From: Clostridia bacterium
GTDB lineage: Bacteria; Bacillota; Clostridia; UMGS1810
Assembly (NCBI GenBank): GCA_017621495.1
Contig: JAGATB010000007.1
Coordinates: 62,001-126,000, forward strand
Length of the DNA: 64,000 nucleotides
Reading direction: 5' to 3'
Shown here: positions 1 through 64,000 of the stretch, one piece after another
How positions within the stretch are numbered: the first letter of the stretch is position 1
Layout of the letters: every line of letters starts with the position of its first letter
The notes under the pieces: model-generated
The model's input: the letters and a program-made list of their open reading frames with translations, nothing else
Told to the model about the DNA's origin: nothing
The model's database searches: none
Made by a program: the position numbers and the translations under genes

Positions 1-186
1 TCCAATGTCATCAAAAGTTTTTGCTCAAACGAGAAAAAACTTTTAAAATTTTAGATTTTTTTCTTGTATCGGAATAAAATTCAGACGTATATTCTAATAG
101 CGACCATTCCACAAAGAACAGTCGCCATTTTTATAAATTATACTTTTTTTGGAATATGTAACTACCCTCAAAATTTGCTTTTTACT

Positions 187-690
187 TTACTGAATTGCGT
201 TAATAGGTGTAATATATCCCTTCGATACAGCAAATATTTTTTCTGTATATCCTTGAACAGTTGCAATCATAATTGAGAATATAGTTTCAATATCACTCAT
301 TCCTATAGCTGAATCAAATATATACTGTGCTATTTGGAAAGAAATATTATCTTTCAGATTCCAATTAAATGAGCCGTTCATAAGTTGGCTGTTTATTAAA
401 CATAGGGTTTCCGCAATCACATGCTTATATTCCGGCGATACTTCAATCGGCAAAGTACATTCAAATTTAAGTATATCCTTTTCAGCATCAATAAACACTA
501 CTGTATGCAAAAAGAATCCTTTTAAATTTCCGCGAAAAACTATCACGTTTTTAACTTCTTTATGAGGGACTATATCATATTTTATCTCCCTATTTTCCAA
601 CATTTCGCAAATTGCATTAAAGGTTTTATCGTATTTATTTTCAATATCGATATCTAAACCAAGTTCAGATTTTCTTTCAAAATTAAACAT
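187..690 (-). CDS. YbjN-like domain protein
   Basis: This 167-residue soluble protein has no signal peptide or membrane segment. Its pattern is a short N-terminal helix, a beta region (residues about 50-85, including the 'FIDAEKDILKF' stretch), then long helices ending near 'IMIATVQGYTEKIF'. That matches the YbjN / type III chaperone-like fold, a family that lacks an assigned enzymatic role. It is the last gene of the 12-gene minus-strand array and lies 32 bases after the stalk-domain gene. A clear ribosome site (AAGGGAGATAAGG) precedes the ATG. YbjN membership is inferred from sequence pattern; a chaperone or adaptor role for the exported neighbours is only a guess. Confidence 0.65.
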   Translation of the reverse strand: MFNFERKSELGLDIDIENKYDKTFNAICEMLENREIKYDIVPHKEVKNVIVFRGNLKGFFLHTVVFIDAEKDILKFECTLPIEVSPEYKHVIAETLCLINSQLMNGSFNWNLKDNISFQIAQYIFDSAIGMSDIETIFSIMIATVQGYTEKIFAVSKGYITPINAIQ

Positions 691-722
691 TTCCTTATCT
701 CCCTTTAGATAAATTATACTTA

Positions 723-1376
723 CTAATTTAAAATTTCTACTACCTGTGTTTCACCATACCAATTAACTGCACAATCAAGGCTTTCTGCAATTGCTCTTAC
801 AGGAACTAAAGTTCTGCCTGAAATCACAACGGCAGGAGAGTCTAAAACAACTATGTTGTCATTTTTTAATAGATAATCTTTTCCAATAGTAATTTTAATA
901 GTTGTACTTTTTGTAACGCCTATAGCGGTTTGTGTTGTTCCGTCCCAATCAACCTTTGCTCCAAGAGCTTCAAAAATCACTCTAATTGGCACCATTGTTC
1001 TGCTGTTAATAAGCATTGGCTCAACATCAAATTCAAGTTGTTTTCCGTTTAGAATAACTGTTATTCCGTTCGGTTGAGAATAAGTTGGAGTTTCAGCGTT
1101 AGTTACACTTTCGTCAAATTCTTTGTTATATGACTGAGAAACATCATCATATTTTCCCGATGATATATCTTGTGTTCCGCTTTCATCGTAGTCCTCATCA
1201 TAAGAGGTATGAATGTCATCACTTGCTCCTATTGTTATTTCATCCTGTTTTTCAGTTTCATCGTAGCTTTCATCGTAACCATAATCTACGTTTGCTGACT
1301 CTGAATATTCTTCGGCAAATGCTGTTGCTGTAAACAACATCATTGTCGCTAAAATTATACTTAATATTTTTTTCAT
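723..1376 (-). CDS. Secreted stalk-domain (copper amine oxidase N-terminal-like) protein
   Basis: This 217-residue exported protein starts with a signal peptide (residues 1-21, ending AFA). A very acidic segment follows (about 22-100) in which a YDExYDE-type motif recurs three times at roughly 30-residue spacing. The C-terminal half (about 105-217) is a stalk domain of the copper amine oxidase N-terminal type, with its hallmarks 'RTMVPIRVIFEALGA' and 'RTLVPVRAIAESLDC'. In Clostridia this domain is a wall-associated structural module and not an oxidase. It lies 14 bases after the 855-residue hydrolase gene and has a GAGG ribosome site. The acidic repeats could bind cations or basic wall components. 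Confidence 0.85.
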   Translation of the reverse strand: MKKILSIILATMMLFTATAFAEEYSESANVDYGYDESYDETEKQDEITIGASDDIHTSYDEDYDESGTQDISSGKYDDVSQSYNKEFDESVTNAETPTYSQPNGITVILNGKQLEFDVEPMLINSRTMVPIRVIFEALGAKVDWDGTTQTAIGVTKSTTIKITIGKDYLLKNDNIVVLDSPAVVISGRTLVPVRAIAESLDCAVNWYGETQVVEILN

Positions 1377-1390
1377 TTGGTTTTACCTCA

Positions 1391-3958
1391 TTATTGTAAA
1401 TTTATTCTATTTCCGGCTGCATAGCCACTAACGCCGTTGTATTCAACATAGTACCAACCATTACTTGCTTTATCGGGATATACTGTGCATCTTGCTCCTT
1501 GTGGCATACCTCCAACAATTTGATAATTGGTGGATGGGCCTGTGCGAATACTTAAATCTGTCCAACTTGACGGAATATTTACAATTCCTGTTCTTGTATT
1601 TGCGTTTGATGAATTGTTAAGATTTATTTGATTTCCTGAAGCATATCCCCAAATGCCGTTGTAATTTACATAATACCAACCATTGCTTGTTTTGTTTGGA
1701 TAAACAGTACATTTTGCTCCGTTGTTCATACTTCCAACGATTTGATAATTAGTGGAGGGTCCGCTTCTAATACTGAGATTTTCCCAACTTGAAGGAATAG
1801 CAACAGTACCCGTAACACCATTTCCGTTTGGAGAATTATCAACATATACATCTTTTGCTTTTACCGTAAAATTCTTTGTTGCTTCAACAGTTCTTCCTGA
1901 AGCATCTACAGCAACAACTCTCATTGTATAATTACCTGCTGAAAGGTTATTAAATATAAGGTCTGCATTAAGGTGTGCAGGTTTTATATCCATATAAGTT
2001 GAATTAGGTGTATCTTTTGAAGATAATACAGTTTGTCCATTTGAGTTTATAACATAACCTCTTACTACAGAAATATTGTAGTTTGATGTGATTGAGCCAC
2101 GCAAGCCGTAACTGCTACCAACATCTAATGTAACAGGATAATTTTTTAGGTTGATAGCTAATGTAGAGTTACTACTGCTTGTGTTTGATATAACTGAAAA
2201 GGCTTTAGACACTTCAACAGTTCTGCCTGAATTATCTGTTGCAACAACTTTCATAGTATAATTTCCTGCACCAAGATTATTGAAAACGAGGTCATCATTG
2301 AGGTTTGCACATCTTATATCCATAGAGGTCGAATTAGGTGTATCTTTAGATGACAATACAGTTTGACCACTTGAATTTATAACATAACCTTTTACAAGTG
2401 CGATATTATAGTTTGAAGTTATTGAGCCACGCAAACCAAAACCACTTCCTGCATTTAGTGTAACAGGGTATTTATCAAGGTTAATTGATAATGTTGACTC
2501 TGCTTTAACAGTTTGTCCGACAACAGTAAAGTTCTTTGTTACAGTAATGCCATTTCCTGAAGCATCTACGGCATATACTTCCAAAGTATAATTTCCTGTT
2601 CCCAATGTTTCAAAGACTAAATTATTATTTAATTTTTTATCTCTAACATCAACTGACTTTGTATTTGGACTATCTTCTGTAGATTGAATTACATTGCCGT
2701 TTTGTTTAATATATCCGTATATCTTTTTAATTTTGTAGTTTGAAGATATAGTTCCTCTTAAACCAAAATTATTGCCTTGTGTGTGTTGAACAGGATATTT
2801 GGTGAGATTGATTTTTAATGTTGAAGCTGCGTTGGTTTGTTGAGTGGTCGCTTTCACAGCTCCACAATAACACTGACCGTTATTGTAATTATAGTTATGA
2901 GAATGTTCCTTCTCGATAATCGCAGCACTTTCTTTTCTTTCAACATTTGATTCATTGTTTATTGTAACTTTGTAATTATCAGTTAAAGTTTGCGAATAAA
3001 TATAACCTGTCCAATTAACTTTGCCATCGTTGTCTTGATAATCAACGGCATACCACTCATTTCCATAAGCGTTTTTTACAGTACCAATGACAGGGAATTC
3101 TTTCAGAACTTTATTTTTTGTATTTATTTTCTCGGCATCTTCATAAGGTTTTTTATAAAGAGTTATTTTGTAATTCTTGTTCGAGCTTTTAATGGTAGCC
3201 GTGCCATTAATAATGTCAAGTTCAGAAAACCAATCAAATTCTGTTTGACAGGTTTCACAAGCACCTAAAAGAGTTTTACCATCCTTTTTAATGGTTTTAA
3301 AAGTTTCACAGTCATAAGGAGCAGAATGTAAATACTCTGGTTTGGGCATAACAATTTTTTTACATTTTCCGTTCAATCTGCTTAATATCTTGTCCCACGA
3401 ATATTTGCTCACACGAATACGAGATTGATTATTTTGGTTTCTCTCCCAATTTCCATCATAAATTGTTATGCTGTCTTTATCATAGGCGAAAACAATTATA
3501 GTATGCCCATCGCCTTGAATGTAAGCTCCGGGCAAAACTCCATTTTTCTTAAAACCTTCATATGATAAATCATAGGTTTTGACAATGTGTGCATCGTTTA
3601 AGGAATATACCCCGAAGATATAAGCAAACACATATTTTGCATAACCTAAACAAGTATGACTTCCTCCGTCAGTTTTAGTGCCGTATTTGATTTGTGCGTT
3701 AATGTCATATTTCCATTCTTTTGATTGAGAAAAAGTACCTACATCGTTTGAAGTATCTAAATTCAAATGCCATAAGTCTATGAGTTCTTGAAATTTGGTT
3801 TGGACTTTCTTATTTTTCACTACACCATCAACAGTTCCTGCCACTTGTTTTGCTTCTGCTTCTGATAAATCTACATAGTTTTTAGCAGCGAACACATTTG
3901 ATGAGGTTAAAGAAAGAATAAATGTAATTAGTAAAACTATAGATATGTTTTTTTTCAT
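1391..3958 (-). CDS. Secreted NlpC/papain-like cysteine hydrolase with Ig-like and SH3b repeats
   Basis: This 855-residue exported protein has a signal peptide (1-24). A cysteine-peptidase-like domain follows, with a Cys at about 103 ('HTCLGYAKY'), a His at about 152 ('GDGHTIIVF') and an Asp at about 168 ('TIYDGNW'), the Cys-His-Asp order of NlpC/P60, CHAP and papain-like hydrolases. Then come a zinc-like cysteine cluster near 215-235, three Ig-like repeats of about 100 residues (about 375-690), and two C-terminal SH3b modules (about 715-855). SH3b modules bind peptidoglycan, so a wall amidase or endopeptidase is likely. The same Ig-like module occurs once in the subtilase upstream. The ribosome site is AGGAGG. 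The catalytic assignment is by motif only. Confidence 0.75.
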   Translation of the reverse strand: MKKNISIVLLITFILSLTSSNVFAAKNYVDLSEAEAKQVAGTVDGVVKNKKVQTKFQELIDLWHLNLDTSNDVGTFSQSKEWKYDINAQIKYGTKTDGGSHTCLGYAKYVFAYIFGVYSLNDAHIVKTYDLSYEGFKKNGVLPGAYIQGDGHTIIVFAYDKDSITIYDGNWERNQNNQSRIRVSKYSWDKILSRLNGKCKKIVMPKPEYLHSAPYDCETFKTIKKDGKTLLGACETCQTEFDWFSELDIINGTATIKSSNKNYKITLYKKPYEDAEKINTKNKVLKEFPVIGTVKNAYGNEWYAVDYQDNDGKVNWTGYIYSQTLTDNYKVTINNESNVERKESAAIIEKEHSHNYNYNNGQCYCGAVKATTQQTNAASTLKINLTKYPVQHTQGNNFGLRGTISSNYKIKKIYGYIKQNGNVIQSTEDSPNTKSVDVRDKKLNNNLVFETLGTGNYTLEVYAVDASGNGITVTKNFTVVGQTVKAESTLSINLDKYPVTLNAGSGFGLRGSITSNYNIALVKGYVINSSGQTVLSSKDTPNSTSMDIRCANLNDDLVFNNLGAGNYTMKVVATDNSGRTVEVSKAFSVISNTSSSNSTLAINLKNYPVTLDVGSSYGLRGSITSNYNISVVRGYVINSNGQTVLSSKDTPNSTYMDIKPAHLNADLIFNNLSAGNYTMRVVAVDASGRTVEATKNFTVKAKDVYVDNSPNGNGVTGTVAIPSSWENLSIRSGPSTNYQIVGSMNNGAKCTVYPNKTSNGWYYVNYNGIWGYASGNQINLNNSSNANTRTGIVNIPSSWTDLSIRTGPSTNYQIVGGMPQGARCTVYPDKASNGWYYVEYNGVSGYAAGNRINLQ

Positions 3959-3972
3959 TTGTTTTCCTCCTG

Positions 3973-5064
3973 TTATTGCTCAACAAATATCCATTTTTGT
4001 GCTTCATAAGCTGTATTTAGTGAAAAGAGCTTCACATTTGTACCATTTTCTGTCCAAGCATTATCAACATCAAGGTATAAGCCACTATTTTTTTCTATAA
4101 TATAAAAGCAGTTATCACTTGTTTCTACCAAGCTCCATTGTTGAGATAAAGAGTTGTTGATTTCTTGCTGACAAACATTTGTGTTCTCGACAGTTCCATT
4201 ATTCTCAGCTGTCAAAGCCATACCTGAGTTTTTGTTTATAATCAGGTAATACCCATTACTCTGTTGCTTTAGTTCAAATTTCTGAGAAGCACTTGATGAA
4301 TTTTCTTGTAATTCCAAATTACCTCCGTTATTTTTACTTGCGTTTTCAATGTTCAAAACATAGTTTTTATCAAGTTTCGTTGCTATTTTGTAAGTTTTGA
4401 AAGATGTGTCATCTTCTACTGTATTATTAGATGAAGTGCTTTCTATTGGTTTGCTTGTTCTTTCAAAGTCGCAACCTGACCTTGTTCCGTTTCTGTCAGC
4501 ACCAACTCCTGTTGGCAATATGTACATATCAATATCTTGCCACATACTGTTCGTGGTATGTACCTCAAAAGAAGTTCCTCTTTCGTTGTTAAAAGGTATC
4601 GTTTCATCAAAATGTACTACGCCATCTTTTTCAAAGGTTATATGTACTTGGTCATTTTCAATTTTACCGATTGTCATAACACAGGTAGCATACCAAGTTC
4701 TATATTCGTTTATAATCGGATGCCAAGTGCCTTCAATATCCCAATCATATCGTGTTCCAATATCTTGTACGGGAGAGTAGTCCCATTGTTTTGCTTCTTC
4801 GTTATAATGGAACTCAACGGCATAAGTTGTATAACCTGATGTAATTTTTGCTTTTACAGGCTTTTCATAATAAAAAGTCCATATATCTTCTTCGCCTGCT
4901 TTTGATTTAACTTTTTCTTTAAAAGTAGCTCCTGAATGATTTTCATTCATAACGCTATCTGCGACTTCTTGTGATGGCTCTCCTTTAGAGTTTATTACCG
5001 AGCCACAGCCTACCAACGAAAGTGTAAGAACTACAGCTACGATTGTCGAAATTATTTTTTTCAT
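3973..5064 (-). CDS. Ricin B-type lectin lipoprotein
   Basis: The start is set at the ATG ending at 5064, which has an AAGGGGG site and opens 'MKKIISTIVAVV'; a longer reading would overlap the previous gene. A lipoprotein signal ends in the lipobox LVGC, so the mature protein is probably anchored to the outer face of the membrane. The middle (about 60-215) is unrecognised. The C-terminal 130 residues form a ricin-type beta-trefoil with three repeats, seen as 'QKFEL', 'QQWSL' and 'QKWIF' motifs, which typically bind galactose-type sugars. It sits 14 bases after the subtilase gene. It may tether the system to wall or host glycans. Confidence 0.85.
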   Translation of the reverse strand: MKKIISTIVAVVLTLSLVGCGSVINSKGEPSQEVADSVMNENHSGATFKEKVKSKAGEEDIWTFYYEKPVKAKITSGYTTYAVEFHYNEEAKQWDYSPVQDIGTRYDWDIEGTWHPIINEYRTWYATCVMTIGKIENDQVHITFEKDGVVHFDETIPFNNERGTSFEVHTTNSMWQDIDMYILPTGVGADRNGTRSGCDFERTSKPIESTSSNNTVEDDTSFKTYKIATKLDKNYVLNIENASKNNGGNLELQENSSSASQKFELKQQSNGYYLIINKNSGMALTAENNGTVENTNVCQQEINNSLSQQWSLVETSDNCFYIIEKNSGLYLDVDNAWTENGTNVKLFSLNTAYEAQKWIFVEQ

Positions 5065-5077
5065 AATGAAATCCCCC

Positions 5078-7699
5078 TTAATCAATACAGTTACCTGAAG
5101 CGTAACCATAAATTCCATTGTATTCTATAAAATACCAATTATTTTTTGCTTTGTCAGTAAAGATTGTGCATTTATTTCCGTTGTTCATACTTCCTATGAT
5201 TTGGTAATCTGTAGAAGCTCCTGTCCTTATACTTAAATTATCCCAAGATGAAGGAATATTGACAGTTCCAATTTTTGTTTCTGACGGAAGATAGATGTAG
5301 TTTCCGGCGGCATAACCTTTTATGCCGTTGTACTCAACATAGTACCAACCATTTTGTGTTTTATCAGTATAAACTTTACATTTATCAGTATTATTCATAC
5401 TACCAATAATTTCATAGTTGGTTGATGAGCCTGTTCTAATAGATAAGTTTTCAAAACTATCGGGAATGAGAACAGTAGCCGTTACAACATCCCCATCAGG
5501 AAGTTTGTTATCAACATCTGAAACTGAAAAAGCATCGCTTATCCAAGAAACAGTATTGCCGGTTTCATCTTCTGCATAGTATTTCAAGTAATATGTTCCT
5601 GAATTTAAGTTTTCAAAATTTAATCCTGTATCCAACTTGCTATTTTCTATAACATAAGTTGCGGTAGTAGTCCATCCACTTGCTTCTTGAACTATATTTT
5701 TATTAGTATCTAAAATATAAGACCTTACATCTGTTATATGACAATTTGATTTAATTCTTCCTGATAAATTAAATTTTGAGCCTTGTTCTATGTTTCCAAC
5801 AGGATAATCTTCAGGCAGTATTCTCAACTCTGATTTTACGGGTTCGGGAGTAGGAGTAGGCTCTTTAGAAGTTCCTGTTGTTGTAAATGTTACAACATCT
5901 GTATTTAGAACATAACCGCCTTGATTTGTAAAAATTGTTGCCTTGTATGTAGTTCCTTGCTGCAAAGTATAATTAGCATCAGTATTCAAATTACATTTGA
6001 AAATCATTTCGTTATTACCATTACTTTTAAATTTTGTTGAATATATTTCCTTGTCATTTAGCTCAATTCCAATAGTAGTAGGGATAAGTCCAACAAAACC
6101 AATCTCACCTGAAATGATTGCATTTGAATTTGTTACATTCGTTGCTTTAATATCAGAAAAATACATATTAGATAAATATTTTTCAAGCATATCTACTTTA
6201 ATTAAGCCTGCACCAAAGTATTTAGAACTACCAATTTTTGTAGCATTTTTCTCTAATGCTGCTGTAATTTCATTGGTTGTCATTTCAGGATGAACGGCTT
6301 TAACTAATGCGTATGCTCCTGCAATATGCGGAGAAGCCATTGAAGTTCCTGATTTGTTACAATAACCACCGCCAACTTTTGCTCCTTTTATGTTTGTTCC
6401 GGGAGCAGCAAATTCTACAATACCTTCGCCATAATTGCTTTTTGAATTTAATTTTAAATCCTTTGTAACATTGGAAACAGTAATTACACCATCAAGTCCG
6501 CCGGGAGAGAAAGGAGTGGTTGTCATATCCGCACTTTCGTTTCCTGCGGCTGCTACAACTGCAACATTTTTGCTATTCGCATAATTTACAGCTTCTCTTT
6601 CTAAATATCCCTCGTGTTGTCCACCCAAGCTCAAATTGATTACATCAGCTCCGTTGTCAGCAGCGTACTTTATCGCTTCAGCAACAACTGAACTTGAAGC
6701 TGTGCCACTATCTCCAAAAACTTTAAGCGGCATTATTTTAATGTTTTTATTATTTCCTGCAATATCAAGCACCGTGCTTGACACATGGGTGCCGTGTCCC
6801 ATTTTATCTTCGCAATAATTGTCATTAAAATAAAAATCGTGTCCGTCAACAATTCTATTCTTAAACATTTCGTGGTTGTAATCAATACCTGAGTCGATTA
6901 CAGCTACAATAGCAGAGCCACCATAATATGAAGTTTGATTATAATAAGACTCTCCGCCAATCATATCATATCCCCAAGATAGACCTTGAATTGTTCTTAT
7001 ATAATCAGGCTCGGCAGTTAGTCCTTTTTGAGAATTTATTTCAACACAATTTTTAGCATCATCAATACTTGCAAATTGTATTACTGTTTTTCCATCAGCA
7101 GAAAAATAATCAATGGCATTTCCTACATCTGCTTGTTCCGAATTTACGATTACACGCTTTGTTTGATAAGCTCTTGTAAAAGTTGCCGTCTGTGTTTCTT
7201 GCTGCCACTCAACTTCACAATCAAGAGCTTCTGCAACATCTCTGACAGGGAGCATTGTTCTCTCGTCTTTGATTTCGGGTGCATTAAGCAACATTACGCT
7301 TTGCCCATTGACTTCCATTTCGTTTTCGCCAATAGTCATTGCTATCATAGTATCTTCATTTTCAACAGTAACAGTTTGTGTATCGTTGTCATAAGAAACT
7401 TCTGCACCTATAGCTTCAGCTATACCCCTGACAGGCATCATTGTTCTTCCGTTTTCAACGTAAGCAACGCTGCCGCTTTCGTCGATGGGAATTACCTCAC
7501 CGTCAATGACTAAATCAGATTCACCAATAGTCACAGACATCGTTGCAAAATAATCCTCAGAGTCGTATTTTCGAATCATTTCCGAAAGCTGCGACAAGTA
7601 GGACCCATCCCCGGAGTTATCCGCTACTGCAATATATACCGGCGGCAAACGGAAACAAATAAGAATAAATGCTGTTACAAAAGATATTACTTTCTTCAT
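5078..7699 (-). CDS. Secreted subtilase (S8) with stalk domains, Ig-like domain and SH3b repeats
   Basis: The start is the ATG ending at 7699 with a strong AAGGAGGAAGG site; an in-frame extension to 7795 would run into the kinase gene. A signal peptide (about 1-27) is followed by two stalk-domain halves (about 50-175) and an S8 peptidase domain. All three catalytic motifs are present: Asp in 'VIDSGIDYNHEMF', His in 'GHGTHVSSTV' and Ser in 'GTSMASPHIAGA'. A fibronectin/Ig-like region and one Ig-like module shared with the neighbouring hydrolase follow, then two SH3b modules at the C-terminus. It is probably a wall-bound protease. It follows the kinase gene by 10 bases, so an intracellular phosphosignalling module is co-transcribed with an extracellular protease. 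Confidence 0.92.
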   Translation of the reverse strand: MKKVISFVTAFILICFRLPPVYIAVADNSGDGSYLSQLSEMIRKYDSEDYFATMSVTIGESDLVIDGEVIPIDESGSVAYVENGRTMMPVRGIAEAIGAEVSYDNDTQTVTVENEDTMIAMTIGENEMEVNGQSVMLLNAPEIKDERTMLPVRDVAEALDCEVEWQQETQTATFTRAYQTKRVIVNSEQADVGNAIDYFSADGKTVIQFASIDDAKNCVEINSQKGLTAEPDYIRTIQGLSWGYDMIGGESYYNQTSYYGGSAIVAVIDSGIDYNHEMFKNRIVDGHDFYFNDNYCEDKMGHGTHVSSTVLDIAGNNKNIKIMPLKVFGDSGTASSSVVAEAIKYAADNGADVINLSLGGQHEGYLEREAVNYANSKNVAVVAAAGNESADMTTTPFSPGGLDGVITVSNVTKDLKLNSKSNYGEGIVEFAAPGTNIKGAKVGGGYCNKSGTSMASPHIAGAYALVKAVHPEMTTNEITAALEKNATKIGSSKYFGAGLIKVDMLEKYLSNMYFSDIKATNVTNSNAIISGEIGFVGLIPTTIGIELNDKEIYSTKFKSNGNNEMIFKCNLNTDANYTLQQGTTYKATIFTNQGGYVLNTDVVTFTTTGTSKEPTPTPEPVKSELRILPEDYPVGNIEQGSKFNLSGRIKSNCHITDVRSYILDTNKNIVQEASGWTTTATYVIENSKLDTGLNFENLNSGTYYLKYYAEDETGNTVSWISDAFSVSDVDNKLPDGDVVTATVLIPDSFENLSIRTGSSTNYEIIGSMNNTDKCKVYTDKTQNGWYYVEYNGIKGYAAGNYIYLPSETKIGTVNIPSSWDNLSIRTGASTDYQIIGSMNNGNKCTIFTDKAKNNWYFIEYNGIYGYASGNCID

Positions 7700-7709
7700 G
7701 CCTTCCTCC

Positions 7710-8642
7710 TTACAAATCCCCGGCGGGCTTAAACCAATTTTCTTCTTTAGGCTCCTCTTTGGTTTCTTCAACCGGAGTATGATGAGTAATACCATTCAAT
7801 TGTTGTATAATTTCTTCGGCCGATGGTCTTTTTTTCGGATCTGCATCCAGCATAGATATAATCAAATTGCTGATATTTTTGGGCATTGCTCCCATATCCG
7901 GCATCAGGACGCCATTGTCCAACGCAGCTTCATAAGGATAGTCATATTCCTCAGTATCAAAGTATGGTAACCTGCCGCAATAATACTCATGGAATACCAA
8001 TCCCAATGCAAAAATATCTGCCTTTTCATCCAACTGAACATCTTCACCGCATATACCCATAAAAGTTTCCGGAGCAAGATGAGTCAGGTCTTTGCCCATT
8101 TCCTCGTTATCCAATTCTTCTCCTATAAGGAATCCCGAATCAAAATCAATTAACTTTGCAGTATAATTTCCGCTTTTTGTTATCTTAATAAGTATATTTG
8201 CAGGTTTTACGTCAAAATGAACAATTCCGGCGGAATGCAAATCATGGAAACACTGAGCAACTGTTTTTAACAACAACAGTTTTTTATCTTCAGCCAAAGA
8301 TGATATATACTCTATAGTTACATGACTGCCTTCAATCTTTTCCGTTATCAAATAGTACCTGCTGTCACATCTGAAAAACTCTTCAATTCTTACAAGGTTC
8401 CCATGGCTTGCCCTGTTGATTTTTTCAAAGAACATTTTATATTTGGCTTCATAATGCAAGCAGAAGTCACGGCGTTGCTGAAATAATTCCTCCGACATAA
8501 CACTCTTATCCATAGGATAGACAGGATTTATTAATTCCTTAATAAAATATTCTTTTCCGTTTTTGGTTGCAAAGCCCCACTTTGAAAAACCACTGTCATC
8601 ATTTTTTAATTCTGCTTTTAATTTATATCCGTTTATGTTCAT
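7710..8642 (-). CDS. Hanks-type Ser/Thr protein kinase (TerY-P-like triad kinase)
   Basis: This is a cytosolic eukaryotic-like kinase of about 310 residues without a membrane segment. Visible motifs are the VAIK-type lysine ('EYFIKEL'), the catalytic loop 'HFDVKPANIL', a DFG-equivalent reading 'DFDSGF' and the 'LAPETFMG' activation-segment end. The C-terminal tail is acidic and proline-rich and ends 'WFKPAGDL', almost the same as the end of the next membrane protein. I prefer the ATG ending at 8642 (GGTGATACACAA ahead of it); a TTG ending at 8690 is the alternative. Its PP2C and vWA partners lie upstream in the same operon. Its substrates may be the tails of the membrane proteins. Confidence 0.9.
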   Translation of the reverse strand: MNINGYKLKAELKNDDSGFSKWGFATKNGKEYFIKELINPVYPMDKSVMSEELFQQRRDFCLHYEAKYKMFFEKINRASHGNLVRIEEFFRCDSRYYLITEKIEGSHVTIEYISSLAEDKKLLLLKTVAQCFHDLHSAGIVHFDVKPANILIKITKSGNYTAKLIDFDSGFLIGEELDNEEMGKDLTHLAPETFMGICGEDVQLDEKADIFALGLVFHEYYCGRLPYFDTEEYDYPYEAALDNGVLMPDMGAMPKNISNLIISMLDADPKKRPSAEEIIQQLNGITHHTPVEETKEEPKEENWFKPAGDL

Positions 8643-8702
8643 TTGTGTATCACCATGTGTTCCCTTTGATTTTAAATATGCTCTCCACAATAGTTTTTCA
8701 TC

Positions 8703-9419
8703 CTACAAATCTCCGGCTTGTTTGAACCTTTCATGAGTTCCTTCATTGCGTTCATCTTTAAAACCATAGTTTGTTTCAAATTTTCTATCTTCCATATAAA
8801 AGTCATCGATTACCGGTTTTTCATCATAATAAATATCTTCTTCTATTGATATGTTTCTGTTTCTGATTATAATTACAATGCATAAGCACGCAGTTAACAA
8901 GCATGAAATTATTGAAAGATACACCCATATTGTTGGTGATACCATAATTCCCATGGTTTGCATCGAATTGGTAAGTTTATTTGCTATGTAAACATATATC
9001 AATGAGCATATCGCAACTAATATTGAACCGACACTACACATAACCAATGCATTATTTTCTTTGATGCTCTTAACCAGCATGCACATAGATACTGCAAACA
9101 TAATATAGCTTGCAATTAGCGTTCCGGACATAAGCTTCATTACTTTAACTCCGGTTTCCAAATCATTCATTAAGCCATAATTTAGGTTATCTATGTCTGA
9201 AATTCTCATTGAACTTAAAAGTTCGGATATGCTTTGGGCATATTCAGACAGTTGAAACGGACTAAATGACAATTCCGTTTGTATCAATACATCTTCTTTT
9301 ATGGATATGTTGTATTTTACCCATCCCATAAAAAATGAAAATATTGCTATCATTACTAATACTATAATAAGCGGTTTTATAAAATTATTATCTTTACTGT
9401 TAAAGCTTGTCTCTTTCAT
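8703..9419 (-). CDS. Four-helix membrane protein with AGDL tail
   Basis: No family recognised. The 238-residue protein has four predicted membrane helices (about residues 16-34, 97-118, 124-146 and 162-185) and a cytosolic C-terminal tail of about 50 charged residues. The tail ends 'ERFKQAGDL', matching the end of the adjacent kinase ('NWFKPAGDL'). The first loop between helices 1 and 2 is about 60 residues and probably extracellular. The ribosome site is AGGAGACTAACTAC. The position between kinase and phosphatase, with the shared tail, suggests a membrane partner or sensor of the kinase; this is inferred. Confidence 0.75.
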   Translation of the reverse strand: MKETSFNSKDNNFIKPLIIVLVMIAIFSFFMGWVKYNISIKEDVLIQTELSFSPFQLSEYAQSISELLSSMRISDIDNLNYGLMNDLETGVKVMKLMSGTLIASYIMFAVSMCMLVKSIKENNALVMCSVGSILVAICSLIYVYIANKLTNSMQTMGIMVSPTIWVYLSIISCLLTACLCIVIIIRNRNISIEEDIYYDEKPVIDDFYMEDRKFETNYGFKDERNEGTHERFKQAGDL

Positions 9420-9450
9420 GTAGTTAGTCTCCTCAAAATTATTTTATAAT

Positions 9451-10056
9451 TTATAATTCTCTGTCAGAATTAAAACCATTAAACCTTTCTGCTGTTTCAC
9501 TTGATGTGCTCGACACTGTGCGCATGGTTGACCTCAAACGTCCTGTAGAAGAATTTCCCAGTGATGTCTTCTTTACGCTTGGAGGAGTAATTGTTTCGGC
9601 ATCCTTTTCAAAAGAGGTTATTTTGCTTAAATTTGGTAGAAAGTCAGATACAAAAACATATATAATAAAAAGAATCGAAGCAATCAATATTACCGACGAT
9701 ACCGGCGCAACAGCCGACAAGCCTCCCTTCTCAATTGCATATTCTCCCAAATATCCATAGCTTTTCACGACATTGATTATAGCAATTCCCATATAAGAAG
9801 CTCCTGTCAACGCAAATGCAAGTGTCAGATATTTCAATGTAGTCTTACGAGAACCGAACTTTTCTATAAATTTAGTTGTCATTGAGCCTGCTATTGCAAA
9901 AGGAATAACACCAATAGTCGCCCATACTAAAGCATCATAATCTTCTCCGTGCCAAAGTATTTCCTTTAACGATTCCTCCATAAGAGTTGGATATAAAAAA
10001 CCCAATAACACTAAACCAACTATAATTATTAATTTTGCTAATTCTTTATCTTTCAT
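9451..10056 (-). CDS. Membrane protein of the kinase/phosphatase operon
   Basis: No family recognised. The 201-residue protein has four likely membrane helices (about 8-24, 40-60, 72-94 and 115-142). A C-terminal tail rich in Ser, Thr and Arg ('RTVSSTSSETAERF') ends 'FNSDREL'. The tail has several possible phosphorylation sites and echoes the 'RF...GDL' ends of the two downstream proteins. It starts 11 bases after the PP2C gene with a TAAGGAGAAAAAAG site. It may be a substrate or anchor of the signalling module, by inference from position and tail. Confidence 0.75.
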   Translation of the reverse strand: MKDKELAKLIIIVGLVLLGFLYPTLMEESLKEILWHGEDYDALVWATIGVIPFAIAGSMTTKFIEKFGSRKTTLKYLTLAFALTGASYMGIAIINVVKSYGYLGEYAIEKGGLSAVAPVSSVILIASILFIIYVFVSDFLPNLSKITSFEKDAETITPPSVKKTSLGNSSTGRLRSTMRTVSSTSSETAERFNGFNSDREL

Positions 10057-10067
10057 CTTTTTTCTCC

Positions 10068-10970
10068 TTAAAGATATATTGAATACTCTCTCTTATAAAC
10101 ATCCCACAAAGAACACACATCCTTTTGAGAGTTCATATATTTCTCAACCACATACTTATTTCTTTTAACAAAACTACTTCTGATATCCTCAAAATCCGAA
10201 AAGCCGCAAACCGCAACGCACAAAGTGTAATCATCGCCTGTTACCTCGTGCATACGTTCATTTAAAGCTACCTTCCATTCGAGGATACTTTTTGCTTTAA
10301 TCAATGAATCAGTCAAAAGATGTTCAAATTCCATAGGAGAATTCAAGTAGCCGAAACAACCGTCTGTAGCTGTCAATAATATACATGGGTGGTCTATGGT
10401 GATTTTTTTGCTATGTATCTCAAAAGATGTGCTTGCGTTAATAACATTAGTCATAATGCCGTCATTTGACAAGTTGCTCATAGCGTCCTGTCCGTCAAGG
10501 TCATCATCTGTTAGCTGGTGCATTCCGCTTGCATCCAACATATAGCACCTAGAATCTCCCGCCCAAAAACAAGTTATATCTATTTTTTGCTCATTTAATT
10601 TTCCGGTAATGATGGCAGCGGTTGTTGGAAAAGACTTTCCCAGAGAACCCATTATACGTCCGGATTTGTCCGCATATTTATTACACACAGTCAAAGCTTC
10701 GTATATATAACCTTGAATTTCCGTCTCAATATTTGATTCGCAAAACCAAGCCCTCACACCACCGCAAACTGCGCGCGATGCAATATACGCCCCTGTTTTT
10801 CCAGAATAATTTTCGTACTTTTTAGAACCGGAACCACCGCACCCGTCAAGCGATGCAATTATGAAATTATCATCAATCACATCAAAGTAAAAGCAATCTT
10901 CACCATTGTTTTTTACCATTTCTTCAGCTACAGAAAATATTGAATTTAATTCTTGTCTTGTTTTCTTCAT
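10068..10970 (-). CDS. PP2C-family protein phosphatase
   Basis: This 300-residue cytosolic metal-dependent Ser/Thr phosphatase has the PP2C metal motifs in order: 'LDGCGGSG' near residue 34-41, 'FWAGDSRCYML' near 135, 'TATDGCFGYL' near 202 and 'GDDYTLCVA' near 255. The Asp residues of these motifs normally hold two Mn/Mg ions. No membrane segment is seen. It begins 15 bases after the vWA gene with an AGAGG ribosome site. With the vWA protein and the kinase it completes the three components of a TerY-P-type triad, in which kinase and phosphatase are expected to act on the same targets. Confidence 0.92.
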   Translation of the reverse strand: MKKTRQELNSIFSVAEEMVKNNGEDCFYFDVIDDNFIIASLDGCGGSGSKKYENYSGKTGAYIASRAVCGGVRAWFCESNIETEIQGYIYEALTVCNKYADKSGRIMGSLGKSFPTTAAIITGKLNEQKIDITCFWAGDSRCYMLDASGMHQLTDDDLDGQDAMSNLSNDGIMTNVINASTSFEIHSKKITIDHPCILLTATDGCFGYLNSPMEFEHLLTDSLIKAKSILEWKVALNERMHEVTGDDYTLCVAVCGFSDFEDIRSSFVKRNKYVVEKYMNSQKDVCSLWDVYKREYSIYL

Positions 10971-10985
10971 TTGATAACCTCTTTG

Positions 10986-11672
10986 TTAGATAGAGTTTGA
11001 AATAGTATTGATAATTTCCTCATATTCCAAATTTGCTAAACCTTTACCCGCTTCGGATGGAAAGTGCAATACATTGTCCCAATTCTGTGATATAACATTC
11101 CAATCGGGAGCATCAGGAGCAAACAACAAAAGTCGTTTTGCATTGTTGTCTACAAAACCTGTCTGCTGAGAACCACTCCACCATGAGGATAACTCTTTAA
11201 TATCCTTAGCCATGTTCCTTGGATAATTTTCCACATTTCTTCCATATCCAAGCGGATGTGTTGGAGCATCTGTCCACACAACAATTACCTGGCGTTTTTT
11301 CATTCCTTGGGTATCCCATTTGGATTTTATTGCATAAGCGAGTGCTTCCAGCCCGTCTTCGGGATCGTCTCCGCCGCCCTCGGCTTTTAAGCTGTGCACA
11401 CATCTTTCAAATTCCTTTTCTTCCTGAGGGAGCTTGAAAAAGTCTGTAACCATCATTGCCTTATCTTTATCCGCCGCATAATCACGAAAGGCAACCACCC
11501 TGACTCTAAGCTGACTGATATACTTATGTTTTTTCTCCATTGCATTAGTTACATCCTGATAAAAATTCAATGCATTATTTTTAACGATTTCAATGATGTT
11601 ATCCATGCTTCCTGTACAGTCAATGCAGAACACCATATCCACATTGTAGCTGATTTTATAATTACTTGCCAT
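10986..11672 (-). CDS. TerY-like vWA domain protein
   Basis: The 228-residue protein is essentially a single vWA domain. The metal-ion-dependent adhesion site is 'DCTGSM' near residue 18, a DxTxS variant of the usual DxSxS. The other metal-site elements are the 'GGGDDPEDGLEAL' region and 'VVWTDAPTH'. There is no signal peptide, so it is cytosolic. The DxTGSM form is known in vWA proteins of kinase-associated systems. It overlaps the preceding gene by 11 bases, which suggests coupled translation, and has a GGAGGAGTAACAA site. Its likely job is to scaffold the triad. Confidence 0.88.
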   Translation of the reverse strand: MASNYKISYNVDMVFCIDCTGSMDNIIEIVKNNALNFYQDVTNAMEKKHKYISQLRVRVVAFRDYAADKDKAMMVTDFFKLPQEEKEFERCVHSLKAEGGGDDPEDGLEALAYAIKSKWDTQGMKKRQVIVVWTDAPTHPLGYGRNVENYPRNMAKDIKELSSWWSGSQQTGFVDNNAKRLLLFAPDAPDWNVISQNWDNVLHFPSEAGKGLANLEYEEIINTISNSI

Positions 11673-12309
11673 TTGTTACTCCTCCGTTTTCCTTTTTATT
11701 TACTATATTTTCCTCTGCATTCGACTCACTCTCAGAGGTAATTTTAACTTTTTTATCATTTGCCTCGGAAGTTTCATTATTGTCTTTTTCTTTATACTCA
11801 TCCGTTATATTTTTTGTATTCTCTCCGCCTTTATTTTCTGCTTTTTCATCTTCCTTGTTAGCTTTTTCAATTTCTGCAAGGATAGAATCAAGCAAAGTTT
11901 TATATTCATTCAATTCCTTTTTTGTTTCGTCGATTTGACCTATTGTCTCTTCTTTGTATCTTTTTACGGTATTCATAGTCCTAATACCAAAAACAATTGA
12001 ACTGATGAGAATCAAAAAGCTCAATCCAATGGCTATTAAACCAAACAATGAATTTTTTTGTGTTGACTTCATAATGTTATCTGATTTCTTCAGTAATTTT
12101 TGCATATCTAAATCCCTCATTCCTTTCAATTCAAAATTTTCTTTATTAATATATCCACTTGAATTAGACGGTGTATTCTCGTCGAAAACTCCAAAACTCA
12201 ATATGTCTGCAAATCCGACACAGCCCGTTGTCGGTGGCATATCTGCACCACAATATGAGCACTCAGCCAAACCCATTATATTACTTTTTCCGCATTTATC
12301 GCAAATCAC
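11662..12309 (-). CDS. Zinc-ribbon membrane protein with coiled coil
   Basis: The start is a GTG ending at 12309 with an AGGAGGTAACTAA site. An N-terminal zinc ribbon (two Cys pairs: 'CDKCG' and 'CSYCG', residues 3-20) is followed by a cytosolic linker and one membrane helix (about 89-109). A long extracellular Lys/Glu-rich coiled coil and a low-complexity C-terminus follow. The topology suggests a sensor or anchor with the zinc ribbon inside. TerY-P triads in the literature carry zinc ribbons fused to the kinase; here the ribbon may act in trans. The function is inferred from context. Confidence 0.75.
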   Translation of the reverse strand: MICDKCGKSNIMGLAECSYCGADMPPTTGCVGFADILSFGVFDENTPSNSSGYINKENFELKGMRDLDMQKLLKKSDNIMKSTQKNSLFGLIAIGLSFLILISSIVFGIRTMNTVKRYKEETIGQIDETKKELNEYKTLLDSILAEIEKANKEDEKAENKGGENTKNITDEYKEKDNNETSEANDKKVKITSESESNAEENIVNKKENGGVTNGK

Positions 12310-12333
12310 TTAGTTACCTCCTATACCGCTTTA

Positions 12334-12711
12334 TTACATTATACATAATTCTTCAATTCCCGCTTTAATTAATGCGTTGACTTGAGTCGCATATATACCC
12401 GATGAATTATCTTGACATATTGCAACAATCAGTCCTATTATAATTAATATGATAATTATGGCCCAAAGAATATTTCCTTCATTTGTTCCATTTTTAGCTG
12501 AGGTGTCTTTATCATCTTTAAACACAGGCATATCATCTGAAATTTTTTCAAGATATTCATCAGCTTCCGTCCAAGTTCTGAGTATAGTTGAGCTTTTTCC
12601 GCATCCACAAACAATACACTTAGTAAGTAACATACTATTTTCCATATCACATTCGTTACATAACCAGCTATCACATTCTCGCCTGTATTTTAAAATAACT
12701 TTTGTTTCCAT
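12334..12711 (-). CDS. Small zinc-ribbon membrane protein, first gene of the signalling operon
   Basis: The ATG ending at 12711 is chosen because GGGAG lies 8 bases ahead; a Met five codons upstream would put that site inside the gene. The 125-residue protein has a zinc ribbon (about residues 13-37, 'CNECD' and 'CIVCGCG'), an acidic middle, one strong membrane helix (about 83-104) and a short C-terminus. It is the promoter-proximal gene of the 12-gene array and pairs with the next zinc-ribbon membrane protein. No family name can be given. I see no fully convincing sigma-A promoter in the AT-rich DNA just upstream. Confidence 0.7.
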   Translation of the reverse strand: METKVILKYRRECDSWLCNECDMENSMLLTKCIVCGCGKSSTILRTWTEADEYLEKISDDMPVFKDDKDTSAKNGTNEGNILWAIIIILIIIGLIVAICQDNSSGIYATQVNALIKAGIEELCIM

Positions 12712-12775
12712 CGTTTGTTCTCCCATACCATCAATAAAACAATATTTATATACTTAGTTTAAATATATATTTAGC

Positions 12776-12969
12776 AAAATGTACACTTTTTGCAAAATGT
12801 TGGAAATTACAAAAATATTACTTAAAAGTTAATGTATAGTTACTTTATTTTCCAAAATTATTGACTTATTTAGGTAGATATGGTATTATAATGCTAATTT
12901 AAGAGGAATTTTGTAATATTTTCAAAAAAATTCTACTTATTAGAATTACTATCAAAAAGTGTACCTTTT
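12776..12969. mobile_element. Inverted-repeat-bounded non-coding element (MITE or IS relic)
   Basis: Two 17-base inverted repeats with one mismatch bound this stretch: AAAATGTACACTTTTTG at 12776-12792 and its complement at 12953-12969. No open frame lies between them. The interior is AT-rich and holds a sigma-A-like promoter pointing right. Size and layout fit a MITE or the fused ends of a deleted insertion sequence. No target-site duplication was found by eye. It fills much of the gap between the signalling operon and the resolvase. Confidence 0.5.
12861..12889 (+). promoter_or_regulatory. Sigma-A-like promoter without a gene
   Basis: TTGACT at 12861-12866, a 17-base spacer and TATTAT at 12884-12889 read to the right, and an overlapping TATAAT ends at 12892. 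No coding frame with a ribosome site follows on the plus strand before the resolvase gene, which is on the other strand. Confidence 0.45.
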
Positions 12970-13070
12970 AATAGTATTTTTTATTTCTTAAACTCTCAGA
13001 AAATCAAGATTTTCCTCGATTTATTCTTGAAAACATGCTATAGATCATTTGTCAAGGTTCAGCTTAAATA

Positions 13071-13132
13071 AATAGTGAATAAGTTACTACCAAAATCGCT
13101 AAATACGATTTAAGCCTCACTTATTCACTATT
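13071..13132. repeat. Nested palindrome downstream of the resolvase
   Basis: AATAGTGAATAAG at 13071-13083 pairs perfectly with 13120-13132. Inside the loop a second small stem forms (AAATCG / CGATTT around 13093-13111). It lies 12 bases beyond the resolvase stop codon. It could terminate the minus-strand phage-cassette transcript, though no strong T-run follows, or be a recombination site for the resolvase. Confidence 0.55.
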
Positions 13133-13144
13133 CACTCTTGCCTA

Positions 13145-13786
<642 letters not shown>

Positions 13787-15247
13787 CTACATTCTGTAAA
13801 AATTATATTTATCAAGCTTTGATGCAGGATTTAAAATATTGAGGGGGTCATCTGTCTCAATTGCATTAGACTTGCCCTGCCTTGGATTGATTAAGTTTTC
13901 CATGAGTACATATCGTACGCAGTCATATATGTGGTCCTCACCGGAGGAATCGATATCCTCCACATTTACGCTGTCATACACCAGTGCCGGTATAGTCCTT
14001 ATAAATCCCGGGCAATTATCAAATACATACATCATGGGTATACCCTCATCGTCAAAGGCAAATCTGTAATGAAACTGCATCTTGCCTGCCAGGCGTTCAT
14101 TGTCACCGTAGTCGAAGAATACCCCCTGAGAGGCGAACATGTCTGCTATGCTTTCGCCGGTTTCCGCTTTTGATATGGCAGGGTCGGCTATACCGCGGAT
14201 TTTCCTGCCTTTTAAATTTATATGTTCATTTTCCATCATTTTAATTCTTTCGGCAATCTGCTGCGGAGTGTAGCGTACTCCTTCATTGGGAGTGCCTGTA
14301 CATCCGTAAAGCTCAGCTATCACATATGCCCTGCCGTCATGGTCTATGGCTATCCACTCTACCGCAAAAGGGCGTGAGTATCCGAAGTCAAATCCCCGGT
14401 ATATCTTCCAGCTCTTGGGTATCTCAAAGGGTTTTATAACATGAGTAAAACGTCTGTCCGTGTATCGTGCAGGGTCATTTCGCCATTCGGAGAACACCTG
14501 CCCTGCAAAGCTGTCCCAATCGCCGTAGAGCAGGGCTTTCTTTTCCTTATCCGGCAGAAGCGACAGATTGGCAAGGTAGTTGGGATCATTCTTTAAAAGC
14601 TCCTCATTATCAAACACGGTAGATGGTACAAATATCCGGCTGCGCTCCATTTCTATGAGCTTGCCGTCAGGGCCCACAGCCTGTACTATGGTCTTAATAG
14701 GTGTCAGGGGCGGAGCGGCTGTGATAAACCGCTCCTTTACCCATCCGTGACCTATACCGCCGGGGTTGGTGGTAGCCCTTATGTAGCATCTGGTGCCGCC
14801 GCCCGACGGTCGGTTACGTGAAAACATATATGAATACTCCTCCCAGGTGAAATGCGTAAGCTCGTCAAAGGCTATGAAGTCATATCTCTTACCCTGATAG
14901 TTTATCCTGTCCTTGGTATGCTGCATGGCGCCAAAGTATATTTTTGCCCCGGAGGGGAAAATCCAGCAATGCTTACTGTCATTGTAGGTTGCCTTGGGGT
15001 ATGCCTTGGTGTAGAGCTCACGGCTGCGGTCTATGAGCTCAGATAGCTGCGGATAGGTCTTTCTTAATATCAGCCCTCTGTAGTGACCTATGTGCACCTG
15101 TCTGAGTGCTTCTGTAAGCAGTGCATCGGATTTACCTCCTCCTGCCGCTCCGCCGTAGAGTGCTTCGTACTCCGGTCGAGACTGAAATACTGCCTGCTTA
15201 GGCTGAGGAGTCCATATTATATTTTTGTCATTCTTCAAATTGCTCAT
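13787..15247 (-). CDS. Phage terminase large subunit
   Basis: The start is the ATG ending at 15247, with TGGAGG nine bases ahead; an ATG six codons upstream is possible. The protein has 486 residues. The N-terminal ATPase has Walker A 'GGAAGGGKS' and Walker B 'YDFIAFDELTHF'. The C-terminal RNase-H-like nuclease has acidic residues in 'RGFDFGYSRP', 'IRGIADPAI' and 'EDHIYDCVRY'. Full length and all motifs are intact, so the packaging motor could work. It overlaps the upstream small gene by 20 bases. No portal gene is next to it, which is unusual. Confidence 0.92.
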   Translation of the reverse strand: MSNLKNDKNIIWTPQPKQAVFQSRPEYEALYGGAAGGGKSDALLTEALRQVHIGHYRGLILRKTYPQLSELIDRSRELYTKAYPKATYNDSKHCWIFPSGAKIYFGAMQHTKDRINYQGKRYDFIAFDELTHFTWEEYSYMFSRNRPSGGGTRCYIRATTNPGGIGHGWVKERFITAAPPLTPIKTIVQAVGPDGKLIEMERSRIFVPSTVFDNEELLKNDPNYLANLSLLPDKEKKALLYGDWDSFAGQVFSEWRNDPARYTDRRFTHVIKPFEIPKSWKIYRGFDFGYSRPFAVEWIAIDHDGRAYVIAELYGCTGTPNEGVRYTPQQIAERIKMMENEHINLKGRKIRGIADPAISKAETGESIADMFASQGVFFDYGDNERLAGKMQFHYRFAFDDEGIPMMYVFDNCPGFIRTIPALVYDSVNVEDIDSSGEDHIYDCVRYVLMENLINPRQGKSNAIETDDPLNILNPASKLDKYNFYRM

Positions 15248-15608
15248 CCTCCGTTTCCTCCACATCGCTGAGCAGTACTATGCCGTTTTCATCTGTGTCC
15301 CGGTCGTCATCACCTGTCATGCTCGTGTGAATATCCTTGATATCCTTAAGTGTAGATACCAGCTGTTTGAGAGCGGCTTTGTCTATCATGCCGTCAATTA
15401 TCTCTACGTTTTCCTTCTCCTCTACCACCTCATTTACAGGCTTCTTGGTATCGTAATCATACTCCACAGTCTTAGTGCGTTCCTTAATTTTTAGCACACA
15501 GCGAGTGAGCTCACTGATGGATTTTTCTATCATATCCAGCATACTGTCGGCTATGGTGAGTATTCTCTCGTGTCTTTGCTGCTCATCGGACGTGAGTTCA
15601 CTTTTCAC
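15228..15608 (-). CDS. Putative terminase small subunit / phage protein
   Basis: This 126-residue acidic protein starts at a GTG ending at 15608 with a GGGAGCGAGCATT site. It has an N-terminal helical part ('ILTIADSMLDMIEKSISELTR'), a charged middle and an Asp/Glu-rich tail that runs over the terminase start. Position directly before the large subunit and the overlap suggest a small terminase subunit. The sequence itself has no motif I can name, and no helix-turn-helix is obvious. Confidence 0.6.
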   Translation of the reverse strand: MKSELTSDEQQRHERILTIADSMLDMIEKSISELTRCVLKIKERTKTVEYDYDTKKPVNEVVEEKENVEIIDGMIDKAALKQLVSTLKDIKDIHTSMTGDDDRDTDENGIVLLSDVEETEDEQFEE

Positions 15609-15624
15609 AATGCTCGCTCCCGTC

Positions 15625-15975
15625 TTATATTGCCGATTCCGAAATCACGGCTTCACTCTGCAGTCTGGACTGATACTGCACGGAAAAGCTATTCTGCTGT
15701 TCGCTGTTTGCCAGTGCTTCGGCATATTTTCTGGGTATACGCACCTCTACACCTCTGGGCACTATCATACCCACACCGTTTACCGCTACAAATACATCAT
15801 CCTTGTATCTGTTGCTGTCTTTAAACAGCTTCACGGTAACAAGCTCGTTGTAGTAGTCCTTTGCGCTGATTGAGGGCTCAGCACTCTGCTCATCAGAAGG
15901 TTCAGATACCTCCTCGATGATTTCCTCTGTAATTTCCTCTGTGATTTCTTCTGTAATTTGTTTTTTAGTAGCCAT
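15625..15975 (-). CDS. Small phage structural or head-associated protein
   Basis: This 116-residue protein starts with a Thr/Ile/Glu repeat (an EITEE unit repeated several times, residues 7-20). An acidic linker follows, then a compact C-terminal part with 'VTVKLFKDSNRYKDDVFVAVNG' and 'VPRGVEVRIPRKYAEAL'. Such a small protein often follows a major capsid gene in Clostridia phage cassettes. It starts 18 bases after the capsid gene with a GAAGGAGG site. The function is unknown; a head decoration or completion role is possible. Confidence 0.65.
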   Translation of the reverse strand: MATKKQITEEITEEITEEIIEEVSEPSDEQSAEPSISAKDYYNELVTVKLFKDSNRYKDDVFVAVNGVGMIVPRGVEVRIPRKYAEALANSEQQNSFSVQYQSRLQSEAVISESAI

Positions 15976-15993
15976 TATTTATCCTCCTTCAAA

Positions 15994-17280
15994 TTAATTT
16001 TCGCCGCTTTCAAAGCTGGACACACTCTCTATTCTGGTAATGTAGTTGTCTACCAGAAGCTCTGCTACCTTGGTTCCCTTCCAGCCTGCAGTAGCTCTCT
16101 GATTGAGCGGGTCTGCAGTACCACCGGAACCCAGCTGCTTCACTATGTGTTCCAGTCCGCCGCCGGTAACCTCTGTGACACCGTAGGCATTGGCTCCCAG
16201 AACCAGTGTAGAGTAGATGTCTCTGCCTGCAAGTCCTGCCTCACCGGGGTAAACAATATCACTGCTCGTCATGGAATATCCGCTCATACCCGGAATTGAA
16301 GTATCCATAAACCATATGGTCTTGGTAGATGGTGATACACCGCCTACTACCACAGTGGCGCTTGTGAGAGCTATATTGTCTGCATTGGGATTGTGAATCT
16401 GTATCTTCCTGCCCAGAAGATTTACCGCATCCTCCTCTGTGATGACCTCTCTCACTACAATCTTGTGAGTGCTTACACTGCCGAACTCAGCAGAGGTGTC
16501 GGTGGCACTCGTACTGTAGGAAGCTACAGAAAGTGTTCTGGAGCTTTTGGTCAAATCCGGAGCATGGAATATCTTAGCTTCTGTGGTCTCCACAAATCTT
16601 ACACCGCCGATTTTACCGATTTCACCGGCAAAGATATTTTCGGAATTAGCATATTTATTGACGTCTATCCACTCCTCGTCTCTCATGAGGTCGTAGCTTA
16701 CGTCCGGATGAATGATAGCCACATAGCCGCCTTCAATTTTTGGCGTATTCTGCGACTTCAAAAATCGAGCCGCCTTGAATATATCATCCACACAAAGCTT
16801 GGCTGTCTCATCAAGCAGACTTCTGGACTCTCTGCCTGTGGCATACATTACACTGGTACCTGCATTGAGCACCTCTCTGGTCACAGTATCCAGTGTGGTG
16901 CCTGCCTGACTGCCCAGAAGTCTGGTAGTCTCCACCAAAGTGTTATCTACAGCGGTAAGCATAAGTACATCAGAAAGAGTTACATAGTAACCGTACTGAG
17001 AAACATCTGCAGTAACCTTGGTTACAGACAGACTGCCACCGTTTGGAGTTATACCCTCTGTGAGAGGCTTGGACGCCTTGGTAAAGGGTACGAACTTTCT
17101 AAAGTTAATGGTCTTGCCGCCGTTGGCAGGTATGGGGTGCTTCTGACCGAACTGGTCATGCACCAGATTGGGCACAGCGTTATCTATGAGATAGTCGCTA
17201 TAGTAGGTTTTCATCTCTGCCGAGAGTCCTTCGGTTGTGTTTGGGTTCATATTGAAGCCCTGTGTACTTGTTTCTGACAT
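15994..17280 (-). CDS. N4-gp56 family major capsid protein
   Basis: The 428-residue protein matches the N4-gp56 capsid family in length and in its opening: 'MKTYYSDYLIDNAVPNLVHDQFG', then 'GKTINFRKFVPF', 'LTEGITPNGG' and the 'QYGYYVTLSDVL' strand. The later 'YVAIIHPDVSYDLMRDEEW' and 'FVETTEAKIF' stretches are also typical. These HK97-fold proteins build the head shell. It follows the scaffold-like gene by 20 bases with an AAAAGGAGG site. The frame is intact throughout. Confidence 0.9.
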   Translation of the reverse strand: MSETSTQGFNMNPNTTEGLSAEMKTYYSDYLIDNAVPNLVHDQFGQKHPIPANGGKTINFRKFVPFTKASKPLTEGITPNGGSLSVTKVTADVSQYGYYVTLSDVLMLTAVDNTLVETTRLLGSQAGTTLDTVTREVLNAGTSVMYATGRESRSLLDETAKLCVDDIFKAARFLKSQNTPKIEGGYVAIIHPDVSYDLMRDEEWIDVNKYANSENIFAGEIGKIGGVRFVETTEAKIFHAPDLTKSSRTLSVASYSTSATDTSAEFGSVSTHKIVVREVITEEDAVNLLGRKIQIHNPNADNIALTSATVVVGGVSPSTKTIWFMDTSIPGMSGYSMTSSDIVYPGEAGLAGRDIYSTLVLGANAYGVTEVTGGGLEHIVKQLGSGGTADPLNQRATAGWKGTKVAELLVDNYITRIESVSSFESGEN

Positions 17281-17300
17281 TTATTTTTCCTCCTTTTCAT

Positions 17301-18233
17301 TTAAAAGGTGATTCTCTCACCTCTTGCTGCCCTTTGGGCAATTTCTGCTCTCTCCTTTGGCGAGAGCTTGGATACATCGTTTTTAATTATCACCGAGCCC
17401 GACGAGGAGAGCCCGTTTTCAGCAGGTCTCATGGCTCTGTTTCTTATAGCGTCGGCTGTTTTCTTCTCAGCTTCCCTGGCGGCATTTTGGGCAATGTCTG
17501 CCATAATCTCGCCGTGATGTACCACTTCATATGCGGTCTTGACATCTATACCGCTTTTGATAAGTGATACGAAGGAAGGATTCTTCGCCTCCTCAAAGAT
17601 ATTGAACCCCGGATAACTTTCCCTGACGGACTCACTCTGTCTGAACCAGTTCTCCACAGCTTCGTTTGCCCTTTGCGCGGCTTCCAGCTGTGATTGTCTC
17701 ATATGATAACGCCTGTTTTCGTTTTCCAGCTTTTTTAAGTACTTATAATCCTCAACTCTCATTCCCCGCTTGTCAGCCTCAGCCGCAAGATAAGCGTCAT
17801 CGGACTCTATAGCACTCTTAAGCCTTGCGATATTCCCCGGCTCTACGTTGTATCTGTCGTAGAGCATATCCACGATTTCGGTGCTTTCACTAAGCCTCTG
17901 CTTCAGATTGGAGTTATCCTTAAAGCGTCTGGAGAGATTATCCTTTATGCGCTCCTCGTAAAACTCTTTGTAGTCACCCTTGATGAGCTTTTCAAATTCC
18001 GCTCTTTTCAAGGACTTGCTCTCAACATCAGCCGCCGCATCACCATCATCCGCCGGAACCGATACACTATTGTCTTCATTGGTGGTTGTATACGTCCTTG
18101 GACTTTGGGTATTTTCGCCGGTCTGATTTGCCATGCCTTGGGGCTCAGCGACCTGCCCCGTTGAGACCTTGATCTCCTCTGCTGCCGGTGCCGTATTCTC
18201 TGTACCGGTAATTGTGTTTTTTACTTCTTCCAT
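17301..18233 (-). CDS. Phage scaffolding-like protein
   Basis: This 310-residue protein has a disordered N-terminal third rich in Thr, Glu and Asp. A long, highly charged helical section follows (about 85-230, 'IKDNLSRRFKDNSNLKQRL' to 'YLKKLENENRRYHMRQSQLEAAQRA'), then a basic C-terminus ending 'SPKERAEIAQRAARGERITF'. Composition, coiled-coil character and position just ahead of the capsid gene fit a scaffold (GP20-type). It is the first gene of the cassette, with a GAAAGGAGAAAG site. No promoter upstream was convincing. Confidence 0.75.
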   Translation of the reverse strand: MEEVKNTITGTENTAPAAEEIKVSTGQVAEPQGMANQTGENTQSPRTYTTTNEDNSVSVPADDGDAAADVESKSLKRAEFEKLIKGDYKEFYEERIKDNLSRRFKDNSNLKQRLSESTEIVDMLYDRYNVEPGNIARLKSAIESDDAYLAAEADKRGMRVEDYKYLKKLENENRRYHMRQSQLEAAQRANEAVENWFRQSESVRESYPGFNIFEEAKNPSFVSLIKSGIDVKTAYEVVHHGEIMADIAQNAAREAEKKTADAIRNRAMRPAENGLSSSGSVIIKNDVSKLSPKERAEIAQRAARGERITF

Positions 18234-18344
18234 TTTTCTTTCTCCTTTCGTCTTTCCGAAGTGTCAGCAAATTTCTGCGGTCTTTCCCGCGTGTCACCTG
18301 CTGTAATTCCATTATACAATTTTCAAAAAAATTTTTCGCCTACT

Positions 18345-18400
18345 GTTTTTTTAAAAACAAACACCCCTCAAAGCCTGTGTTTATCAGGGCTTCGAGGGGG
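18345..18400 (-). terminator. Intrinsic terminator ahead of the phage cassette
   Basis: CCCCTCAAAGCCTG at 18364-18377 pairs with CAGGGCTTCGAGGGG at 18385-18399. Read on the minus strand, the stem is followed by a T-rich tract at 18361-18346. It would stop leftward transcripts from the symporter region before the scaffold gene. Confidence 0.7.
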
Positions 18401-18484
18401 TTGACCGTCTAATTAAATGTGTATTTTTAAAAAATTATTTCAAAATATTTTGAAATTCAATGCAATCGTCTAAGAAAAAAATAA

Positions 18485-18604
18485 GGGGCTGTAAATAAAG
18501 TCACAACATCCAAGGGGACGGAGCTATTTTGTCACATAAAACCAAGGTTTTACATGACAAAATTACCTACCGTCCCCGTCTGTCATGACTTTATTTACAG
18601 TCCC
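18485..18604. mobile_element. Palindromic MITE-like element
   Basis: The 120-base stretch is a near-complete palindrome. The 19-base ends GGGGCTGTAAATAAAGTCA (18485-18503) and the complement of 18586-18604 differ at one base. Internal arms also pair: the GGGGACGG / CCGTCCCC block, and TTTTGTCA with TGACAAAA. It has no coding capacity. The ends resemble IS256-type termini, but this is from memory and unverified. No clear target duplication flanks it. It lies just beyond the symporter stop codon. Confidence 0.65.
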
Positions 18605-18626
18605 TATGTATCATAATAACAATTAT

Positions 18627-20156
18627 TTATTCATCGCCAAGATTTTTTGCTGTTTCTTCCTGTATTTCCGGTATCGCAGAAAGTATCGGCTCTACATCTT
18701 TGTGTCTTATCTTTCTGTCTATATAGTTCTTGGTAATCTTCATTACCTGACCGGAAAGCACTACCACACCTATAAGGTTAGGAATCATCATAAGGCCGTT
18801 AAAAGTATCGGATATATCCCATGCAAGTGAAGATGTAAGGAGTGCACCAAACATAATCATAACCAGATGGATAACCTTGTAAACCTTGATGGACTTAACG
18901 CCAAAGAGGAATTCCCAAGCCTTGGAACCGTAGTGATCCCAACCCAGAACTGTAGTGAATGCAAAGAGCAATATTGCTATAGCTACAAACTTACTTCCGA
19001 TATTGGCAAAGCTGAATACCGAGTTAAATACATCTGCTACCATAGTAGCATCGGTTCCGAGGAAAGTACCGTCAGCTAAGTTGTATCTGCCGGATGTAAG
19101 TACTACCAAAGCTGTAAGAGTACACACCACCATAGTATCTGCAAATACTTCAAATATACCCCACATACCCTGCTGTACAGGCTCCTTTACATTGGAGTTG
19201 GCGTGTACCATAACAGATGAACCAAGACCTGCTTCATTGGAGAACACACCTCGCTTGAATCCCTGTACCATAACCTGACGGATAAGTGCACCTGTGGCAC
19301 CTCCGGCTACAGCTATGGGCTTGAATGCAGTAACGAATATTGCCTTGAATGCAGGTATGATATTGGCATAGTTGATACCAACTATTACGACACTGCCCAC
19401 GATGAAAAGAATTACCATGAAGGGAACCACCTTCTCAGCAAATGAAGCAATTCTCTTGAGACCGCCCAAAACTATAAGTGCAGCTATAACTACGAGAACT
19501 ACACCGATTACCACGGAGTAAAGTGTAACACCGTCATAAAGCTGTACATTTGCCAGTGAAGCTACGGGGAATGCAGACTCAATATTAACGACAATCTTGT
19601 TTATCTGACCCATAGCACCTATACCAAAGGATGCCAGGAGAGTAAAGATTGAGAAAAGCACCGCCAGCACCTTACCTATGCCTTTGCAGCCCTTCTTGGA
19701 GCCGAGACCGTCACGCAGATAGTACATAGCACCGCCGGACCACTCGCCGTCTGCATTCTTACGGCGATAATATATACCCAGCACGTTTTCGGAATAATTG
19801 GTCATCATACCGAAGAAAGCCGCAACCCACATCCAGAACACGGCTCCGGGACCACCTATACAGATAGCCGCCGCTACACCGGCAATATTACCTACACCGA
19901 TTGTAGCTGCCAAAGCAGTACAAAGTGCCTGGAAGGGAGAGATAGATTTGTCGTTTGAATGAGCTATAACCTCTTTGTTAAAAAGGCTTCCAATTGTTTT
20001 TTTCCACCAGAGAGCTATGTGAGACACCTGGAAGAACTTAGTGAGAACCGTTGTCAATACGCCTGTAAAGAGCAACAGCACGAGACCGAGAGTAGTCCAT
20101 ACGAATGTATTTACCACATCATTATACTCGGCAAGATTCGTAAGAAATTCTGTCAT
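18627..20156 (-). CDS. AGCS family alanine/glycine:cation symporter (riboswitch-controlled)
   Basis: The start is the ATG ending at 20156 with an AAAGGTGG site; the open frame continues upstream into the riboswitch leader. The 509-residue integral membrane protein has about 11 helices. AGCS signatures include 'ATIGVGNIAGVAAAICIGGPGAVFWMW' (broken here for length: 'ATIGVGNIAG' and 'GGPGAVFWMW'), 'NYSENVLGIYYR' and 'KRGVFSNEAGLGSS'. It imports alanine or glycine with Na+ or H+. The tandem glycine riboswitch and terminator just upstream point to glycine as substrate or signal. Confidence 0.93.
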   Translation of the reverse strand: MTEFLTNLAEYNDVVNTFVWTTLGLVLLLFTGVLTTVLTKFFQVSHIALWWKKTIGSLFNKEVIAHSNDKSISPFQALCTALAATIGVGNIAGVAAAICIGGPGAVFWMWVAAFFGMMTNYSENVLGIYYRRKNADGEWSGGAMYYLRDGLGSKKGCKGIGKVLAVLFSIFTLLASFGIGAMGQINKIVVNIESAFPVASLANVQLYDGVTLYSVVIGVVLVVIAALIVLGGLKRIASFAEKVVPFMVILFIVGSVVIVGINYANIIPAFKAIFVTAFKPIAVAGGATGALIRQVMVQGFKRGVFSNEAGLGSSVMVHANSNVKEPVQQGMWGIFEVFADTMVVCTLTALVVLTSGRYNLADGTFLGTDATMVADVFNSVFSFANIGSKFVAIAILLFAFTTVLGWDHYGSKAWEFLFGVKSIKVYKVIHLVMIMFGALLTSSLAWDISDTFNGLMMIPNLIGVVVLSGQVMKITKNYIDRKIRHKDVEPILSAIPEIQEETAKNLGDE

Positions 20157-20176
20157 GGTTATAAACCACCTTTCTG

Positions 20177-20218
20177 AAAATAAAAATAAAAACAGCCGCC
20201 AAAACACATGGCGACTCC
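20177..20218 (-). terminator. Terminator in the riboswitch expression platform
   Basis: On the minus strand AGTCGCC (20216-20210) pairs with GGCGGCT (20200-20194), with one G-U pair, and is followed by the T-rich run GTTTTTATTTTTATTTT. It lies between the glycine aptamers and the symporter start. Ligand-dependent folding would decide read-through. Confidence 0.75.
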
Positions 20219-20263
20219 GGAATGACACGCAGACATAACATAAGTTATGATTAGATTTAAATT

Positions 20264-20430
20264 ATCTGCTCCGTCCTTTTGCCTGAGAGATTCGACCGTA
20301 TCCAATCGGTCTTGCACCTTCGGCACCCGTTTGTGCGGGATTCTCCGGATTGCCATCAAATTACAGTCCTGCCGTAAATCCGGCACCTGAGAGTGTTATT
20401 CCTTCGGTAAGGCAGAGCCTTTTTCCTGCA
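20264..20430 (-). ncRNA. Tandem glycine riboswitch
   Basis: Two aptamers in series read on the minus strand. The second (about 20360-20264) shows GGTGCCGAAGGTGCAAG and then CTCTCAGGCAAAAGGACGGAG, the conserved glycine core. The first (about 20430-20366) shows TTACCGAAGGAATAA and CTCTCAGG, with a small hairpin inserted before GGACTG. A terminator follows, so this is a transcriptional switch. Glycine riboswitches commonly turn on glycine cleavage or export and transport genes. Confidence 0.9.
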
Positions 20431-20450
20431 ATCATCATTTAGCTTCATAC

Positions 20451-20479
20451 ATTTTACCACACATTCTGACACAATGCAA
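20451..20479 (-). promoter_or_regulatory. Promoter for the riboswitch/symporter transcript
   Basis: On the minus strand TTGCAT (20479-20474), 17 bases, then TAAAAT (20456-20451). The start would fall a few bases before the first glycine aptamer. Confidence 0.55.
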
Positions 20480-20582
20480 CCAAATAATGAATTTTTTGTA
20501 AATTTTCTACGAAGCAAAACTATAATATGACACATCGATTAGTCATATGATGTTATATAAAAAGTAAAAGGATGGCTTACAT

Positions 20583-21962
20583 ATGGAAAAACTCACTTCA
20601 ATTATAAAATCAATTAACTTCTGCCTATCAGACTATGTATTGGTGATACTGCTCTCTTTATGCGGTATCTATTTCAGCATACGCACAAGGTTTGTGCAGG
20701 TTCGCTGTCTCAAAGACGGTATGCGGAGTTTAAAAGCCTCCGGCAAAGGTGCAGGCATCAGTCCGGTAAAAGCGCTTGCCACCGCCGTAGGAGCACAGAT
20801 TGGCATAGGCAATATGGTAGGTGCATGCTCCGCCATACTCACCGGAGGTCCGGGGGCACTATTATGGATGTGGGTGATATCCTTCTTTGGTATGGCTTCC
20901 ATCTACGCTGAAGCAGTACTTGCCCAAAAGACCAGGATAACCGCCTCCGACGGCAGCTTCACCGGTGGTCCCGTGCTGTACATACAAAAGGCATTTCCCG
21001 GCAAAGCCGGCAGGCTTATGGCAGGGTTCTTTGCCATAGCAACAGTCATATCTCTGGGCTTTGCCGGCTCCATGGTACAGTCAAATGCCATGGCTGCAGC
21101 ATGCCGGGAGGCATTTAATATACCTCCTTGGATATCCGGGGTTATCATAGCCGCTTGCTGTGGATTGGTATTCCCGGGCGGTATCAGGCGTATATCTGCC
21201 CTATCGGAAAAGATAGTACCTCTTATGGCGCTTATCTACATGGGCGGCGGTATAGCTCTGCTTATATGCAGGATACGCTTCCTGCCGGAGGCTATAGCCC
21301 TTATCATTAAATATGCCTTCCGACCTGATGCCATCATAGGCGGCAGTGTGGGCATGGCACTGAAAACCGCTGTAAGTCAAGGAGTCAAGAGAGGGCTTTT
21401 TTCCAACGAAGCCGGTATGGGTTCTACTCCCCATGCCCACGCTGCGGCGAATGCAGACAATCCACACGACCAGGGAGTAGTGGCTATGCTGGGTGTGTTT
21501 ATAGATACCTTTCTGGTACTCACGGTAACAGGCCTTGCAGTTGTGACCACACTTTACGCCGGAAACGGACCCTTAGGCGAAAATGCCGTACCCGGAGCAG
21601 CCGAGGGCATCACCCAGGATAATATGGTGTCCATAGCCCTCGGAGGTATGTTCGGCGCAGGAGTTTCACGTGTATTTGTATCGGTATGTCTGCTGCTTTT
21701 TGCTTTTTCGTCCATTATCAGCTGGAACTACTTTGGCAGGATAAATGCACTGTACCTCAGGGGCAAAAAAGCCATACCCGTATACAGTGCAGTATCACTG
21801 ATATTTATTTTCGTCGGCTGCGTAATAAACGGTGACATAGTATGGGAGCTTGCGGATATGTTTAATCAACTGATGGTTATCCCCAATGTGCTGGCACTGT
21901 TTAAGCTTTCATCCACAGCAGCAAAAGCAGCCCGCCACCACAAGTTAAAAAGAAATATATGA
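20583..21962 (+). CDS. Second AGCS family amino-acid:cation symporter
   Basis: This 459-residue membrane protein is paralogous to the divergent symporter. It has the same signatures: 'AQIGIGNMVGACSAILTGGP', 'GALLWMWVISFFGMASIYAE' and 'KRGLFSNEAGMGSTPHAHAA'. About 10-11 helices are expected. It is shorter than its neighbour at both ends and carries no riboswitch. A TATAAT at 20521-20526 lies upstream, with a suboptimally spaced TTGTAA. It probably imports small neutral amino acids with a different control. Confidence 0.9.
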   Translation: MEKLTSIIKSINFCLSDYVLVILLSLCGIYFSIRTRFVQVRCLKDGMRSLKASGKGAGISPVKALATAVGAQIGIGNMVGACSAILTGGPGALLWMWVISFFGMASIYAEAVLAQKTRITASDGSFTGGPVLYIQKAFPGKAGRLMAGFFAIATVISLGFAGSMVQSNAMAAACREAFNIPPWISGVIIAACCGLVFPGGIRRISALSEKIVPLMALIYMGGGIALLICRIRFLPEAIALIIKYAFRPDAIIGGSVGMALKTAVSQGVKRGLFSNEAGMGSTPHAHAAANADNPHDQGVVAMLGVFIDTFLVLTVTGLAVVTTLYAGNGPLGENAVPGAAEGITQDNMVSIALGGMFGAGVSRVFVSVCLLLFAFSSIISWNYFGRINALYLRGKKAIPVYSAVSLIFIFVGCVINGDIVWELADMFNQLMVIPNVLALFKLSSTAAKAARHHKLKRNI

Positions 21963-22007
21963 CATGTAAATAAAGTGTAAATATAGGATTAATTTTTTCA
22001 CTTTTTC

Positions 22008-22037
22008 TTGTAATATGTACTCATTATTTGATATAAT
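22008..22037 (+). promoter_or_regulatory. Promoter of the SLH phosphodiester glycosidase gene
   Basis: TTGTAA at 22008-22013, an 18-base spacer and TATAAT at 22032-22037 lie 42 bases ahead of the gene start. Confidence 0.55.
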
Positions 22038-22078
22038 TACACATGCAAAATAATAAAATGATAACTGAAGGTGTTAAT

Positions 22079-24598
22079 ATGAATTTTAAAAGGATAATAT
22101 CTCTATCGCTTGGTTTCCTGATGACAGCGAGCATATCACATGCCTCTATACTGGGTAGTGAAACCATAAAACACGCACGGCTGGACATAGGAAACGGTGC
22201 GGTACTGGAGACAAATGTATTTTACAGTGACCAGGCAGGTGTAGGACTGCAGACAGAGAATTTCGTGGAATACACCCCCAACGACACTCTGGTACCCGTG
22301 GTAATCAATGACAAGCACATATACGGCAGAGTTACCGCATCAAGCCTTGCAGGGTCTCTTATAAACAGTGGTACCTACCCCACCATGCTCATGAACTCGG
22401 ACTTCTTTGCACTGCAGACAGGTGTACCCATGAGTCATCAGGTCATAGACGGTGTAGTTACCGTGCAGGATACCAACGAAATGGATGCAATAGGAATTAA
22501 TAAAGACGGAAGCGCCTTTATATCTTGGCTGAAGCTTTCTACAGAAATCACGGTAAATGAAAACACAATACCCATAGAAGTAGTCAACAAGCTGCGTCAG
22601 CCCTATGGCATATATCTGCTGGACGACAGGTTTGCCGACACTACCAAGGCTTCGGAGCCCGGTCTGAATGTGATAATAGGCTCCCTCAGCGGAGAGATGA
22701 CCCTTGGTGATGAAATAACCGGTGTGGTAGAAGAAGTGATAGAAAGCGACGGAGAAACATCAATCCCCCACGGCAAGATAGTCCTCACTGCGGACAACCG
22801 TGTAACAGACGATATAATGAACCGTTTGAAGCTCTTTAATGTCGGAGACAAAGTTACCATTAAAAGCACCGCCGAGGGAGACAAACGTTGGAACGATGCC
22901 AAACACATACTTGGAGCATGGGGCGGCAGGATAATAACTGACGGCAAGATAACACAGACCGATGAAGCTGCAGCACCCCGAACCGCATTCGGAGTAAAAG
23001 AGGACGGCACTTTGGTATTCTATACGCTGGACGGCAGAACCTCCGGACACAGCTACGGTGCAAGGCTCCGGACCCTCGCCGGTAGGATGTTGGAGCTGGG
23101 CTGCACAGATGCCATAAACCTTGACGGTGGCGGCTCCACCACTTTGGGTGCTATATATCCCGGCAGCGACAACTTCTCAATCATAAATACTCCTTCGGAC
23201 GGAAGCGAAAGAAAGGTAGCAACCTTCTTTGGCCTTATAAATACCGCAAAGAGAACCGATAAAACCGATAAGCTTTTTATATACCCATACATGGGCAATT
23301 ACCTCTCCGGTGCTACGGCAGAATTCAGTGTATACGGCACGGATGCCAACTACTATAAATCCCCCGTACCTCAGGGAGTGATATACACGGCGCCCGACGG
23401 CAGTACCTCCGCAGACGGCAAGTTCCAAATCACCGGTGACGGCAAGGTAACGGTAAAGGCAGAGGCAGGAGGTATAGAAACAAGTGTGACACTTGACTGC
23501 TACCGGACCCCTACATGGATCAGCGTACGCAATTCCGAAAATAATAAAAAGGTGGATTCTCTTAACATATACTGCGATGAGAGCATCAACCTTACTGCCA
23601 AAGCAAGCGTAGGCAACAAAAACTTAATCGCCGATGACAGCTGTTTTATATGGGATTGTACAGAGGATATAGGTACTATAGACTCCAACGGATATTTCAC
23701 CGCTGCCGACAAAGAAGCCTCAGGACAGATAACAGTATCTGCAGGAGATTACAAAAAGATAATCCCTGTGACAGTAAGTAAGATGACCTCATACCCCTCA
23801 ATTGAATTTAGTGAAACTGCAAGCGGTAAGGTGAGCATAAGCTTCTCTGCCGGAGCAGGATACGAAATAAAGGATGAAGATATAGTAATAAAGACAGACG
23901 GCAGTTTAATAGAAACCAAACTCAATTCAAACTCCATAAACCTTGTATTCGCAGACGGCAAAACCCACCGTATAAACGTAACTGCCATGAATAGCGGAGG
24001 ATTTAAAACCATAGCAAGCTTCACAGCGGAAGGTGAACAATATGACAATATATTTCACGATGTAGCAGATAATTACTGGGCAAAGAAATATATAACCTAT
24101 ATGAACAACCAAAAAGTAGTAAATGGTACTCCTGCAGGTGACAAGACAATGTTCTACCCGGCATCAGATATAACCCGAGGTGAATTTGCAGTAATGGTAG
24201 CCAATATGCTTAAGCTCGACATAACCGGATTTGAAGGTGAAAGTCTGGGCACCGCAGATGAATCGGAAATAGCCCCCTGGTGCATCAACCACATAAAGGC
24301 GTTGTCCGAGCTGGGAATAATGACCGGCAGACAAAACGGCGACAAGCTGGTATTTGATGCCCGGGCAAGCCTGACCAGAGCAGAGGCGGCAACAGTAATT
24401 TCACGTCTCCTACCCGATAACCTGCAACTTGCAGACATGAGCTTTGCCGACACTGCAGATATACCCTCCTGGTCCAAGGACGCATTCATCAAGCTAACCT
24501 CACTTAAGATAATGAACGGCTACGAAGATGGCACTATTTGCCCCATGAATAAAATAACTCGTGCGGAAGCAATTAAGATGCTGTATGAAATATATTGA
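22079..24598 (+). CDS. SLH-anchored phosphodiester glycosidase (NAGPA-like) family protein
   Basis: The start is the ATG at 22079 with a GAAGGTG site; an ATG 12 codons upstream has none. The 839-residue protein has a signal peptide. A NAGPA-like domain (about 55-395) carries 'MLMNSDFFAL', 'PRTAFGVKEDGTL' and 'DAINLDGGGSTTL'. This family removes terminal sugars in phosphodiester linkage. Ig-like regions follow, and three SLH domains close the protein (about 660-839), each with the TRAE/TRGE helix motif. It is probably held on the surface by secondary wall polymer. Wall teichoic or exopolysaccharide phosphodiesters are plausible substrates. Confidence 0.87.
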   Translation: MNFKRIISLSLGFLMTASISHASILGSETIKHARLDIGNGAVLETNVFYSDQAGVGLQTENFVEYTPNDTLVPVVINDKHIYGRVTASSLAGSLINSGTYPTMLMNSDFFALQTGVPMSHQVIDGVVTVQDTNEMDAIGINKDGSAFISWLKLSTEITVNENTIPIEVVNKLRQPYGIYLLDDRFADTTKASEPGLNVIIGSLSGEMTLGDEITGVVEEVIESDGETSIPHGKIVLTADNRVTDDIMNRLKLFNVGDKVTIKSTAEGDKRWNDAKHILGAWGGRIITDGKITQTDEAAAPRTAFGVKEDGTLVFYTLDGRTSGHSYGARLRTLAGRMLELGCTDAINLDGGGSTTLGAIYPGSDNFSIINTPSDGSERKVATFFGLINTAKRTDKTDKLFIYPYMGNYLSGATAEFSVYGTDANYYKSPVPQGVIYTAPDGSTSADGKFQITGDGKVTVKAEAGGIETSVTLDCYRTPTWISVRNSENNKKVDSLNIYCDESINLTAKASVGNKNLIADDSCFIWDCTEDIGTIDSNGYFTAADKEASGQITVSAGDYKKIIPVTVSKMTSYPSIEFSETASGKVSISFSAGAGYEIKDEDIVIKTDGSLIETKLNSNSINLVFADGKTHRINVTAMNSGGFKTIASFTAEGEQYDNIFHDVADNYWAKKYITYMNNQKVVNGTPAGDKTMFYPASDITRGEFAVMVANMLKLDITGFEGESLGTADESEIAPWCINHIKALSELGIMTGRQNGDKLVFDARASLTRAEAATVISRLLPDNLQLADMSFADTADIPSWSKDAFIKLTSLKIMNGYEDGTICPMNKITRAEAIKMLYEIY

Positions 24599-24611
24599 TA
24601 ATTAATAAATA

Positions 24612-24737
24612 GGAGTTTATGTGCCCGTGGCACAAATGGAAAATGGAAAATTGAAAATGGAAAATTAAAAACATATAGCAATCGAGTATCAATTATCAAT
24701 TATCAATTATCAATTGTGCCTACGGCACATAAACTCC
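24612..24737. mobile_element. Palindromic intergenic repeat (MITE-like)
   Basis: GGAGTTTATGTGCC at 24612-24625 is perfectly complementary to 24724-24737, and pairing extends to about 24 bases with a few mismatches. The interior has two low-complexity runs: a GGAAAAT/TGAAAAT run on the left and about four copies of a TCAATTA unit on the right, themselves partly complementary. No coding frame. It lies between convergent genes and could also stop both transcripts. Confidence 0.65.
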
Positions 24738-24769
24738 AATTTATATCACCACCGCAAAGCTGACAACTG

Positions 24770-26068
24770 TCAAGTTGCCGGCTTCGCCTCAAGGCAGTCA
24801 CCTTTCACCGCATTTATCTTCACATTCATAAATTTGCCGGAGATATCCTCATCTGACTTCACATGCACCTTCACATAGTTTGTCATGTGACCCTCGTACA
24901 CGCCGTCTTTGATTTCCTGTTCAAACAGCACCTCACAGATTTTACCTATGTAGCATTGCAGGTATTCCTTTTGAGTTTTCTTAAGGGCGGCAATCATCTC
25001 TTTGCTTCTGAGTTCTTTTATATTTTTATCCACCTGATTGTCAAACTTGTCCGCTTTGGTACCCTTGCGATTGGAATATGCAAACACATGGGCATCCGCC
25101 AGCCCCAGACCTACTGCAAAATTAAGCGAATCTCTGAATTCCTCCTCGGTTTCTCCCGGGAAGCCCACCATGATATCCGTAGCTATGGCAGGGTTATCAA
25201 AGTATTTTCGTATCAAATCCACGCTTTCCCTATATTCTGCGGTGGTGTACTTTCTGTTCATACGTTTAAGTGTATCATCACATCCGCTCTGAAGTGCTAT
25301 ATGAAAGTGGTTGCACATTTTATCAAGCTTTGCAATCTCGGATATAAATTCTTCGGTGAGGATTCTGGGCTCTATAGACCCCAGACGCACACGGCGTATG
25401 CCATCCACCTCAGATACAGTCTTTATAACGTCTAGAAGTGTATACTCCTTCAAATCCTTACCATATGATGCCAGGTGGATTCCTGTGAGCACTATCTCTG
25501 CAAAGCCGTTTAAAGCAAGCGCCTCCACTTCATCTCTGATACTCTCCAAGCTACGGCTGCGCACAGGACCTCTGGCATAGGGAATTATACAGTATGTGCA
25601 AAACTCCGTGCATCCGTCCTCAATCTTTACGAAGGCTCTGGTCTTTGATGAATATGATGATACCCACATATCCTCATACTGTCTTTGCTTCATTATATCG
25701 TCTACCATTACCTTCTTTTGCTTGTCCTTAAGCACCTGCTCACAGAGCTCCACTATACGGCTCCTGTCCTTAGTTCCCAGGATGAGGCTTACTCCCTCAA
25801 TCTTGCCTACTTCCTCCGGTGACACCTGAGAATAACAGCCTACCACAGCCACTACAGCATCCGGATTTTGTTTTACAGCGCGGTGTATCATCTGACGTGA
25901 TTTTCTGTCACCCATGCCGGTGACAGTGCAGGTATTGATGACATACACATCGCATATTTCGTCGAATTGACGCACCTCATAGCCTGCTTTGGCAAATAGA
26001 TTCATCATAGCCTCTGTTTCATACTGGTTAACCTTGCATCCCAAGGTAGAAAATGACACTGTATTCAT
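24770..26068 (-). CDS. mtaB: tRNA t6A37 methylthiotransferase MtaB
   Basis: The 432-residue radical SAM enzyme adds a methylthio group to t6A at position 37 of ANN-decoding tRNAs. The N-terminal cluster-binding domain shows 'TLGCKVNQYETEAM', 'YVINTCTVTG' and 'VVGCYSQV', giving three Cys ligands. The radical SAM motif is 'CTEFCTYCIIPYARGPVRSR'. A C-terminal TRAM-like segment follows from about residue 370. The 'GCKVNQYE' start separates MtaB from MiaB and RimO. Length is normal. Confidence 0.93.
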   Translation of the reverse strand: MNTVSFSTLGCKVNQYETEAMMNLFAKAGYEVRQFDEICDVYVINTCTVTGMGDRKSRQMIHRAVKQNPDAVVAVVGCYSQVSPEEVGKIEGVSLILGTKDRSRIVELCEQVLKDKQKKVMVDDIMKQRQYEDMWVSSYSSKTRAFVKIEDGCTEFCTYCIIPYARGPVRSRSLESIRDEVEALALNGFAEIVLTGIHLASYGKDLKEYTLLDVIKTVSEVDGIRRVRLGSIEPRILTEEFISEIAKLDKMCNHFHIALQSGCDDTLKRMNRKYTTAEYRESVDLIRKYFDNPAIATDIMVGFPGETEEEFRDSLNFAVGLGLADAHVFAYSNRKGTKADKFDNQVDKNIKELRSKEMIAALKKTQKEYLQCYIGKICEVLFEQEIKDGVYEGHMTNYVKVHVKSDEDISGKFMNVKINAVKGDCLEAKPAT

Positions 26069-26144
26069 ATATATAAACTCCTTAAAATTGTTCTATATTT
26101 ATTATACACTACTCACAAAATTTTGCAATACCTAATAAAATAAA

Positions 26145-26173
26145 TTGACTTAAAAATTTTTGCGTAGTATAAT
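26145..26173 (+). promoter_or_regulatory. Near-consensus sigma-A promoter of the HPr-like gene
   Basis: TTGACT at 26145-26150, a 17-base spacer and TATAAT at 26168-26173. It is 36 bases ahead of the start codon, so the leader is short. Confidence 0.8.
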
Positions 26174-26209
26174 ATCAGTATAATAAATTTAGTAATGGAG
26201 GCAAGAATC

Positions 26210-26440
26210 ATGACAACATTTAAAATTATGCTCAGCTCAATTAACGACGTAAAGAACTTTGTGAATATCGTAAACAAATATGAATTCGATATCGACCTTA
26301 TTTCCGAACGCTATGTAGTAGACGCGAAGTCCATTATGGGGATTTTCAGCCTTGACCTTACAAAGACAATTGCCGTAGAAGCCCACACAGAGGATGCTAC
26401 GGAATTTGCAGGCGAGCTTAAGCCCTATATAGTAGAATGA
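26210..26440 (+). CDS. HPr-like protein lacking the phospho-histidine
   Basis: The start is the ATG at 26210 because GGAGG lies ahead of it; an ATG at 26195 contains that site. The 76-residue protein has the HPr fold pattern, with 'VDAKSIMGIFSLDL' matching the Ser46 helix region. The usual GLHARPA loop is replaced by 'SSINDVKNF', so the His that receives phosphate from EI is missing. It therefore cannot act in PTS transfer like HPr, though the regulatory Ser is kept. It is transcribed alone between a strong promoter and a terminator. Its role is unknown; related proteins are common in Clostridia. Confidence 0.85.
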   Translation: MTTFKIMLSSINDVKNFVNIVNKYEFDIDLISERYVVDAKSIMGIFSLDLTKTIAVEAHTEDATEFAGELKPYIVE

Positions 26441-26457
26441 TTTAAACGAATTACCGG

Positions 26458-26490
26458 GACGCGGCTGCGGGGCAGTCGCGTCGTTTTTTT
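26458..26490 (+). terminator. Terminator after the HPr-like gene
   Basis: GACGCGGCTGC (26458-26468) pairs with GCAGTCGCGTC (26472-26482), with one G-U pair, followed by a run of seven T. Confidence 0.9.
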
Positions 26491-26511
26491 AAATTTAACG
26501 GAGGTTATGAA

Positions 26512-27051
26512 ATGGAATACACATACAAGCCCACAGAATACGAAATCAAGCTTATAATTCTGTACACAATCAGGTCGCTTAAAGTGAGCTCAAACTACAC
26601 CATGCTCGATTATGTGATATCCTCCGCCACCAATGTGAACTACTTTGAGCTTGAGCAGTATATAGCTGCTCTCATAGACAAAGACAACATTGTAGAGTAC
26701 GAAGCGGACGGCAACAAGTATTTTTCTATTACTGAAAGCGGCGAAGAAACCTTGGAATTCTTTGCTCACAAAATCCCCGGAAGTATAATGAACCGTCTGG
26801 AGGACAAAATACACTCCATAAACAGAAAGGAGACCTCCGGCAACAAATTCTATGCGGATTACTTCCCTATTAACGAAAACGAGTACACTGTTAAATTCTC
26901 TATGGAGGAGGGCGGTACGGTGCTTATGAAGTTTGAGCTGTATGCAGGCCCCAAGGAGAGAGCCATAGCGATTTGCTCATATCTTAAAAATAACACGGCT
27001 GACTTCTACAAATCCATAACAGAGCTCATAGATAAGGGTACAGACCAATGA
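26512..27051 (+). CDS. DUF4364 family protein
   Basis: The 179-residue soluble protein matches DUF4364. It has a winged-helix-like N-terminal half ('YEIKLIILYTIRSLKVSSNYTM', split helix pattern; 'IAALIDKDNIVEYEADG' as the wing) and a C-terminal alpha/beta half ('VLMKFELYAGPKERAIAIC'). The family is widespread in Clostridia and is thought to be regulatory on the basis of this fold. It overlaps cca by four bases (ATGA), indicating a shared transcript. Confidence 0.85.
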   Translation: MEYTYKPTEYEIKLIILYTIRSLKVSSNYTMLDYVISSATNVNYFELEQYIAALIDKDNIVEYEADGNKYFSITESGEETLEFFAHKIPGSIMNRLEDKIHSINRKETSGNKFYADYFPINENEYTVKFSMEEGGTVLMKFELYAGPKERAIAICSYLKNNTADFYKSITELIDKGTDQ

Positions 27052-28268
27052 TGCGTATACCCCTGCCCACAGAGGCAGTACGCATTATAGACACTCTGAA
27101 GGCGCATGGCTATAAGGCATATGCTGTAGGTGGCTGTGTACGTGACTTCGTCATGGGGCATACACCTGATGACTACGATATAACCACAGATGCCCTCCCC
27201 GAGCAAACTGCAGAGGTTTTCACCGATGCCAAAGTCATAAAAACAGGCATAAAACACGGCACAGTAACCGTAATGCTAAACAGCTTCAAAGCTGAGATTA
27301 CCACATTTCGTATAGACGGTACATACACCGATTCACGTCATCCGGATGAGGTGGTATTCTGCCCCGAATTAAAAGAGGATTTAAAAAGACGGGATTTCAC
27401 CATGAATGCACTGGCGTACAACCATGATGAAGGATTTATGGACTTCTTCGGAGGTATAGATGACATAAACAGTGGCACCATACGCTGTGTGGGCGAAGCC
27501 GAGATTCGCTTCTCCGAGGACGCCCTGCGTATACTCCGTGCTCTGAGATTTGCTTCCGTGCTGGGATTTGATATTGCAGACAGTACTGCCAATGCCATAT
27601 ATACCGGGTATCCCCTACTGGCAAATATATCTGCAGAGAGGATTTTCACAGAGCTAAAAAAGCTCCTGTGCGGTAAAGAGGCATACACAGTTCTTACGAG
27701 ATTCAAAGACGTATTCTGCTTTTTGATTCCGGAGCTTGGGCGCTTAAGCGATGAAGACTACAGGCATACGGCATTTATGGTAAGCAAAGTGCCCGCAGTG
27801 CTTAAAATCAGCGGTCTGTTTTATCACTGCGGAGCTCAAGGTGCACACTCTGCACTGAAGCGTCTTAAATCAGACAACAAGACCACACACGAGGTGTGCA
27901 CCATAATTGAAGCATGCAGCGAAAAATTGTCTGATTGCCGTGTTGATGCACTTAAACTGCTGAATAAATATGACAGTGCACCCATGCTCTATGCGATTGA
28001 CTTAATGCTGTGCGATACAAATCAATCGGATTGCAGGATGCTTACTAACCTAAGACAAGTCATCACGGATATAGTATCACACAATGAATGTTACAAAATA
28101 TCTCAGCTGGCTGTAAACGGCTCGGACCTTATAAATGCCGGCATTACCGACGGCAAGCTCATAGGTAAAATTCTCAATTTCATTTTAAATGAAATTATAG
28201 AGAACCGTGTCTCAAATAACAGAGAGCACCTTTTGAAATTAATACAAAATTCAGACATAAAGCGGTGA
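27048..28268 (+). CDS. cca: CCA tRNA nucleotidyltransferase
   Basis: The 406-residue class II nucleotidyltransferase adds or repairs the 3' CCA of tRNAs. The catalytic head has 'YAVGGCVRDFVMG' and 'DDYDITTDA' (metal-binding Asp residues). The nucleotide-selecting motif 'RRDFTMNALAY' and the neck 'FSEDALRILRALRFASVLGF' follow. No HD domain is obvious in the C-terminal half. Start could be 27048 or 27051, as two ATG codons are adjacent. It is preceded by the DUF4364 gene and followed by the transporter gene after four bases. Confidence 0.93.
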   Translation: MMRIPLPTEAVRIIDTLKAHGYKAYAVGGCVRDFVMGHTPDDYDITTDALPEQTAEVFTDAKVIKTGIKHGTVTVMLNSFKAEITTFRIDGTYTDSRHPDEVVFCPELKEDLKRRDFTMNALAYNHDEGFMDFFGGIDDINSGTIRCVGEAEIRFSEDALRILRALRFASVLGFDIADSTANAIYTGYPLLANISAERIFTELKKLLCGKEAYTVLTRFKDVFCFLIPELGRLSDEDYRHTAFMVSKVPAVLKISGLFYHCGAQGAHSALKRLKSDNKTTHEVCTIIEACSEKLSDCRVDALKLLNKYDSAPMLYAIDLMLCDTNQSDCRMLTNLRQVITDIVSHNECYKISQLAVNGSDLINAGITDGKLIGKILNFILNEIIENRVSNNREHLLKLIQNSDIKR

Positions 28269-28272
28269 TTAA

Positions 28273-29427
28273 ATGAAATTTAAAGACCTAACCAAAAACA
28301 TAAGCATATTTATCCTGGCGGTGCTTATCATAGCAGTATACAAGACCTTTGACAGCATAGGAATAGTATTTGGCTATATAGGGCGGTTCTTCAGACTGCT
28401 GATACCTGTATTTATTGCTTTTGCCATAGCCTTCCTGCTGCACCCCGTGTGCAAGAAGATAGAATCCCTGCTGAGAAAGCTCAAAATAAAATTCCTTGCC
28501 AAACACTGCAGAGGATTTGCAGTAGCTGCAGTTTACCTGATTGCCCTGCTGGCAGTGTCCGGAGTGTTCTCCATACTGCTGCCTATGCTCTTTAAGAGTA
28601 TAACGGACTTCGTACAGCAGCTGCCATCAATTATAGAAAATGCAGGCAAATTTCTGTATTCCTTGGAATTTGGCGGATATAGTGTGAGACCTGTGCTTGA
28701 TAAAATCACCATACAGGAAGTAATGAATAAATTCAACCTCACAGACATCCAGATGTATATGGACAGCCTGGCAGGCTTCTCCAAGGGAATAGTAAATATA
28801 TTTCTGGCAATAATAATATCAGTATATATTTTGCTGGACAGAGGCGGATTTTTAATTACTGCACGGAAGCTTACTGACCTCATCATACCGGAAAAAGGCA
28901 AAGCTATATTTATAAAGTATGTGCAGAGGACCTTCAACATCATGTACAAGTATGTGTACTGTCAGCTTCTGGAGGTATGCATAGTATCTGCCATGGCTTT
29001 TTTGGCACTGATTATACTTAGAGTAAACTACGCCCCCATACTGGCACTGCTTATAGGCGTGGCAAATCTGATACCGTATTTCGGTGCGGTGATAGCCTGT
29101 GCATTTACGGCATTGCTCACGGTATTTACTTCATCTCTGTCAAAGGGTATAGTGGTAGCTATAGTGCTGATAGTGCTTCAGCAGATTGACGCCAACATCA
29201 TACAGCCCAAGCTCGTACGTGATACACTCAAAGTGAAACCATTCTGGGTGCTCTGCGGTGTATCTGTGGGCAGCGGACTCTTCGGCATGATAGGAATACT
29301 GTTGGCTGTGCCGGTGATGGCTCTTATCAAAACTATATTTGAGGATTGTTATGATTACTATCTTTCCTCCAAAAAAGAGAGGGAAAATGACCCCCAAACC
29401 ATAACAAAACCACAAACAGAAGAATAA
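28273..29427 (+). CDS. AI-2E family transporter-like membrane protein
   Basis: The 384-residue protein has about eight membrane helices and the family's layout: an N-terminal hairpin ('ILAVLIIAVYKTF', 'IPVFIAFAIAFLLHPV'), a long amphipathic middle, and the C-terminal core 'ALLIGVANLIPYFGAVIACA' and 'VLIVLQQIDANIIQPKLV'. These are the signature stretches of the family. Members transport diverse small molecules or act as Na+/H+ antiporters, so AI-2 export is not implied. The C-terminus is charged and cytosolic. It is third in the operon with cca. Confidence 0.88.
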   Translation: MKFKDLTKNISIFILAVLIIAVYKTFDSIGIVFGYIGRFFRLLIPVFIAFAIAFLLHPVCKKIESLLRKLKIKFLAKHCRGFAVAAVYLIALLAVSGVFSILLPMLFKSITDFVQQLPSIIENAGKFLYSLEFGGYSVRPVLDKITIQEVMNKFNLTDIQMYMDSLAGFSKGIVNIFLAIIISVYILLDRGGFLITARKLTDLIIPEKGKAIFIKYVQRTFNIMYKYVYCQLLEVCIVSAMAFLALIILRVNYAPILALLIGVANLIPYFGAVIACAFTALLTVFTSSLSKGIVVAIVLIVLQQIDANIIQPKLVRDTLKVKPFWVLCGVSVGSGLFGMIGILLAVPVMALIKTIFEDCYDYYLSSKKERENDPQTITKPQTEE

Positions 29428-29451
29428 TATGAAATTTTTTGAAAAAAAACC

Positions 29452-29480
29452 TTGACAAATGCATACAAAACTGGTATAAT
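29452..29480 (+). promoter_or_regulatory. Perfect-consensus tRNA operon promoter
   Basis: TTGACA at 29452-29457, exactly 17 bases, TATAAT at 29475-29480. It drives the five tRNA genes that start at 29518. Confidence 0.92.
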
Positions 29481-29517
29481 CTTAAAAGTCGGTTGCTTAG
29501 TAAATCGACTTTTATAT

Positions 29518-29592
29518 GCGGGTGTAGTTCAATGGCTAGAATTCCAGCCTTCCAAGCTGGCCGTGTGGGTTCGATTCCCATCACCCGCTCCA
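29518..29592 (+). tRNA. tRNA-Gly (TCC)
   Basis: Cloverleaf of 75 bases with acceptor GCGGGTG/CACCCGC, anticodon loop CTTCCAA (anticodon TCC), the T loop GGTTCGATTCC and encoded CCA. Confidence 0.95.
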
Positions 29593-29606
29593 TATTTTAT
29601 TTATTT

Positions 29607-29683
29607 GCGCCAGTAGCTCAGCTGGATAGAGCATCTGCCTTCTAAGCAGAGGGTCGGGAGTTCGAGTCTCTCCTGGCGCGCCA
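29607..29683 (+). tRNA. tRNA-Arg (TCT)
   Basis: Cloverleaf of 77 bases. The anticodon stem TCTGC/GCAGA encloses CTTCTAA, anticodon TCT. CCA is encoded. Confidence 0.95.
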
Positions 29684-29692
29684 TTTTTGTCT

Positions 29693-29770
29693 GGTGGGTA
29701 TAGTTCAGTTGGTTAGAGCGCCAGATTGTGATTCTGGAGGTCGTCGGTTCGAATCCGACTACCCACCCCA
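29693..29770 (+). tRNA. tRNA-His (GTG)
   Basis: Anticodon stem CCAGA/TCTGG encloses TTGTGAT, anticodon GTG. An extra G is encoded before the acceptor stem and faces the discriminator C, the identity mark of tRNA-His. CCA is encoded. Confidence 0.95.
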
Positions 29771-29780
29771 CAATATATAC

Positions 29781-29858
29781 TGGGCTGTAGCCAAGTCGGT
29801 AAGGCACCAGATTTTGATTCTGGCATTTTCGCTGGTTCGAGTCCAGTCAGCCCAGCCA
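29781..29858 (+). tRNA. tRNA-Gln (TTG)
   Basis: Anticodon stem CCAGA/TCTGG encloses TTTTGAT, anticodon TTG. Acceptor TGGGCTG/CAGCCCA. CCA is encoded. Confidence 0.95.
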
Positions 29859-29896
29859 CCCTTCGGGGTAATGACACAGGACATACAATTATATAA

Positions 29897-29972
29897 GGGC
29901 CATTAGCTCAGTCGGCAGAGCACTTGACTTTTAATCAAGGTGTCCGGAGTTCGAATCTCCGATGGCTCACCA
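29897..29972 (+). tRNA. tRNA-Lys (TTT)
   Basis: Anticodon stem CTTGA/TCAAG encloses CTTTTAA, anticodon TTT. The acceptor has one G-T pair. CCA is encoded. Confidence 0.95.
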
Positions 29973-29977
29973 AAAGA

Positions 29978-30000
29978 GACATCCTTCGGATGTCTTTTTT
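29978..30000 (+). terminator. tRNA operon terminator
   Basis: GACATCC (29978-29984) pairs with GGATGTC (29988-29994), followed by six or more T. Confidence 0.92.
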
Positions 30001-30003
30001 CAG

Positions 30004-30104
30004 TTATATTTGTTCCTTTCGGAACAAGTGATATTTACTTCGCAAGTTATATTGCCCTTCGGGCAGTGGTATTCACCTGTGGTGAGTTTAAGGAACAAAT
30101 ATAA
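30004..30104. repeat. Array of mini-hairpins framed by a 13-base inverted repeat
   Basis: TTATATTTGTTCC at 30004-30016 is perfectly complementary to 30092-30104. Between them lie four short stem-loops: TTGTTCC/GGAACAA (30010-30027), ACTT/AAGT (30037-30047), TGCCC/GGGCA (30053-30065) and TTCACC/GGTGA (30072-30085). They are separated by ATATT-like spacers. No coding frame. It looks like a repetitive extragenic element. Confidence 0.65.
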
Positions 30105-30202
30105 TATTACTTGAACTTTTTTCTATTTTCTAAAAAGTATTGAAAGATTTATCGCATTATGATATAATTTTTATGCATATATTTAGCAAAGGAAGGTTTT
30201 TT

Positions 30203-31696
30203 ATGAAAAAGAAAGTAATTAATTTTATTGTAGTACTGACTTTATTAGCAAACATAACTGTATATGCTGAAATGTCTTTTACTGATGTAAATAAAAACGA
30301 TTGGTATTATGACAGCGTTATGTACGCTTCTGAAAAAGGAATTATCAATGGTATAGGAAACAACCAATTTAACCCACAAGGAATTTTGACTGTTGCAGAG
30401 GCTATCAAATTATCTGCAAGCATACACGCAAATTATAATAATTATGAAGACTTAAAACCCTCTACAGCTTCCACGCATTGGGCAGAGCCTTACTATGATT
30501 ATGCTGTTACAAATGGTATTATAAAGGAAACTGACTTTTCAAAGGCAGATTTTGATAATGCTATAACAAGAAACAGAATGTTTTATATATTCGCTAACAC
30601 TTTACCAGACAAAGAATACCCAGAAATCAACGAAGTACAAAATGCACCAGAACAACCATCAAATGAATATACAAGAAAACTCTTTTGTGCAGGTATCGTA
30701 ATAGGAAATGAAAAAGGCTTTGAAGAAGATAAAAACATAACCAGAGCAGAAACCGCAGAAATAGTTTTAAGAATGACAGCACATTCAAAGAGAAGACTTG
30801 TCTTTGGGGCAGAAGAAACTCCCCCTGTTTATACTCCCGAACAAACCACACCTGTTCAGCCTCAGCAACCAGTAACTCCCCAACAGCCCACTACTCCTGT
30901 CCAACCAGGTCAAGTTCAGACTGCAAAGCCTTACAAGAACATTCCAAATACTAACTGGCAATCAGACCCTACAGGTGGTGTAACTATCCAATCTCATTCT
31001 GGGTATATCAATACCAAGTATGGTAATCATACTTATGGTTGTAAATCTCAAGAAGAGTATGACAAGGTAATGTCAGTAATGGATGAAGCATATAACTATG
31101 CATCTCAAAAAGAAGCCAATAAAACTTATCGTAAGGGTTCTGCCTATAAAACTTATGTTCAGGGCAGTCATTTAAAATTCTATCGTGATGAGGTAGGTAT
31201 GACTAATGATAATGATATCATGAGTATAGGTGTAACAGAAGCTTTTGTAGAAGCAATGGCTGACTACTTGCGTGACACTTACGCCCATCCAAATGGTGCT
31301 GGTACAAATACTGATGCGGATAACAATAATGTATATAAGTATCTTTTTGGTGGTGGCTATTTAGACTGTGATGGTAAAGGTCATTTACACATGCTCTGCT
31401 ACGACTACTTGGGCTTCTCTACGAGAATGATAGGCTCATATAATATAACTCACGCAGCTGCTCAAGTATATGTCAATGGTGAATGGGTATTAGTAGACCA
31501 GAATTCTGGTAAACTTGATGATGTAACTCATTCTCAAATAAAAGAATTAATGTCTGGTATTAAGAATGATGCTTATGAAGATGAATGGGCTAACTGTGAT
31601 AAGATAGTAGCAACTGCAAGTAGTAATCCTCAGAAGTTATCAGATTTAGCAATAAGGGTATCTCCTACTCATGCTCCAAATGATAGAAGTTTATAA
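30203..31696 (+). CDS. SLH and transglutaminase-like surface protein
   Basis: The start is the ATG at 30203 with an AGGAAGG site; an ATG 21 codons upstream has none. The 497-residue protein has a signal peptide (about 1-23) and two to three SLH-like units (about 25-205), a Pro/Gln-rich hinge (about 215-255), then a C-terminal transglutaminase-like domain. Catalytic candidates are Cys in 'GYLDCDGKGH', His in 'NITHAAAQVY' and Asp in 'WVLVDQNSG', the usual Cys-His-Asp order. Codon use is more AT-rich than that of flanking genes, like the 1-12.7 kb region, hinting at separate origin. Confidence 0.8.
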   Translation: MKKKVINFIVVLTLLANITVYAEMSFTDVNKNDWYYDSVMYASEKGIINGIGNNQFNPQGILTVAEAIKLSASIHANYNNYEDLKPSTASTHWAEPYYDYAVTNGIIKETDFSKADFDNAITRNRMFYIFANTLPDKEYPEINEVQNAPEQPSNEYTRKLFCAGIVIGNEKGFEEDKNITRAETAEIVLRMTAHSKRRLVFGAEETPPVYTPEQTTPVQPQQPVTPQQPTTPVQPGQVQTAKPYKNIPNTNWQSDPTGGVTIQSHSGYINTKYGNHTYGCKSQEEYDKVMSVMDEAYNYASQKEANKTYRKGSAYKTYVQGSHLKFYRDEVGMTNDNDIMSIGVTEAFVEAMADYLRDTYAHPNGAGTNTDADNNNVYKYLFGGGYLDCDGKGHLHMLCYDYLGFSTRMIGSYNITHAAAQVYVNGEWVLVDQNSGKLDDVTHSQIKELMSGIKNDAYEDEWANCDKIVATASSNPQKLSDLAIRVSPTHAPNDRSL

Positions 31697-31705
31697 AAAG
31701 ATTAA

Positions 31706-31747
31706 AAGGCATTCTTCCAAGAGCGAACATTTTCAGGAGAATGCCTT
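31706..31747 (+). terminator. Putative terminator after the SLH-transglutaminase gene
   Basis: AAGGCATTCT (31706-31715) pairs with AGAATGCCTT (31738-31747) around a 22-base loop. The T-run after it is weak. Confidence 0.5.
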
Positions 31748-31779
31748 GTAATTTAGGACATAATATGGTGATACATACA

Positions 31780-31814
31780 AGAGACCTCAGCCGGTTGCAC
31801 CGGCTGAGGTCTCT
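31780..31814. terminator. Very stable 15-base-pair hairpin, probable terminator
   Basis: AGAGACCTCAGCCGG (31780-31794) pairs perfectly with 31800-31814 around a five-base loop. TTTC follows on the plus side. It sits within the 3' end of the small minus-strand frame. Confidence 0.65.
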
Positions 31815-32071
31815 TTCTTACTTAACAAGTCGATTGAAGCCAATTCCAAAAGTTGTAGTTTGTTTTTGTACTCTGCACCAGATACAGAAACAGTTTTATA
31901 TTCGTCACCATCTTTATAGTGATAAACAACTTTTGTAATTCTGCGGATTAACTGTTTAAAGCTGTCTGTGTGTCTGTTGCTTTCGTCTACCATAAAACTA
32001 TAAGCTTCGTCCGGGGCATACACACTTGTAATGACAACTCTCTGTAAAATTTGCGTTACAAATATTGACAA
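31787..32071 (-). pseudogene. Small orphan frame, probably a gene fragment
   Basis: This 94-codon minus-strand frame begins only at a TTG without a convincing ribosome site, and an internal ATG ends at 31993. The middle ('AYSFMVDESNRHTDSFKQLIRRITKVVYHYKDGDEYKTVSV') has the composition of real protein. The last codons run into a terminator-like hairpin. It may be the remnant of a gene whose ends were lost. I do not recognise the family. Apart from the two hairpins, the rest of the gap from 31697 to 32141 shows nothing I can name. Confidence 0.3.
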
Positions 32072-32141
32072 AATCCGTATTAAATAGTAATATTAAATCA
32101 GGCAGTAACTCTGCCACTACATAAAGGGAAGGGAAAAGTAT

Positions 32142-34874
32142 ATGAATAATTCAAAGAAAAATTCCAACATCGGGCTTATCATCACCATATGTATATTATC
32201 GGTATTGGTGCTGAGCATAGCCACGCTTACCGTACTGGCAAAGCTTGATATTCTGGAAGTACCTGTAATCAGCCAAGTGGTTGACAGCGGTTCTTCGGAC
32301 AGCGAACCCGATAAAAAGCCGGGCAAAGGCGGTTCATCGAAAAGTGAAAAGCAAAAAAGCGGCTCCTCCGAAACCGAGAAAGAAAAAGTAGTCGGCAGAA
32401 GCGAAGGCTTCCACAATTTCACTGCAGACACAATCGATATCCTTGAAGGCGAAGAAGAGGTAGTAACCTTCTCTGTGGAATACGATGGCAAAGACGACAT
32501 CGGCAGTGAGGAGCTTGCCGTATACGACGAAAACGACAACTTCATAGTATACCTGGAGGATAACGGCAAGAATGGGGACGAAGAAGCTGATGACGGTGTT
32601 TACTCCGGCAGAGAGACCATATCAGCCGACGAAGCCGGCGGTATGAGATACCATGTAAGCTATGACGATGAAGAGAGTGCCGGTATGACGGTTGCCTTCT
32701 ACAGAGAGCTCACGGAGGATGACTTTGACGGATTTTCGGAAGTTATGGACGAAATCTCCGATTTAAGCTTCCGCAGAGCCAAGGACTTCGTAGAAGACAG
32801 CGAATTTATAAAGGAATTCACCATAGACGAGGACTCCAAAACCATACTCTACACCACCGTATATGACATCACAGGTCTGTGGCATGAGGATTTCGATGAT
32901 GATATCAAAGGCAGCGGTGCTGCAGCAGTGCCCGTTTCAAACGGCATTGACTACAATACAGCTATGACAAACTTAGAGCAGATTGAGCTCATACCCGTAG
33001 TAAAGGACAAGGACGTTGCAGTGGTAAGACCATTCAGAAACGACGGCTTCTACTATGATGACTTCCGAGATGCAGGAAATCTCATTGCAAAGGGTATAGG
33101 CGGTGAAGCCGAGATTATAGACAACGGCAGTGCAAACCTGGATATGTTTGAGGATTTGGGGGATTACGACGTAGTTCTCGTTGACAGCCACGGTCTCACA
33201 TCGGGCAGTGACTCATACATAGTTCTGGGCGAGAAATTCAACGCATACAGCTTCTTAAGAGGTGCATACAACGACTACATACCCGACCTTGTATGCGGTA
33301 ACATAGTCTTTACCAACGGATTTAACCTCGCAGTCAACGGTGACTTTATATTAAGGCACACCGACCCGGATGAATTTGAAGGTTCCTTCTGGTATCTGGG
33401 TATATGCAGCGGTATGGCAAACAAATCTCTCAGCGGAGCTCTCCTGGACAGAGGTGCATATGCAGTTATGGGCTTCACAGACAGTGTATATGTACAATAC
33501 TGCAACAAGGTGCTCTTTGAAGCAGTGGTAAACAGTATGCTCCTTAGTGCAGACACCATGGAGGGCGGATTTGACAGTGCAACCAAGGCATACGGCAAAT
33601 CAGACCCGGATAACTCCTCCTGCAAGCTTACAAGCGCAGGAAGCGGAGCATTTAGAATAGCTAAAACAGAGGTAATAGACGCAAGCCGTGAGGTAGTGCT
33701 GGTGCTGGATGTATCGGGAAGTATGAGTGGAGAGCCTTTTGAACAGACCAAAAATGCCTCCAAAAAGTTCGTGGAGACTGCTCTGGAGGAGGATGTGGCA
33801 ATAGGAGTGGTACAATTTGGTTCATCTGCCAAGGTGCTGAGTAACTTCTCTCAAAATGAAGATAAGCTCAAAGACAGCATAGATACCGCCGGTCTCTGGG
33901 GAGGAACCAATACAGAGAGCGGACTTATGGCGGCATCCAATATGCTGAAGGCAGGTCAGGCAGAGAAACGCATCATAGTGCTCATGACAGACGGCGAAGC
34001 CAACGAAGGCAAGGTTGGCGACGAGCTCATAGCATATGCAGACGAGCTCAAGGACGATGGCATATTGATATACACCCTGGGCTTCTTCCACCAGGTGTCC
34101 AATAAAGCAAGTATACAGCAAACCATGGAAAAGATGGCTTCCGAAGGATGTCACTACGAGGTTGAGGATGCCGAGGATTTGGAATTCTTCTTCGGAGATA
34201 TAGCCGATGTAATCACCGGTCAGCGATACATATATATACGAATCGCCTGCCCGGTAGATGTTAAAGTTAAGCATGACGGCAAGACACTCAGTTCCGCCGG
34301 AAACAGCCCCAAAACCCGAACTGACTTCGGTACACTCACCTTTGAGGATATAGAGGACTCCGAGGACAGGGTAAAGATATTAAGGCTCAAAGAGGGTCCG
34401 GACTACGACATAGAGATAGAGGGCACCGGCAAAGGAAAGATGGACTACACCATACAGTTTATGGACTCCGAGGGCGAATACGCAGATAAGAGAGAATTCA
34501 ACAATATAGACATAACCAAACGCACAGAGATTGCCACAGTTGCCAAAACCAAGGGCGACACAGTGCTGAAGGTGGACGAGGACGGCGACGGCAGGTACGA
34601 TATCACTTACAAAGCCGGCCCAAATGAAAGAGGCGAAGAAGTGGATTATACATTTATAATCAAGCTTATCTGCGGCGGCGCAGGTGCACTTATATTCCTC
34701 ATAGTCTTCCTGATAGTGGTTTCTAAAATAAAGAAACGCAAGCGCAATCCCCACCCGGCAAGAGTGCCCGGCACACCCAAAACCGCTTCGGCTCCCCTGC
34801 ACTGTACCAAGTGCGGAGCAAAGCTCGACCCCAAGCTGAACTTCTGTAAAGAATGCGGTAATAAAATTAAATAA
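32142..34874 (+). CDS. Membrane protein with caspase-like domain, vWA domain and zinc ribbon
   Basis: This 910-residue protein has an N-terminal membrane helix (about 10-33) and a low-complexity Ser/Lys/Glu linker. An Ig-like part (about 90-200) follows. A caspase/gingipain-like domain (about 280-480) has His350 in 'VVLVDSHGLTSG' and Cys422 in 'YLGICSGMANKS', each at a strand end as in clan CD peptidases. Next are a vWA domain with a perfect metal site 'LDVSGSMSGEPF' (Asp523) and 'LMTDGEANEG', a beta region, a second membrane helix (about 840-863) and a cytosolic zinc ribbon ('CTKCGAKL', 'CKECGNKIK'). The large middle part is therefore outside. The ribosome site is AAGGGAAGGG. The peptidase assignment is inferred from motif spacing. 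Confidence 0.8.
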   Translation: MNNSKKNSNIGLIITICILSVLVLSIATLTVLAKLDILEVPVISQVVDSGSSDSEPDKKPGKGGSSKSEKQKSGSSETEKEKVVGRSEGFHNFTADTIDILEGEEEVVTFSVEYDGKDDIGSEELAVYDENDNFIVYLEDNGKNGDEEADDGVYSGRETISADEAGGMRYHVSYDDEESAGMTVAFYRELTEDDFDGFSEVMDEISDLSFRRAKDFVEDSEFIKEFTIDEDSKTILYTTVYDITGLWHEDFDDDIKGSGAAAVPVSNGIDYNTAMTNLEQIELIPVVKDKDVAVVRPFRNDGFYYDDFRDAGNLIAKGIGGEAEIIDNGSANLDMFEDLGDYDVVLVDSHGLTSGSDSYIVLGEKFNAYSFLRGAYNDYIPDLVCGNIVFTNGFNLAVNGDFILRHTDPDEFEGSFWYLGICSGMANKSLSGALLDRGAYAVMGFTDSVYVQYCNKVLFEAVVNSMLLSADTMEGGFDSATKAYGKSDPDNSSCKLTSAGSGAFRIAKTEVIDASREVVLVLDVSGSMSGEPFEQTKNASKKFVETALEEDVAIGVVQFGSSAKVLSNFSQNEDKLKDSIDTAGLWGGTNTESGLMAASNMLKAGQAEKRIIVLMTDGEANEGKVGDELIAYADELKDDGILIYTLGFFHQVSNKASIQQTMEKMASEGCHYEVEDAEDLEFFFGDIADVITGQRYIYIRIACPVDVKVKHDGKTLSSAGNSPKTRTDFGTLTFEDIEDSEDRVKILRLKEGPDYDIEIEGTGKGKMDYTIQFMDSEGEYADKREFNNIDITKRTEIATVAKTKGDTVLKVDEDGDGRYDITYKAGPNERGEEVDYTFIIKLICGGAGALIFLIVFLIVVSKIKKRKRNPHPARVPGTPKTASAPLHCTKCGAKLDPKLNFCKECGNKIK

Positions 34875-34920
34875 GCTGTAATAAAATTAAATAAGCTGTA
34901 ATAAAATTAAATAAGCTGTA
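34861..34920. repeat. Three tandem 20-base repeats at a gene end
   Basis: Three exact copies of a 20-base unit (ATAAAATTAAATAAGCTGTA) start inside the last codons of the vWA gene, so its stop codon is repeated downstream. The next bases begin a fourth partial copy that leads into the terminator stem. Confidence 0.95.
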
Positions 34921-34968
34921 ATAAAAGGTCATGACCACTATTTCGGTGTCATGACCTTTATTACAGCA
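34915..34968. terminator. Bidirectional terminator after the vWA/caspase-like gene
   Basis: AAAGGTCATGAC (34924-34935) pairs with GTCATGACCTTT (34948-34959). Pairing extends outward as CTGTAATAA / TTATTACAG with one bulged A, so the tandem repeat unit supplies part of the stem. A- and T-rich flanks make it usable on both strands. Confidence 0.75.
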
Positions 34969-34998
34969 AAAAACTTAATTGATATCTTGGTAAAACAA

Positions 34999-35247
34999 TT
35001 ACTCTTCCAAAGCAGAGCGTATAGCCTTGGCAAGCTGATCGGGGCAAGAGGTGCCCTTATTGCCGCACTGTATACCCTCCAGTATTTCTATGAGCTCCTC
35101 GGCATCTCTGCCTTCGCACAGTCCGGCAACACCTTGGGTATTGCCTGCACAGCCTCCCAAAAACCTCACATTTCTCACCACGTCATTTTCCAAATCAAAG
35201 CTTATCTGCATGGAGCACACTCCCGCGGGATTAAATTTATAATGCAT
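34999..35247 (-). CDS. TSCPD domain protein (TIGR03905-like)
   Basis: The 82-residue protein fits the short stand-alone TSCPD family. It has 'FNPAGVCSMQISFDLENDVV', the Gly/Cys-rich 'FLGGCAGNTQGVAGLCEG' and 'GIQCGNKGTSCPDQLAKAI'. The four conserved Cys suggest metal or nucleotide binding; the domain also occurs at the end of class II ribonucleotide reductases. Function unknown. It follows the lipoprotein gene by four bases and ends the minus-strand run. Confidence 0.88.
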   Translation of the reverse strand: MHYKFNPAGVCSMQISFDLENDVVRNVRFLGGCAGNTQGVAGLCEGRDAEELIEILEGIQCGNKGTSCPDQLAKAIRSALEE

Positions 35248-35251
35248 AATC

Positions 35252-35902
35252 TTACTCCTTATTTTTGATATTTACCATACTCTGAGCATCTATGTCTGCT
35301 CTGGACTGTGCATAGATTGATATATTCATACCGTCATATTTGCACGAATACACATATCCGCCGTCCATTTCATCATACTCCTCGGTAAGCTCGGTATTTA
35401 ATATCTGCTCCAGTGTATCTGCACTGCACTCACCTGTGGTTATGAGTTTACTTAAAGGCACAAACACACAATTACACTTACCCAGCGGTATATATGAATT
35501 ATCTTCTGCAAAATCATACTGCTCAAAGGCATACCAGTTTTCATTTTCACCAAATCTGTAAATGGGGCCGTTATCCCAATATGACTCGGACATTTCTCCG
35601 TATATGGTCTCAAGCTCGCTTACGGCAAGACCAATCTCCTTAAAGTATGTCTCGTCTATATCCGCATCGGACTTTTGCTGCTTTTTACTTTTGCCGGATT
35701 TGGTATATTTCTTAACTCTTTTTGTTTTCTTAGTATCGGTTTTTTTGTCCTCGGATTTTTCATCATCATTCTCTGTAGATTCATCATCCGAAGCAGTATC
35801 CGACACTTCATCCCTGCCGTCTGCGGTATCCGTTTCATCACCGGCACAGCCTGCCATAAGCAACATCATCACAATCATAATCAATGAGAGTAGTCTTTTC
35901 AT
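35252..35902 (-). CDS. Lipoprotein of unknown function
   Basis: This 216-residue protein has a lipoprotein signal with lipobox LMAGC (Cys19). A long acidic linker (about 20-50) precedes a Lys-rich basic segment (about 50-75) and a globular part of about 140 residues ('YWDNGPIYRFGENENWYAFEQYDF'). No family recognised. Its start overlaps tagO by four bases, so the two are probably co-translated, suggesting an envelope role. Confidence 0.75.
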   Translation of the reverse strand: MKRLLSLIMIVMMLLMAGCAGDETDTADGRDEVSDTASDDESTENDDEKSEDKKTDTKKTKRVKKYTKSGKSKKQQKSDADIDETYFKEIGLAVSELETIYGEMSESYWDNGPIYRFGENENWYAFEQYDFAEDNSYIPLGKCNCVFVPLSKLITTGECSADTLEQILNTELTEEYDEMDGGYVYSCKYDGMNISIYAQSRADIDAQSMVNIKNKE

Positions 35903-37011
35903 TCTTCATCTTCTCCATTCAATATTTTTTCTTTGGCTGCCTCCATCTTAGCCTTGGCAGCGGCAACTCTCTCCGCTCTAAGGCGAGCCTTGCGGTTAAC
36001 GCTGTACACCTTATATGCAAACGCACTGAAAAGCAGCGTAGTTATGATGAGCACTGCAGCAGTATACGCACCTACCTCCAGCACTACTACGGCACTGAGT
36101 GCCAGTATGGAGGTGATGATATACAGTATTGCCACCGTCTGTTTCTGAGAGAAGCCCATATCCATAAGCTTGTGATGCAGATGCCCCCTGTCCGGAGCCA
36201 TGATGGGCTTTTTGTTCCAGATACGGCGTACTATGGCAAATCCGGTATCAAATATAGGCAGTCCCAGTATGAGGAACGGTATGATAAAGGATATGATTAC
36301 ATACCCCTTGAAAAGTCCCTGTATGCATATGACAGACAACATAAATCCCAGAAATGTAGAGCCTGTATCTCCCATGAAGATTTTAGCCGGGTTAAAGTTA
36401 TATGGCAGAAATCCCAAGCAACCGCCCGCCAACGCTGCAGTAAGCAAAGCCACCTGCATCTCACCTGCAAGTATGGCTATAAAAAACAGCGAAAAAGTAG
36501 CGATTGAAGATACCCCCACCGCCAAGCCGTCCAAGCCGTCTATGAGGTTAACTGCATTGGTAACGCCCACTATCCAGAGTATGGTGATAGGTATGCTGAG
36601 GTATCCCAGATTCAATATACCGCCCTCTACCAAAAACTCCGGCATACTTATATAATTAATTACTACACCGTGACCTACCACTATACATGCCACCACTATC
36701 TGAGTGATGAATTTAATCTTGGCGCCAAGCTGCTTTACATCATCCACTATACCCAGTGCCACTATGATAAGCGAACCTATGATGATGCCCCTAAGGCCTT
36801 GATCAATCCTTGCAAAGCACACTATACTTATAAGGAAGCCGTAAAATATGGCAAGCCCTCCCATTCTGGGTATGGGGTGGTCGTGAACACGCCTTGCATC
36901 GGGCACGTCTATTGCACCTATCTTTTGTGCCAGTACCTTGACAAAGGGTGTAGACGCCAGCGACACTCCGAACGCCACACTAAAACACAGTATGAGTTTT
37001 ACTATATCCAT
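35899..37011 (-). CDS. tagO: Undecaprenyl-phosphate GlcNAc-1-phosphate transferase (TagO/WecA type)
   Basis: This 370-residue polytopic enzyme starts wall teichoic acid or surface glycan synthesis by moving GlcNAc-1-P to undecaprenyl phosphate. Family motifs are 'HDHPIPRMGGLAIF', the Asp pair in 'GIVDDVKQLGAK', 'NAVNLIDGLDGLAVG' and 'FLPYNFNPAKIFMGDTGS', and the His cluster 'DRGHLHHKLMDMG'. About 10-11 helices. The C-terminal tail is basic. It follows trpS by 18 bases. Such a glycan is the likely anchor for the many SLH proteins of this window. Confidence 0.92.
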   Translation of the reverse strand: MDIVKLILCFSVAFGVSLASTPFVKVLAQKIGAIDVPDARRVHDHPIPRMGGLAIFYGFLISIVCFARIDQGLRGIIIGSLIIVALGIVDDVKQLGAKIKFITQIVVACIVVGHGVVINYISMPEFLVEGGILNLGYLSIPITILWIVGVTNAVNLIDGLDGLAVGVSSIATFSLFFIAILAGEMQVALLTAALAGGCLGFLPYNFNPAKIFMGDTGSTFLGFMLSVICIQGLFKGYVIISFIIPFLILGLPIFDTGFAIVRRIWNKKPIMAPDRGHLHHKLMDMGFSQKQTVAILYIITSILALSAVVVLEVGAYTAAVLIITTLLFSAFAYKVYSVNRKARLRAERVAAAKAKMEAAKEKILNGEDEE

Positions 37012-37029
37012 TTAAACACCATACGCTCC

Positions 37030-38031
37030 TTAGAACGGTCTGTCTACGAAGCCAACCTTTCTTTTTACCTTGCTGAGGGTCTTGTTGGAAATCCTGTACG
37101 CCCTCTCAGCTCCTGTCTTGTATATAGTCTCAAGGTAATCCTTGTTCTTTCTCAAATCGTCATATTTCTCACGGATAGGCTTAAGCTCATCGGCAACCAC
37201 CTCGCCCACAGCCATCTTGAAATCTCCGTATCCTTTGCCTGCAAACTCCGCTACTACTTCATCGGGAGTCTTGCCGGTGATACCGGAGTATATATTTATG
37301 AGGTTATTTATACCTGACTTACCCTCGCGGTAAGCAATCTCTCCCTCGGAATCCGTAACAGCCTTCTTGAATTTACGCATTATGGTGTCGGTATCGTCCA
37401 ATATGGAGATGAAGCCGTTTACATTGGGGTCTGATTTACTCATCTTGGAGGTGGGGTCCTGCAGGCTCATAATCCTTGCGCCCTCCTTGGGTATGAAGCC
37501 CTCGGGAATCGTGAACACATCTCCGTAGATATTGTTGAAGCGGTTTGCTATATCTCTGCAAAGCTCCAGATGCTGCTTCTGGTCTACACCTACGGGTACC
37601 AGGTCGGTTTGGTACAGGAGGATATCCGCCGCCATAAGCACCGGATATGTAAAGAGACCTGCGTTGATATTGTCCTCATGCTTGGCGCTCTTGTCCTTGA
37701 ACTGAGTCATTCTGGACAGCTCACCCATGTATGTGAAGCAGTTGAGTATCCAGGACAGCTCTGCGTGAGTAGACGCGTGTGACTGAAAAAATACTATATT
37801 ATCCTCACCGTTAATTCCCGCCGCCAAATACTGACACAGGAAATCCATGCAGCGCTTCCTTAGCTCTGCGGGGTTTTGCCTTACTGTTATAGAGTGCAAA
37901 TCCACTACCGAGAATATGCAGTTGTAGTCGTTTTGCAAGTCAACCCAGTTTTTGAGTGCACCCAGATAGTTTCCGAGCGTGATACAGCCAGTGGGCTGAA
38001 TTCCGCTGAATATGGTTTTCTTTTCTTCCAT
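37030..38031 (-). CDS. trpS: Tryptophan--tRNA ligase
   Basis: The 333-residue class I synthetase is full length. The HIGH-equivalent is 'PTGCITLGNYLGAL', and the KMSKS motif is exact in 'DPTSKMSKSDPN'. Tryptophan-pocket stretches such as 'ILLYQTDLVPVGVDQKQHLEL' (split here) are present. It follows the aminotransferase gene by 39 bases. I looked for a T-box leader and there is no room for one. Confidence 0.95.
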   Translation of the reverse strand: MEEKKTIFSGIQPTGCITLGNYLGALKNWVDLQNDYNCIFSVVDLHSITVRQNPAELRKRCMDFLCQYLAAGINGEDNIVFFQSHASTHAELSWILNCFTYMGELSRMTQFKDKSAKHEDNINAGLFTYPVLMAADILLYQTDLVPVGVDQKQHLELCRDIANRFNNIYGDVFTIPEGFIPKEGARIMSLQDPTSKMSKSDPNVNGFISILDDTDTIMRKFKKAVTDSEGEIAYREGKSGINNLINIYSGITGKTPDEVVAEFAGKGYGDFKMAVGEVVADELKPIREKYDDLRKNKDYLETIYKTGAERAYRISNKTLSKVKRKVGFVDRPF

Positions 38032-38070
38032 TTTATTATCATTCCTTATTCTGTCTTTTTATTGTTTAAA

Positions 38071-39261
38071 TTATGCCAGTTCTTCCTTAAGGAGGTCACC
38101 GAGGATTTTGATACCCTTCTCTATATCCTCGTTGGAGGCAGTGGAGAAGTTGAGTCTGAAGCAGTTGCAGGGTGCCTCCAGGTCTACCATACAGGTACTT
38201 CCCGGTACGAATGCCACCTTACGTTCTACAGCTTTTTCAAATATAGGCTTGGCATCCACACCCTCGGGGAGTGTGCACCACAGGAATATACCGCCCTCGG
38301 GCTTGGTGTACTTGACGCAATCCGGGAAGTATTTCTCTATGGCAGAGAGCATTACAGAGCATTTCTCTCCGTAGAGCTCACAGCCCTTTTTAATATGAGC
38401 ATCGAAGTCATACTTTGTGATATAGTCTGTTACGAGCATCTGCATCATAAGAGTAGTGTGCACGTCATTTACCTGCTTAACTACTACAATTCTGTCCATG
38501 ATATCCTTATGGCAGCACACGAAGCCCACTCTGATACCGGGAGCCAGTGTCTTGGAGAAGGAGCCCACATATATTACTCTGCCGTTGTCATCCATGGTCT
38601 TGATAGCAGGTACATTCTCTCCTCTGAAGCGAAGCTCTCCGTAGGGGTTATCCTCTATGATATAGCAATCGTACTTCTCTGCAAGCTCCAGGAGCTTCTT
38701 TCTCTTTTCAAGAGACTGAGTAACGCCTGTGGGGTTCTGGAATGTGGGGATAGTGTATATAATCTTGATATTTTCTTTCTTTAAGATTTCCTCTACCTTA
38801 TCAGTATCTATACCGTCATCTGCCATTTCCACTCCGAAAAGCTTGGCATTGTATGAACGGAAGGAATTAAGAGAGCCTATGAAGCTGGGTTCCTCTACTA
38901 TTATACCCTCTCCGTCATTTACCAGAGACTTACATGCCAGGTCTATTGCCTGCTGAGCACCCGTGGTTATAACAACCTGATCAAAATCATGGGGTATGCT
39001 GTCTCTTTTTAACCTCTCGGTCACCAGCTCTATAAGTGGAGCATAACCCTCGGTAACTCCGTACACCAATGCACTTTTGCCCTTGTTTGCCATGATGTCG
39101 CTTAAAAGTCCCTCCCACTCCTGTGTGGGGAAAAGCTCCGGCGAGGGGATACCTCCTGCAAAGCTTATAACATCTGCCTTACCGAGCATTTTAAAAATCT
39201 CTCTTATAGCAGAAGCTTTGAGACTTGTAACTCTGGAAGCAAGTGAAGATTGAATATCCAT
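38071..39261 (-). CDS. PLP-dependent aminotransferase (class I/II, LysN/2-aminoadipate type)
   Basis: The 396-residue fold type I aminotransferase has 'ISFAGGIPSPELFP' at the start, 'TTGAQQAIDLACKSL', the 'NPTGVTQSLEKRK' Asn loop, 'EDNPYGELRF' and the PLP lysine in 'VGSFSKTLAPGIRVGF'. These match the group of 2-aminoadipate and aromatic aminotransferases related to MocR C-terminal domains. Substrate cannot be read from sequence. It lies between an SLH gene and trpS in one run. Confidence 0.9.
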   Translation of the reverse strand: MDIQSSLASRVTSLKASAIREIFKMLGKADVISFAGGIPSPELFPTQEWEGLLSDIMANKGKSALVYGVTEGYAPLIELVTERLKRDSIPHDFDQVVITTGAQQAIDLACKSLVNDGEGIIVEEPSFIGSLNSFRSYNAKLFGVEMADDGIDTDKVEEILKKENIKIIYTIPTFQNPTGVTQSLEKRKKLLELAEKYDCYIIEDNPYGELRFRGENVPAIKTMDDNGRVIYVGSFSKTLAPGIRVGFVCCHKDIMDRIVVVKQVNDVHTTLMMQMLVTDYITKYDFDAHIKKGCELYGEKCSVMLSAIEKYFPDCVKYTKPEGGIFLWCTLPEGVDAKPIFEKAVERKVAFVPGSTCMVDLEAPCNCFRLNFSTASNEDIEKGIKILGDLLKEELA

Positions 39262-39285
39262 TTAAATCAAATCCTTTCAGTTAAA

Positions 39286-39954
39286 TTATTTATTGTAGTT
39301 TTCTGTGAAAATTTTAAGTAAGTTGTAGATTATCTTTGCACTCTCGGCTCTGAGCGACTCTCCCTTGGGGTCAAACCTGCCCTCATCCTTGCCCGATATG
39401 ACACCCAGAGATTTAAGGGCATACACAGCCTCTTTGGCATATAACGCAATCTCACCGTCATCGGCAAAAGCAGTCTCCGCCTTGATTTGGGGCAATGTCC
39501 CGGTAAACTTTAGTGCCTCATACGCTATATAGCACATATCCTCACGGCTTATGGGCATATCCGGTTCAAACACACCGTCGGTGTATATCTCAAGTAACCC
39601 TGCCTCGTATGCCGATGATACATAGCTGTAATACCACGCATCCTCACCCACATCGGTAAACTCCGACCGGGCAGAGGGGTTATTAAGAGCACAGGCTGTA
39701 CACACCAGCTTTACAAATTCACTGCGGGTTATCTTCCTGTAGGGAGCGAATACACCCTCTCCCATACCCGATACAATCCCCTCCGACGTAAGATACTCTA
39801 TAGGCTCTCTCGCCCATTCATAGCCCTCTAAATCAGAGAAGGTATTGGTATACTTCATGAAGTCCTCTGTGACAGATAACGTATTTGAAGCATGTACACA
39901 GAAAGCCGGGCACAAAACAGACAATGCAATCATAATGCTTAATATTCTTTTCAT
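39286..39954 (-). CDS. Small SLH-domain surface protein
   Basis: The 222-residue protein is a signal peptide (1-22) plus three SLH domains and almost nothing else. SLH helices are 'YRKITRSEFVKLVCTACAL', 'DMPISREDMCYIAYEAL' and 'GESLRAESAKIIYNLL', each preceded by the W/Y-rich 'AWYYSYVSSAYEAGL'-type segment. It could be a minimal wall-binding protein. It is first in the run with the aminotransferase, trpS and tagO. Confidence 0.88.
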   Translation of the reverse strand: MKRILSIMIALSVLCPAFCVHASNTLSVTEDFMKYTNTFSDLEGYEWAREPIEYLTSEGIVSGMGEGVFAPYRKITRSEFVKLVCTACALNNPSARSEFTDVGEDAWYYSYVSSAYEAGLLEIYTDGVFEPDMPISREDMCYIAYEALKFTGTLPQIKAETAFADDGEIALYAKEAVYALKSLGVISGKDEGRFDPKGESLRAESAKIIYNLLKIFTENYNK

Positions 39955-40107
39955 ATGTTTTGTTCCTCTTTAATTATTAGCAGTGCTGCCGCTAAGATAC
40001 AACACTACAGAATAAATTATACTACAAATGCTCCTTTATGTCAATAAATCACAGCATTTAAGGTAAAAATTTGTGACAATATTTTAACCTAAATTTAATG
40101 TAAAATA

Positions 40108-40136
40108 TTGAAAATTTCCGTCGTATGTGTTAATAT
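40108..40136 (+). promoter_or_regulatory. Putative prs promoter
   Basis: TTGAAA at 40108-40113, 17 bases, TAATAT at 40131-40136. The region from 39955 to here holds nothing else recognisable. Confidence 0.5.
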
Positions 40137-40183
40137 ATTAGTATGTTACAGTGAAATAACTATGTACATAGGAGGATATGATT

Positions 40184-41353
40184 GTGTCAACACAAAACGA
40201 AAGAAAGCCTATTTACGGCAAGCTCACAGTTATCTGTATGAAAGGCTGCGAAGAAATCGCGGACAAGATTGATTTTTACTTAAAAAAATTCCGTCAGGAT
40301 TTCGAGCAGGAAGAAACCTACATCGCTAAGATTAAATGCCCCCGTTTCGGTTCGGGCGAGGCAAAGTGCGTGCTCAACGAAACCGTCCGCGGTAATGATG
40401 TATTCATCATCTGCGACGTATTCAACCACGGTGTAACCTACAAAATGTACGGTGTGGAAAACCACATGAGCCCCGACGACCACTATCAGGATTTAAAGAG
40501 AATCATAGCCGCAATCAGCGGTAAAGCAAGAAGAATTACCGTAGTAATGCCCATGCTCTACGAAGGCAGACAGCACAGAAGAACCGCCAGAGAATCTTTG
40601 GACTGCGCTCTGGCTCTGCAGGAGCTTGTGAATATGGGTGTTACAAACATCATCACATTCGACGCTCACGACGCAAGAGTGCAGAATGCTATCCCGATTT
40701 CCGGATTTGACGATGTACAGACCACCTACCAGATGTTGAAGGCGCTCACCAGAGCTGTACCGGATATAAGCTACGACAAGGACTCCACCATCGTAATATC
40801 CCCCGACGAAGGCGGTATGCACAGATGTATGTACTACTCCTCAGTGCTTGGACTGGACCTGGGTATGTACTACAAGAGAAGAAATTACTCCGTAGTAGTA
40901 AACGGTAAAAACCCCATCGAAGCTCACGAATACTTAGGTAACAGCGTAGAGGGCAAGGACGTAATGATAGTAGATGATATGATTTCCTCCGGTGAATCCG
41001 TGCTTGATATAGCATCCAAGCTCAAGGCACAGGGTGCAAGAAGAATATTCATATTCACAGCATTCGGTCTTTTCTGCAACGGTCTTGATGCGTTCGACCG
41101 GGCATATGCCAAGGGCGAAATCACCAAGGTATTTACCACAAACCTCGTATACCGCATGCCCGAGCTCAAAACCAAGGAATGGTACTGCGAAGTTGATATG
41201 TCCAAGTACATTTCAATTCTCATAGACACAATCAACCATGACGAAACAATAAGTCAGCTCCTGGCTCCGGTAACCAGAATCAAAGCTCTCATGGAAAAGC
41301 ACAAAGCAGAGCTTAAAAATCAGGTTTCCATGTTTGAGGGAGAAAATAAATAA
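40184..41353 (+). CDS. prs: Ribose-phosphate pyrophosphokinase, long divergent form
   Basis: The start is taken as the GTG at 40184 because GGAGG is eight bases ahead; the in-frame ATG at 40178 is only two bases from it. The 389-residue enzyme makes PRPP for nucleotide, His and Trp synthesis. Motifs are 'YEGRQHRRTARESLD' (ATP loop), 'ITFDAHDARVQNAIP' and 'IVISPDEGGMHRC'. The PRPP loop reads 'VDDMISSGES' where most enzymes have DTGGT. It is about 70 residues longer than the classical type. A second, classical copy may exist elsewhere. Confidence 0.88.
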   Translation: MSTQNERKPIYGKLTVICMKGCEEIADKIDFYLKKFRQDFEQEETYIAKIKCPRFGSGEAKCVLNETVRGNDVFIICDVFNHGVTYKMYGVENHMSPDDHYQDLKRIIAAISGKARRITVVMPMLYEGRQHRRTARESLDCALALQELVNMGVTNIITFDAHDARVQNAIPISGFDDVQTTYQMLKALTRAVPDISYDKDSTIVISPDEGGMHRCMYYSSVLGLDLGMYYKRRNYSVVVNGKNPIEAHEYLGNSVEGKDVMIVDDMISSGESVLDIASKLKAQGARRIFIFTAFGLFCNGLDAFDRAYAKGEITKVFTTNLVYRMPELKTKEWYCEVDMSKYISILIDTINHDETISQLLAPVTRIKALMEKHKAELKNQVSMFEGENK

Positions 41354-41369
41354 ACTATGTTTTAATACG

Positions 41370-41399
41370 AAACCCCACGCAGAATACTGCGTGGGGTTT
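41370..41399. terminator. Bidirectional terminator between prs and rhaA
   Basis: AAACCCCACGCAG (41370-41382) pairs perfectly with CTGCGTGGGGTTT (41387-41399), with T-rich flanks on both strands. Confidence 0.9.
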
Positions 41400-41416
41400 G
41401 TTAAATAAAAATTATA

Positions 41417-42646
41417 TTATCTCTTCAAAAGTACGTCCTTTTCATAAGCGAGTATATCTTCAAGATAATCATTCTTCATACCTTCGCTTGCCAGGTATTC
41501 ATTCCACACATCGCCGAGAGGTGCAGTCTTTAATTCCTCCTGAAGTACCATGAGAGCCGTCATATCGTTTGCTTCCTGGAGTGCTTTGAGCTTGTCGTTG
41601 GGCTGAAGGAGCGCAAAGAGCAGTGCCTTATGTACATTACGTATACCTGTAACCCAAGCGGATATACGGTTAATGGAAGCATCGAAGTAGTCTGTAGCTA
41701 TGAACACTCTGTCCAGTGCATCGTTGCGCACGATTTCCTTTGCGATTTCCTTGGTTTCATCGTCAAAGAGTACCACATGGTCAGAATCCCAACGCATGGG
41801 TCTTGTCACATGAAGTGCAATCTTTTCGTTAAAGAGCAGAAGCGAAGAAATCTTGTCGGATACCATCTCTGTGGGGTGGTAGTGACCATTGTCCATAAGA
41901 GGTGTGATGCCCTTGTAGTCTGCATAGCTGAGTGCAAACTCTGCAGAGCCTACGGTGTAAGCCTCAAGACCGATACCGAATACCTTGGACTCAAGTGTGA
42001 TATATACCTTGCTCTTGTCGTAGGGAACGGAGAGAATTTCGTCCAAAGAATCCTTAAAACGTGCACGAGGTGCCAGTCTGTCTGCGGGGATATCCTTGAA
42101 GCCGTCGGGAATCCAGATGTTCATAACACAGGGTACACCTGTCTCTTCTGCAAAGTACTGTGAAAGCTTAACACAGCACTGACCGTGTTTTATCCAGTAC
42201 TTCCTTACCTCATCATCGGGAGATGAAAGTGTAAGTCCGTCCTTAACCATGGGGTGTGAGAAGAATGTAGGATTAAAGTCTATACCTACTCCTTTTTCCT
42301 TAGCGAAATCCACCCAGGGCTTGAAGTGCTCTACCTTCAAATCAGAGCGATCAATGTTTTCACCTATTGCATAGCAAGCATGGATATTGAGCTTCTTTTT
42401 ACCGGGCATAAGAGAAAATGCCTTGTCTATGTCCTGCATAAGCTGTGCTGGAGTTGTAGCCTTACCGGGGTAGTTACCGGTAGTCTGAATACCGCCGGAG
42501 AGCTCCTCGCCGGAATCAAAACCTACAACATCGTCACCCTGCCAGCAATGTACGGAAACCGTAACATTTTTTAATGCTTCAATAGCCTTGTCGGTATCTA
42601 CGCCCATAGCAGCATAGATTTTTTTTGCTTCTTCATATCTTGACAT
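41417..42646 (-). CDS. rhaA: L-rhamnose isomerase
   Basis: This 409-residue enzyme converts L-rhamnose to L-rhamnulose. Characteristic stretches are 'TVSVHCWQGDDVVGFD', 'IQTTGNYPGKA', 'KLNIHACYAIGENIDRSDL' and the metal-site 'PLMDNGHYHPTEMVSDKIS' with 'MRWDSDHVVLFDDET'. Length is close to the usual 415-420. No kinase, aldolase or mutarotase gene lies nearby, so the rest of the pathway must be elsewhere. It is transcribed alone. Confidence 0.95.
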   Translation of the reverse strand: MSRYEEAKKIYAAMGVDTDKAIEALKNVTVSVHCWQGDDVVGFDSGEELSGGIQTTGNYPGKATTPAQLMQDIDKAFSLMPGKKKLNIHACYAIGENIDRSDLKVEHFKPWVDFAKEKGVGIDFNPTFFSHPMVKDGLTLSSPDDEVRKYWIKHGQCCVKLSQYFAEETGVPCVMNIWIPDGFKDIPADRLAPRARFKDSLDEILSVPYDKSKVYITLESKVFGIGLEAYTVGSAEFALSYADYKGITPLMDNGHYHPTEMVSDKISSLLLFNEKIALHVTRPMRWDSDHVVLFDDETKEIAKEIVRNDALDRVFIATDYFDASINRISAWVTGIRNVHKALLFALLQPNDKLKALQEANDMTALMVLQEELKTAPLGDVWNEYLASEGMKNDYLEDILAYEKDVLLKR

Positions 42647-42777
42647 AAAAATCAGTCCTTTTTAATAAATTTATCCACAAAGCAAAACTTGTGTACATCT
42701 CTATATTAACACATATTAAGCCCGTCTTAAAGGTCTGTTTTTGCCTGAAAAAGTGTCCTTTTTTGCAGGTTTCAATA

Positions 42778-44214
42778 TCATTTTTTCCACGCATAAGGCG
42801 AGAATAGCACCAAAAGCGGGAATATCTCCAGTCTGCCGATTAACATATCAAATATAAACACAAGCTTAGCAAAAGCCGAATAGGAACCGAAATTTTGTGT
42901 AGGACCTACCCTGGCAAGTCCCGGACCTACATTATTTATCGTTGCCGCCACTGCGGTAAAGTTTGTGGTAAAGTCCATATTGTCCAAGCTCACTGCCAAA
43001 AGTGAAAATGCAAATATCAAAAGATATGATATCATAAACACATTGGCCCCGCGTATGGTTTCGTGCTCTATGGTCCTGCCGTCCATCTTTACCTTGTGAG
43101 TACTCTTGGGATGAGCAGATATTTTAATCTCTTTTACTATACTCTTCAGAAGTATCATAATTCTGGATACCTTGATACCTCCGCCCGTACTTCCTGCCGA
43201 TGCGCCTATAAACATCAGAACCACCAGAATTGTCTTGGATAGCTCAGGCCATTTATCAAAATCCGTGGTGGCAAAGCCCGTGGTTGTTATAATCGAGCCC
43301 ACCTGAAAAGCGCTGTGCTTGATACTCTCTGCCACAGTATCAAAAAGTGCAGCACAATTAATTGATATAATAAATATCGATGCTGCTATTACACCCAGAT
43401 ATGCCCATAGCTCTGATGAGCGAAAGGCTGTTTTTATTTTACCTATAAGAATCAGATAATATATGGAAAAATTAACCCCAAATACTATCATAAAAATCGT
43501 AACCACTACTTGAATATATGATGAGTATTCACCCATGCTGGAATTAAGCACAGCAAAACCTCCCGTACCTGCGGTACCGAAGCTTATTGTAAGTGCTTCA
43601 AACAAACTCATATCCCCTGCCAGAAGTAACGCGACCTCTATAACCGTAAGCACAAAATATATGGTATAGAGCAGCTTAGCGGTCTCCCTGACCTTGGGAA
43701 CCAGCTTACCGACCGATGGACCCGGGCTCTCCGCCTTTACCAGATGCATATTTCTGCCTCCGGATAGAGGAAGTATAGCCACGAGAAAAACTATAACCCC
43801 CATACCGCCTATCCAGTGGGTGAAGCTGCGCCAGAAAAGGATTGACTTTGGCAGAGCTTCTACATCGGCAACCACCGAAGCACCGGTAGTAGTAAAACCG
43901 GACACAGTTTCAAACAGTGCATTTATGAAATTGGGTATAGAGCCCGATATTACGAATGGTAAAGCTCCGAATATACTCATTACAATCCAGCTTAGAGCCA
44001 CTATGGTAAATCCCTCTCTGGAATACATCTTGGCATCCTTATTGTTCATCAATATCAAAGGTACCCCTGCAGCCAGGCAAATCGCTATACATATCAAAAA
44101 GCTCATAAAAGCCGCCTCGCTGTATATCAATGCACACACCAGGGGCAAAATCATACACACAGCCTCGAAGCTAAGTACCCAGCCGAGAGTATGAGCAACA
44201 ATCTTAAAATTCAT
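42778..44214 (-). CDS. trkH: TrkH-family potassium uptake channel subunit
   Basis: The 478-residue membrane protein has four P-loop repeats of the Trk/Ktr family: 'ETVSGFTTTGASVV', 'GTAGTGGFAVLN', 'ITTTGFATTDFDKW' and 'ATINNVGPGLARVGP'. Each supplies a selectivity-filter Gly. The loop 'GASAGSTGGGIKVSRI' between is typical of TrkH. K+ import requires the TrkA partner, whose gene is 16 bases upstream. Confidence 0.93.
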   Translation of the reverse strand: MNFKIVAHTLGWVLSFEAVCMILPLVCALIYSEAAFMSFLICIAICLAAGVPLILMNNKDAKMYSREGFTIVALSWIVMSIFGALPFVISGSIPNFINALFETVSGFTTTGASVVADVEALPKSILFWRSFTHWIGGMGVIVFLVAILPLSGGRNMHLVKAESPGPSVGKLVPKVRETAKLLYTIYFVLTVIEVALLLAGDMSLFEALTISFGTAGTGGFAVLNSSMGEYSSYIQVVVTIFMIVFGVNFSIYYLILIGKIKTAFRSSELWAYLGVIAASIFIISINCAALFDTVAESIKHSAFQVGSIITTTGFATTDFDKWPELSKTILVVLMFIGASAGSTGGGIKVSRIMILLKSIVKEIKISAHPKSTHKVKMDGRTIEHETIRGANVFMISYLLIFAFSLLAVSLDNMDFTTNFTAVAATINNVGPGLARVGPTQNFGSYSAFAKLVFIFDMLIGRLEIFPLLVLFSPYAWKK

Positions 44215-44230
44215 ATCATATGCTCCCCTA

Positions 44231-45589
44231 TTATCTCAAAAATTCCTTTATATCCTTAATGCCAAGCTGTGTGGTTACAGCTATAATCGTATCTCCGGGC
44301 AATATGCAATCCTTACCTCTGGGTATGATAATCTTACCGTTGCGGTTAATACAAGCTATAATCACGTTATCCTTCAAGGGAATCTGCTCCAGGGTCATAT
44401 CCGTAATGGGTGAATCCTTCTTTATCCTGAATTCCAATGCCTCGGCTTTGCCGTCTAATATCATATGCATGGTTTCTATATCGTCATGGAGGCTGTTGTT
44501 TGCTGCGCGGACAAATCTGGCTATATACTCGGCAGTGATATTGTTTGGATTGATGATAGTATCAAGCCCCAGACCGCCTATGACGTTGTCATATGAAATC
44601 CTGTTAATCTTGGTTACCAGCTTGCCCTTTGTCTGGGTTTTGGCAAAGAGAGTGAGCATGATATTCTCTTCATCGATGCCGGTGAGTGCCACTACCGACT
44701 CATAGTGCTCCAGCCCCTCCTCAGCCAGAAGGTCTGTGTCTGTACCATCACCATTGATTATCGTAGCCTTGGGCAGGAGCTCGCTGAGCTCCTCGCAGCG
44801 CATCATATCCTGCTCTATAATCTTGACCTTAATACCCGCCTGTATCAATCTGGCTGCCAGGTAGTAGGCTGTGCCTCCGCCGCCTATGATAAGTGTATCT
44901 TTAACACGGTTGGTTTTAATGCCTATTTTTTTGAAAAAGTCGGAGGCGTTATGAGGTGTTGCCACTATGCTTACCAGGTCACCTGACTTTAATATAAAGT
45001 TACCGCCGGGTATAAACACCTTGTCTCCACGCTCTACACCGCACACCAGTATATCGCAATTAATGCGTTTTGCCATATCCGCTACCCGTATATCATCAAG
45101 AGGCGAACCCTCCTGAATACGAAATTTGAGTATCTCTACCCTGCCCTTGGCAAAGGTATCTATCTGTATAGCTGACGGGAATCTCAAAACCCTGGCAACT
45201 TCGGTAGCTGCAGCCTGCTCGGGATTAATAACCATAGCAAGACCCAGGTCATCCTTAAAGAGTCTCAGCTCTCTGCTGTATTCCGGCTTACGCACCCTGG
45301 CAATAGTCTTACAGTTACCTGCCTTTTTGGCAAGCAGACATGTGAGCAGATTTACTTCATCGGAGCCGGTTACCGCAATCAAAAGGTCTGCGGTCTCTAT
45401 ACCTGCCTCTTCAAGAATATCTATATTAGAGCCACTGCCGACTACACCCATTATATCGTACTCATTTACTATATATCTCAAATGCTCGGCAACGGTATCA
45501 ACTACAGTAACCTCATGCCCCTCCTCGGAGCTTAAGAGTTCTGCAAGCTTCTGTCCAATCTTGCCAAGACCTACAATTATCACTTTCAA
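44231..45589 (-). CDS. trkA: Trk system regulatory subunit TrkA
   Basis: This 452-residue cytosolic protein has two RCK units in tandem. The first NAD-binding motif is 'IVGLGKIGQKLAELL' at the N-terminus and the second is 'LIIGGGGTAYYLAARL' near residue 230; each is followed by a TrkA-C lobe. It gates the adjacent TrkH channel in response to NAD(H) or ATP/ADP. Order trkA-trkH with a 16-base gap indicates one transcript. Confidence 0.94.
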   Translation of the reverse strand: MKVIIVGLGKIGQKLAELLSSEEGHEVTVVDTVAEHLRYIVNEYDIMGVVGSGSNIDILEEAGIETADLLIAVTGSDEVNLLTCLLAKKAGNCKTIARVRKPEYSRELRLFKDDLGLAMVINPEQAAATEVARVLRFPSAIQIDTFAKGRVEILKFRIQEGSPLDDIRVADMAKRINCDILVCGVERGDKVFIPGGNFILKSGDLVSIVATPHNASDFFKKIGIKTNRVKDTLIIGGGGTAYYLAARLIQAGIKVKIIEQDMMRCEELSELLPKATIINGDGTDTDLLAEEGLEHYESVVALTGIDEENIMLTLFAKTQTKGKLVTKINRISYDNVIGGLGLDTIINPNNITAEYIARFVRAANNSLHDDIETMHMILDGKAEALEFRIKKDSPITDMTLEQIPLKDNVIIACINRNGKIIIPRGKDCILPGDTIIAVTTQLGIKDIKEFLR

Positions 45590-45696
45590 CTTATGTCACC
45601 CCAATAAATTATAAAACATTTCTTTAATAATGCCATTATACATCTACTTTACCATTTTTTCAAGACATATTTTAAATAATGTTAAAATAACAAACA

Positions 45697-45722
45697 AAAG
45701 CCTCCCCGGGCAGGGAGACTTA
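45697..45722 (-). terminator. Terminator after the 75-residue gene
   Basis: On the minus strand AAGTCTCCC and GGGAGGCTT (45721-45698) form a stem with one mismatch, followed by TTGTTTGTTATTTT. Confidence 0.65.
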
Positions 45723-45724
45723 AG

Positions 45725-45952
45725 TCATTCTTCTTCTTTTTTTATAGGCTTGGGCTGCTTATAGCTGTAGATATTTTCGTATGCCTCCATCACGTCATCC
45801 TCCGCAGGTGCTGTCTGCACCAGACCGGTGCACTCATTGGCAGATGCCGCATTGGCAAACAAATCATCGGGAAACAGCCTCATATCTCCCGTCTCCATAG
45901 TAGGTACGGGAAACTTCACAGTGCCATCTTTGTTTTTAGGGTTTTTATTCAT
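45725..45952 (-). CDS. Small hypothetical protein
   Basis: This 75-residue soluble, acidic protein has no family I recognise ('FPVPTMETGDMRLFPDDLF', then a short helix 'DDVMEAYENIYSY' and a Lys/Glu tail). The terminator directly after it supports a real gene. It lies after the chloride channel gene and could be co-transcribed with it. Confidence 0.6.
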   Translation of the reverse strand: MNKNPKNKDGTVKFPVPTMETGDMRLFPDDLFANAASANECTGLVQTAPAEDDVMEAYENIYSYKQPKPIKKEEE

Positions 45953-46006
45953 TTCATATCACCGATATTATTGTGATATAAAATTCAAAAAAATATTCTG
46001 TAAATT

Positions 46007-47263
46007 TTATTTTGCATTTATATCGATATAATGAGCATCCAGCTTGGAATAAACAATCTTCTGACTCTTATACAGACCATAATTTCCGCTCATCATATAG
46101 CTTACCGCACACACCGCTGCAAACACAGCTATGTAATCTGCTCCGAAAACCTCAAGAGCAAGCATGATTGAAGCAACGGGGCAGTTTACCACTCCGCAGA
46201 AAACCGCCGTAAATCCCACCGCAGCGCCAAATGACGGCTCAATGCCTATAAGGGAAGCTGCAGTGCAGCCAAATGTAGAGCCCACAAAAAATGCAGGTAC
46301 TATCTCACCACCCTTAAATCCGGCAGCTATGGTAATTGCAGTAAAAATCATCTTTAGTATGAAAGCTTCGGGACGAGCACTGCCGCTAAGCGCCGACTCA
46401 ATCACACTCATACCGGCACCGTTGTAATCTGTGTTTTGAACCAATACAGTAAGCAGAACCACTATCATACCGCCCATAAATGCACGAAGATACGCATTTG
46501 GTATATATCTTTTGCCCAGACGTTCGCAAGACTTCACAGACGCACAAAATGCTATACTCACCACAGCACAAGCTACAGAAAGCAGCATGAGTTTTAGTGC
46601 CAAATGCCACGATACATCCCCCATGACAATTGCACCAAACCGTACCGGCGGTATGCCAAACACCCCGGCTACAGCAAATGCCGTAAGAGAGGATATCACA
46701 CAAGGAAACAACGCCGCATAGTACATAATACCTACACATGTCACCTCCAGAGCAAATACAGCTGCCGTGAGAGGTGTACCGAAAAGTGCCGCAAATACAG
46801 CACTCATGCCGGACATCACTATAAGGTGCATATCTTCCTTATTTAGTTTGACTGTCTTGCCTATACGATATCCGATACTGCCTCCAAGCTGAAGTGCCGC
46901 ACCTTCGCGACCTGCCGAGCCTCCCAAAAGATGAGTGATAACCGCACCTATAAATATAAGCGGTGCCAGTATAAATGGGACCTTTTCTTCGGTTTGTACA
47001 GCTTCCAATATGCGATTGGTGTCAAGCCTGCCGTACCTTCTGCACAAGCAATACATGCCGGCTATGATAATCCCGCCCAAAGGCAGCAAATACACGAGCC
47101 ACGAATTATGGTCACGCAGTTCGGTGACATAGTCAATGCTTATATGAAACACACTGCCCACCAAACCACCTGCAAGCCCGACTACCGCAGCAAGCACTGT
47201 CCATTTGAGCAAAGCCTTCACATACAATGCTATTGAATTTATCTTTTGTCTGATTTCATTCAT
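46007..47263 (-). CDS. ClC-family chloride channel or H+/Cl- antiporter
   Basis: The start is taken at the ATG ending at 47263, one base beyond the antiporter's stop codon; an ATG seven codons upstream is possible. The roughly 418-residue membrane protein has the ClC motif 'GSAGREGAALQLGGSIG', whose Glu is the gating glutamate, and 'GGEIVPAFFVGSTFG'. No CBS domains follow. Without an assay, channel and exchanger cannot be separated. It is translationally close to the cation/proton antiporter, consistent with joint pH or volume control. Confidence 0.9.
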   Translation of the reverse strand: MNEIRQKINSIALYVKALLKWTVLAAVVGLAGGLVGSVFHISIDYVTELRDHNSWLVYLLPLGGIIIAGMYCLCRRYGRLDTNRILEAVQTEEKVPFILAPLIFIGAVITHLLGGSAGREGAALQLGGSIGYRIGKTVKLNKEDMHLIVMSGMSAVFAALFGTPLTAAVFALEVTCVGIMYYAALFPCVISSLTAFAVAGVFGIPPVRFGAIVMGDVSWHLALKLMLLSVACAVVSIAFCASVKSCERLGKRYIPNAYLRAFMGGMIVVLLTVLVQNTDYNGAGMSVIESALSGSARPEAFILKMIFTAITIAAGFKGGEIVPAFFVGSTFGCTAASLIGIEPSFGAAVGFTAVFCGVVNCPVASIMLALEVFGADYIAVFAAVCAVSYMMSGNYGLYKSQKIVYSKLDAHYIDINAK

Positions 47264-47264
47264 A

Positions 47265-48557
47265 TTATCTGTTTTTCGCCTCATCCAGTTTCACCTGACG
47301 ACGATTCTTAACTTCGTGGGGTATGGGTTTGATATCTCCCGCAGCGGTAAGTGCCATTCTGGTAAATACAGGTCCAAACAGCTCATAGATAAGTACCGCA
47401 AAAAGAGTGATATTTCTTATCAGGTTACCTGCCTCACCAAGCTGAGCGGAAGCGATGGTGCACATGCCCAGCGCCACACCTGCCTGTGGCAGAAGCGTAA
47501 TACCCAGATATTTACAAATCTCAGGTGAACAATTGGTAGCCTTGGCACTCCAGCAAGCGCCAAAATATTTACCCAAGGAGCGGAATACTATATAAACAAC
47601 ACCAATTCCTACTATCGCCCAATCTGCAAATACACCAAGCTCAAGTTCAGCACCGCTTATTACAAAAAACAACGCATAAAGCGGAGATGTCCATTTATCC
47701 GAACGCTCCATAAGGTCATGCGACAGAGGGCATATATTACAGAATATGGTGCCCAGCATCATGCACACCAGAAGCGAAGAGAAGCTTATGTGCACAGGTC
47801 CCACATGGAAGTCAAGCATAGCAAGAGACGCAGTGAGAAATACAAACGCTATGGTAAGATTAAGTCTGTTTGTATTGGAATTAAAGAGCTTCTCAAGCTG
47901 AGTAAGCACCCATCCCATAACAGCACCGAGAGTAAGCGAGCATACTATCTCCACTATAGGATTAACCAAAATAGAAACAACATCCATCTGACCGCTCATG
48001 ATTGTCTTAGCAATACCGAATGAAACCGCAAACACAACCAGGCCCACTGCATCATCGAGCGCAACTATAGGCAGAAGCAGACTTGTAAGGGGGCCTTTTG
48101 CCTTGTACTGACGCACTACCATGAGCGTTGCCGCAGGAGCAGTAGCAGTAGCTATGGCACCGAGTGTGATAGCCTGCGAGACCGAAAGCTTATCCGGAGC
48201 AATCATATGTACAACATACAACGCCAAATCCACAAACAGTGTGGCGATTAATGCTTGAAATACACCGATTACAAATGCCTGTTTACCGGTTTTTTTAAGG
48301 TCTTCCAGTCTGAATTCGCTTCCTATAGAAAATGCTATAAATCCAAGAGCCACCTCCGATACGAGACCCAGAGCCTCTACCGCATTCATACTCTCAAACC
48401 CCAGCCCCTCAATGCCCAATGCACCAAGGCAATACGGTCCTATAAGCACACCGGCTATAAGATATGCTGTTACCGAAGGAAGCTTAAGGGGCTTAAATAC
48501 CCTGGTCATAAGCAATCCTGCAAGCAGTGCGATTGATACCGATAACAATGTGTTCAT
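47265..48557 (-). CDS. CPA2-type cation:proton antiporter
   Basis: The ATG ending at 48557 is preferred to an upstream TTG. This roughly 430-residue membrane protein has about 12-13 helices, the N-terminal 'LPSVTAYLIAGVLIGP' signature of the Kef/CPA2 family and the ion-binding Asp pair in 'IVALDDAVGLVVF'. The unwound segment 'ATATAPAATLMVVRQY' is also typical. There is no C-terminal RCK domain, so control must be by a separate subunit or none. It likely exchanges Na+ or K+ for H+. Confidence 0.9.
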   Translation of the reverse strand: MNTLLSVSIALLAGLLMTRVFKPLKLPSVTAYLIAGVLIGPYCLGALGIEGLGFESMNAVEALGLVSEVALGFIAFSIGSEFRLEDLKKTGKQAFVIGVFQALIATLFVDLALYVVHMIAPDKLSVSQAITLGAIATATAPAATLMVVRQYKAKGPLTSLLLPIVALDDAVGLVVFAVSFGIAKTIMSGQMDVVSILVNPIVEIVCSLTLGAVMGWVLTQLEKLFNSNTNRLNLTIAFVFLTASLAMLDFHVGPVHISFSSLLVCMMLGTIFCNICPLSHDLMERSDKWTSPLYALFFVISGAELELGVFADWAIVGIGVVYIVFRSLGKYFGACWSAKATNCSPEICKYLGITLLPQAGVALGMCTIASAQLGEAGNLIRNITLFAVLIYELFGPVFTRMALTAAGDIKPIPHEVKNRRQVKLDEAKNR

Positions 48558-48866
48558 TATTAATTCATCTTCTTTCAAAAAAATATGTTGAAAAAATCCA
48601 ACCTATGAAGTATACCACATTTTCTCTTAAATTTCAATCTTTTTAGCAAATTTTTAAATAATATAAATTACAATGTAGTATATGCAAGTTACTTGATATG
48701 TCGCTTATATACTTTTTGATATAACTGAATAAGTCAAAAAAACAACCTCCTATAATTTAAAAAGGAAAAAATGCCCTTGAATTGTGGCTCATTGTCTAAA
48801 ACCATTAAATAAGCTTGCAATTTTTACAAAAAGCTTGACATTTTTACTCAACTTTACAATTTGGTA

Positions 48867-48895
48867 TTGTACTTATATCAATTTTGTTATATAAT
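48867..48895 (+). promoter_or_regulatory. Promoter of the pfl operon
   Basis: TTGTAC at 48867-48872, 17 bases, TATAAT at 48890-48895, about 42 bases ahead of the start. The rest of the gap from 48558 is AT-rich without an open frame or clear hairpin. Confidence 0.7.
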
Positions 48896-48936
48896 GACAG
48901 CATAATATAATAGTTATTATGGGAGGAATGGAGAAC

Positions 48937-51042
48937 ATGAATAACAATATTGAAGCCTGGGAAGGCTTTGAAAGCGGCATTTGGAAAAGGGAAATCAACG
49001 TAAGAAGTTTTATCAAACACAACTACACCCCCTATGATGGTGACTCAAGCTTTCTCGAATCCCCCACACAGGATACCCTTGATTTGTGGGAACAGGTAAT
49101 GGACCTTACCAAGAAAGAAAGAGAAGCCGGCGGTGTGCTGGACATGGATACCAAAATCATATCCACTATAACTTCACACGGTCCCGGATATCTGGATAAA
49201 GATAAAGAAAAGATAGTAGGCTTCCAGACAGACAAACCCTTCAAACGTGCACTTATGCCCTACGGCGGTATACGCATGGCGGAGAAAGCATGCAAGGATA
49301 ACGGCTACGAACTGGATCCCGAAGTAAAGGAATTTTTCACTACACACAGAAAGACTCACAACGCAGGTGTATTTGATGCTTATACACCCGAGATGAGAGC
49401 GTGCCGTTCCAGTCATATCATTACCGGTCTGCCGGATGCATACGGCAGAGGCAGAATAATCGGTGACTACAGAAGGGTTGCCCTCTATGGCGTTGATATG
49501 CTCATAGAAGACAAGACTGCTCAGAAAATCACTACACGTTCCGCAATGTACTCTGAAGTAATCCGTGACAGAGAAGAGCTCTCCGAACAGATTCGTGCAC
49601 TGGAAGATTTGAAGAAGATGGCTATGAGCTACGGCTACGATATATCCGGCCCTGCCAAAAACACTGCAGAAGCTATTCAGTGGCTGTATTTCGGTTATCT
49701 GGCAGCAGTTAAGGAGCAAAACGGTGCGGCAATGTCACTGGGCAGAACCTCTACTTTCCTTGATATTTACGCAGAGAGAGACCTCAAAAACGGTACATTT
49801 ACTGAAAAGCAAATACAAGAAATGGTAGACCACTTCATAATGAAGCTCCGTCTTATAAAGTTTGCTCGTACTCCCGAGTACAATGCACTCTTCTCCGGTG
49901 ACCCACAGTGGGTTACAGAATCCATAGGCGGTGTGGCAATAGACGGACGTCACCTGGTAACCAAGATGTCCTACAGATATCTGCACACTCTGGAAAACTT
50001 AGGTCCTGCTCCCGAGCCGAACCTTACCGTACTATGGTCTACCAGACTGCCGGACAACTTCAAGCGTTTCTGCGCTAAGCTCTCTATAGAGACATCATCT
50101 ATCCAGTATGAAAACGACGATATGATGAGATTTACTCACGGAGATGACTACGCTATCGCTTGCTGTGTATCTTCCATGAGAGTAGGACTGGAGATGCAGT
50201 TCTTCGGAGCGAGAGCAAACCTGGCAAAATGCTTGCTCTACGCAATAAACGGCGGTGTGGACGAAATCAGCGGAAAGCAGATTGCCCCCGAATATCGCCC
50301 CATCACATCGGAGTATCTTGACTACGACGAAGTTATGGCTAAATATGATGAAATGATGAAGTGGCTTGCAGGAGTATATGTAAACACTCTCAACATCATC
50401 CACTACATGCATGATAAATACTGCTATGAAAAAATTCAGATGGCTCTTCATGATAAGAAGGTAACACGCTGGTTTGCAACCGGTATAGCAGGTTTATCCG
50501 TTGTAGCCGATTCACTCTCGGCTATCAAGTATGCTAAGGTTAAGACCATCAGAAATGAAGCCGGCATAGTTGTGGACTACGAAGTAGAAGGCGACTTCCC
50601 CAAATACGGAAACGACGACGACCGCGTAGACAATATAGCATATGATATAGTTCACAGATTTATGGAGCACGTAAGAAAGAACCACACATACAGAAACAGT
50701 ATACCCACCACATCTATACTCACCATCACATCCAACGTGGTATACGGCAAAAACACAGGCTCCACACCGGACGGACGTAAGAAGGGCGAACCCTTTGCAC
50801 CCGGAGCTAACCCCATGCACAGAAGAGATACTCACGGTGCTGTTGCATCACTCTCTACTGTATCCAAGCTTCCCTTTAAGGATGCACAGGACGGTATTTC
50901 AAATACCTTCTCAATTATCCCCGGTGCTCTGGGCAAGGATGACCAAATCTTTGCAGGAGATATAGAAATAGACCTTGACTGCAGTAACGGAGCTTGCTCC
51001 ACACCCACACTCTTTGAAGGTCTGGACAATGATGAAGAATAA
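48937..51042 (+). CDS. pflB: Pyruvate formate-lyase catalytic subunit lacking its glycyl-radical domain
   Basis: The start is the ATG at 48937, with GGGAGG ten bases ahead; two upstream ATGs overlap that site. The 701-residue body matches PflB: '[17 protein letters not shown]' at the start, the active Cys-Cys pair in '[13 protein letters not shown]' (residues 409-410) and '[19 protein letters not shown]' near the end. It stops after '[12 protein letters not shown]' plus a 30-residue acidic tail, where other PFLs continue into the glycyl-radical loop. That domain is in the next gene. It converts pyruvate and CoA to acetyl-CoA and formate once the radical is in place. Confidence 0.93.
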
Positions 51043-51063
51043 TTATTAAAGGAGGAAATCACA

Positions 51064-51306
51064 ATGGCAGCAACCAAAAACCAAGTAGACAACCTTGTAT
51101 CATTACTCGACGGCTATGTACAAAAAGGCGGACATCACCTCAACGTTAATGTGTTTTCAAGAGAAACACTTCTCGACGCTCAGGCTCACCCGGAAAGATA
51201 TCCTCAATTAACGGTAAGAGTCAGCGGATATGCTGTAAACTTCGTAAAGCTTACAAAGGAGCAGCAGGACGAGGTAATCTCCAGAACCTTCCACGATAAG
51301 ATATGA
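51064..51306 (+). CDS. Separate glycyl-radical domain of pyruvate formate-lyase
   Basis: This 80-residue protein aligns with the last part of full-length PflB: '[18 protein letters not shown]', '[20 protein letters not shown]' and '[15 protein letters not shown]'. Gly55 in RVSGYAV is the radical site. It has its own strong AAAGGAGG site 21 bases after the catalytic gene and overlaps the activase start by four bases. It resembles the autonomous cofactor GrcA/YfiD of E. coli, but here no intact PFL is nearby, so it is probably the obligate second subunit. Confidence 0.93.
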
Positions 51307-52052
51307 TTTACGGACGTATACACTCCACCGAAAGCTTCGGTACCGTTGACGGACCGGGAATACGTTATGTAGTATTCCTTCAGGGATGCCCCATGCGCTG
51401 TTTGTACTGTCATAACCCGGATACCTGGGAGATTAACGCAGGCAGGCAGGTCACCGCAGATGAGATAATAGACGAATATCTTAAGAATCTCCCCTTCTAC
51501 CGCAGCGGCGGTATTACGGTAACAGGCGGCGAACCGCTTATGCAGACCGAGTTTGTAACGGAGCTTTTTAAGAAGGCAAAGCAACATGGCATACACACAT
51601 GTATAGACACATCGGGTGTCACTTACAACCCGACCAATACTGCCTATGCAGGGAAGCTTGATGAGCTTTTGAGCTATACAGACCTTGTGATGCTTGATAT
51701 TAAGCACATAGATTCTCAAAAGCACAAGGCTCTTACGGGTAAAGATAATGCAAATATATTAAGCTTCGCCCGGCATCTGGATGATAAGGGCATAGAAATA
51801 TGGATAAGACATATCATAGTAGAGGGCATCACAGATGACCCCCATGACCTTATAAAGCTCGGAGAGTTTATAGGCACACTCAGGCATTTAAGAGCACTTG
51901 ATGTACTGCCATATCATACAATGGGAGTACCCAAATATAAAGAGCTCGGCATCAGGTATCCACTGGAAGGCGTAAAGGCACTTCCGGCTCGTGACGCCGT
52001 AAAAGCTAAGGGACATATATTGGAAGGTATACGCAAAGTAAGAAAACATTAA
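51303..52052 (+). CDS. pflA: Pyruvate formate-lyase activating enzyme
   Basis: This 249-residue radical SAM activase places the radical on PFL. The motif is '[14 protein letters not shown]' (CxxxCxxC), preceded by '[18 protein letters not shown]'. Later motifs '[13 protein letters not shown]', 'IDTSGVTYN' and '[10 protein letters not shown]' are all in place. Its start overlaps the radical-domain gene by four bases, ensuring close stoichiometry. A terminator follows. Confidence 0.95.
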
Positions 52053-52060
52053 ATTTTTAA

Positions 52061-52090
52061 AGGGTTGGCAAATCATGCCAACCCTCTTTA
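52061..52090. terminator. Bidirectional terminator between pflA and the PBP gene
   Basis: AGGGTTGGCA (52061-52070) pairs perfectly with TGCCAACCCT (52076-52085) with T- and A-rich flanks. Confidence 0.88.
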
Positions 52091-52110
52091 ATTTAAAATT
52101 TTACTCCATA

Positions 52111-54630
52111 TTATTGATTTGAACTGCCGGAGTCACTGCCGCTTGCAGTTGGCGGGGGTGTATGGGTTGCAGGTGCGGAGCCTGTATCTGTACCGCTGTC
52201 TCCGGATGAGGCAGGTTCGTCTCCGTCGTTGTCTGATGATGTATCATCCTTTTTGTCCGGTGTTTCGGCTGATATTGACTTATAAGGTTTGGTGCCTATA
52301 TAGCTGTGATCGCTGGTGCATTTTATATCTGCAAAATTCACATTGGCATACTGTGTCACACGTGTGCACTCACTTGTGGGTGAATGACCTGTCCTGGAGC
52401 ACACGGTACGTTCCTCGATTGTCTTGGGGCAATCAAAGTGTTTTTCGGGTAGCTCCTCATGTATGTCACTCATTATATCCTCCCATATATTCATGGCAGG
52501 ATTACCGCTTGCAGAGATTACCTTGGGTATGTCATAGCCAAACCACACCGAAGCCACATAATACGGAGTGTATCCTATAAACCAACGGTCCTTGTTATCA
52601 TCGGTGGTTCCCGTCTTACCGCAGGTATCCATGCCGGATATCTGTGCTCCCGTACCGGTACCGGACTTAACTACACCTTTGAGCAAATCGCTCATAAGGT
52701 AGGCTGTTTCCTTGGCAAATGCCTGATTTTTCACGGGTTCTTTCTTCAATAGGATTTTTCCCTCTACGTCATAGACTTTGTTGTAGGAGTGGGGCTCTAT
52801 ATACTTACCGCCGTTTGCCAGTGCACTGTATGCACCGTTCATTTCCATAACGGTGACGCCGTCTGTAAGACCGCCCAATGCCAGTGCAGAGAGGTTTTTA
52901 TCAGAGAATGTTTTACCGTTGGCTGTCTTTGATGTTACCAGAGAATCCATATGCAGCTTATTCTTAAGATAATCAAAAGATTTGTCTACGGTTACTTCCT
53001 CAAGTACTCTTATGGCAGGTATGTTATACGACCAGTGGACTGCTGTGCTCACACTGACATATCCTCTGAATTTGCCTCCGGAGTTCTTTGGTCTCCAACC
53101 GTCTATATCCAGCGGAGAGTCATCCACACGAGTGGAGGCTGTTATCAATCCCAAATCCAGTGCCGGAGCATATACCGCTATAGGCTTGATGGAGGAACCG
53201 GGCTGACGTTTGGACTGGCTGGCTCTGTTTAAGCCGCGCGCTCTGTCTTTGGTACCTCTGCCGCCTACTACACCCTTAATCTCTCCGGTGTGGGGGTCAC
53301 TTACAATCATAGCTGCCTGGGGCTGAGTCTCCCCGGAGAATTTGGGGAAGTTGGACGAATCCTCAAAGTACTCCTCCATGGTCTCCTGGACGGCAGGGTC
53401 CACGGTAGCATATATCTTAAGACCGCCGTTGTATATCATATTGGCAGCGAAGGTCTCTGTATAGCCCTTATCCACAAGGTCATCCTGAATTTCTTCAAAA
53501 AGATTATCCAGGAAATAGGATTGAATTTTGGTGTTCTTTACCTTGCCCTCATGAATTTCTATCTTAGTATCCTTGGCTTCTTTATACTCCTGCTTATTTA
53601 TATATCCCAGCTCCAGCATCTTGTCCAGCACCAGGATTCTCTTCTTTTCATTAGCTTCCGGCTGAGTTATGGGGTCATACCTTGCAGGATACTGCGTAAT
53701 GCCTGCTATACATGCACACTCTGCCAATGTAAGCTCGGAGACTTCTTTGGAGAAATAAATATTAGAAGCTGCTTCTACACCATTTGCCCCCTGACTCAGG
53801 TATATGGTATTCATATACATTTCCAAAATCTGCTCTTTGCTGAGCTTGGTCTCCAGGACTATGGCTCTGAGCATTTCTCTTACCTTTCTGGAAGCCGCAT
53901 GCTCTTTGTCATTGGTTATGTTTTTGACAAGCTGCTGAGTTATAGTACTGCCTCCGTATGAAGAATCGCCCTTCATCACGTAGTTGAGCACGGCACCGCC
54001 GGTACGCTTGATGTCCACACCCATATGCTTAAAGAATCGCTGGTCTTCTATTGCCACGAAGGCATTAACCAGGTTATTTGGCATAGTATCAATGGACACC
54101 CATACTCGATTTTCAGAAGCATCAAACTGAGCATACTCCACTGCCTTGCCACTCTCATCGGTGTAGTACACCGTAGACGAGATATTAAGGTTCATAGAGC
54201 TAAGGTCATCTCCAAATGAAAAATCCATAATCGAAGCAACCCAGACAGCAAACCCTATCACACCGGCAATCAAGAGCAGCAGTAAAATCTTCAGTGCCAA
54301 AGATACCCATCTTAATGCAGGGTGCTTGTGACTTCTCCTTCTGCGGCGTTTGCGTGCTTTACCGGTGGCTGCACTCTGATGGGCTGAGCGTGGTTTGCTC
54401 TGTGATGGTGCAGATGAGCTTACGGGTCTTTCGCCGGTGGGTGCTGTACGTCTCGGCGACACTGCTCCTGTACTCTGCCCGGGCGAACGTCGTGTGCGAG
54501 AAGCACTGTTTCCGCCGGACTTAGTACCGGAAGGCTTCCTTTCCGCAGAATCTGACTTTTTTGTATGAGTTGAATTCTTTTTTTCAGACTGAGCCTTTTG
54601 ACGAGCTCGTACTTTGTCCAGACTATCCAT
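52111..54630 (-). CDS. Bifunctional penicillin-binding protein 1A
   Basis: The ATG ending at 54630 has GAGG eight bases ahead. The 839-residue class A PBP has a long basic, disordered cytosolic N-terminus (about 100 residues) and one membrane helix (about 107-129). The glycosyltransferase GT51 domain has 'AIEDQRFFKHMGVD' and 'GGSTITQQLVKN'. The transpeptidase has the active Ser in 'QPGSSIKPIA', 'SYN' and 'CGKTGTTDD'. The tail is Ser/Asp/Pro-rich. It polymerises and cross-links peptidoglycan. The basic N-tail may carry localisation or phosphorylation sites. Confidence 0.94.
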   Translation of the reverse strand: MDSLDKVRARQKAQSEKKNSTHTKKSDSAERKPSGTKSGGNSASRTRRSPGQSTGAVSPRRTAPTGERPVSSSAPSQSKPRSAHQSAATGKARKRRRRRSHKHPALRWVSLALKILLLLLIAGVIGFAVWVASIMDFSFGDDLSSMNLNISSTVYYTDESGKAVEYAQFDASENRVWVSIDTMPNNLVNAFVAIEDQRFFKHMGVDIKRTGGAVLNYVMKGDSSYGGSTITQQLVKNITNDKEHAASRKVREMLRAIVLETKLSKEQILEMYMNTIYLSQGANGVEAASNIYFSKEVSELTLAECACIAGITQYPARYDPITQPEANEKKRILVLDKMLELGYINKQEYKEAKDTKIEIHEGKVKNTKIQSYFLDNLFEEIQDDLVDKGYTETFAANMIYNGGLKIYATVDPAVQETMEEYFEDSSNFPKFSGETQPQAAMIVSDPHTGEIKGVVGGRGTKDRARGLNRASQSKRQPGSSIKPIAVYAPALDLGLITASTRVDDSPLDIDGWRPKNSGGKFRGYVSVSTAVHWSYNIPAIRVLEEVTVDKSFDYLKNKLHMDSLVTSKTANGKTFSDKNLSALALGGLTDGVTVMEMNGAYSALANGGKYIEPHSYNKVYDVEGKILLKKEPVKNQAFAKETAYLMSDLLKGVVKSGTGTGAQISGMDTCGKTGTTDDNKDRWFIGYTPYYVASVWFGYDIPKVISASGNPAMNIWEDIMSDIHEELPEKHFDCPKTIEERTVCSRTGHSPTSECTRVTQYANVNFADIKCTSDHSYIGTKPYKSISAETPDKKDDTSSDNDGDEPASSGDSGTDTGSAPATHTPPPTASGSDSGSSNQ

Positions 54631-54798
54631 AGTCAATTCCTCATTTCTGTACATTTATGTGATACAAATATAAAATCCTACTTATACATTATTAATTATA
54701 ACACATAAATAATAAATTCATGTTACAAATCATTTACGAATATTTTAAAATTTATGGGAAATTATAAAAAAAACACAAAAATAAGGAATTTGATAGAC

Positions 54799-55212
54799 AT
54801 GAAGCAATATTTAAAGCTTTTTTTACCCTTGGGAATATGCACGGCTGTATGCTGCACACTTATGATAATTTCATATGATGTATCTGTATCGCCAAGCCGG
54901 GATACATCCGAAGGCAAAACAAACACCTCCGGGGCATCGATTACTGCCAATCCCGACACCACCACGGAAATCGAGACCGCGGAAGTCTCTACCCCCAACC
55001 GGGCGACAACAATGTACATCCTTAAATACAACGCCGAAACCGATACCGTATTTATGATAACCAAAAAGGAGGACGGTACAGAGCTTATATCGCCCGTGGA
55101 GTCCATAAACACAACCTACCTCACACCAAGCGATATCGAAGCCCTGACCAAAGGAATAGAGCTTACCTCCAGAGAAGATATGTTTATACTGATAGAAGAT
55201 TACTCAAGTTAA
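54799..55212 (+). CDS. BofC-like sporulation protein
   Basis: The ATG at 54799 has AAGGAA ten bases ahead; an ATG at 54754 has no site. The 137-residue protein has an N-terminal membrane anchor (about 7-27), a Thr/Ser-rich linker and a C-terminal domain of about 65 residues. Its ending 'LTKGIELTSREDMFILIEDYSS' fits the BofC C-terminal pattern. BofC in Bacillus restrains SpoIVB signalling that triggers pro-sigma-K cleavage. Here the gene is convergent with sigK and their stop codons share TTAA. Assignment rests on the C-terminal motif and this context. Confidence 0.65.
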   Translation: MKQYLKLFLPLGICTAVCCTLMIISYDVSVSPSRDTSEGKTNTSGASITANPDTTTEIETAEVSTPNRATTMYILKYNAETDTVFMITKKEDGTELISPVESINTTYLTPSDIEALTKGIELTSREDMFILIEDYSS

Positions 55213-55895
55213 TCAATTCTGAGCTTGTCGGAAAGCTTCTTTAATGCCTTTTTCTCTATACGGGAGACATATGACCTGGATATACCCAAAAGCTTAGCTA
55301 TCTCCTTTTGAGTGAAGGAATTGCCGCCGCACAGACCATAGCGGAGCTCTATAATCTTCTTCTCTCTCTTGCCCAGAGCTGTGGCAAGCTTTTCGTAGAG
55401 CTCTTTTATCTGCAGTTTGGTCTCCACTTCCTCAAATACATCCTCTCCGTCTGAGCCTATCTTATCCATAAGTGATATCTCCTTGCCCTCAGCATCCGTA
55501 CCCACCGGATCCTGAAGCAGGACCTCAGCCTGACGTTTTTTATTTGAGCGCATACTCATGAGGATTTCATTTTCTATACAACGTGCAGCATATGTAGCAA
55601 GTCGGGTACCCTTATCCACATTGTATGAAGTAATCGCCTTGATGAGGCCTATAGTTCCGATACTTATCAGGTCATCATTATCGCCGGCGGCAGGGTACTT
55701 CTTCACCACATGAGCCACAAGGCGCAGATTTCGCTCTATGAGGATATTTTTGGCTTCTTTATCTCCGTTTTTATATCTTTCGAGATACATTTTCTCTTCA
55801 TCGGGGGTAAGGGGCTTTGCAAAAGAGCTGACATTGGTCACATAGGACAGCATAAATATCATCTTTGGCATAAGCTCCGCAAAAAATGAAAACAC
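55209..55895 (-). CDS. sigK: Sporulation sigma factor K, with pro-sequence
   Basis: The start is a GTG ending at 55895 with GGAGG eight bases ahead; longer readings without a site are rejected. The 228-residue protein opens with a hydrophobic pro-sequence of about 20 residues ending 'FMLS', then 'YVTNVSSFAKPLTP', matching the Bacillus cleavage point before Tyr. Region 2 is 'LIERNLRLVAHVVKKY' and 'DDLISIGTIGLIKAI'; region 4 has 'FTQKEIAKLLGISRSYVSRIEKKAL'. It directs late mother-cell genes for cortex and coat. The gene is continuous, with no skin element. Its ribosome site lies in a strong hairpin. Confidence 0.93.
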   Translation of the reverse strand: MFSFFAELMPKMIFMLSYVTNVSSFAKPLTPDEEKMYLERYKNGDKEAKNILIERNLRLVAHVVKKYPAAGDNDDLISIGTIGLIKAITSYNVDKGTRLATYAARCIENEILMSMRSNKKRQAEVLLQDPVGTDAEGKEISLMDKIGSDGEDVFEEVETKLQIKELYEKLATALGKREKKIIELRYGLCGGNSFTQKEIAKLLGISRSYVSRIEKKALKKLSDKLRID

Positions 55896-55898
55896 AAT

Positions 55899-55950
55899 AA
55901 GCACCTCCGAATATTGACACAATATCAATATATGAGAAGGTGCTTGTTTT
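55899..55950. promoter_or_regulatory. Hairpin over the sigK ribosome site / terminator of the opposite strand
   Basis: AAGCACCT (55899-55906) pairs with AGGTGCTT (55938-55945), and inside them ATATTGA (55911-55917) pairs with TCAATAT (55925-55931). On the minus strand the sigK ribosome site GGAGG (55908-55904) lies in the stem. On the plus strand the stem is followed by GTTTTTTG and looks like an intrinsic terminator. Confidence 0.75.
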
Positions 55951-56048
55951 TTGTGCATGTACGTATAAAAATTTTATCCATAACTTATGTTATATTTTAA
56001 TAAAATTCCGATTTTTGAAAACAATATATTGAAAAGGGGGCAAAGAAA

Positions 56049-56195
56049 TTGAAAAAAATATTAATCATATTTGCCGCACTTGTCATTGTAGGGGCAATGC
56101 TGCTGTATATAAAAAGCAATCCGGCACGTGTACAAAAACAATCAGGGGGCACATTCGTGAAATCCTCAGATACTATGAAGGGAGCAAAAATATGA
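56049..56195 (+). CDS. 48-residue membrane protein at the head of the spoVA operon
   Basis: The start is a TTG at 56049, with AAGGGGG eight bases ahead. The protein opens 'MKKILIIFAALVIVGAMLL', a single membrane helix, followed by a basic hydrophilic tail ('YIKSNPARVQKQ'). Its stop codon overlaps the spoVAC start (ATGA), so translation is coupled. This is the usual sign of a real small gene. I do not recognise a family. It may be a small accessory of the SpoVA channel or an exported or lipid-facing spore protein. Confidence 0.7.
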   Translation: MKKILIIFAALVIVGAMLLYIKSNPARVQKQSGGTFVKSSDTMKGAKI

Positions 56196-56635
56196 ATATT
56201 TCAAATAAAGAATACGATGTCATGGTAAAAAAAGCCACACCTAACTCAAAGCTTTTCACTGACTGCGTAAAGGCATTTATAGTAGGCGGTATTATCTGCG
56301 TCATAGGTCAGATTATAATGGAGGGATACCTGGCACTTGATATCAAAAAAGATGATGCATCGGCTCTGACCAGTGCCACTTTGGTGCTGGTGGGAGCACT
56401 CCTTACGGCATTCGGAGTATATGACAAGATTGCCAATCTGGGTAAAGCCGGTACACTGGTACCGATTACAGGATTTGCCAACAGTATAGTATCTCCGGCT
56501 ATGGAGTACAAAACAGAAGGTCTGGTACCGGGTGTAGGCTCCAAAATGTTTATAATAGCAGGTCCCGTGCTGGTATATGGAATCACGGCATCTGTAATTT
56601 ATGCAGTAATATACAAGCTGCTGACCGGGATGTAA
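56192..56635 (+). CDS. spoVAC: Stage V sporulation protein AC
   Basis: This 147-residue membrane protein has four helices. Typical stretches are 'FIVGGIICVIGQIIMEGY' and 'LLTAFGVYDKIANLGKAGTLVPITGFANS'. SpoVAC is the channel-like component of the complex that loads dipicolinic acid into the forespore and releases it on germination. Its start overlaps the small upstream gene by four bases. Confidence 0.95.
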   Translation: MNISNKEYDVMVKKATPNSKLFTDCVKAFIVGGIICVIGQIIMEGYLALDIKKDDASALTSATLVLVGALLTAFGVYDKIANLGKAGTLVPITGFANSIVSPAMEYKTEGLVPGVGSKMFIIAGPVLVYGITASVIYAVIYKLLTGM

Positions 56636-56655
56636 AAATTAAAGAAAGGAATGGT

Positions 56656-57675
56656 TTGAATTTGGGCACAAAAATGGGCAAACAGACAATAGTCTACGAT
56701 GACAGCGTATATATAAAGAGCTTTTATTCATCTGTAGGCAAGCTGGAGGGTGAAGGTCCTCTGGGTAAGTGCTTTGACGTAGTGTATAAGGATGAATATA
56801 TAGAGGCAAAGAACTGGGAACAAGCAGAAAACAACCTGCTCAAAAATACCGTAACCGGTGCATTCGCCAAGGCTGAGCTGTCTTGTGACGACATGGATTA
56901 TGTGTTCTCGGGCGATTTGCTCAATCAGTGCACTGGAAGCTCATTTGCACTAAAAGATATGTGCATACCCTACTACGGGCTGTACGGTGCCTGCTCTACC
57001 ATGGCCGAATCCATGAGTCTTGGGTCAATTATGGTTGATGCAGGCTATGGTCAAAATGTACTTGCAGTTACCTCCAGTCACTTTTGTTCCAGCGAAAAGC
57101 AGTACAGATTTCCTCTTGAATACGGCGGTATACGCACACCATCTGCACAATGGACGGTTACGGGTAGCGGTGCAGTGATACTCTCTCCCGATAAATCCCA
57201 CATATGCCTTGACTCCATAACCACAGGCAAGATGGTAGATCTGGGAGTTACAGACAATGCCAACATGGGTGCCGCCATGGCTCCCGCCGCAGCAGACTGC
57301 ATACTTGCTCATTTGAGAGACCTGGAGCTCAAGCCTGCCGACTATGACTGCATAGTTACAGGTGACCTGGGTATAGTAGGCAGCACTCTGGTAAACGAAA
57401 TAATCCAAAAACAAGGCAGTGATATATCCGATGTACACATGGACTGCGGCTCCATGATATTTGACCCCAATACGCAGGACACTGCCTCCGGCGGCAGCGG
57501 ATGCGGATGCTCGGCAAGTGTTTTTTGCGGACACTTCTGCCGTGAGCTTATACAGGGCAATATAAAAAAGATGCTCCTGGTATGTACAGGCGCACTTATG
57601 AGCCCTACAACGTATCAGCTGGGAGAAACGGTAGTTGGCATAGCACACGCAGTAGGGTTAAGTTACAGGGAGTGA
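56656..57675 (+). CDS. spoVAD: Stage V sporulation protein AD
   Basis: The start is a TTG at 56656 with an AAAGGA site. The 339-residue thiolase-fold protein binds dipicolinic acid; it shows 'FSGDLLNQCTGSSFALKD', 'GACSTMAESMSLGS' and 'SGGSGCGCSASVFCGHF'. It sits on the membrane with the other SpoVA proteins. It lies 20 bases after spoVAC and five bases before spoVAE. Confidence 0.94.
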   Translation: MNLGTKMGKQTIVYDDSVYIKSFYSSVGKLEGEGPLGKCFDVVYKDEYIEAKNWEQAENNLLKNTVTGAFAKAELSCDDMDYVFSGDLLNQCTGSSFALKDMCIPYYGLYGACSTMAESMSLGSIMVDAGYGQNVLAVTSSHFCSSEKQYRFPLEYGGIRTPSAQWTVTGSGAVILSPDKSHICLDSITTGKMVDLGVTDNANMGAAMAPAAADCILAHLRDLELKPADYDCIVTGDLGIVGSTLVNEIIQKQGSDISDVHMDCGSMIFDPNTQDTASGGSGCGCSASVFCGHFCRELIQGNIKKMLLVCTGALMSPTTYQLGETVVGIAHAVGLSYRE

Positions 57676-57680
57676 TTGAC

Positions 57681-58034
57681 ATGAAATTTGTATATGTATT
57701 TTTAGTAGGAGGACTCCTGTGTGCCATAGCACAAATCCTCATAGACAAAACCAAGCTCAGTCCTGCGAGGATTATGGTTGGCTATGTAGTAGTGGGAGTG
57801 CTGCTGACTGCTGTGGGTCTGTATGAACCTTTGGTTAAATTTGCACACGCAGGAGCTACCGTGCCCATTATGGGCTTTGGATACACCCTCGCCAAAGGTG
57901 CCGCAAAGGCTGTAGGTGAAAAAGGCTGGCTGGGGGTACTTGGCGGAGGAGTAAGCGGAGCCGGTACAGGTATAGCAGCTGCGGTAGTATTTGGATTTCT
58001 GTGTGCGGTATTCTCTAAACCAAAAGCGAAATAG
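57681..58034 (+). CDS. spoVAE: Stage V sporulation protein AE
   Basis: The ATG at 57681 has a GGGAG site; a longer frame overlapping spoVAD is rejected. The 117-residue membrane protein has three to four helices and motifs close to SpoVAC: 'LVGGLLCAIAQILIDKTKL', 'LTAVGLYEPLVKFAHAGATVPIMGFG'. It matches the short SpoVAEb form. With spoVAC and spoVAD it forms the minimal clostridial spoVA operon. Confidence 0.93.
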   Translation: MKFVYVFLVGGLLCAIAQILIDKTKLSPARIMVGYVVVGVLLTAVGLYEPLVKFAHAGATVPIMGFGYTLAKGAAKAVGEKGWLGVLGGGVSGAGTGIAAAVVFGFLCAVFSKPKAK

Positions 58035-58083
58035 CAAAAATAACTTTTTCAAAAACATAAGCAAAATACGCAGTAAAATATGT

Positions 58084-58112
58084 AAAGCGACGGTCATGCC
58101 GTCGCTTTGTCT
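58084..58112. terminator. Bidirectional terminator between spoVAE and the S-layer-like gene
   Basis: AAAGCGACGG (58084-58093) pairs with CCGTCGCTTT (58099-58108) around TCATG, with T-rich flanks. Confidence 0.9.
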
Positions 58113-60676
58113 TATTTTATAATCACTATATCCATAACCTCGCCCTTGTATATTCTTACGAATACTCTTTCGGGGCTTGCGGAGTCGTACTTCTGTATAT
58201 CGGAAGCATCGCCTACGGATATTGCATTTGAAGTTTTTTCGGTATCAATGGTGTACACCTTGGCATCGCCTACAGAGTAGTTCTTAGCCGCAGAGTCATT
58301 TACCTGAAGGTTAAAGGAATCTGTAAACTTCTTGGATACCTTACCGTATTCTACTGTTAAGTCCTCGGAAATCTCTTTGGAGAACTCACTTTCTGCCTTA
58401 TCAATATCAAAGAGTACGGAGATTGCCTTTGCATTGCCCTTGGCATCTGCTTTTACCTGAATTATATCGCCCTTTTCAAGGTTAAGGGAACCTTTTCTGA
58501 ATATTGCATTATCAGAGGTGAAGGTCACTCTTTCACCGTTCTGGTAGCCGTAGAGCTTTTCTACAGATTCGCCGTCCTCGTTCTTGGACTTTGTAATCTT
58601 TTCTACTACTACCGCACTGCTTTCTTCGCTTGCTTTATTCTCAGAGCTTGTTACTACTATAACTCCTGCAGTGAGGTCCTCGGACACATCGTATACGGTT
58701 ATATCGTATTTACCACCGTCGGAGAAGAAGGATTTATCTGCTATAGAGTAATCCTCTGCATCCTTGGCATCTACCGGTATATCAAATACCAATGTGTCTG
58801 CACCTACTCTTATATTCATGGTATCTGCCAGGAGCTTTGAAGTCTTGGCACTGTACTCTACATCCTCCTCTGAGAAGTTGAGCACAAACTCATCCTCGTC
58901 TATTTCCTCGGAGGAGAAGCTCTTATCTATCTCGGAGATTTCTCCGTTTGCATTTAATTCAAATGTGATAAGCTGACCCTTGCCGCCTATAGCATCAAGT
59001 GCTGCAGAAGCTGTGGAGTAGGTCTTGCCGTCTACCTTTATCTTGCTTGCAGCCTTAAGTGTCTCTACCTTGCCCTCAAAAGTAAAGAGCTCGATTTCAA
59101 GACTCTGGTTAAGACCTGACTTAACACCGATGTTGGAGAGGTATGCATAGTTTCTCTCTATTTTACCCTGCTCATCAAATGCGGCTATCTTGCCCTCCTG
59201 GTCGAGGTAGAACACACCCTCATCAGAAAGAGCAAACTCATTCGGGTAGTTAGCGGCTACTTCATATTTTTCACCGTCTATATAAACACCCTTGTCGTCT
59301 TTTTCGGTTATCTTACCCTCTACAGCATTCTGAATTACACTGCCGTATATGAGGCTCTTGTCCTCACTCATGGTAAGGGTTATTACATCCCACTCTTTAA
59401 GATCTGCCACACCTATCTGCTTGTTGTCCTTGTCTATGGTGAAGGTTACGCTCTCATCCTCGGGGTCAAGTGTAAGGGGCGCCTTGCCGTACTTATCTAT
59501 AACTCTGTCGGAAGCTAAGGCTACCTCATCTACTACATAGTTCTGGGTTTCGTTTATAAACACTATCTTCTTATTCTTGCTGTAGTCGTGAACCATGATG
59601 CTTCCTGCTTCAATCTCCTTGATAGCATCAAATGAAGCCGATTTACCGTTGTATACAACTATAGAATCATCAGAAACGGTAATTTTTGATTTTTTGTTAC
59701 CCTTCAAATAGTTGATAACCTTAGAAGATGAACCCGAAGTAATGGACTCTATATCGTCTGCAGCTATTGTAGTGATGGAATTCTTACCTGCTGTAGGCAC
59801 TATTGCCTTTACGGTATCGTGCTCCTTTGATGAGGTCTTGTCTATGATATAAGCATCCACCTGAAGGCCGAGTACATTTCTTACGTCCGCATTGCCTACA
59901 TTGTAAACCTTATCATCTATCTGGATTTTACCCTTTTCAAGGCCTGCACCTTCCAGTGCTGCACTGCCTACTGCTGTTACTCTGCCCTGTACGAGCTTTG
60001 CATTGAGCTTGGAGGTAAGCAGAGTTTCGTCTGTTATTTCATACTTAGCATTCTCACCAAATCCGGTCTGCTCCATAAGGTTGATGTTGATTGAGTTGTA
60101 TGCCAGCTGAGCTATATCACCTCTGGTTACGGGCTTTGAGTTTCTTGCCATAGCTGCTACCGCTACACCATTGGTAAGACCGGTGGAGTTACCTGTTACC
60201 AGATATCCTGTGGGGAAGCCACCCTTTGACTGTGCCTGGGGCTCATATCCCAGTGCTCTTACCAGGATTGTAACTGCCTCTGCATAAGTGATGTTGTCAT
60301 CGGGACGGAAGTTACCCAGGTCATCACCGATTATGAGACCCTCGGAAGTACCTACATTTATATAACCTGTTGCCCAGTGACCCTGCGCCACATCGGGGAA
60401 CTTAGTTGCGGTTGAGGAATTTGCGGCGTTGGTAAGGCCTTTGAGCGCTACAGCTACCTTGGTAACCTCTGAACGCTTAATCGGGTCTTCGGGTCTGAAA
60501 AGTCCTGTACCTGCGTCACCTACCATTATGTCAAATGCACCGAGAACCTTTGCTGCTTCTTCAAAATCGGTGCCGAGCACATCACCCGGGAGTGCTGCAA
60601 ATGAAGCTGTGGAAATTCCGGAAACGAGTATCGCTGTTGTCGCCACGGATGAAACGAATCTTTTGAATTTTGACAC
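58112..60676 (-). CDS. Large SLH-domain surface (S-layer-like) protein
   Basis: The start is a GTG ending at 60676, with AAAGGAGG seven bases ahead; an in-frame extension upstream lacks a site. The 854-residue protein has a signal peptide (about 1-27) and two to three N-terminal SLH domains (about 30-205, 'FRPEDPIKRSEVTKVAVAL' and 'FRPDDNITYAEAVTILVRAL'). About 640 residues of beta-rich, Lys/Asp/Glu-rich repeats follow, built from short strands such as 'VEGKITEKDDKGVYIDGEKYEV'. Size, low Cys and strong site fit a major S-layer or abundant surface protein. It is monocistronic. Confidence 0.88.
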   Translation of the reverse strand: MSKFKRFVSSVATTAILVSGISTASFAALPGDVLGTDFEEAAKVLGAFDIMVGDAGTGLFRPEDPIKRSEVTKVAVALKGLTNAANSSTATKFPDVAQGHWATGYINVGTSEGLIIGDDLGNFRPDDNITYAEAVTILVRALGYEPQAQSKGGFPTGYLVTGNSTGLTNGVAVAAMARNSKPVTRGDIAQLAYNSININLMEQTGFGENAKYEITDETLLTSKLNAKLVQGRVTAVGSAALEGAGLEKGKIQIDDKVYNVGNADVRNVLGLQVDAYIIDKTSSKEHDTVKAIVPTAGKNSITTIAADDIESITSGSSSKVINYLKGNKKSKITVSDDSIVVYNGKSASFDAIKEIEAGSIMVHDYSKNKKIVFINETQNYVVDEVALASDRVIDKYGKAPLTLDPEDESVTFTIDKDNKQIGVADLKEWDVITLTMSEDKSLIYGSVIQNAVEGKITEKDDKGVYIDGEKYEVAANYPNEFALSDEGVFYLDQEGKIAAFDEQGKIERNYAYLSNIGVKSGLNQSLEIELFTFEGKVETLKAASKIKVDGKTYSTASAALDAIGGKGQLITFELNANGEISEIDKSFSSEEIDEDEFVLNFSEEDVEYSAKTSKLLADTMNIRVGADTLVFDIPVDAKDAEDYSIADKSFFSDGGKYDITVYDVSEDLTAGVIVVTSSENKASEESSAVVVEKITKSKNEDGESVEKLYGYQNGERVTFTSDNAIFRKGSLNLEKGDIIQVKADAKGNAKAISVLFDIDKAESEFSKEISEDLTVEYGKVSKKFTDSFNLQVNDSAAKNYSVGDAKVYTIDTEKTSNAISVGDASDIQKYDSASPERVFVRIYKGEVMDIVIIK

Positions 60677-60860
60677 TGAAAATCCTCCTTTAGTATTTAT
60701 GTTTTGTCGACATAATCCTCTGCCGCAAACCAATCCCTTTGTTAAGTGCTACCCATGTCAAAGTTTTTGGTTTACTTTCGCAACATTATGTCAACCAACG
60801 AAACTAATGATACTACATAATGCGGAAAATTTCAAGTATCAAATTTTGGAAATTCCTTTT

Positions 60861-63746
<2,886 letters not shown>

Positions 63747-63775
63747 TTAATATGTTTACAATGAATTATTTCCTA

Positions 63776-63804
63776 TTGACATTTATACTTTTTTATTATA
63801 TTAT
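63776..63804 (+). promoter_or_regulatory. Promoter of the gene divergent from lacZ
   Basis: TTGACA at 63776-63781, 17 bases, TATTAT at 63799-63804, about 80 bases ahead of the partial gene. Confidence 0.65.
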
Positions 63805-63884
63805 ACAATATATAACCCCTTGTTTCTTCATATTTTCTTAATATAATTTTATGTTTTCTTGACATATAGAAAGGAGGCCTCGCT

Positions 63885-64000
63885 ATGAAAGCTTTTCCTC
63901 TGCCCACAGTAATATCATGCGGCACATATTTCAGCGGAATATCTGCAGATAATCCGGAAATCCGCATGGTAGAAAGCTTTGAAATAGAGTATTTCACCTC
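63885..64000 (+). CDS. Partial gene, possible AraC-type regulator
   Basis: An ATG at 63885 with a strong AAGGAGG site opens a frame that runs off the window end after 38 codons ('MKAFPLPTVISCGTYFSG', '...IRMVESFEIEYFTS'). The pattern of a short lead and a strand ending 'EIEYFTS' fits the cupin-like sensor of AraC regulators, which are often divergent from glycosidases. The family is a guess from context and 38 residues. Confidence 0.6.
   Translation, partial: MKAFPLPTVISCGTYFSGISADNPEIRMVESFEIEYFT

What the first reader, a model, noticed from the sequence alone, without database searches (positions are those of the whole stretch)
187..12711. A 12-gene operon joining a TerY-P-like kinase/phosphatase/vWA triad to exported wall-acting proteins
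Kinase (7710-8642), PP2C (10068-10970) and TerY-like vWA (10986-11672) are the three parts of the published TerY-P triad. Here they are contiguous, with gaps of about 10-60 bases or overlaps, with two zinc-ribbon membrane proteins, two polytopic membrane proteins, a subtilase, a ricin-lectin lipoprotein, an NlpC-like hydrolase (both enzymes with paired SH3b modules), a stalk protein and a YbjN-like protein. The triad is known from tellurite/Ter contexts; linking it to a secreted lytic/protease set is, to my knowledge, not described. No TerD/TerC gene is present. Possible roles are phospho-controlled wall remodelling, export of a lytic toxin, or defence.
Basis: partly seen in the sequence, partly recalled or inferred. 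Interest (0 to 1): 0.88.

Follow-up and report, generated by a model that had tools for sequence, protein, structure and literature searches.

The report
Kinase operon with a shared client tag
A gut bacterium carries a compact, probably horizontally acquired gene cluster in which a protein kinase, a phosphatase and a metal-binding vWA protein sit beside membrane proteins and secreted wall-acting enzymes, and in dozens of related clusters the kinase and its membrane partners end in the same short peptide, which looks like an undescribed address tag linking phosphorylation inside the cell to machinery at its surface.

Summary
Twelve same-strand genes (187-12726) lie 4-60 bases apart or overlap, and kinase, PP2C and subtilase active-site motifs are intact. 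The triad resembles TerY-P but is not canonical: no kinase-fused zinc ribbon or OB-fold, no PADLOC vWA/PP2C hit, no TerD in the genome. The region is GC-poor (32-36% against 42-46%); its closest vWA relatives are in another family.

In 80 named loci and further whole genomes the core recurs, with zinc-ribbon membrane proteins and a variable exported cargo. Subtilases lie in six triad operons and in none of the sampled flanks. They are of at least three types, including FHA-TM-S8 and zinc ribbon-TM-S8. The window's own S8/hydrolase/stalk cassette is separable.

New here: the kinase and many co-encoded proteins end in [WF]FxxAGDL. Strict-form counts are 21/82 kinases, 16/377 operon partners, 0/645 genes outside. 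The own genome has two matches, both in this operon. Kinase and client tails co-vary within loci. A sister group whose kinases end in NGLSRFMKK has no zinc-ribbon membrane partners (0/12 loci against 46/53). AlphaFold weakly places the tag on the vWA domain.

Most likely a TerY-P-like hub recruits tagged clients and controls exported wall enzymes by phosphorylation. The last step is inferred.

The parts
12334..12726 (-). zr1: small protein, zinc ribbon (CxxC pairs) plus one TM
   Evidence: ORF; CxxC pairs and one TM; homologues in the same place in over a dozen loci; Zn_ribbon_RanBP sub-threshold
11662..12309 (-). zr2: zinc ribbon plus one TM
   Evidence: Zn_Ribbon_1 sub-threshold
10986..11672 (-). 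vWA protein, MIDAS-like D-x-T-G-S, the most conserved member; proposed scaffold and tag reader
   Evidence: VWA_4 4e-12; alignment A1, mean column identity 80%
10068..10970 (-). PP2C-type phosphatase, metal-site motifs intact
   Evidence: PP2C_2 3.7e-4, below cut-off; Stp1/IreP model 3e-6, below cut-off; motifs
9451..10056 (-). mem2: polytopic membrane protein with long C-terminal tail ending SDREL (degenerate tag)
9517..9540 (-). second short motif RLRSTMRT in the mem2 tail, candidate phosphorylation site
   Evidence: 11/470 operon proteins, 0/715 outside
8703..9419 (-). mem1: polytopic membrane protein ending in the tag ERFKQAGDL
8706..8732 (-). C-terminal tag ERFKQAGDL of mem1
   Evidence: one of only two genome-wide matches of the DNA pattern for F-x-x-[AG]-G-D-L-stop
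7710..8642 (-). Hanks-type Ser/Thr kinase, catalytic residues intact, ending in the tag NWFKPAGDL
   Evidence: Pkinase 8e-30; alignment of 33 kinases
7713..7739 (-). C-terminal tag NWFKPAGDL of the kinase
5078..7705 (-). exported subtilase: signal peptide, CuAO_N1 domains, S8 (triad intact), Ig-like region, 2x SH3b
   Evidence: mycosin-like model 3e-44, below cut-off
3973..5070 (-). ricin-type lectin, probable lipoprotein
   Evidence: RicinB_lectin_2 1e-26; LVGC lipobox-like stretch after the signal peptide
1391..3958 (-). exported Cys/His/Asn hydrolase-like domain, Ig-like repeats, 2x SH3b; homologue in G292 has M23 instead of this N-terminal domain
723..1376 (-). exported CuAO_N1 stalk protein
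   Evidence: 4e-35
187..690 (-). YbjN-like cytosolic protein (sub-threshold)
   Evidence: E 0.078

Best explanation
A horizontally spreading signalling module: a variant of the TerY-P triad adapted to the cell envelope. The kinase and PP2C set a phosphorylation state; the vWA protein is the scaffold. Membrane and zinc-ribbon proteins with the cytosolic tag [WF]FxxAGDL are recruited to the same scaffold as the kinase, which bears the same tag, and are phosphorylated there, perhaps on the LKSTMRT stretch found some 27-43 residues before the end of several clients. Through these clients the module controls co-encoded surface enzymes: here a subtilase, a probable peptidoglycan hydrolase, a lectin lipoprotein and a stalk. 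Shown by sequence: operon, intact active sites, the tag and its specificity, co-variation, recurrence with exported enzymes. Inferred: that the vWA reads the tag, that clients are phosphorylated, and that export or activity of the enzymes is the output, as PrkC does for the SH3_3-NlpC/P60 hydrolase CwlA of Clostridioides difficile (PMC8262956).
For: Operon and active sites. Tag: strict form on 21/82 kinases, 16/377 other operon proteins, 0/645 genes outside the operon, Fisher 1e-7. Genome-wide DNA pattern: own genome two matches, both in this operon, reversed control none; in 391 class genomes 21 matches lie in eight triad genomes, and those read elsewhere mostly end reading frames of 1-37 codons. 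Kinase and non-homologous client tails co-vary within 20 loci (score 19.4 against 12.4 +/- 1.7, 0 of 5000 permutations). Loci with NGLSRFMKK-type kinases have no zinc-ribbon membrane partners (0/12 against 46/53). Surface proteins carry the tag or a phospho-reader on the cytosolic side: SP-LRR-TM-DWFKSAGDL in L037, zinc ribbon-tag-like copies-TM-S8 in L106, FHA-TM-S8 in L055. S8 in six triad operons and none outside in the same loci. AlphaFold: tag unstructured in the kinase alone (pLDDT below 50), but 59-66 with a strand bridge when the vWA follows it.
Against: The window's exported proteins carry no tag themselves, so their link to the module is co-transcription only. The cassette occurs without the triad. 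The AlphaFold signal is moderate, from one read-through fusion without coordinates. Tag regexes were written after seeing the first loci, some of which are among the 80. Most loci are from MAGs and are not phylogenetically independent. Tag variants are loose outside the nearest clade.
Confidence: 0.55

Rival explanations
1. Co-location only: the triad with its tagged membrane clients is one module (stress or metal signalling), and the S8-ricin-hydrolase-stalk cassette is an unrelated secreted set that landed downstream of it; the two are transcribed together but not functionally coupled.
For: The cassette is found away from the triad in G292 (73% S8, contig C72) and S8+stalk beside another kinase in G140; S8 homologues in G223, G280:C8 and G360 have no triad in the DNA read around them. 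Only the window has this exact cassette beside a triad.
Against: The kinase-S8 gap is 4 bases. A short frame ending FRTAGDL lies just upstream of the G292 cassette, as if a tagged gene had once been there. G140's cassette is again beside a kinase and zinc-ribbon proteins. S8 proteins of other types occur in triad operons, some fused to a cytosolic zinc ribbon or FHA domain.
Confidence: 0.25
2. Anti-phage defence: the triad senses infection, as TerY-P is reported to do, and releases lytic and proteolytic effectors that kill the infected cell.
For: TerY-P triads defend against T7-like phages (PMC7699616); the kinase matches PADLOC kinase models such as mad6 and PD-T4-6; patchy, GC-poor, next to phage remnants.
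Against: PADLOC kinase hits are to general kinase domains; vWA, PP2C and exported proteins have no defence hit apart from generic subtilase/IetS models. Effectors have signal peptides, so they would act outside the cell. No nuclease, helicase or ATPase in the operon.
Confidence: 0.12
3. The C-terminal tag is not a docking peptide but a degradation or sorting signal that merely regulates levels of kinase and clients.
For: Short C-terminal peptides act as protease or sorting signals in bacteria (own knowledge).
Against: Several variants have one or two further residues (DDLS, NDFDD, GDLI) and some copies are internal (L106, L100, L140), so a free terminus is not needed; the tag is restricted to triad operons and co-varies with the kinase tail.
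Confidence: 0.08

Closest known systems
TerY-P triad (Anantharaman 2012 and Gao 2020, both as cited in PMC11090510 and PMC7699616)
   Same: Adjacent vWA, PP2C and Ser/Thr kinase genes; association with zinc ribbons.
   Different: Zinc ribbons are separate membrane proteins; the kinase has a short C-terminal tag instead of a zinc ribbon or OB-fold; no DNA-processing or Ter genes in the operon; partners are membrane and exported proteins.
PrkC/STP control of the peptidoglycan hydrolase CwlA in Clostridioides difficile (PMC8262956)
   Same: Ser/Thr kinase and phosphatase in a Clostridium relative controlling an exported SH3_3 wall hydrolase.
   Different: PrkC is a transmembrane PASTA kinase; no vWA, no tag, no shared operon. 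An analogue, not a homologue system.
vWA-PP2C-kinase association in actinobacterial GAP1-N2 systems (PMC7159879)
   Same: Standalone vWA, PP2C and kinase genes side by side; the authors suggest vWA-peptide interaction.
   Different: Linked there to GTPase-centred conflict systems; no exported enzymes or C-terminal tag described in the passage read.

Membership tests
TerY-P triad | adjacent vWA, PP2C and Ser/Thr kinase genes | tested here: met
   VPK or PKV order in most of the loci
TerY-P triad | kinase fused at its C-terminus to a zinc ribbon or OB-fold | tested here: not met
   window kinase ends in a short disordered tail with the tag, no further domain; a few relatives (L075, L107) do have a CxxC pair before the tail
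TerY-P triad | vWA with TerY-C metal-binding domain or a close match to TerY | tested here: inconclusive
   no TerY_C in the own genome; sub-threshold matches only in G280:C33, beside its triad; vWA itself matches VWA_4. No direct comparison with E. coli TerY was made
TerY-P triad | linked tellurite (TerD) genes | tested here: not met
   no TerD in 12 triad genomes; TerC and DNA-processing genes elsewhere in the genome were not searched
TerY-P anti-phage defence system | match to curated defence models for all three proteins | tested here: not met
   PADLOC: general kinase models only; none for vWA or PP2C
TerY-P anti-phage defence system | protection against phage | not testable with these tools
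   needs plaque assays

The most novel reading that the evidence does not exclude
The [WF]FxxAGDL peptide is a new bacterial address tag read by a cytosolic vWA domain, possibly through its MIDAS metal in the way integrins read RGD peptides. Any protein that acquires the tag, including membrane proteins, LRR surface proteins, a TetR-like regulator or an FtsW-like wall synthase, comes under one kinase/phosphatase pair.
Probability: 0.3. Interest if true: 0.85.

Novelty: new variant of a known kind. Interest (0 to 1): 0.72.

Why it matters
TerY-P triads are known from tellurite resistance, restriction and phage defence, and how they choose substrates is, as far as I could find, not known. This branch offers a short, testable answer: a peptide tag shared by the kinase and its clients, found by sequence alone. 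It also ties such triads to the cell envelope of gut Clostridia, whose surface proteases and wall hydrolases have few known regulators. Because the tag is short and specific, new clients can be found by searching genomes, and binding can be tested with synthetic peptides.

Tried and rejected
Viral contigs: one weak match only, so no sign of a phage-borne system. Plasmids: two distant relatives (46 and 43% vWA identity) without the tag on the kinase. One unverified 'phage' record holds PP2C and vWA beside integrase-like genes. The second motif (LKSTMRT) is confined to operon proteins (11/470 against 0/715), but its DNA pattern is too loose for a genome-wide test. Internal tag copies are only mildly enriched. 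A first fusion alignment (A2) was misaligned and dropped. The founding Ter paper (PMC4104200) is not held. Literature searches for the tag gave nothing relevant. Promoter and terminator scans were at chance level.

Full report
OBSERVATION. Twelve ORFs on the minus strand fill 187-12726. Gaps run from an 11-base overlap to 60 bases, with 4 bases between kinase and subtilase. Pfam confirms kinase, S8, paired SH3_3, CuAO_N1, ricin lectin and VWA_4; PP2C is found below cut-off but its four metal-site motifs are intact; YbjN is only a hint. The hydrolase domain at 1391-3958 has no Pfam or PDB match. Its homologue in G292 (66% identical over the Ig-like part) carries Peptidase_M23 at the N-terminus, with the same Ig and SH3b modules behind it, so a peptidoglycan hydrolase with a swapped catalytic domain is likely. 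The window is G000:C28:62001-126000 of a 2.2-Mb genome. The operon is at 32-36% GC against 42-46% around it. Its nearest vWA relatives are 84-88% identical in another family of the class, against 66-71% in its own, which points to horizontal acquisition. Downstream is an ATPase gene on the other strand; upstream are a resolvase, a terminase and a head protein.

DISTRIBUTION. The vWA protein was found in 13 of 391 class genomes and in 80 named loci, chiefly of uncultured gut and rumen Clostridia. The core order is vWA-PP2C-kinase in 48 loci and PP2C-kinase-vWA in 13. Zinc-ribbon proteins with a TM make up 43% of the non-core genes near the core, against 2% of genes outside.

THE TAG. The window kinase ends NWFKPAGDL and the membrane protein before it ends ERFKQAGDL. 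The same ending recurs: in the strict form on 21 of 82 kinases and 16 of 377 other operon proteins, but on 0 of 645 genes outside the operon; in a looser form 46, 21 and 1. As a DNA pattern it matches twice in the own genome, both here, with no match of the reversed control. In 391 class genomes, 21 matches lie in eight triad genomes; the matches elsewhere that were read mostly end frames of 1-37 codons and are probably chance. Kinase and client tails are more alike within a locus than between loci (GGDL with GGDL, PGNL with PGDL, DDF with NDF): score 19.4 against 12.4 +/- 1.7, 0 of 5000 permutations, 20 loci. The client proteins are unrelated to the kinase, so a shared binding partner is the natural reason; copying of tails by recombination is not excluded. 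A sister group of kinases ends in NGLSRFMKK instead; those 12 loci have no zinc-ribbon membrane partners, against 46 of 53 tag-type loci. That group looks related by descent, so this is not 12 independent events.

CLIENTS. Tag carriers include polytopic and zinc-ribbon membrane proteins, a signal peptide-LRR-TM protein with the tag at its cytosolic end, and a TetR-like regulator (L037; TetR by reading the sequence, not by a family search). A zinc ribbon-TM-subtilase has tag-like copies before its TM (L106). In L055 the subtilase is joined instead to an N-terminal FHA domain across a TM; L054 has the related Yop-YscD_cpl model at the same place. Outside the operon an FtsW-like protein in G066 ends ...FFRGGDL...FFTGGGDL. 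A second motif, LKSTMRT, lies about 27-43 residues from the end in several carriers and is confined to operon proteins (11/470 against 0/715).

EXPORTED CARGO. S8 proteases lie in the operons of the window, L106, L054, L055, L056 and L057, and in no sampled gene outside operons found with the window S8 query; they fall into at least three types. Other cargo: GH25-ricin, M4, SH3b, CuAO with GH26 and Ig domains, LRR, metallophosphatase-SLH. The window's own cassette is separable: in G292 it is on another contig, with a short frame ending FRTAGDL just upstream; in G140 S8 and stalk lie beside a different kinase and zinc-ribbon proteins; in G280 two S8 genes lie about 20 kb from the triad on the same strand.

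STRUCTURE. AlphaFold of the L090 kinase alone leaves the tag below pLDDT 50 without structure. When the natural downstream vWA is read through in frame, the tag rises to 59-66 with a strand bridge at residues 310-311, between linkers below 50. This modestly favours docking on vWA; no coordinates were available, so the partner of the bridge was not seen. The only PDB sequence relatives of the vWA alignment are integrin beta-8 I-domains (E 0.003).

MECHANISM. Most likely the vWA protein is a scaffold for the tagged kinase and tagged clients; PP2C reverses phosphorylation; membrane clients pass the state to surface enzymes. Tag specificity, co-variation and recurrence are shown; scaffold, phosphorylation and output are inferred. 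PrkC gating of CwlA export is a precedent for the output (PMC8262956).

KNOWN. Published TerY-P triads have a kinase with a zinc ribbon or OB-fold and are linked to restriction, phage defence or tellurite responses (PMC11090510, PMC7699616, PMC4978471). Here the kinase fusion and the TerD link were tested and not met, so it is filed as a variant that works like TerY-P, not as a member. No paper found describes the tag, but the founding paper could not be read.

LIMITS. MAG contigs, mechanical ORF calls, regexes written after seeing the first loci (some of which recur in the 80), a vWA-based sample, and related loci counted separately.

Noticed in passing
L140:5580-7232 (G066:C62): FtsW/RodA-like protein ends with two copies of the tag (FFRGGDL, FFTGGGDL) outside any triad operon, followed by genes that look like penicillin-binding proteins; possible wall-synthesis client.
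   Followed up: partly
L139:4362-10740 (G292:C72): Exported cassette homologous to the window's, with M23 in place of the NlpC-like domain and a 59-codon frame ending FRTAGDL just upstream, as if a tagged gene had been deleted.
   Followed up: yes
L177:508-17101 (G140:C177): A different 1164-aa Ser/Thr kinase (MDLNYYKKYEPI...) with zinc-ribbon proteins, S8 and stalk; a kinase with a similar start lies upstream of the triad in L011:1192-2565.
   Followed up: partly
window 13145-18233: Phage remnants (resolvase/invertase, terminase, head protein) abut the operon; a 74%-identical terminase also abuts the triad in G006 (L012:12178-13617).
   Followed up: partly
L071, L074, L080, L081, L084, L087, L089, L092, L093, L096-L099 kinases: A sister kinase group has another conserved C-terminal peptide, NGLSRFMKK, of unknown role, in near stand-alone triads.
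   Followed up: partly
L182 (MT836186.1): A record labelled 'Bacteriophage sp.' carries PP2C and vWA beside two recombinase-like genes; perhaps a mobile element rather than a phage.
   Followed up: partly
L103, L104: Two loci labelled Succinivibrionaceae hold close relatives (55-56% vWA identity) with kinase tails ending PDDFD; transfer across phyla or MAG contamination.
   Followed up: no
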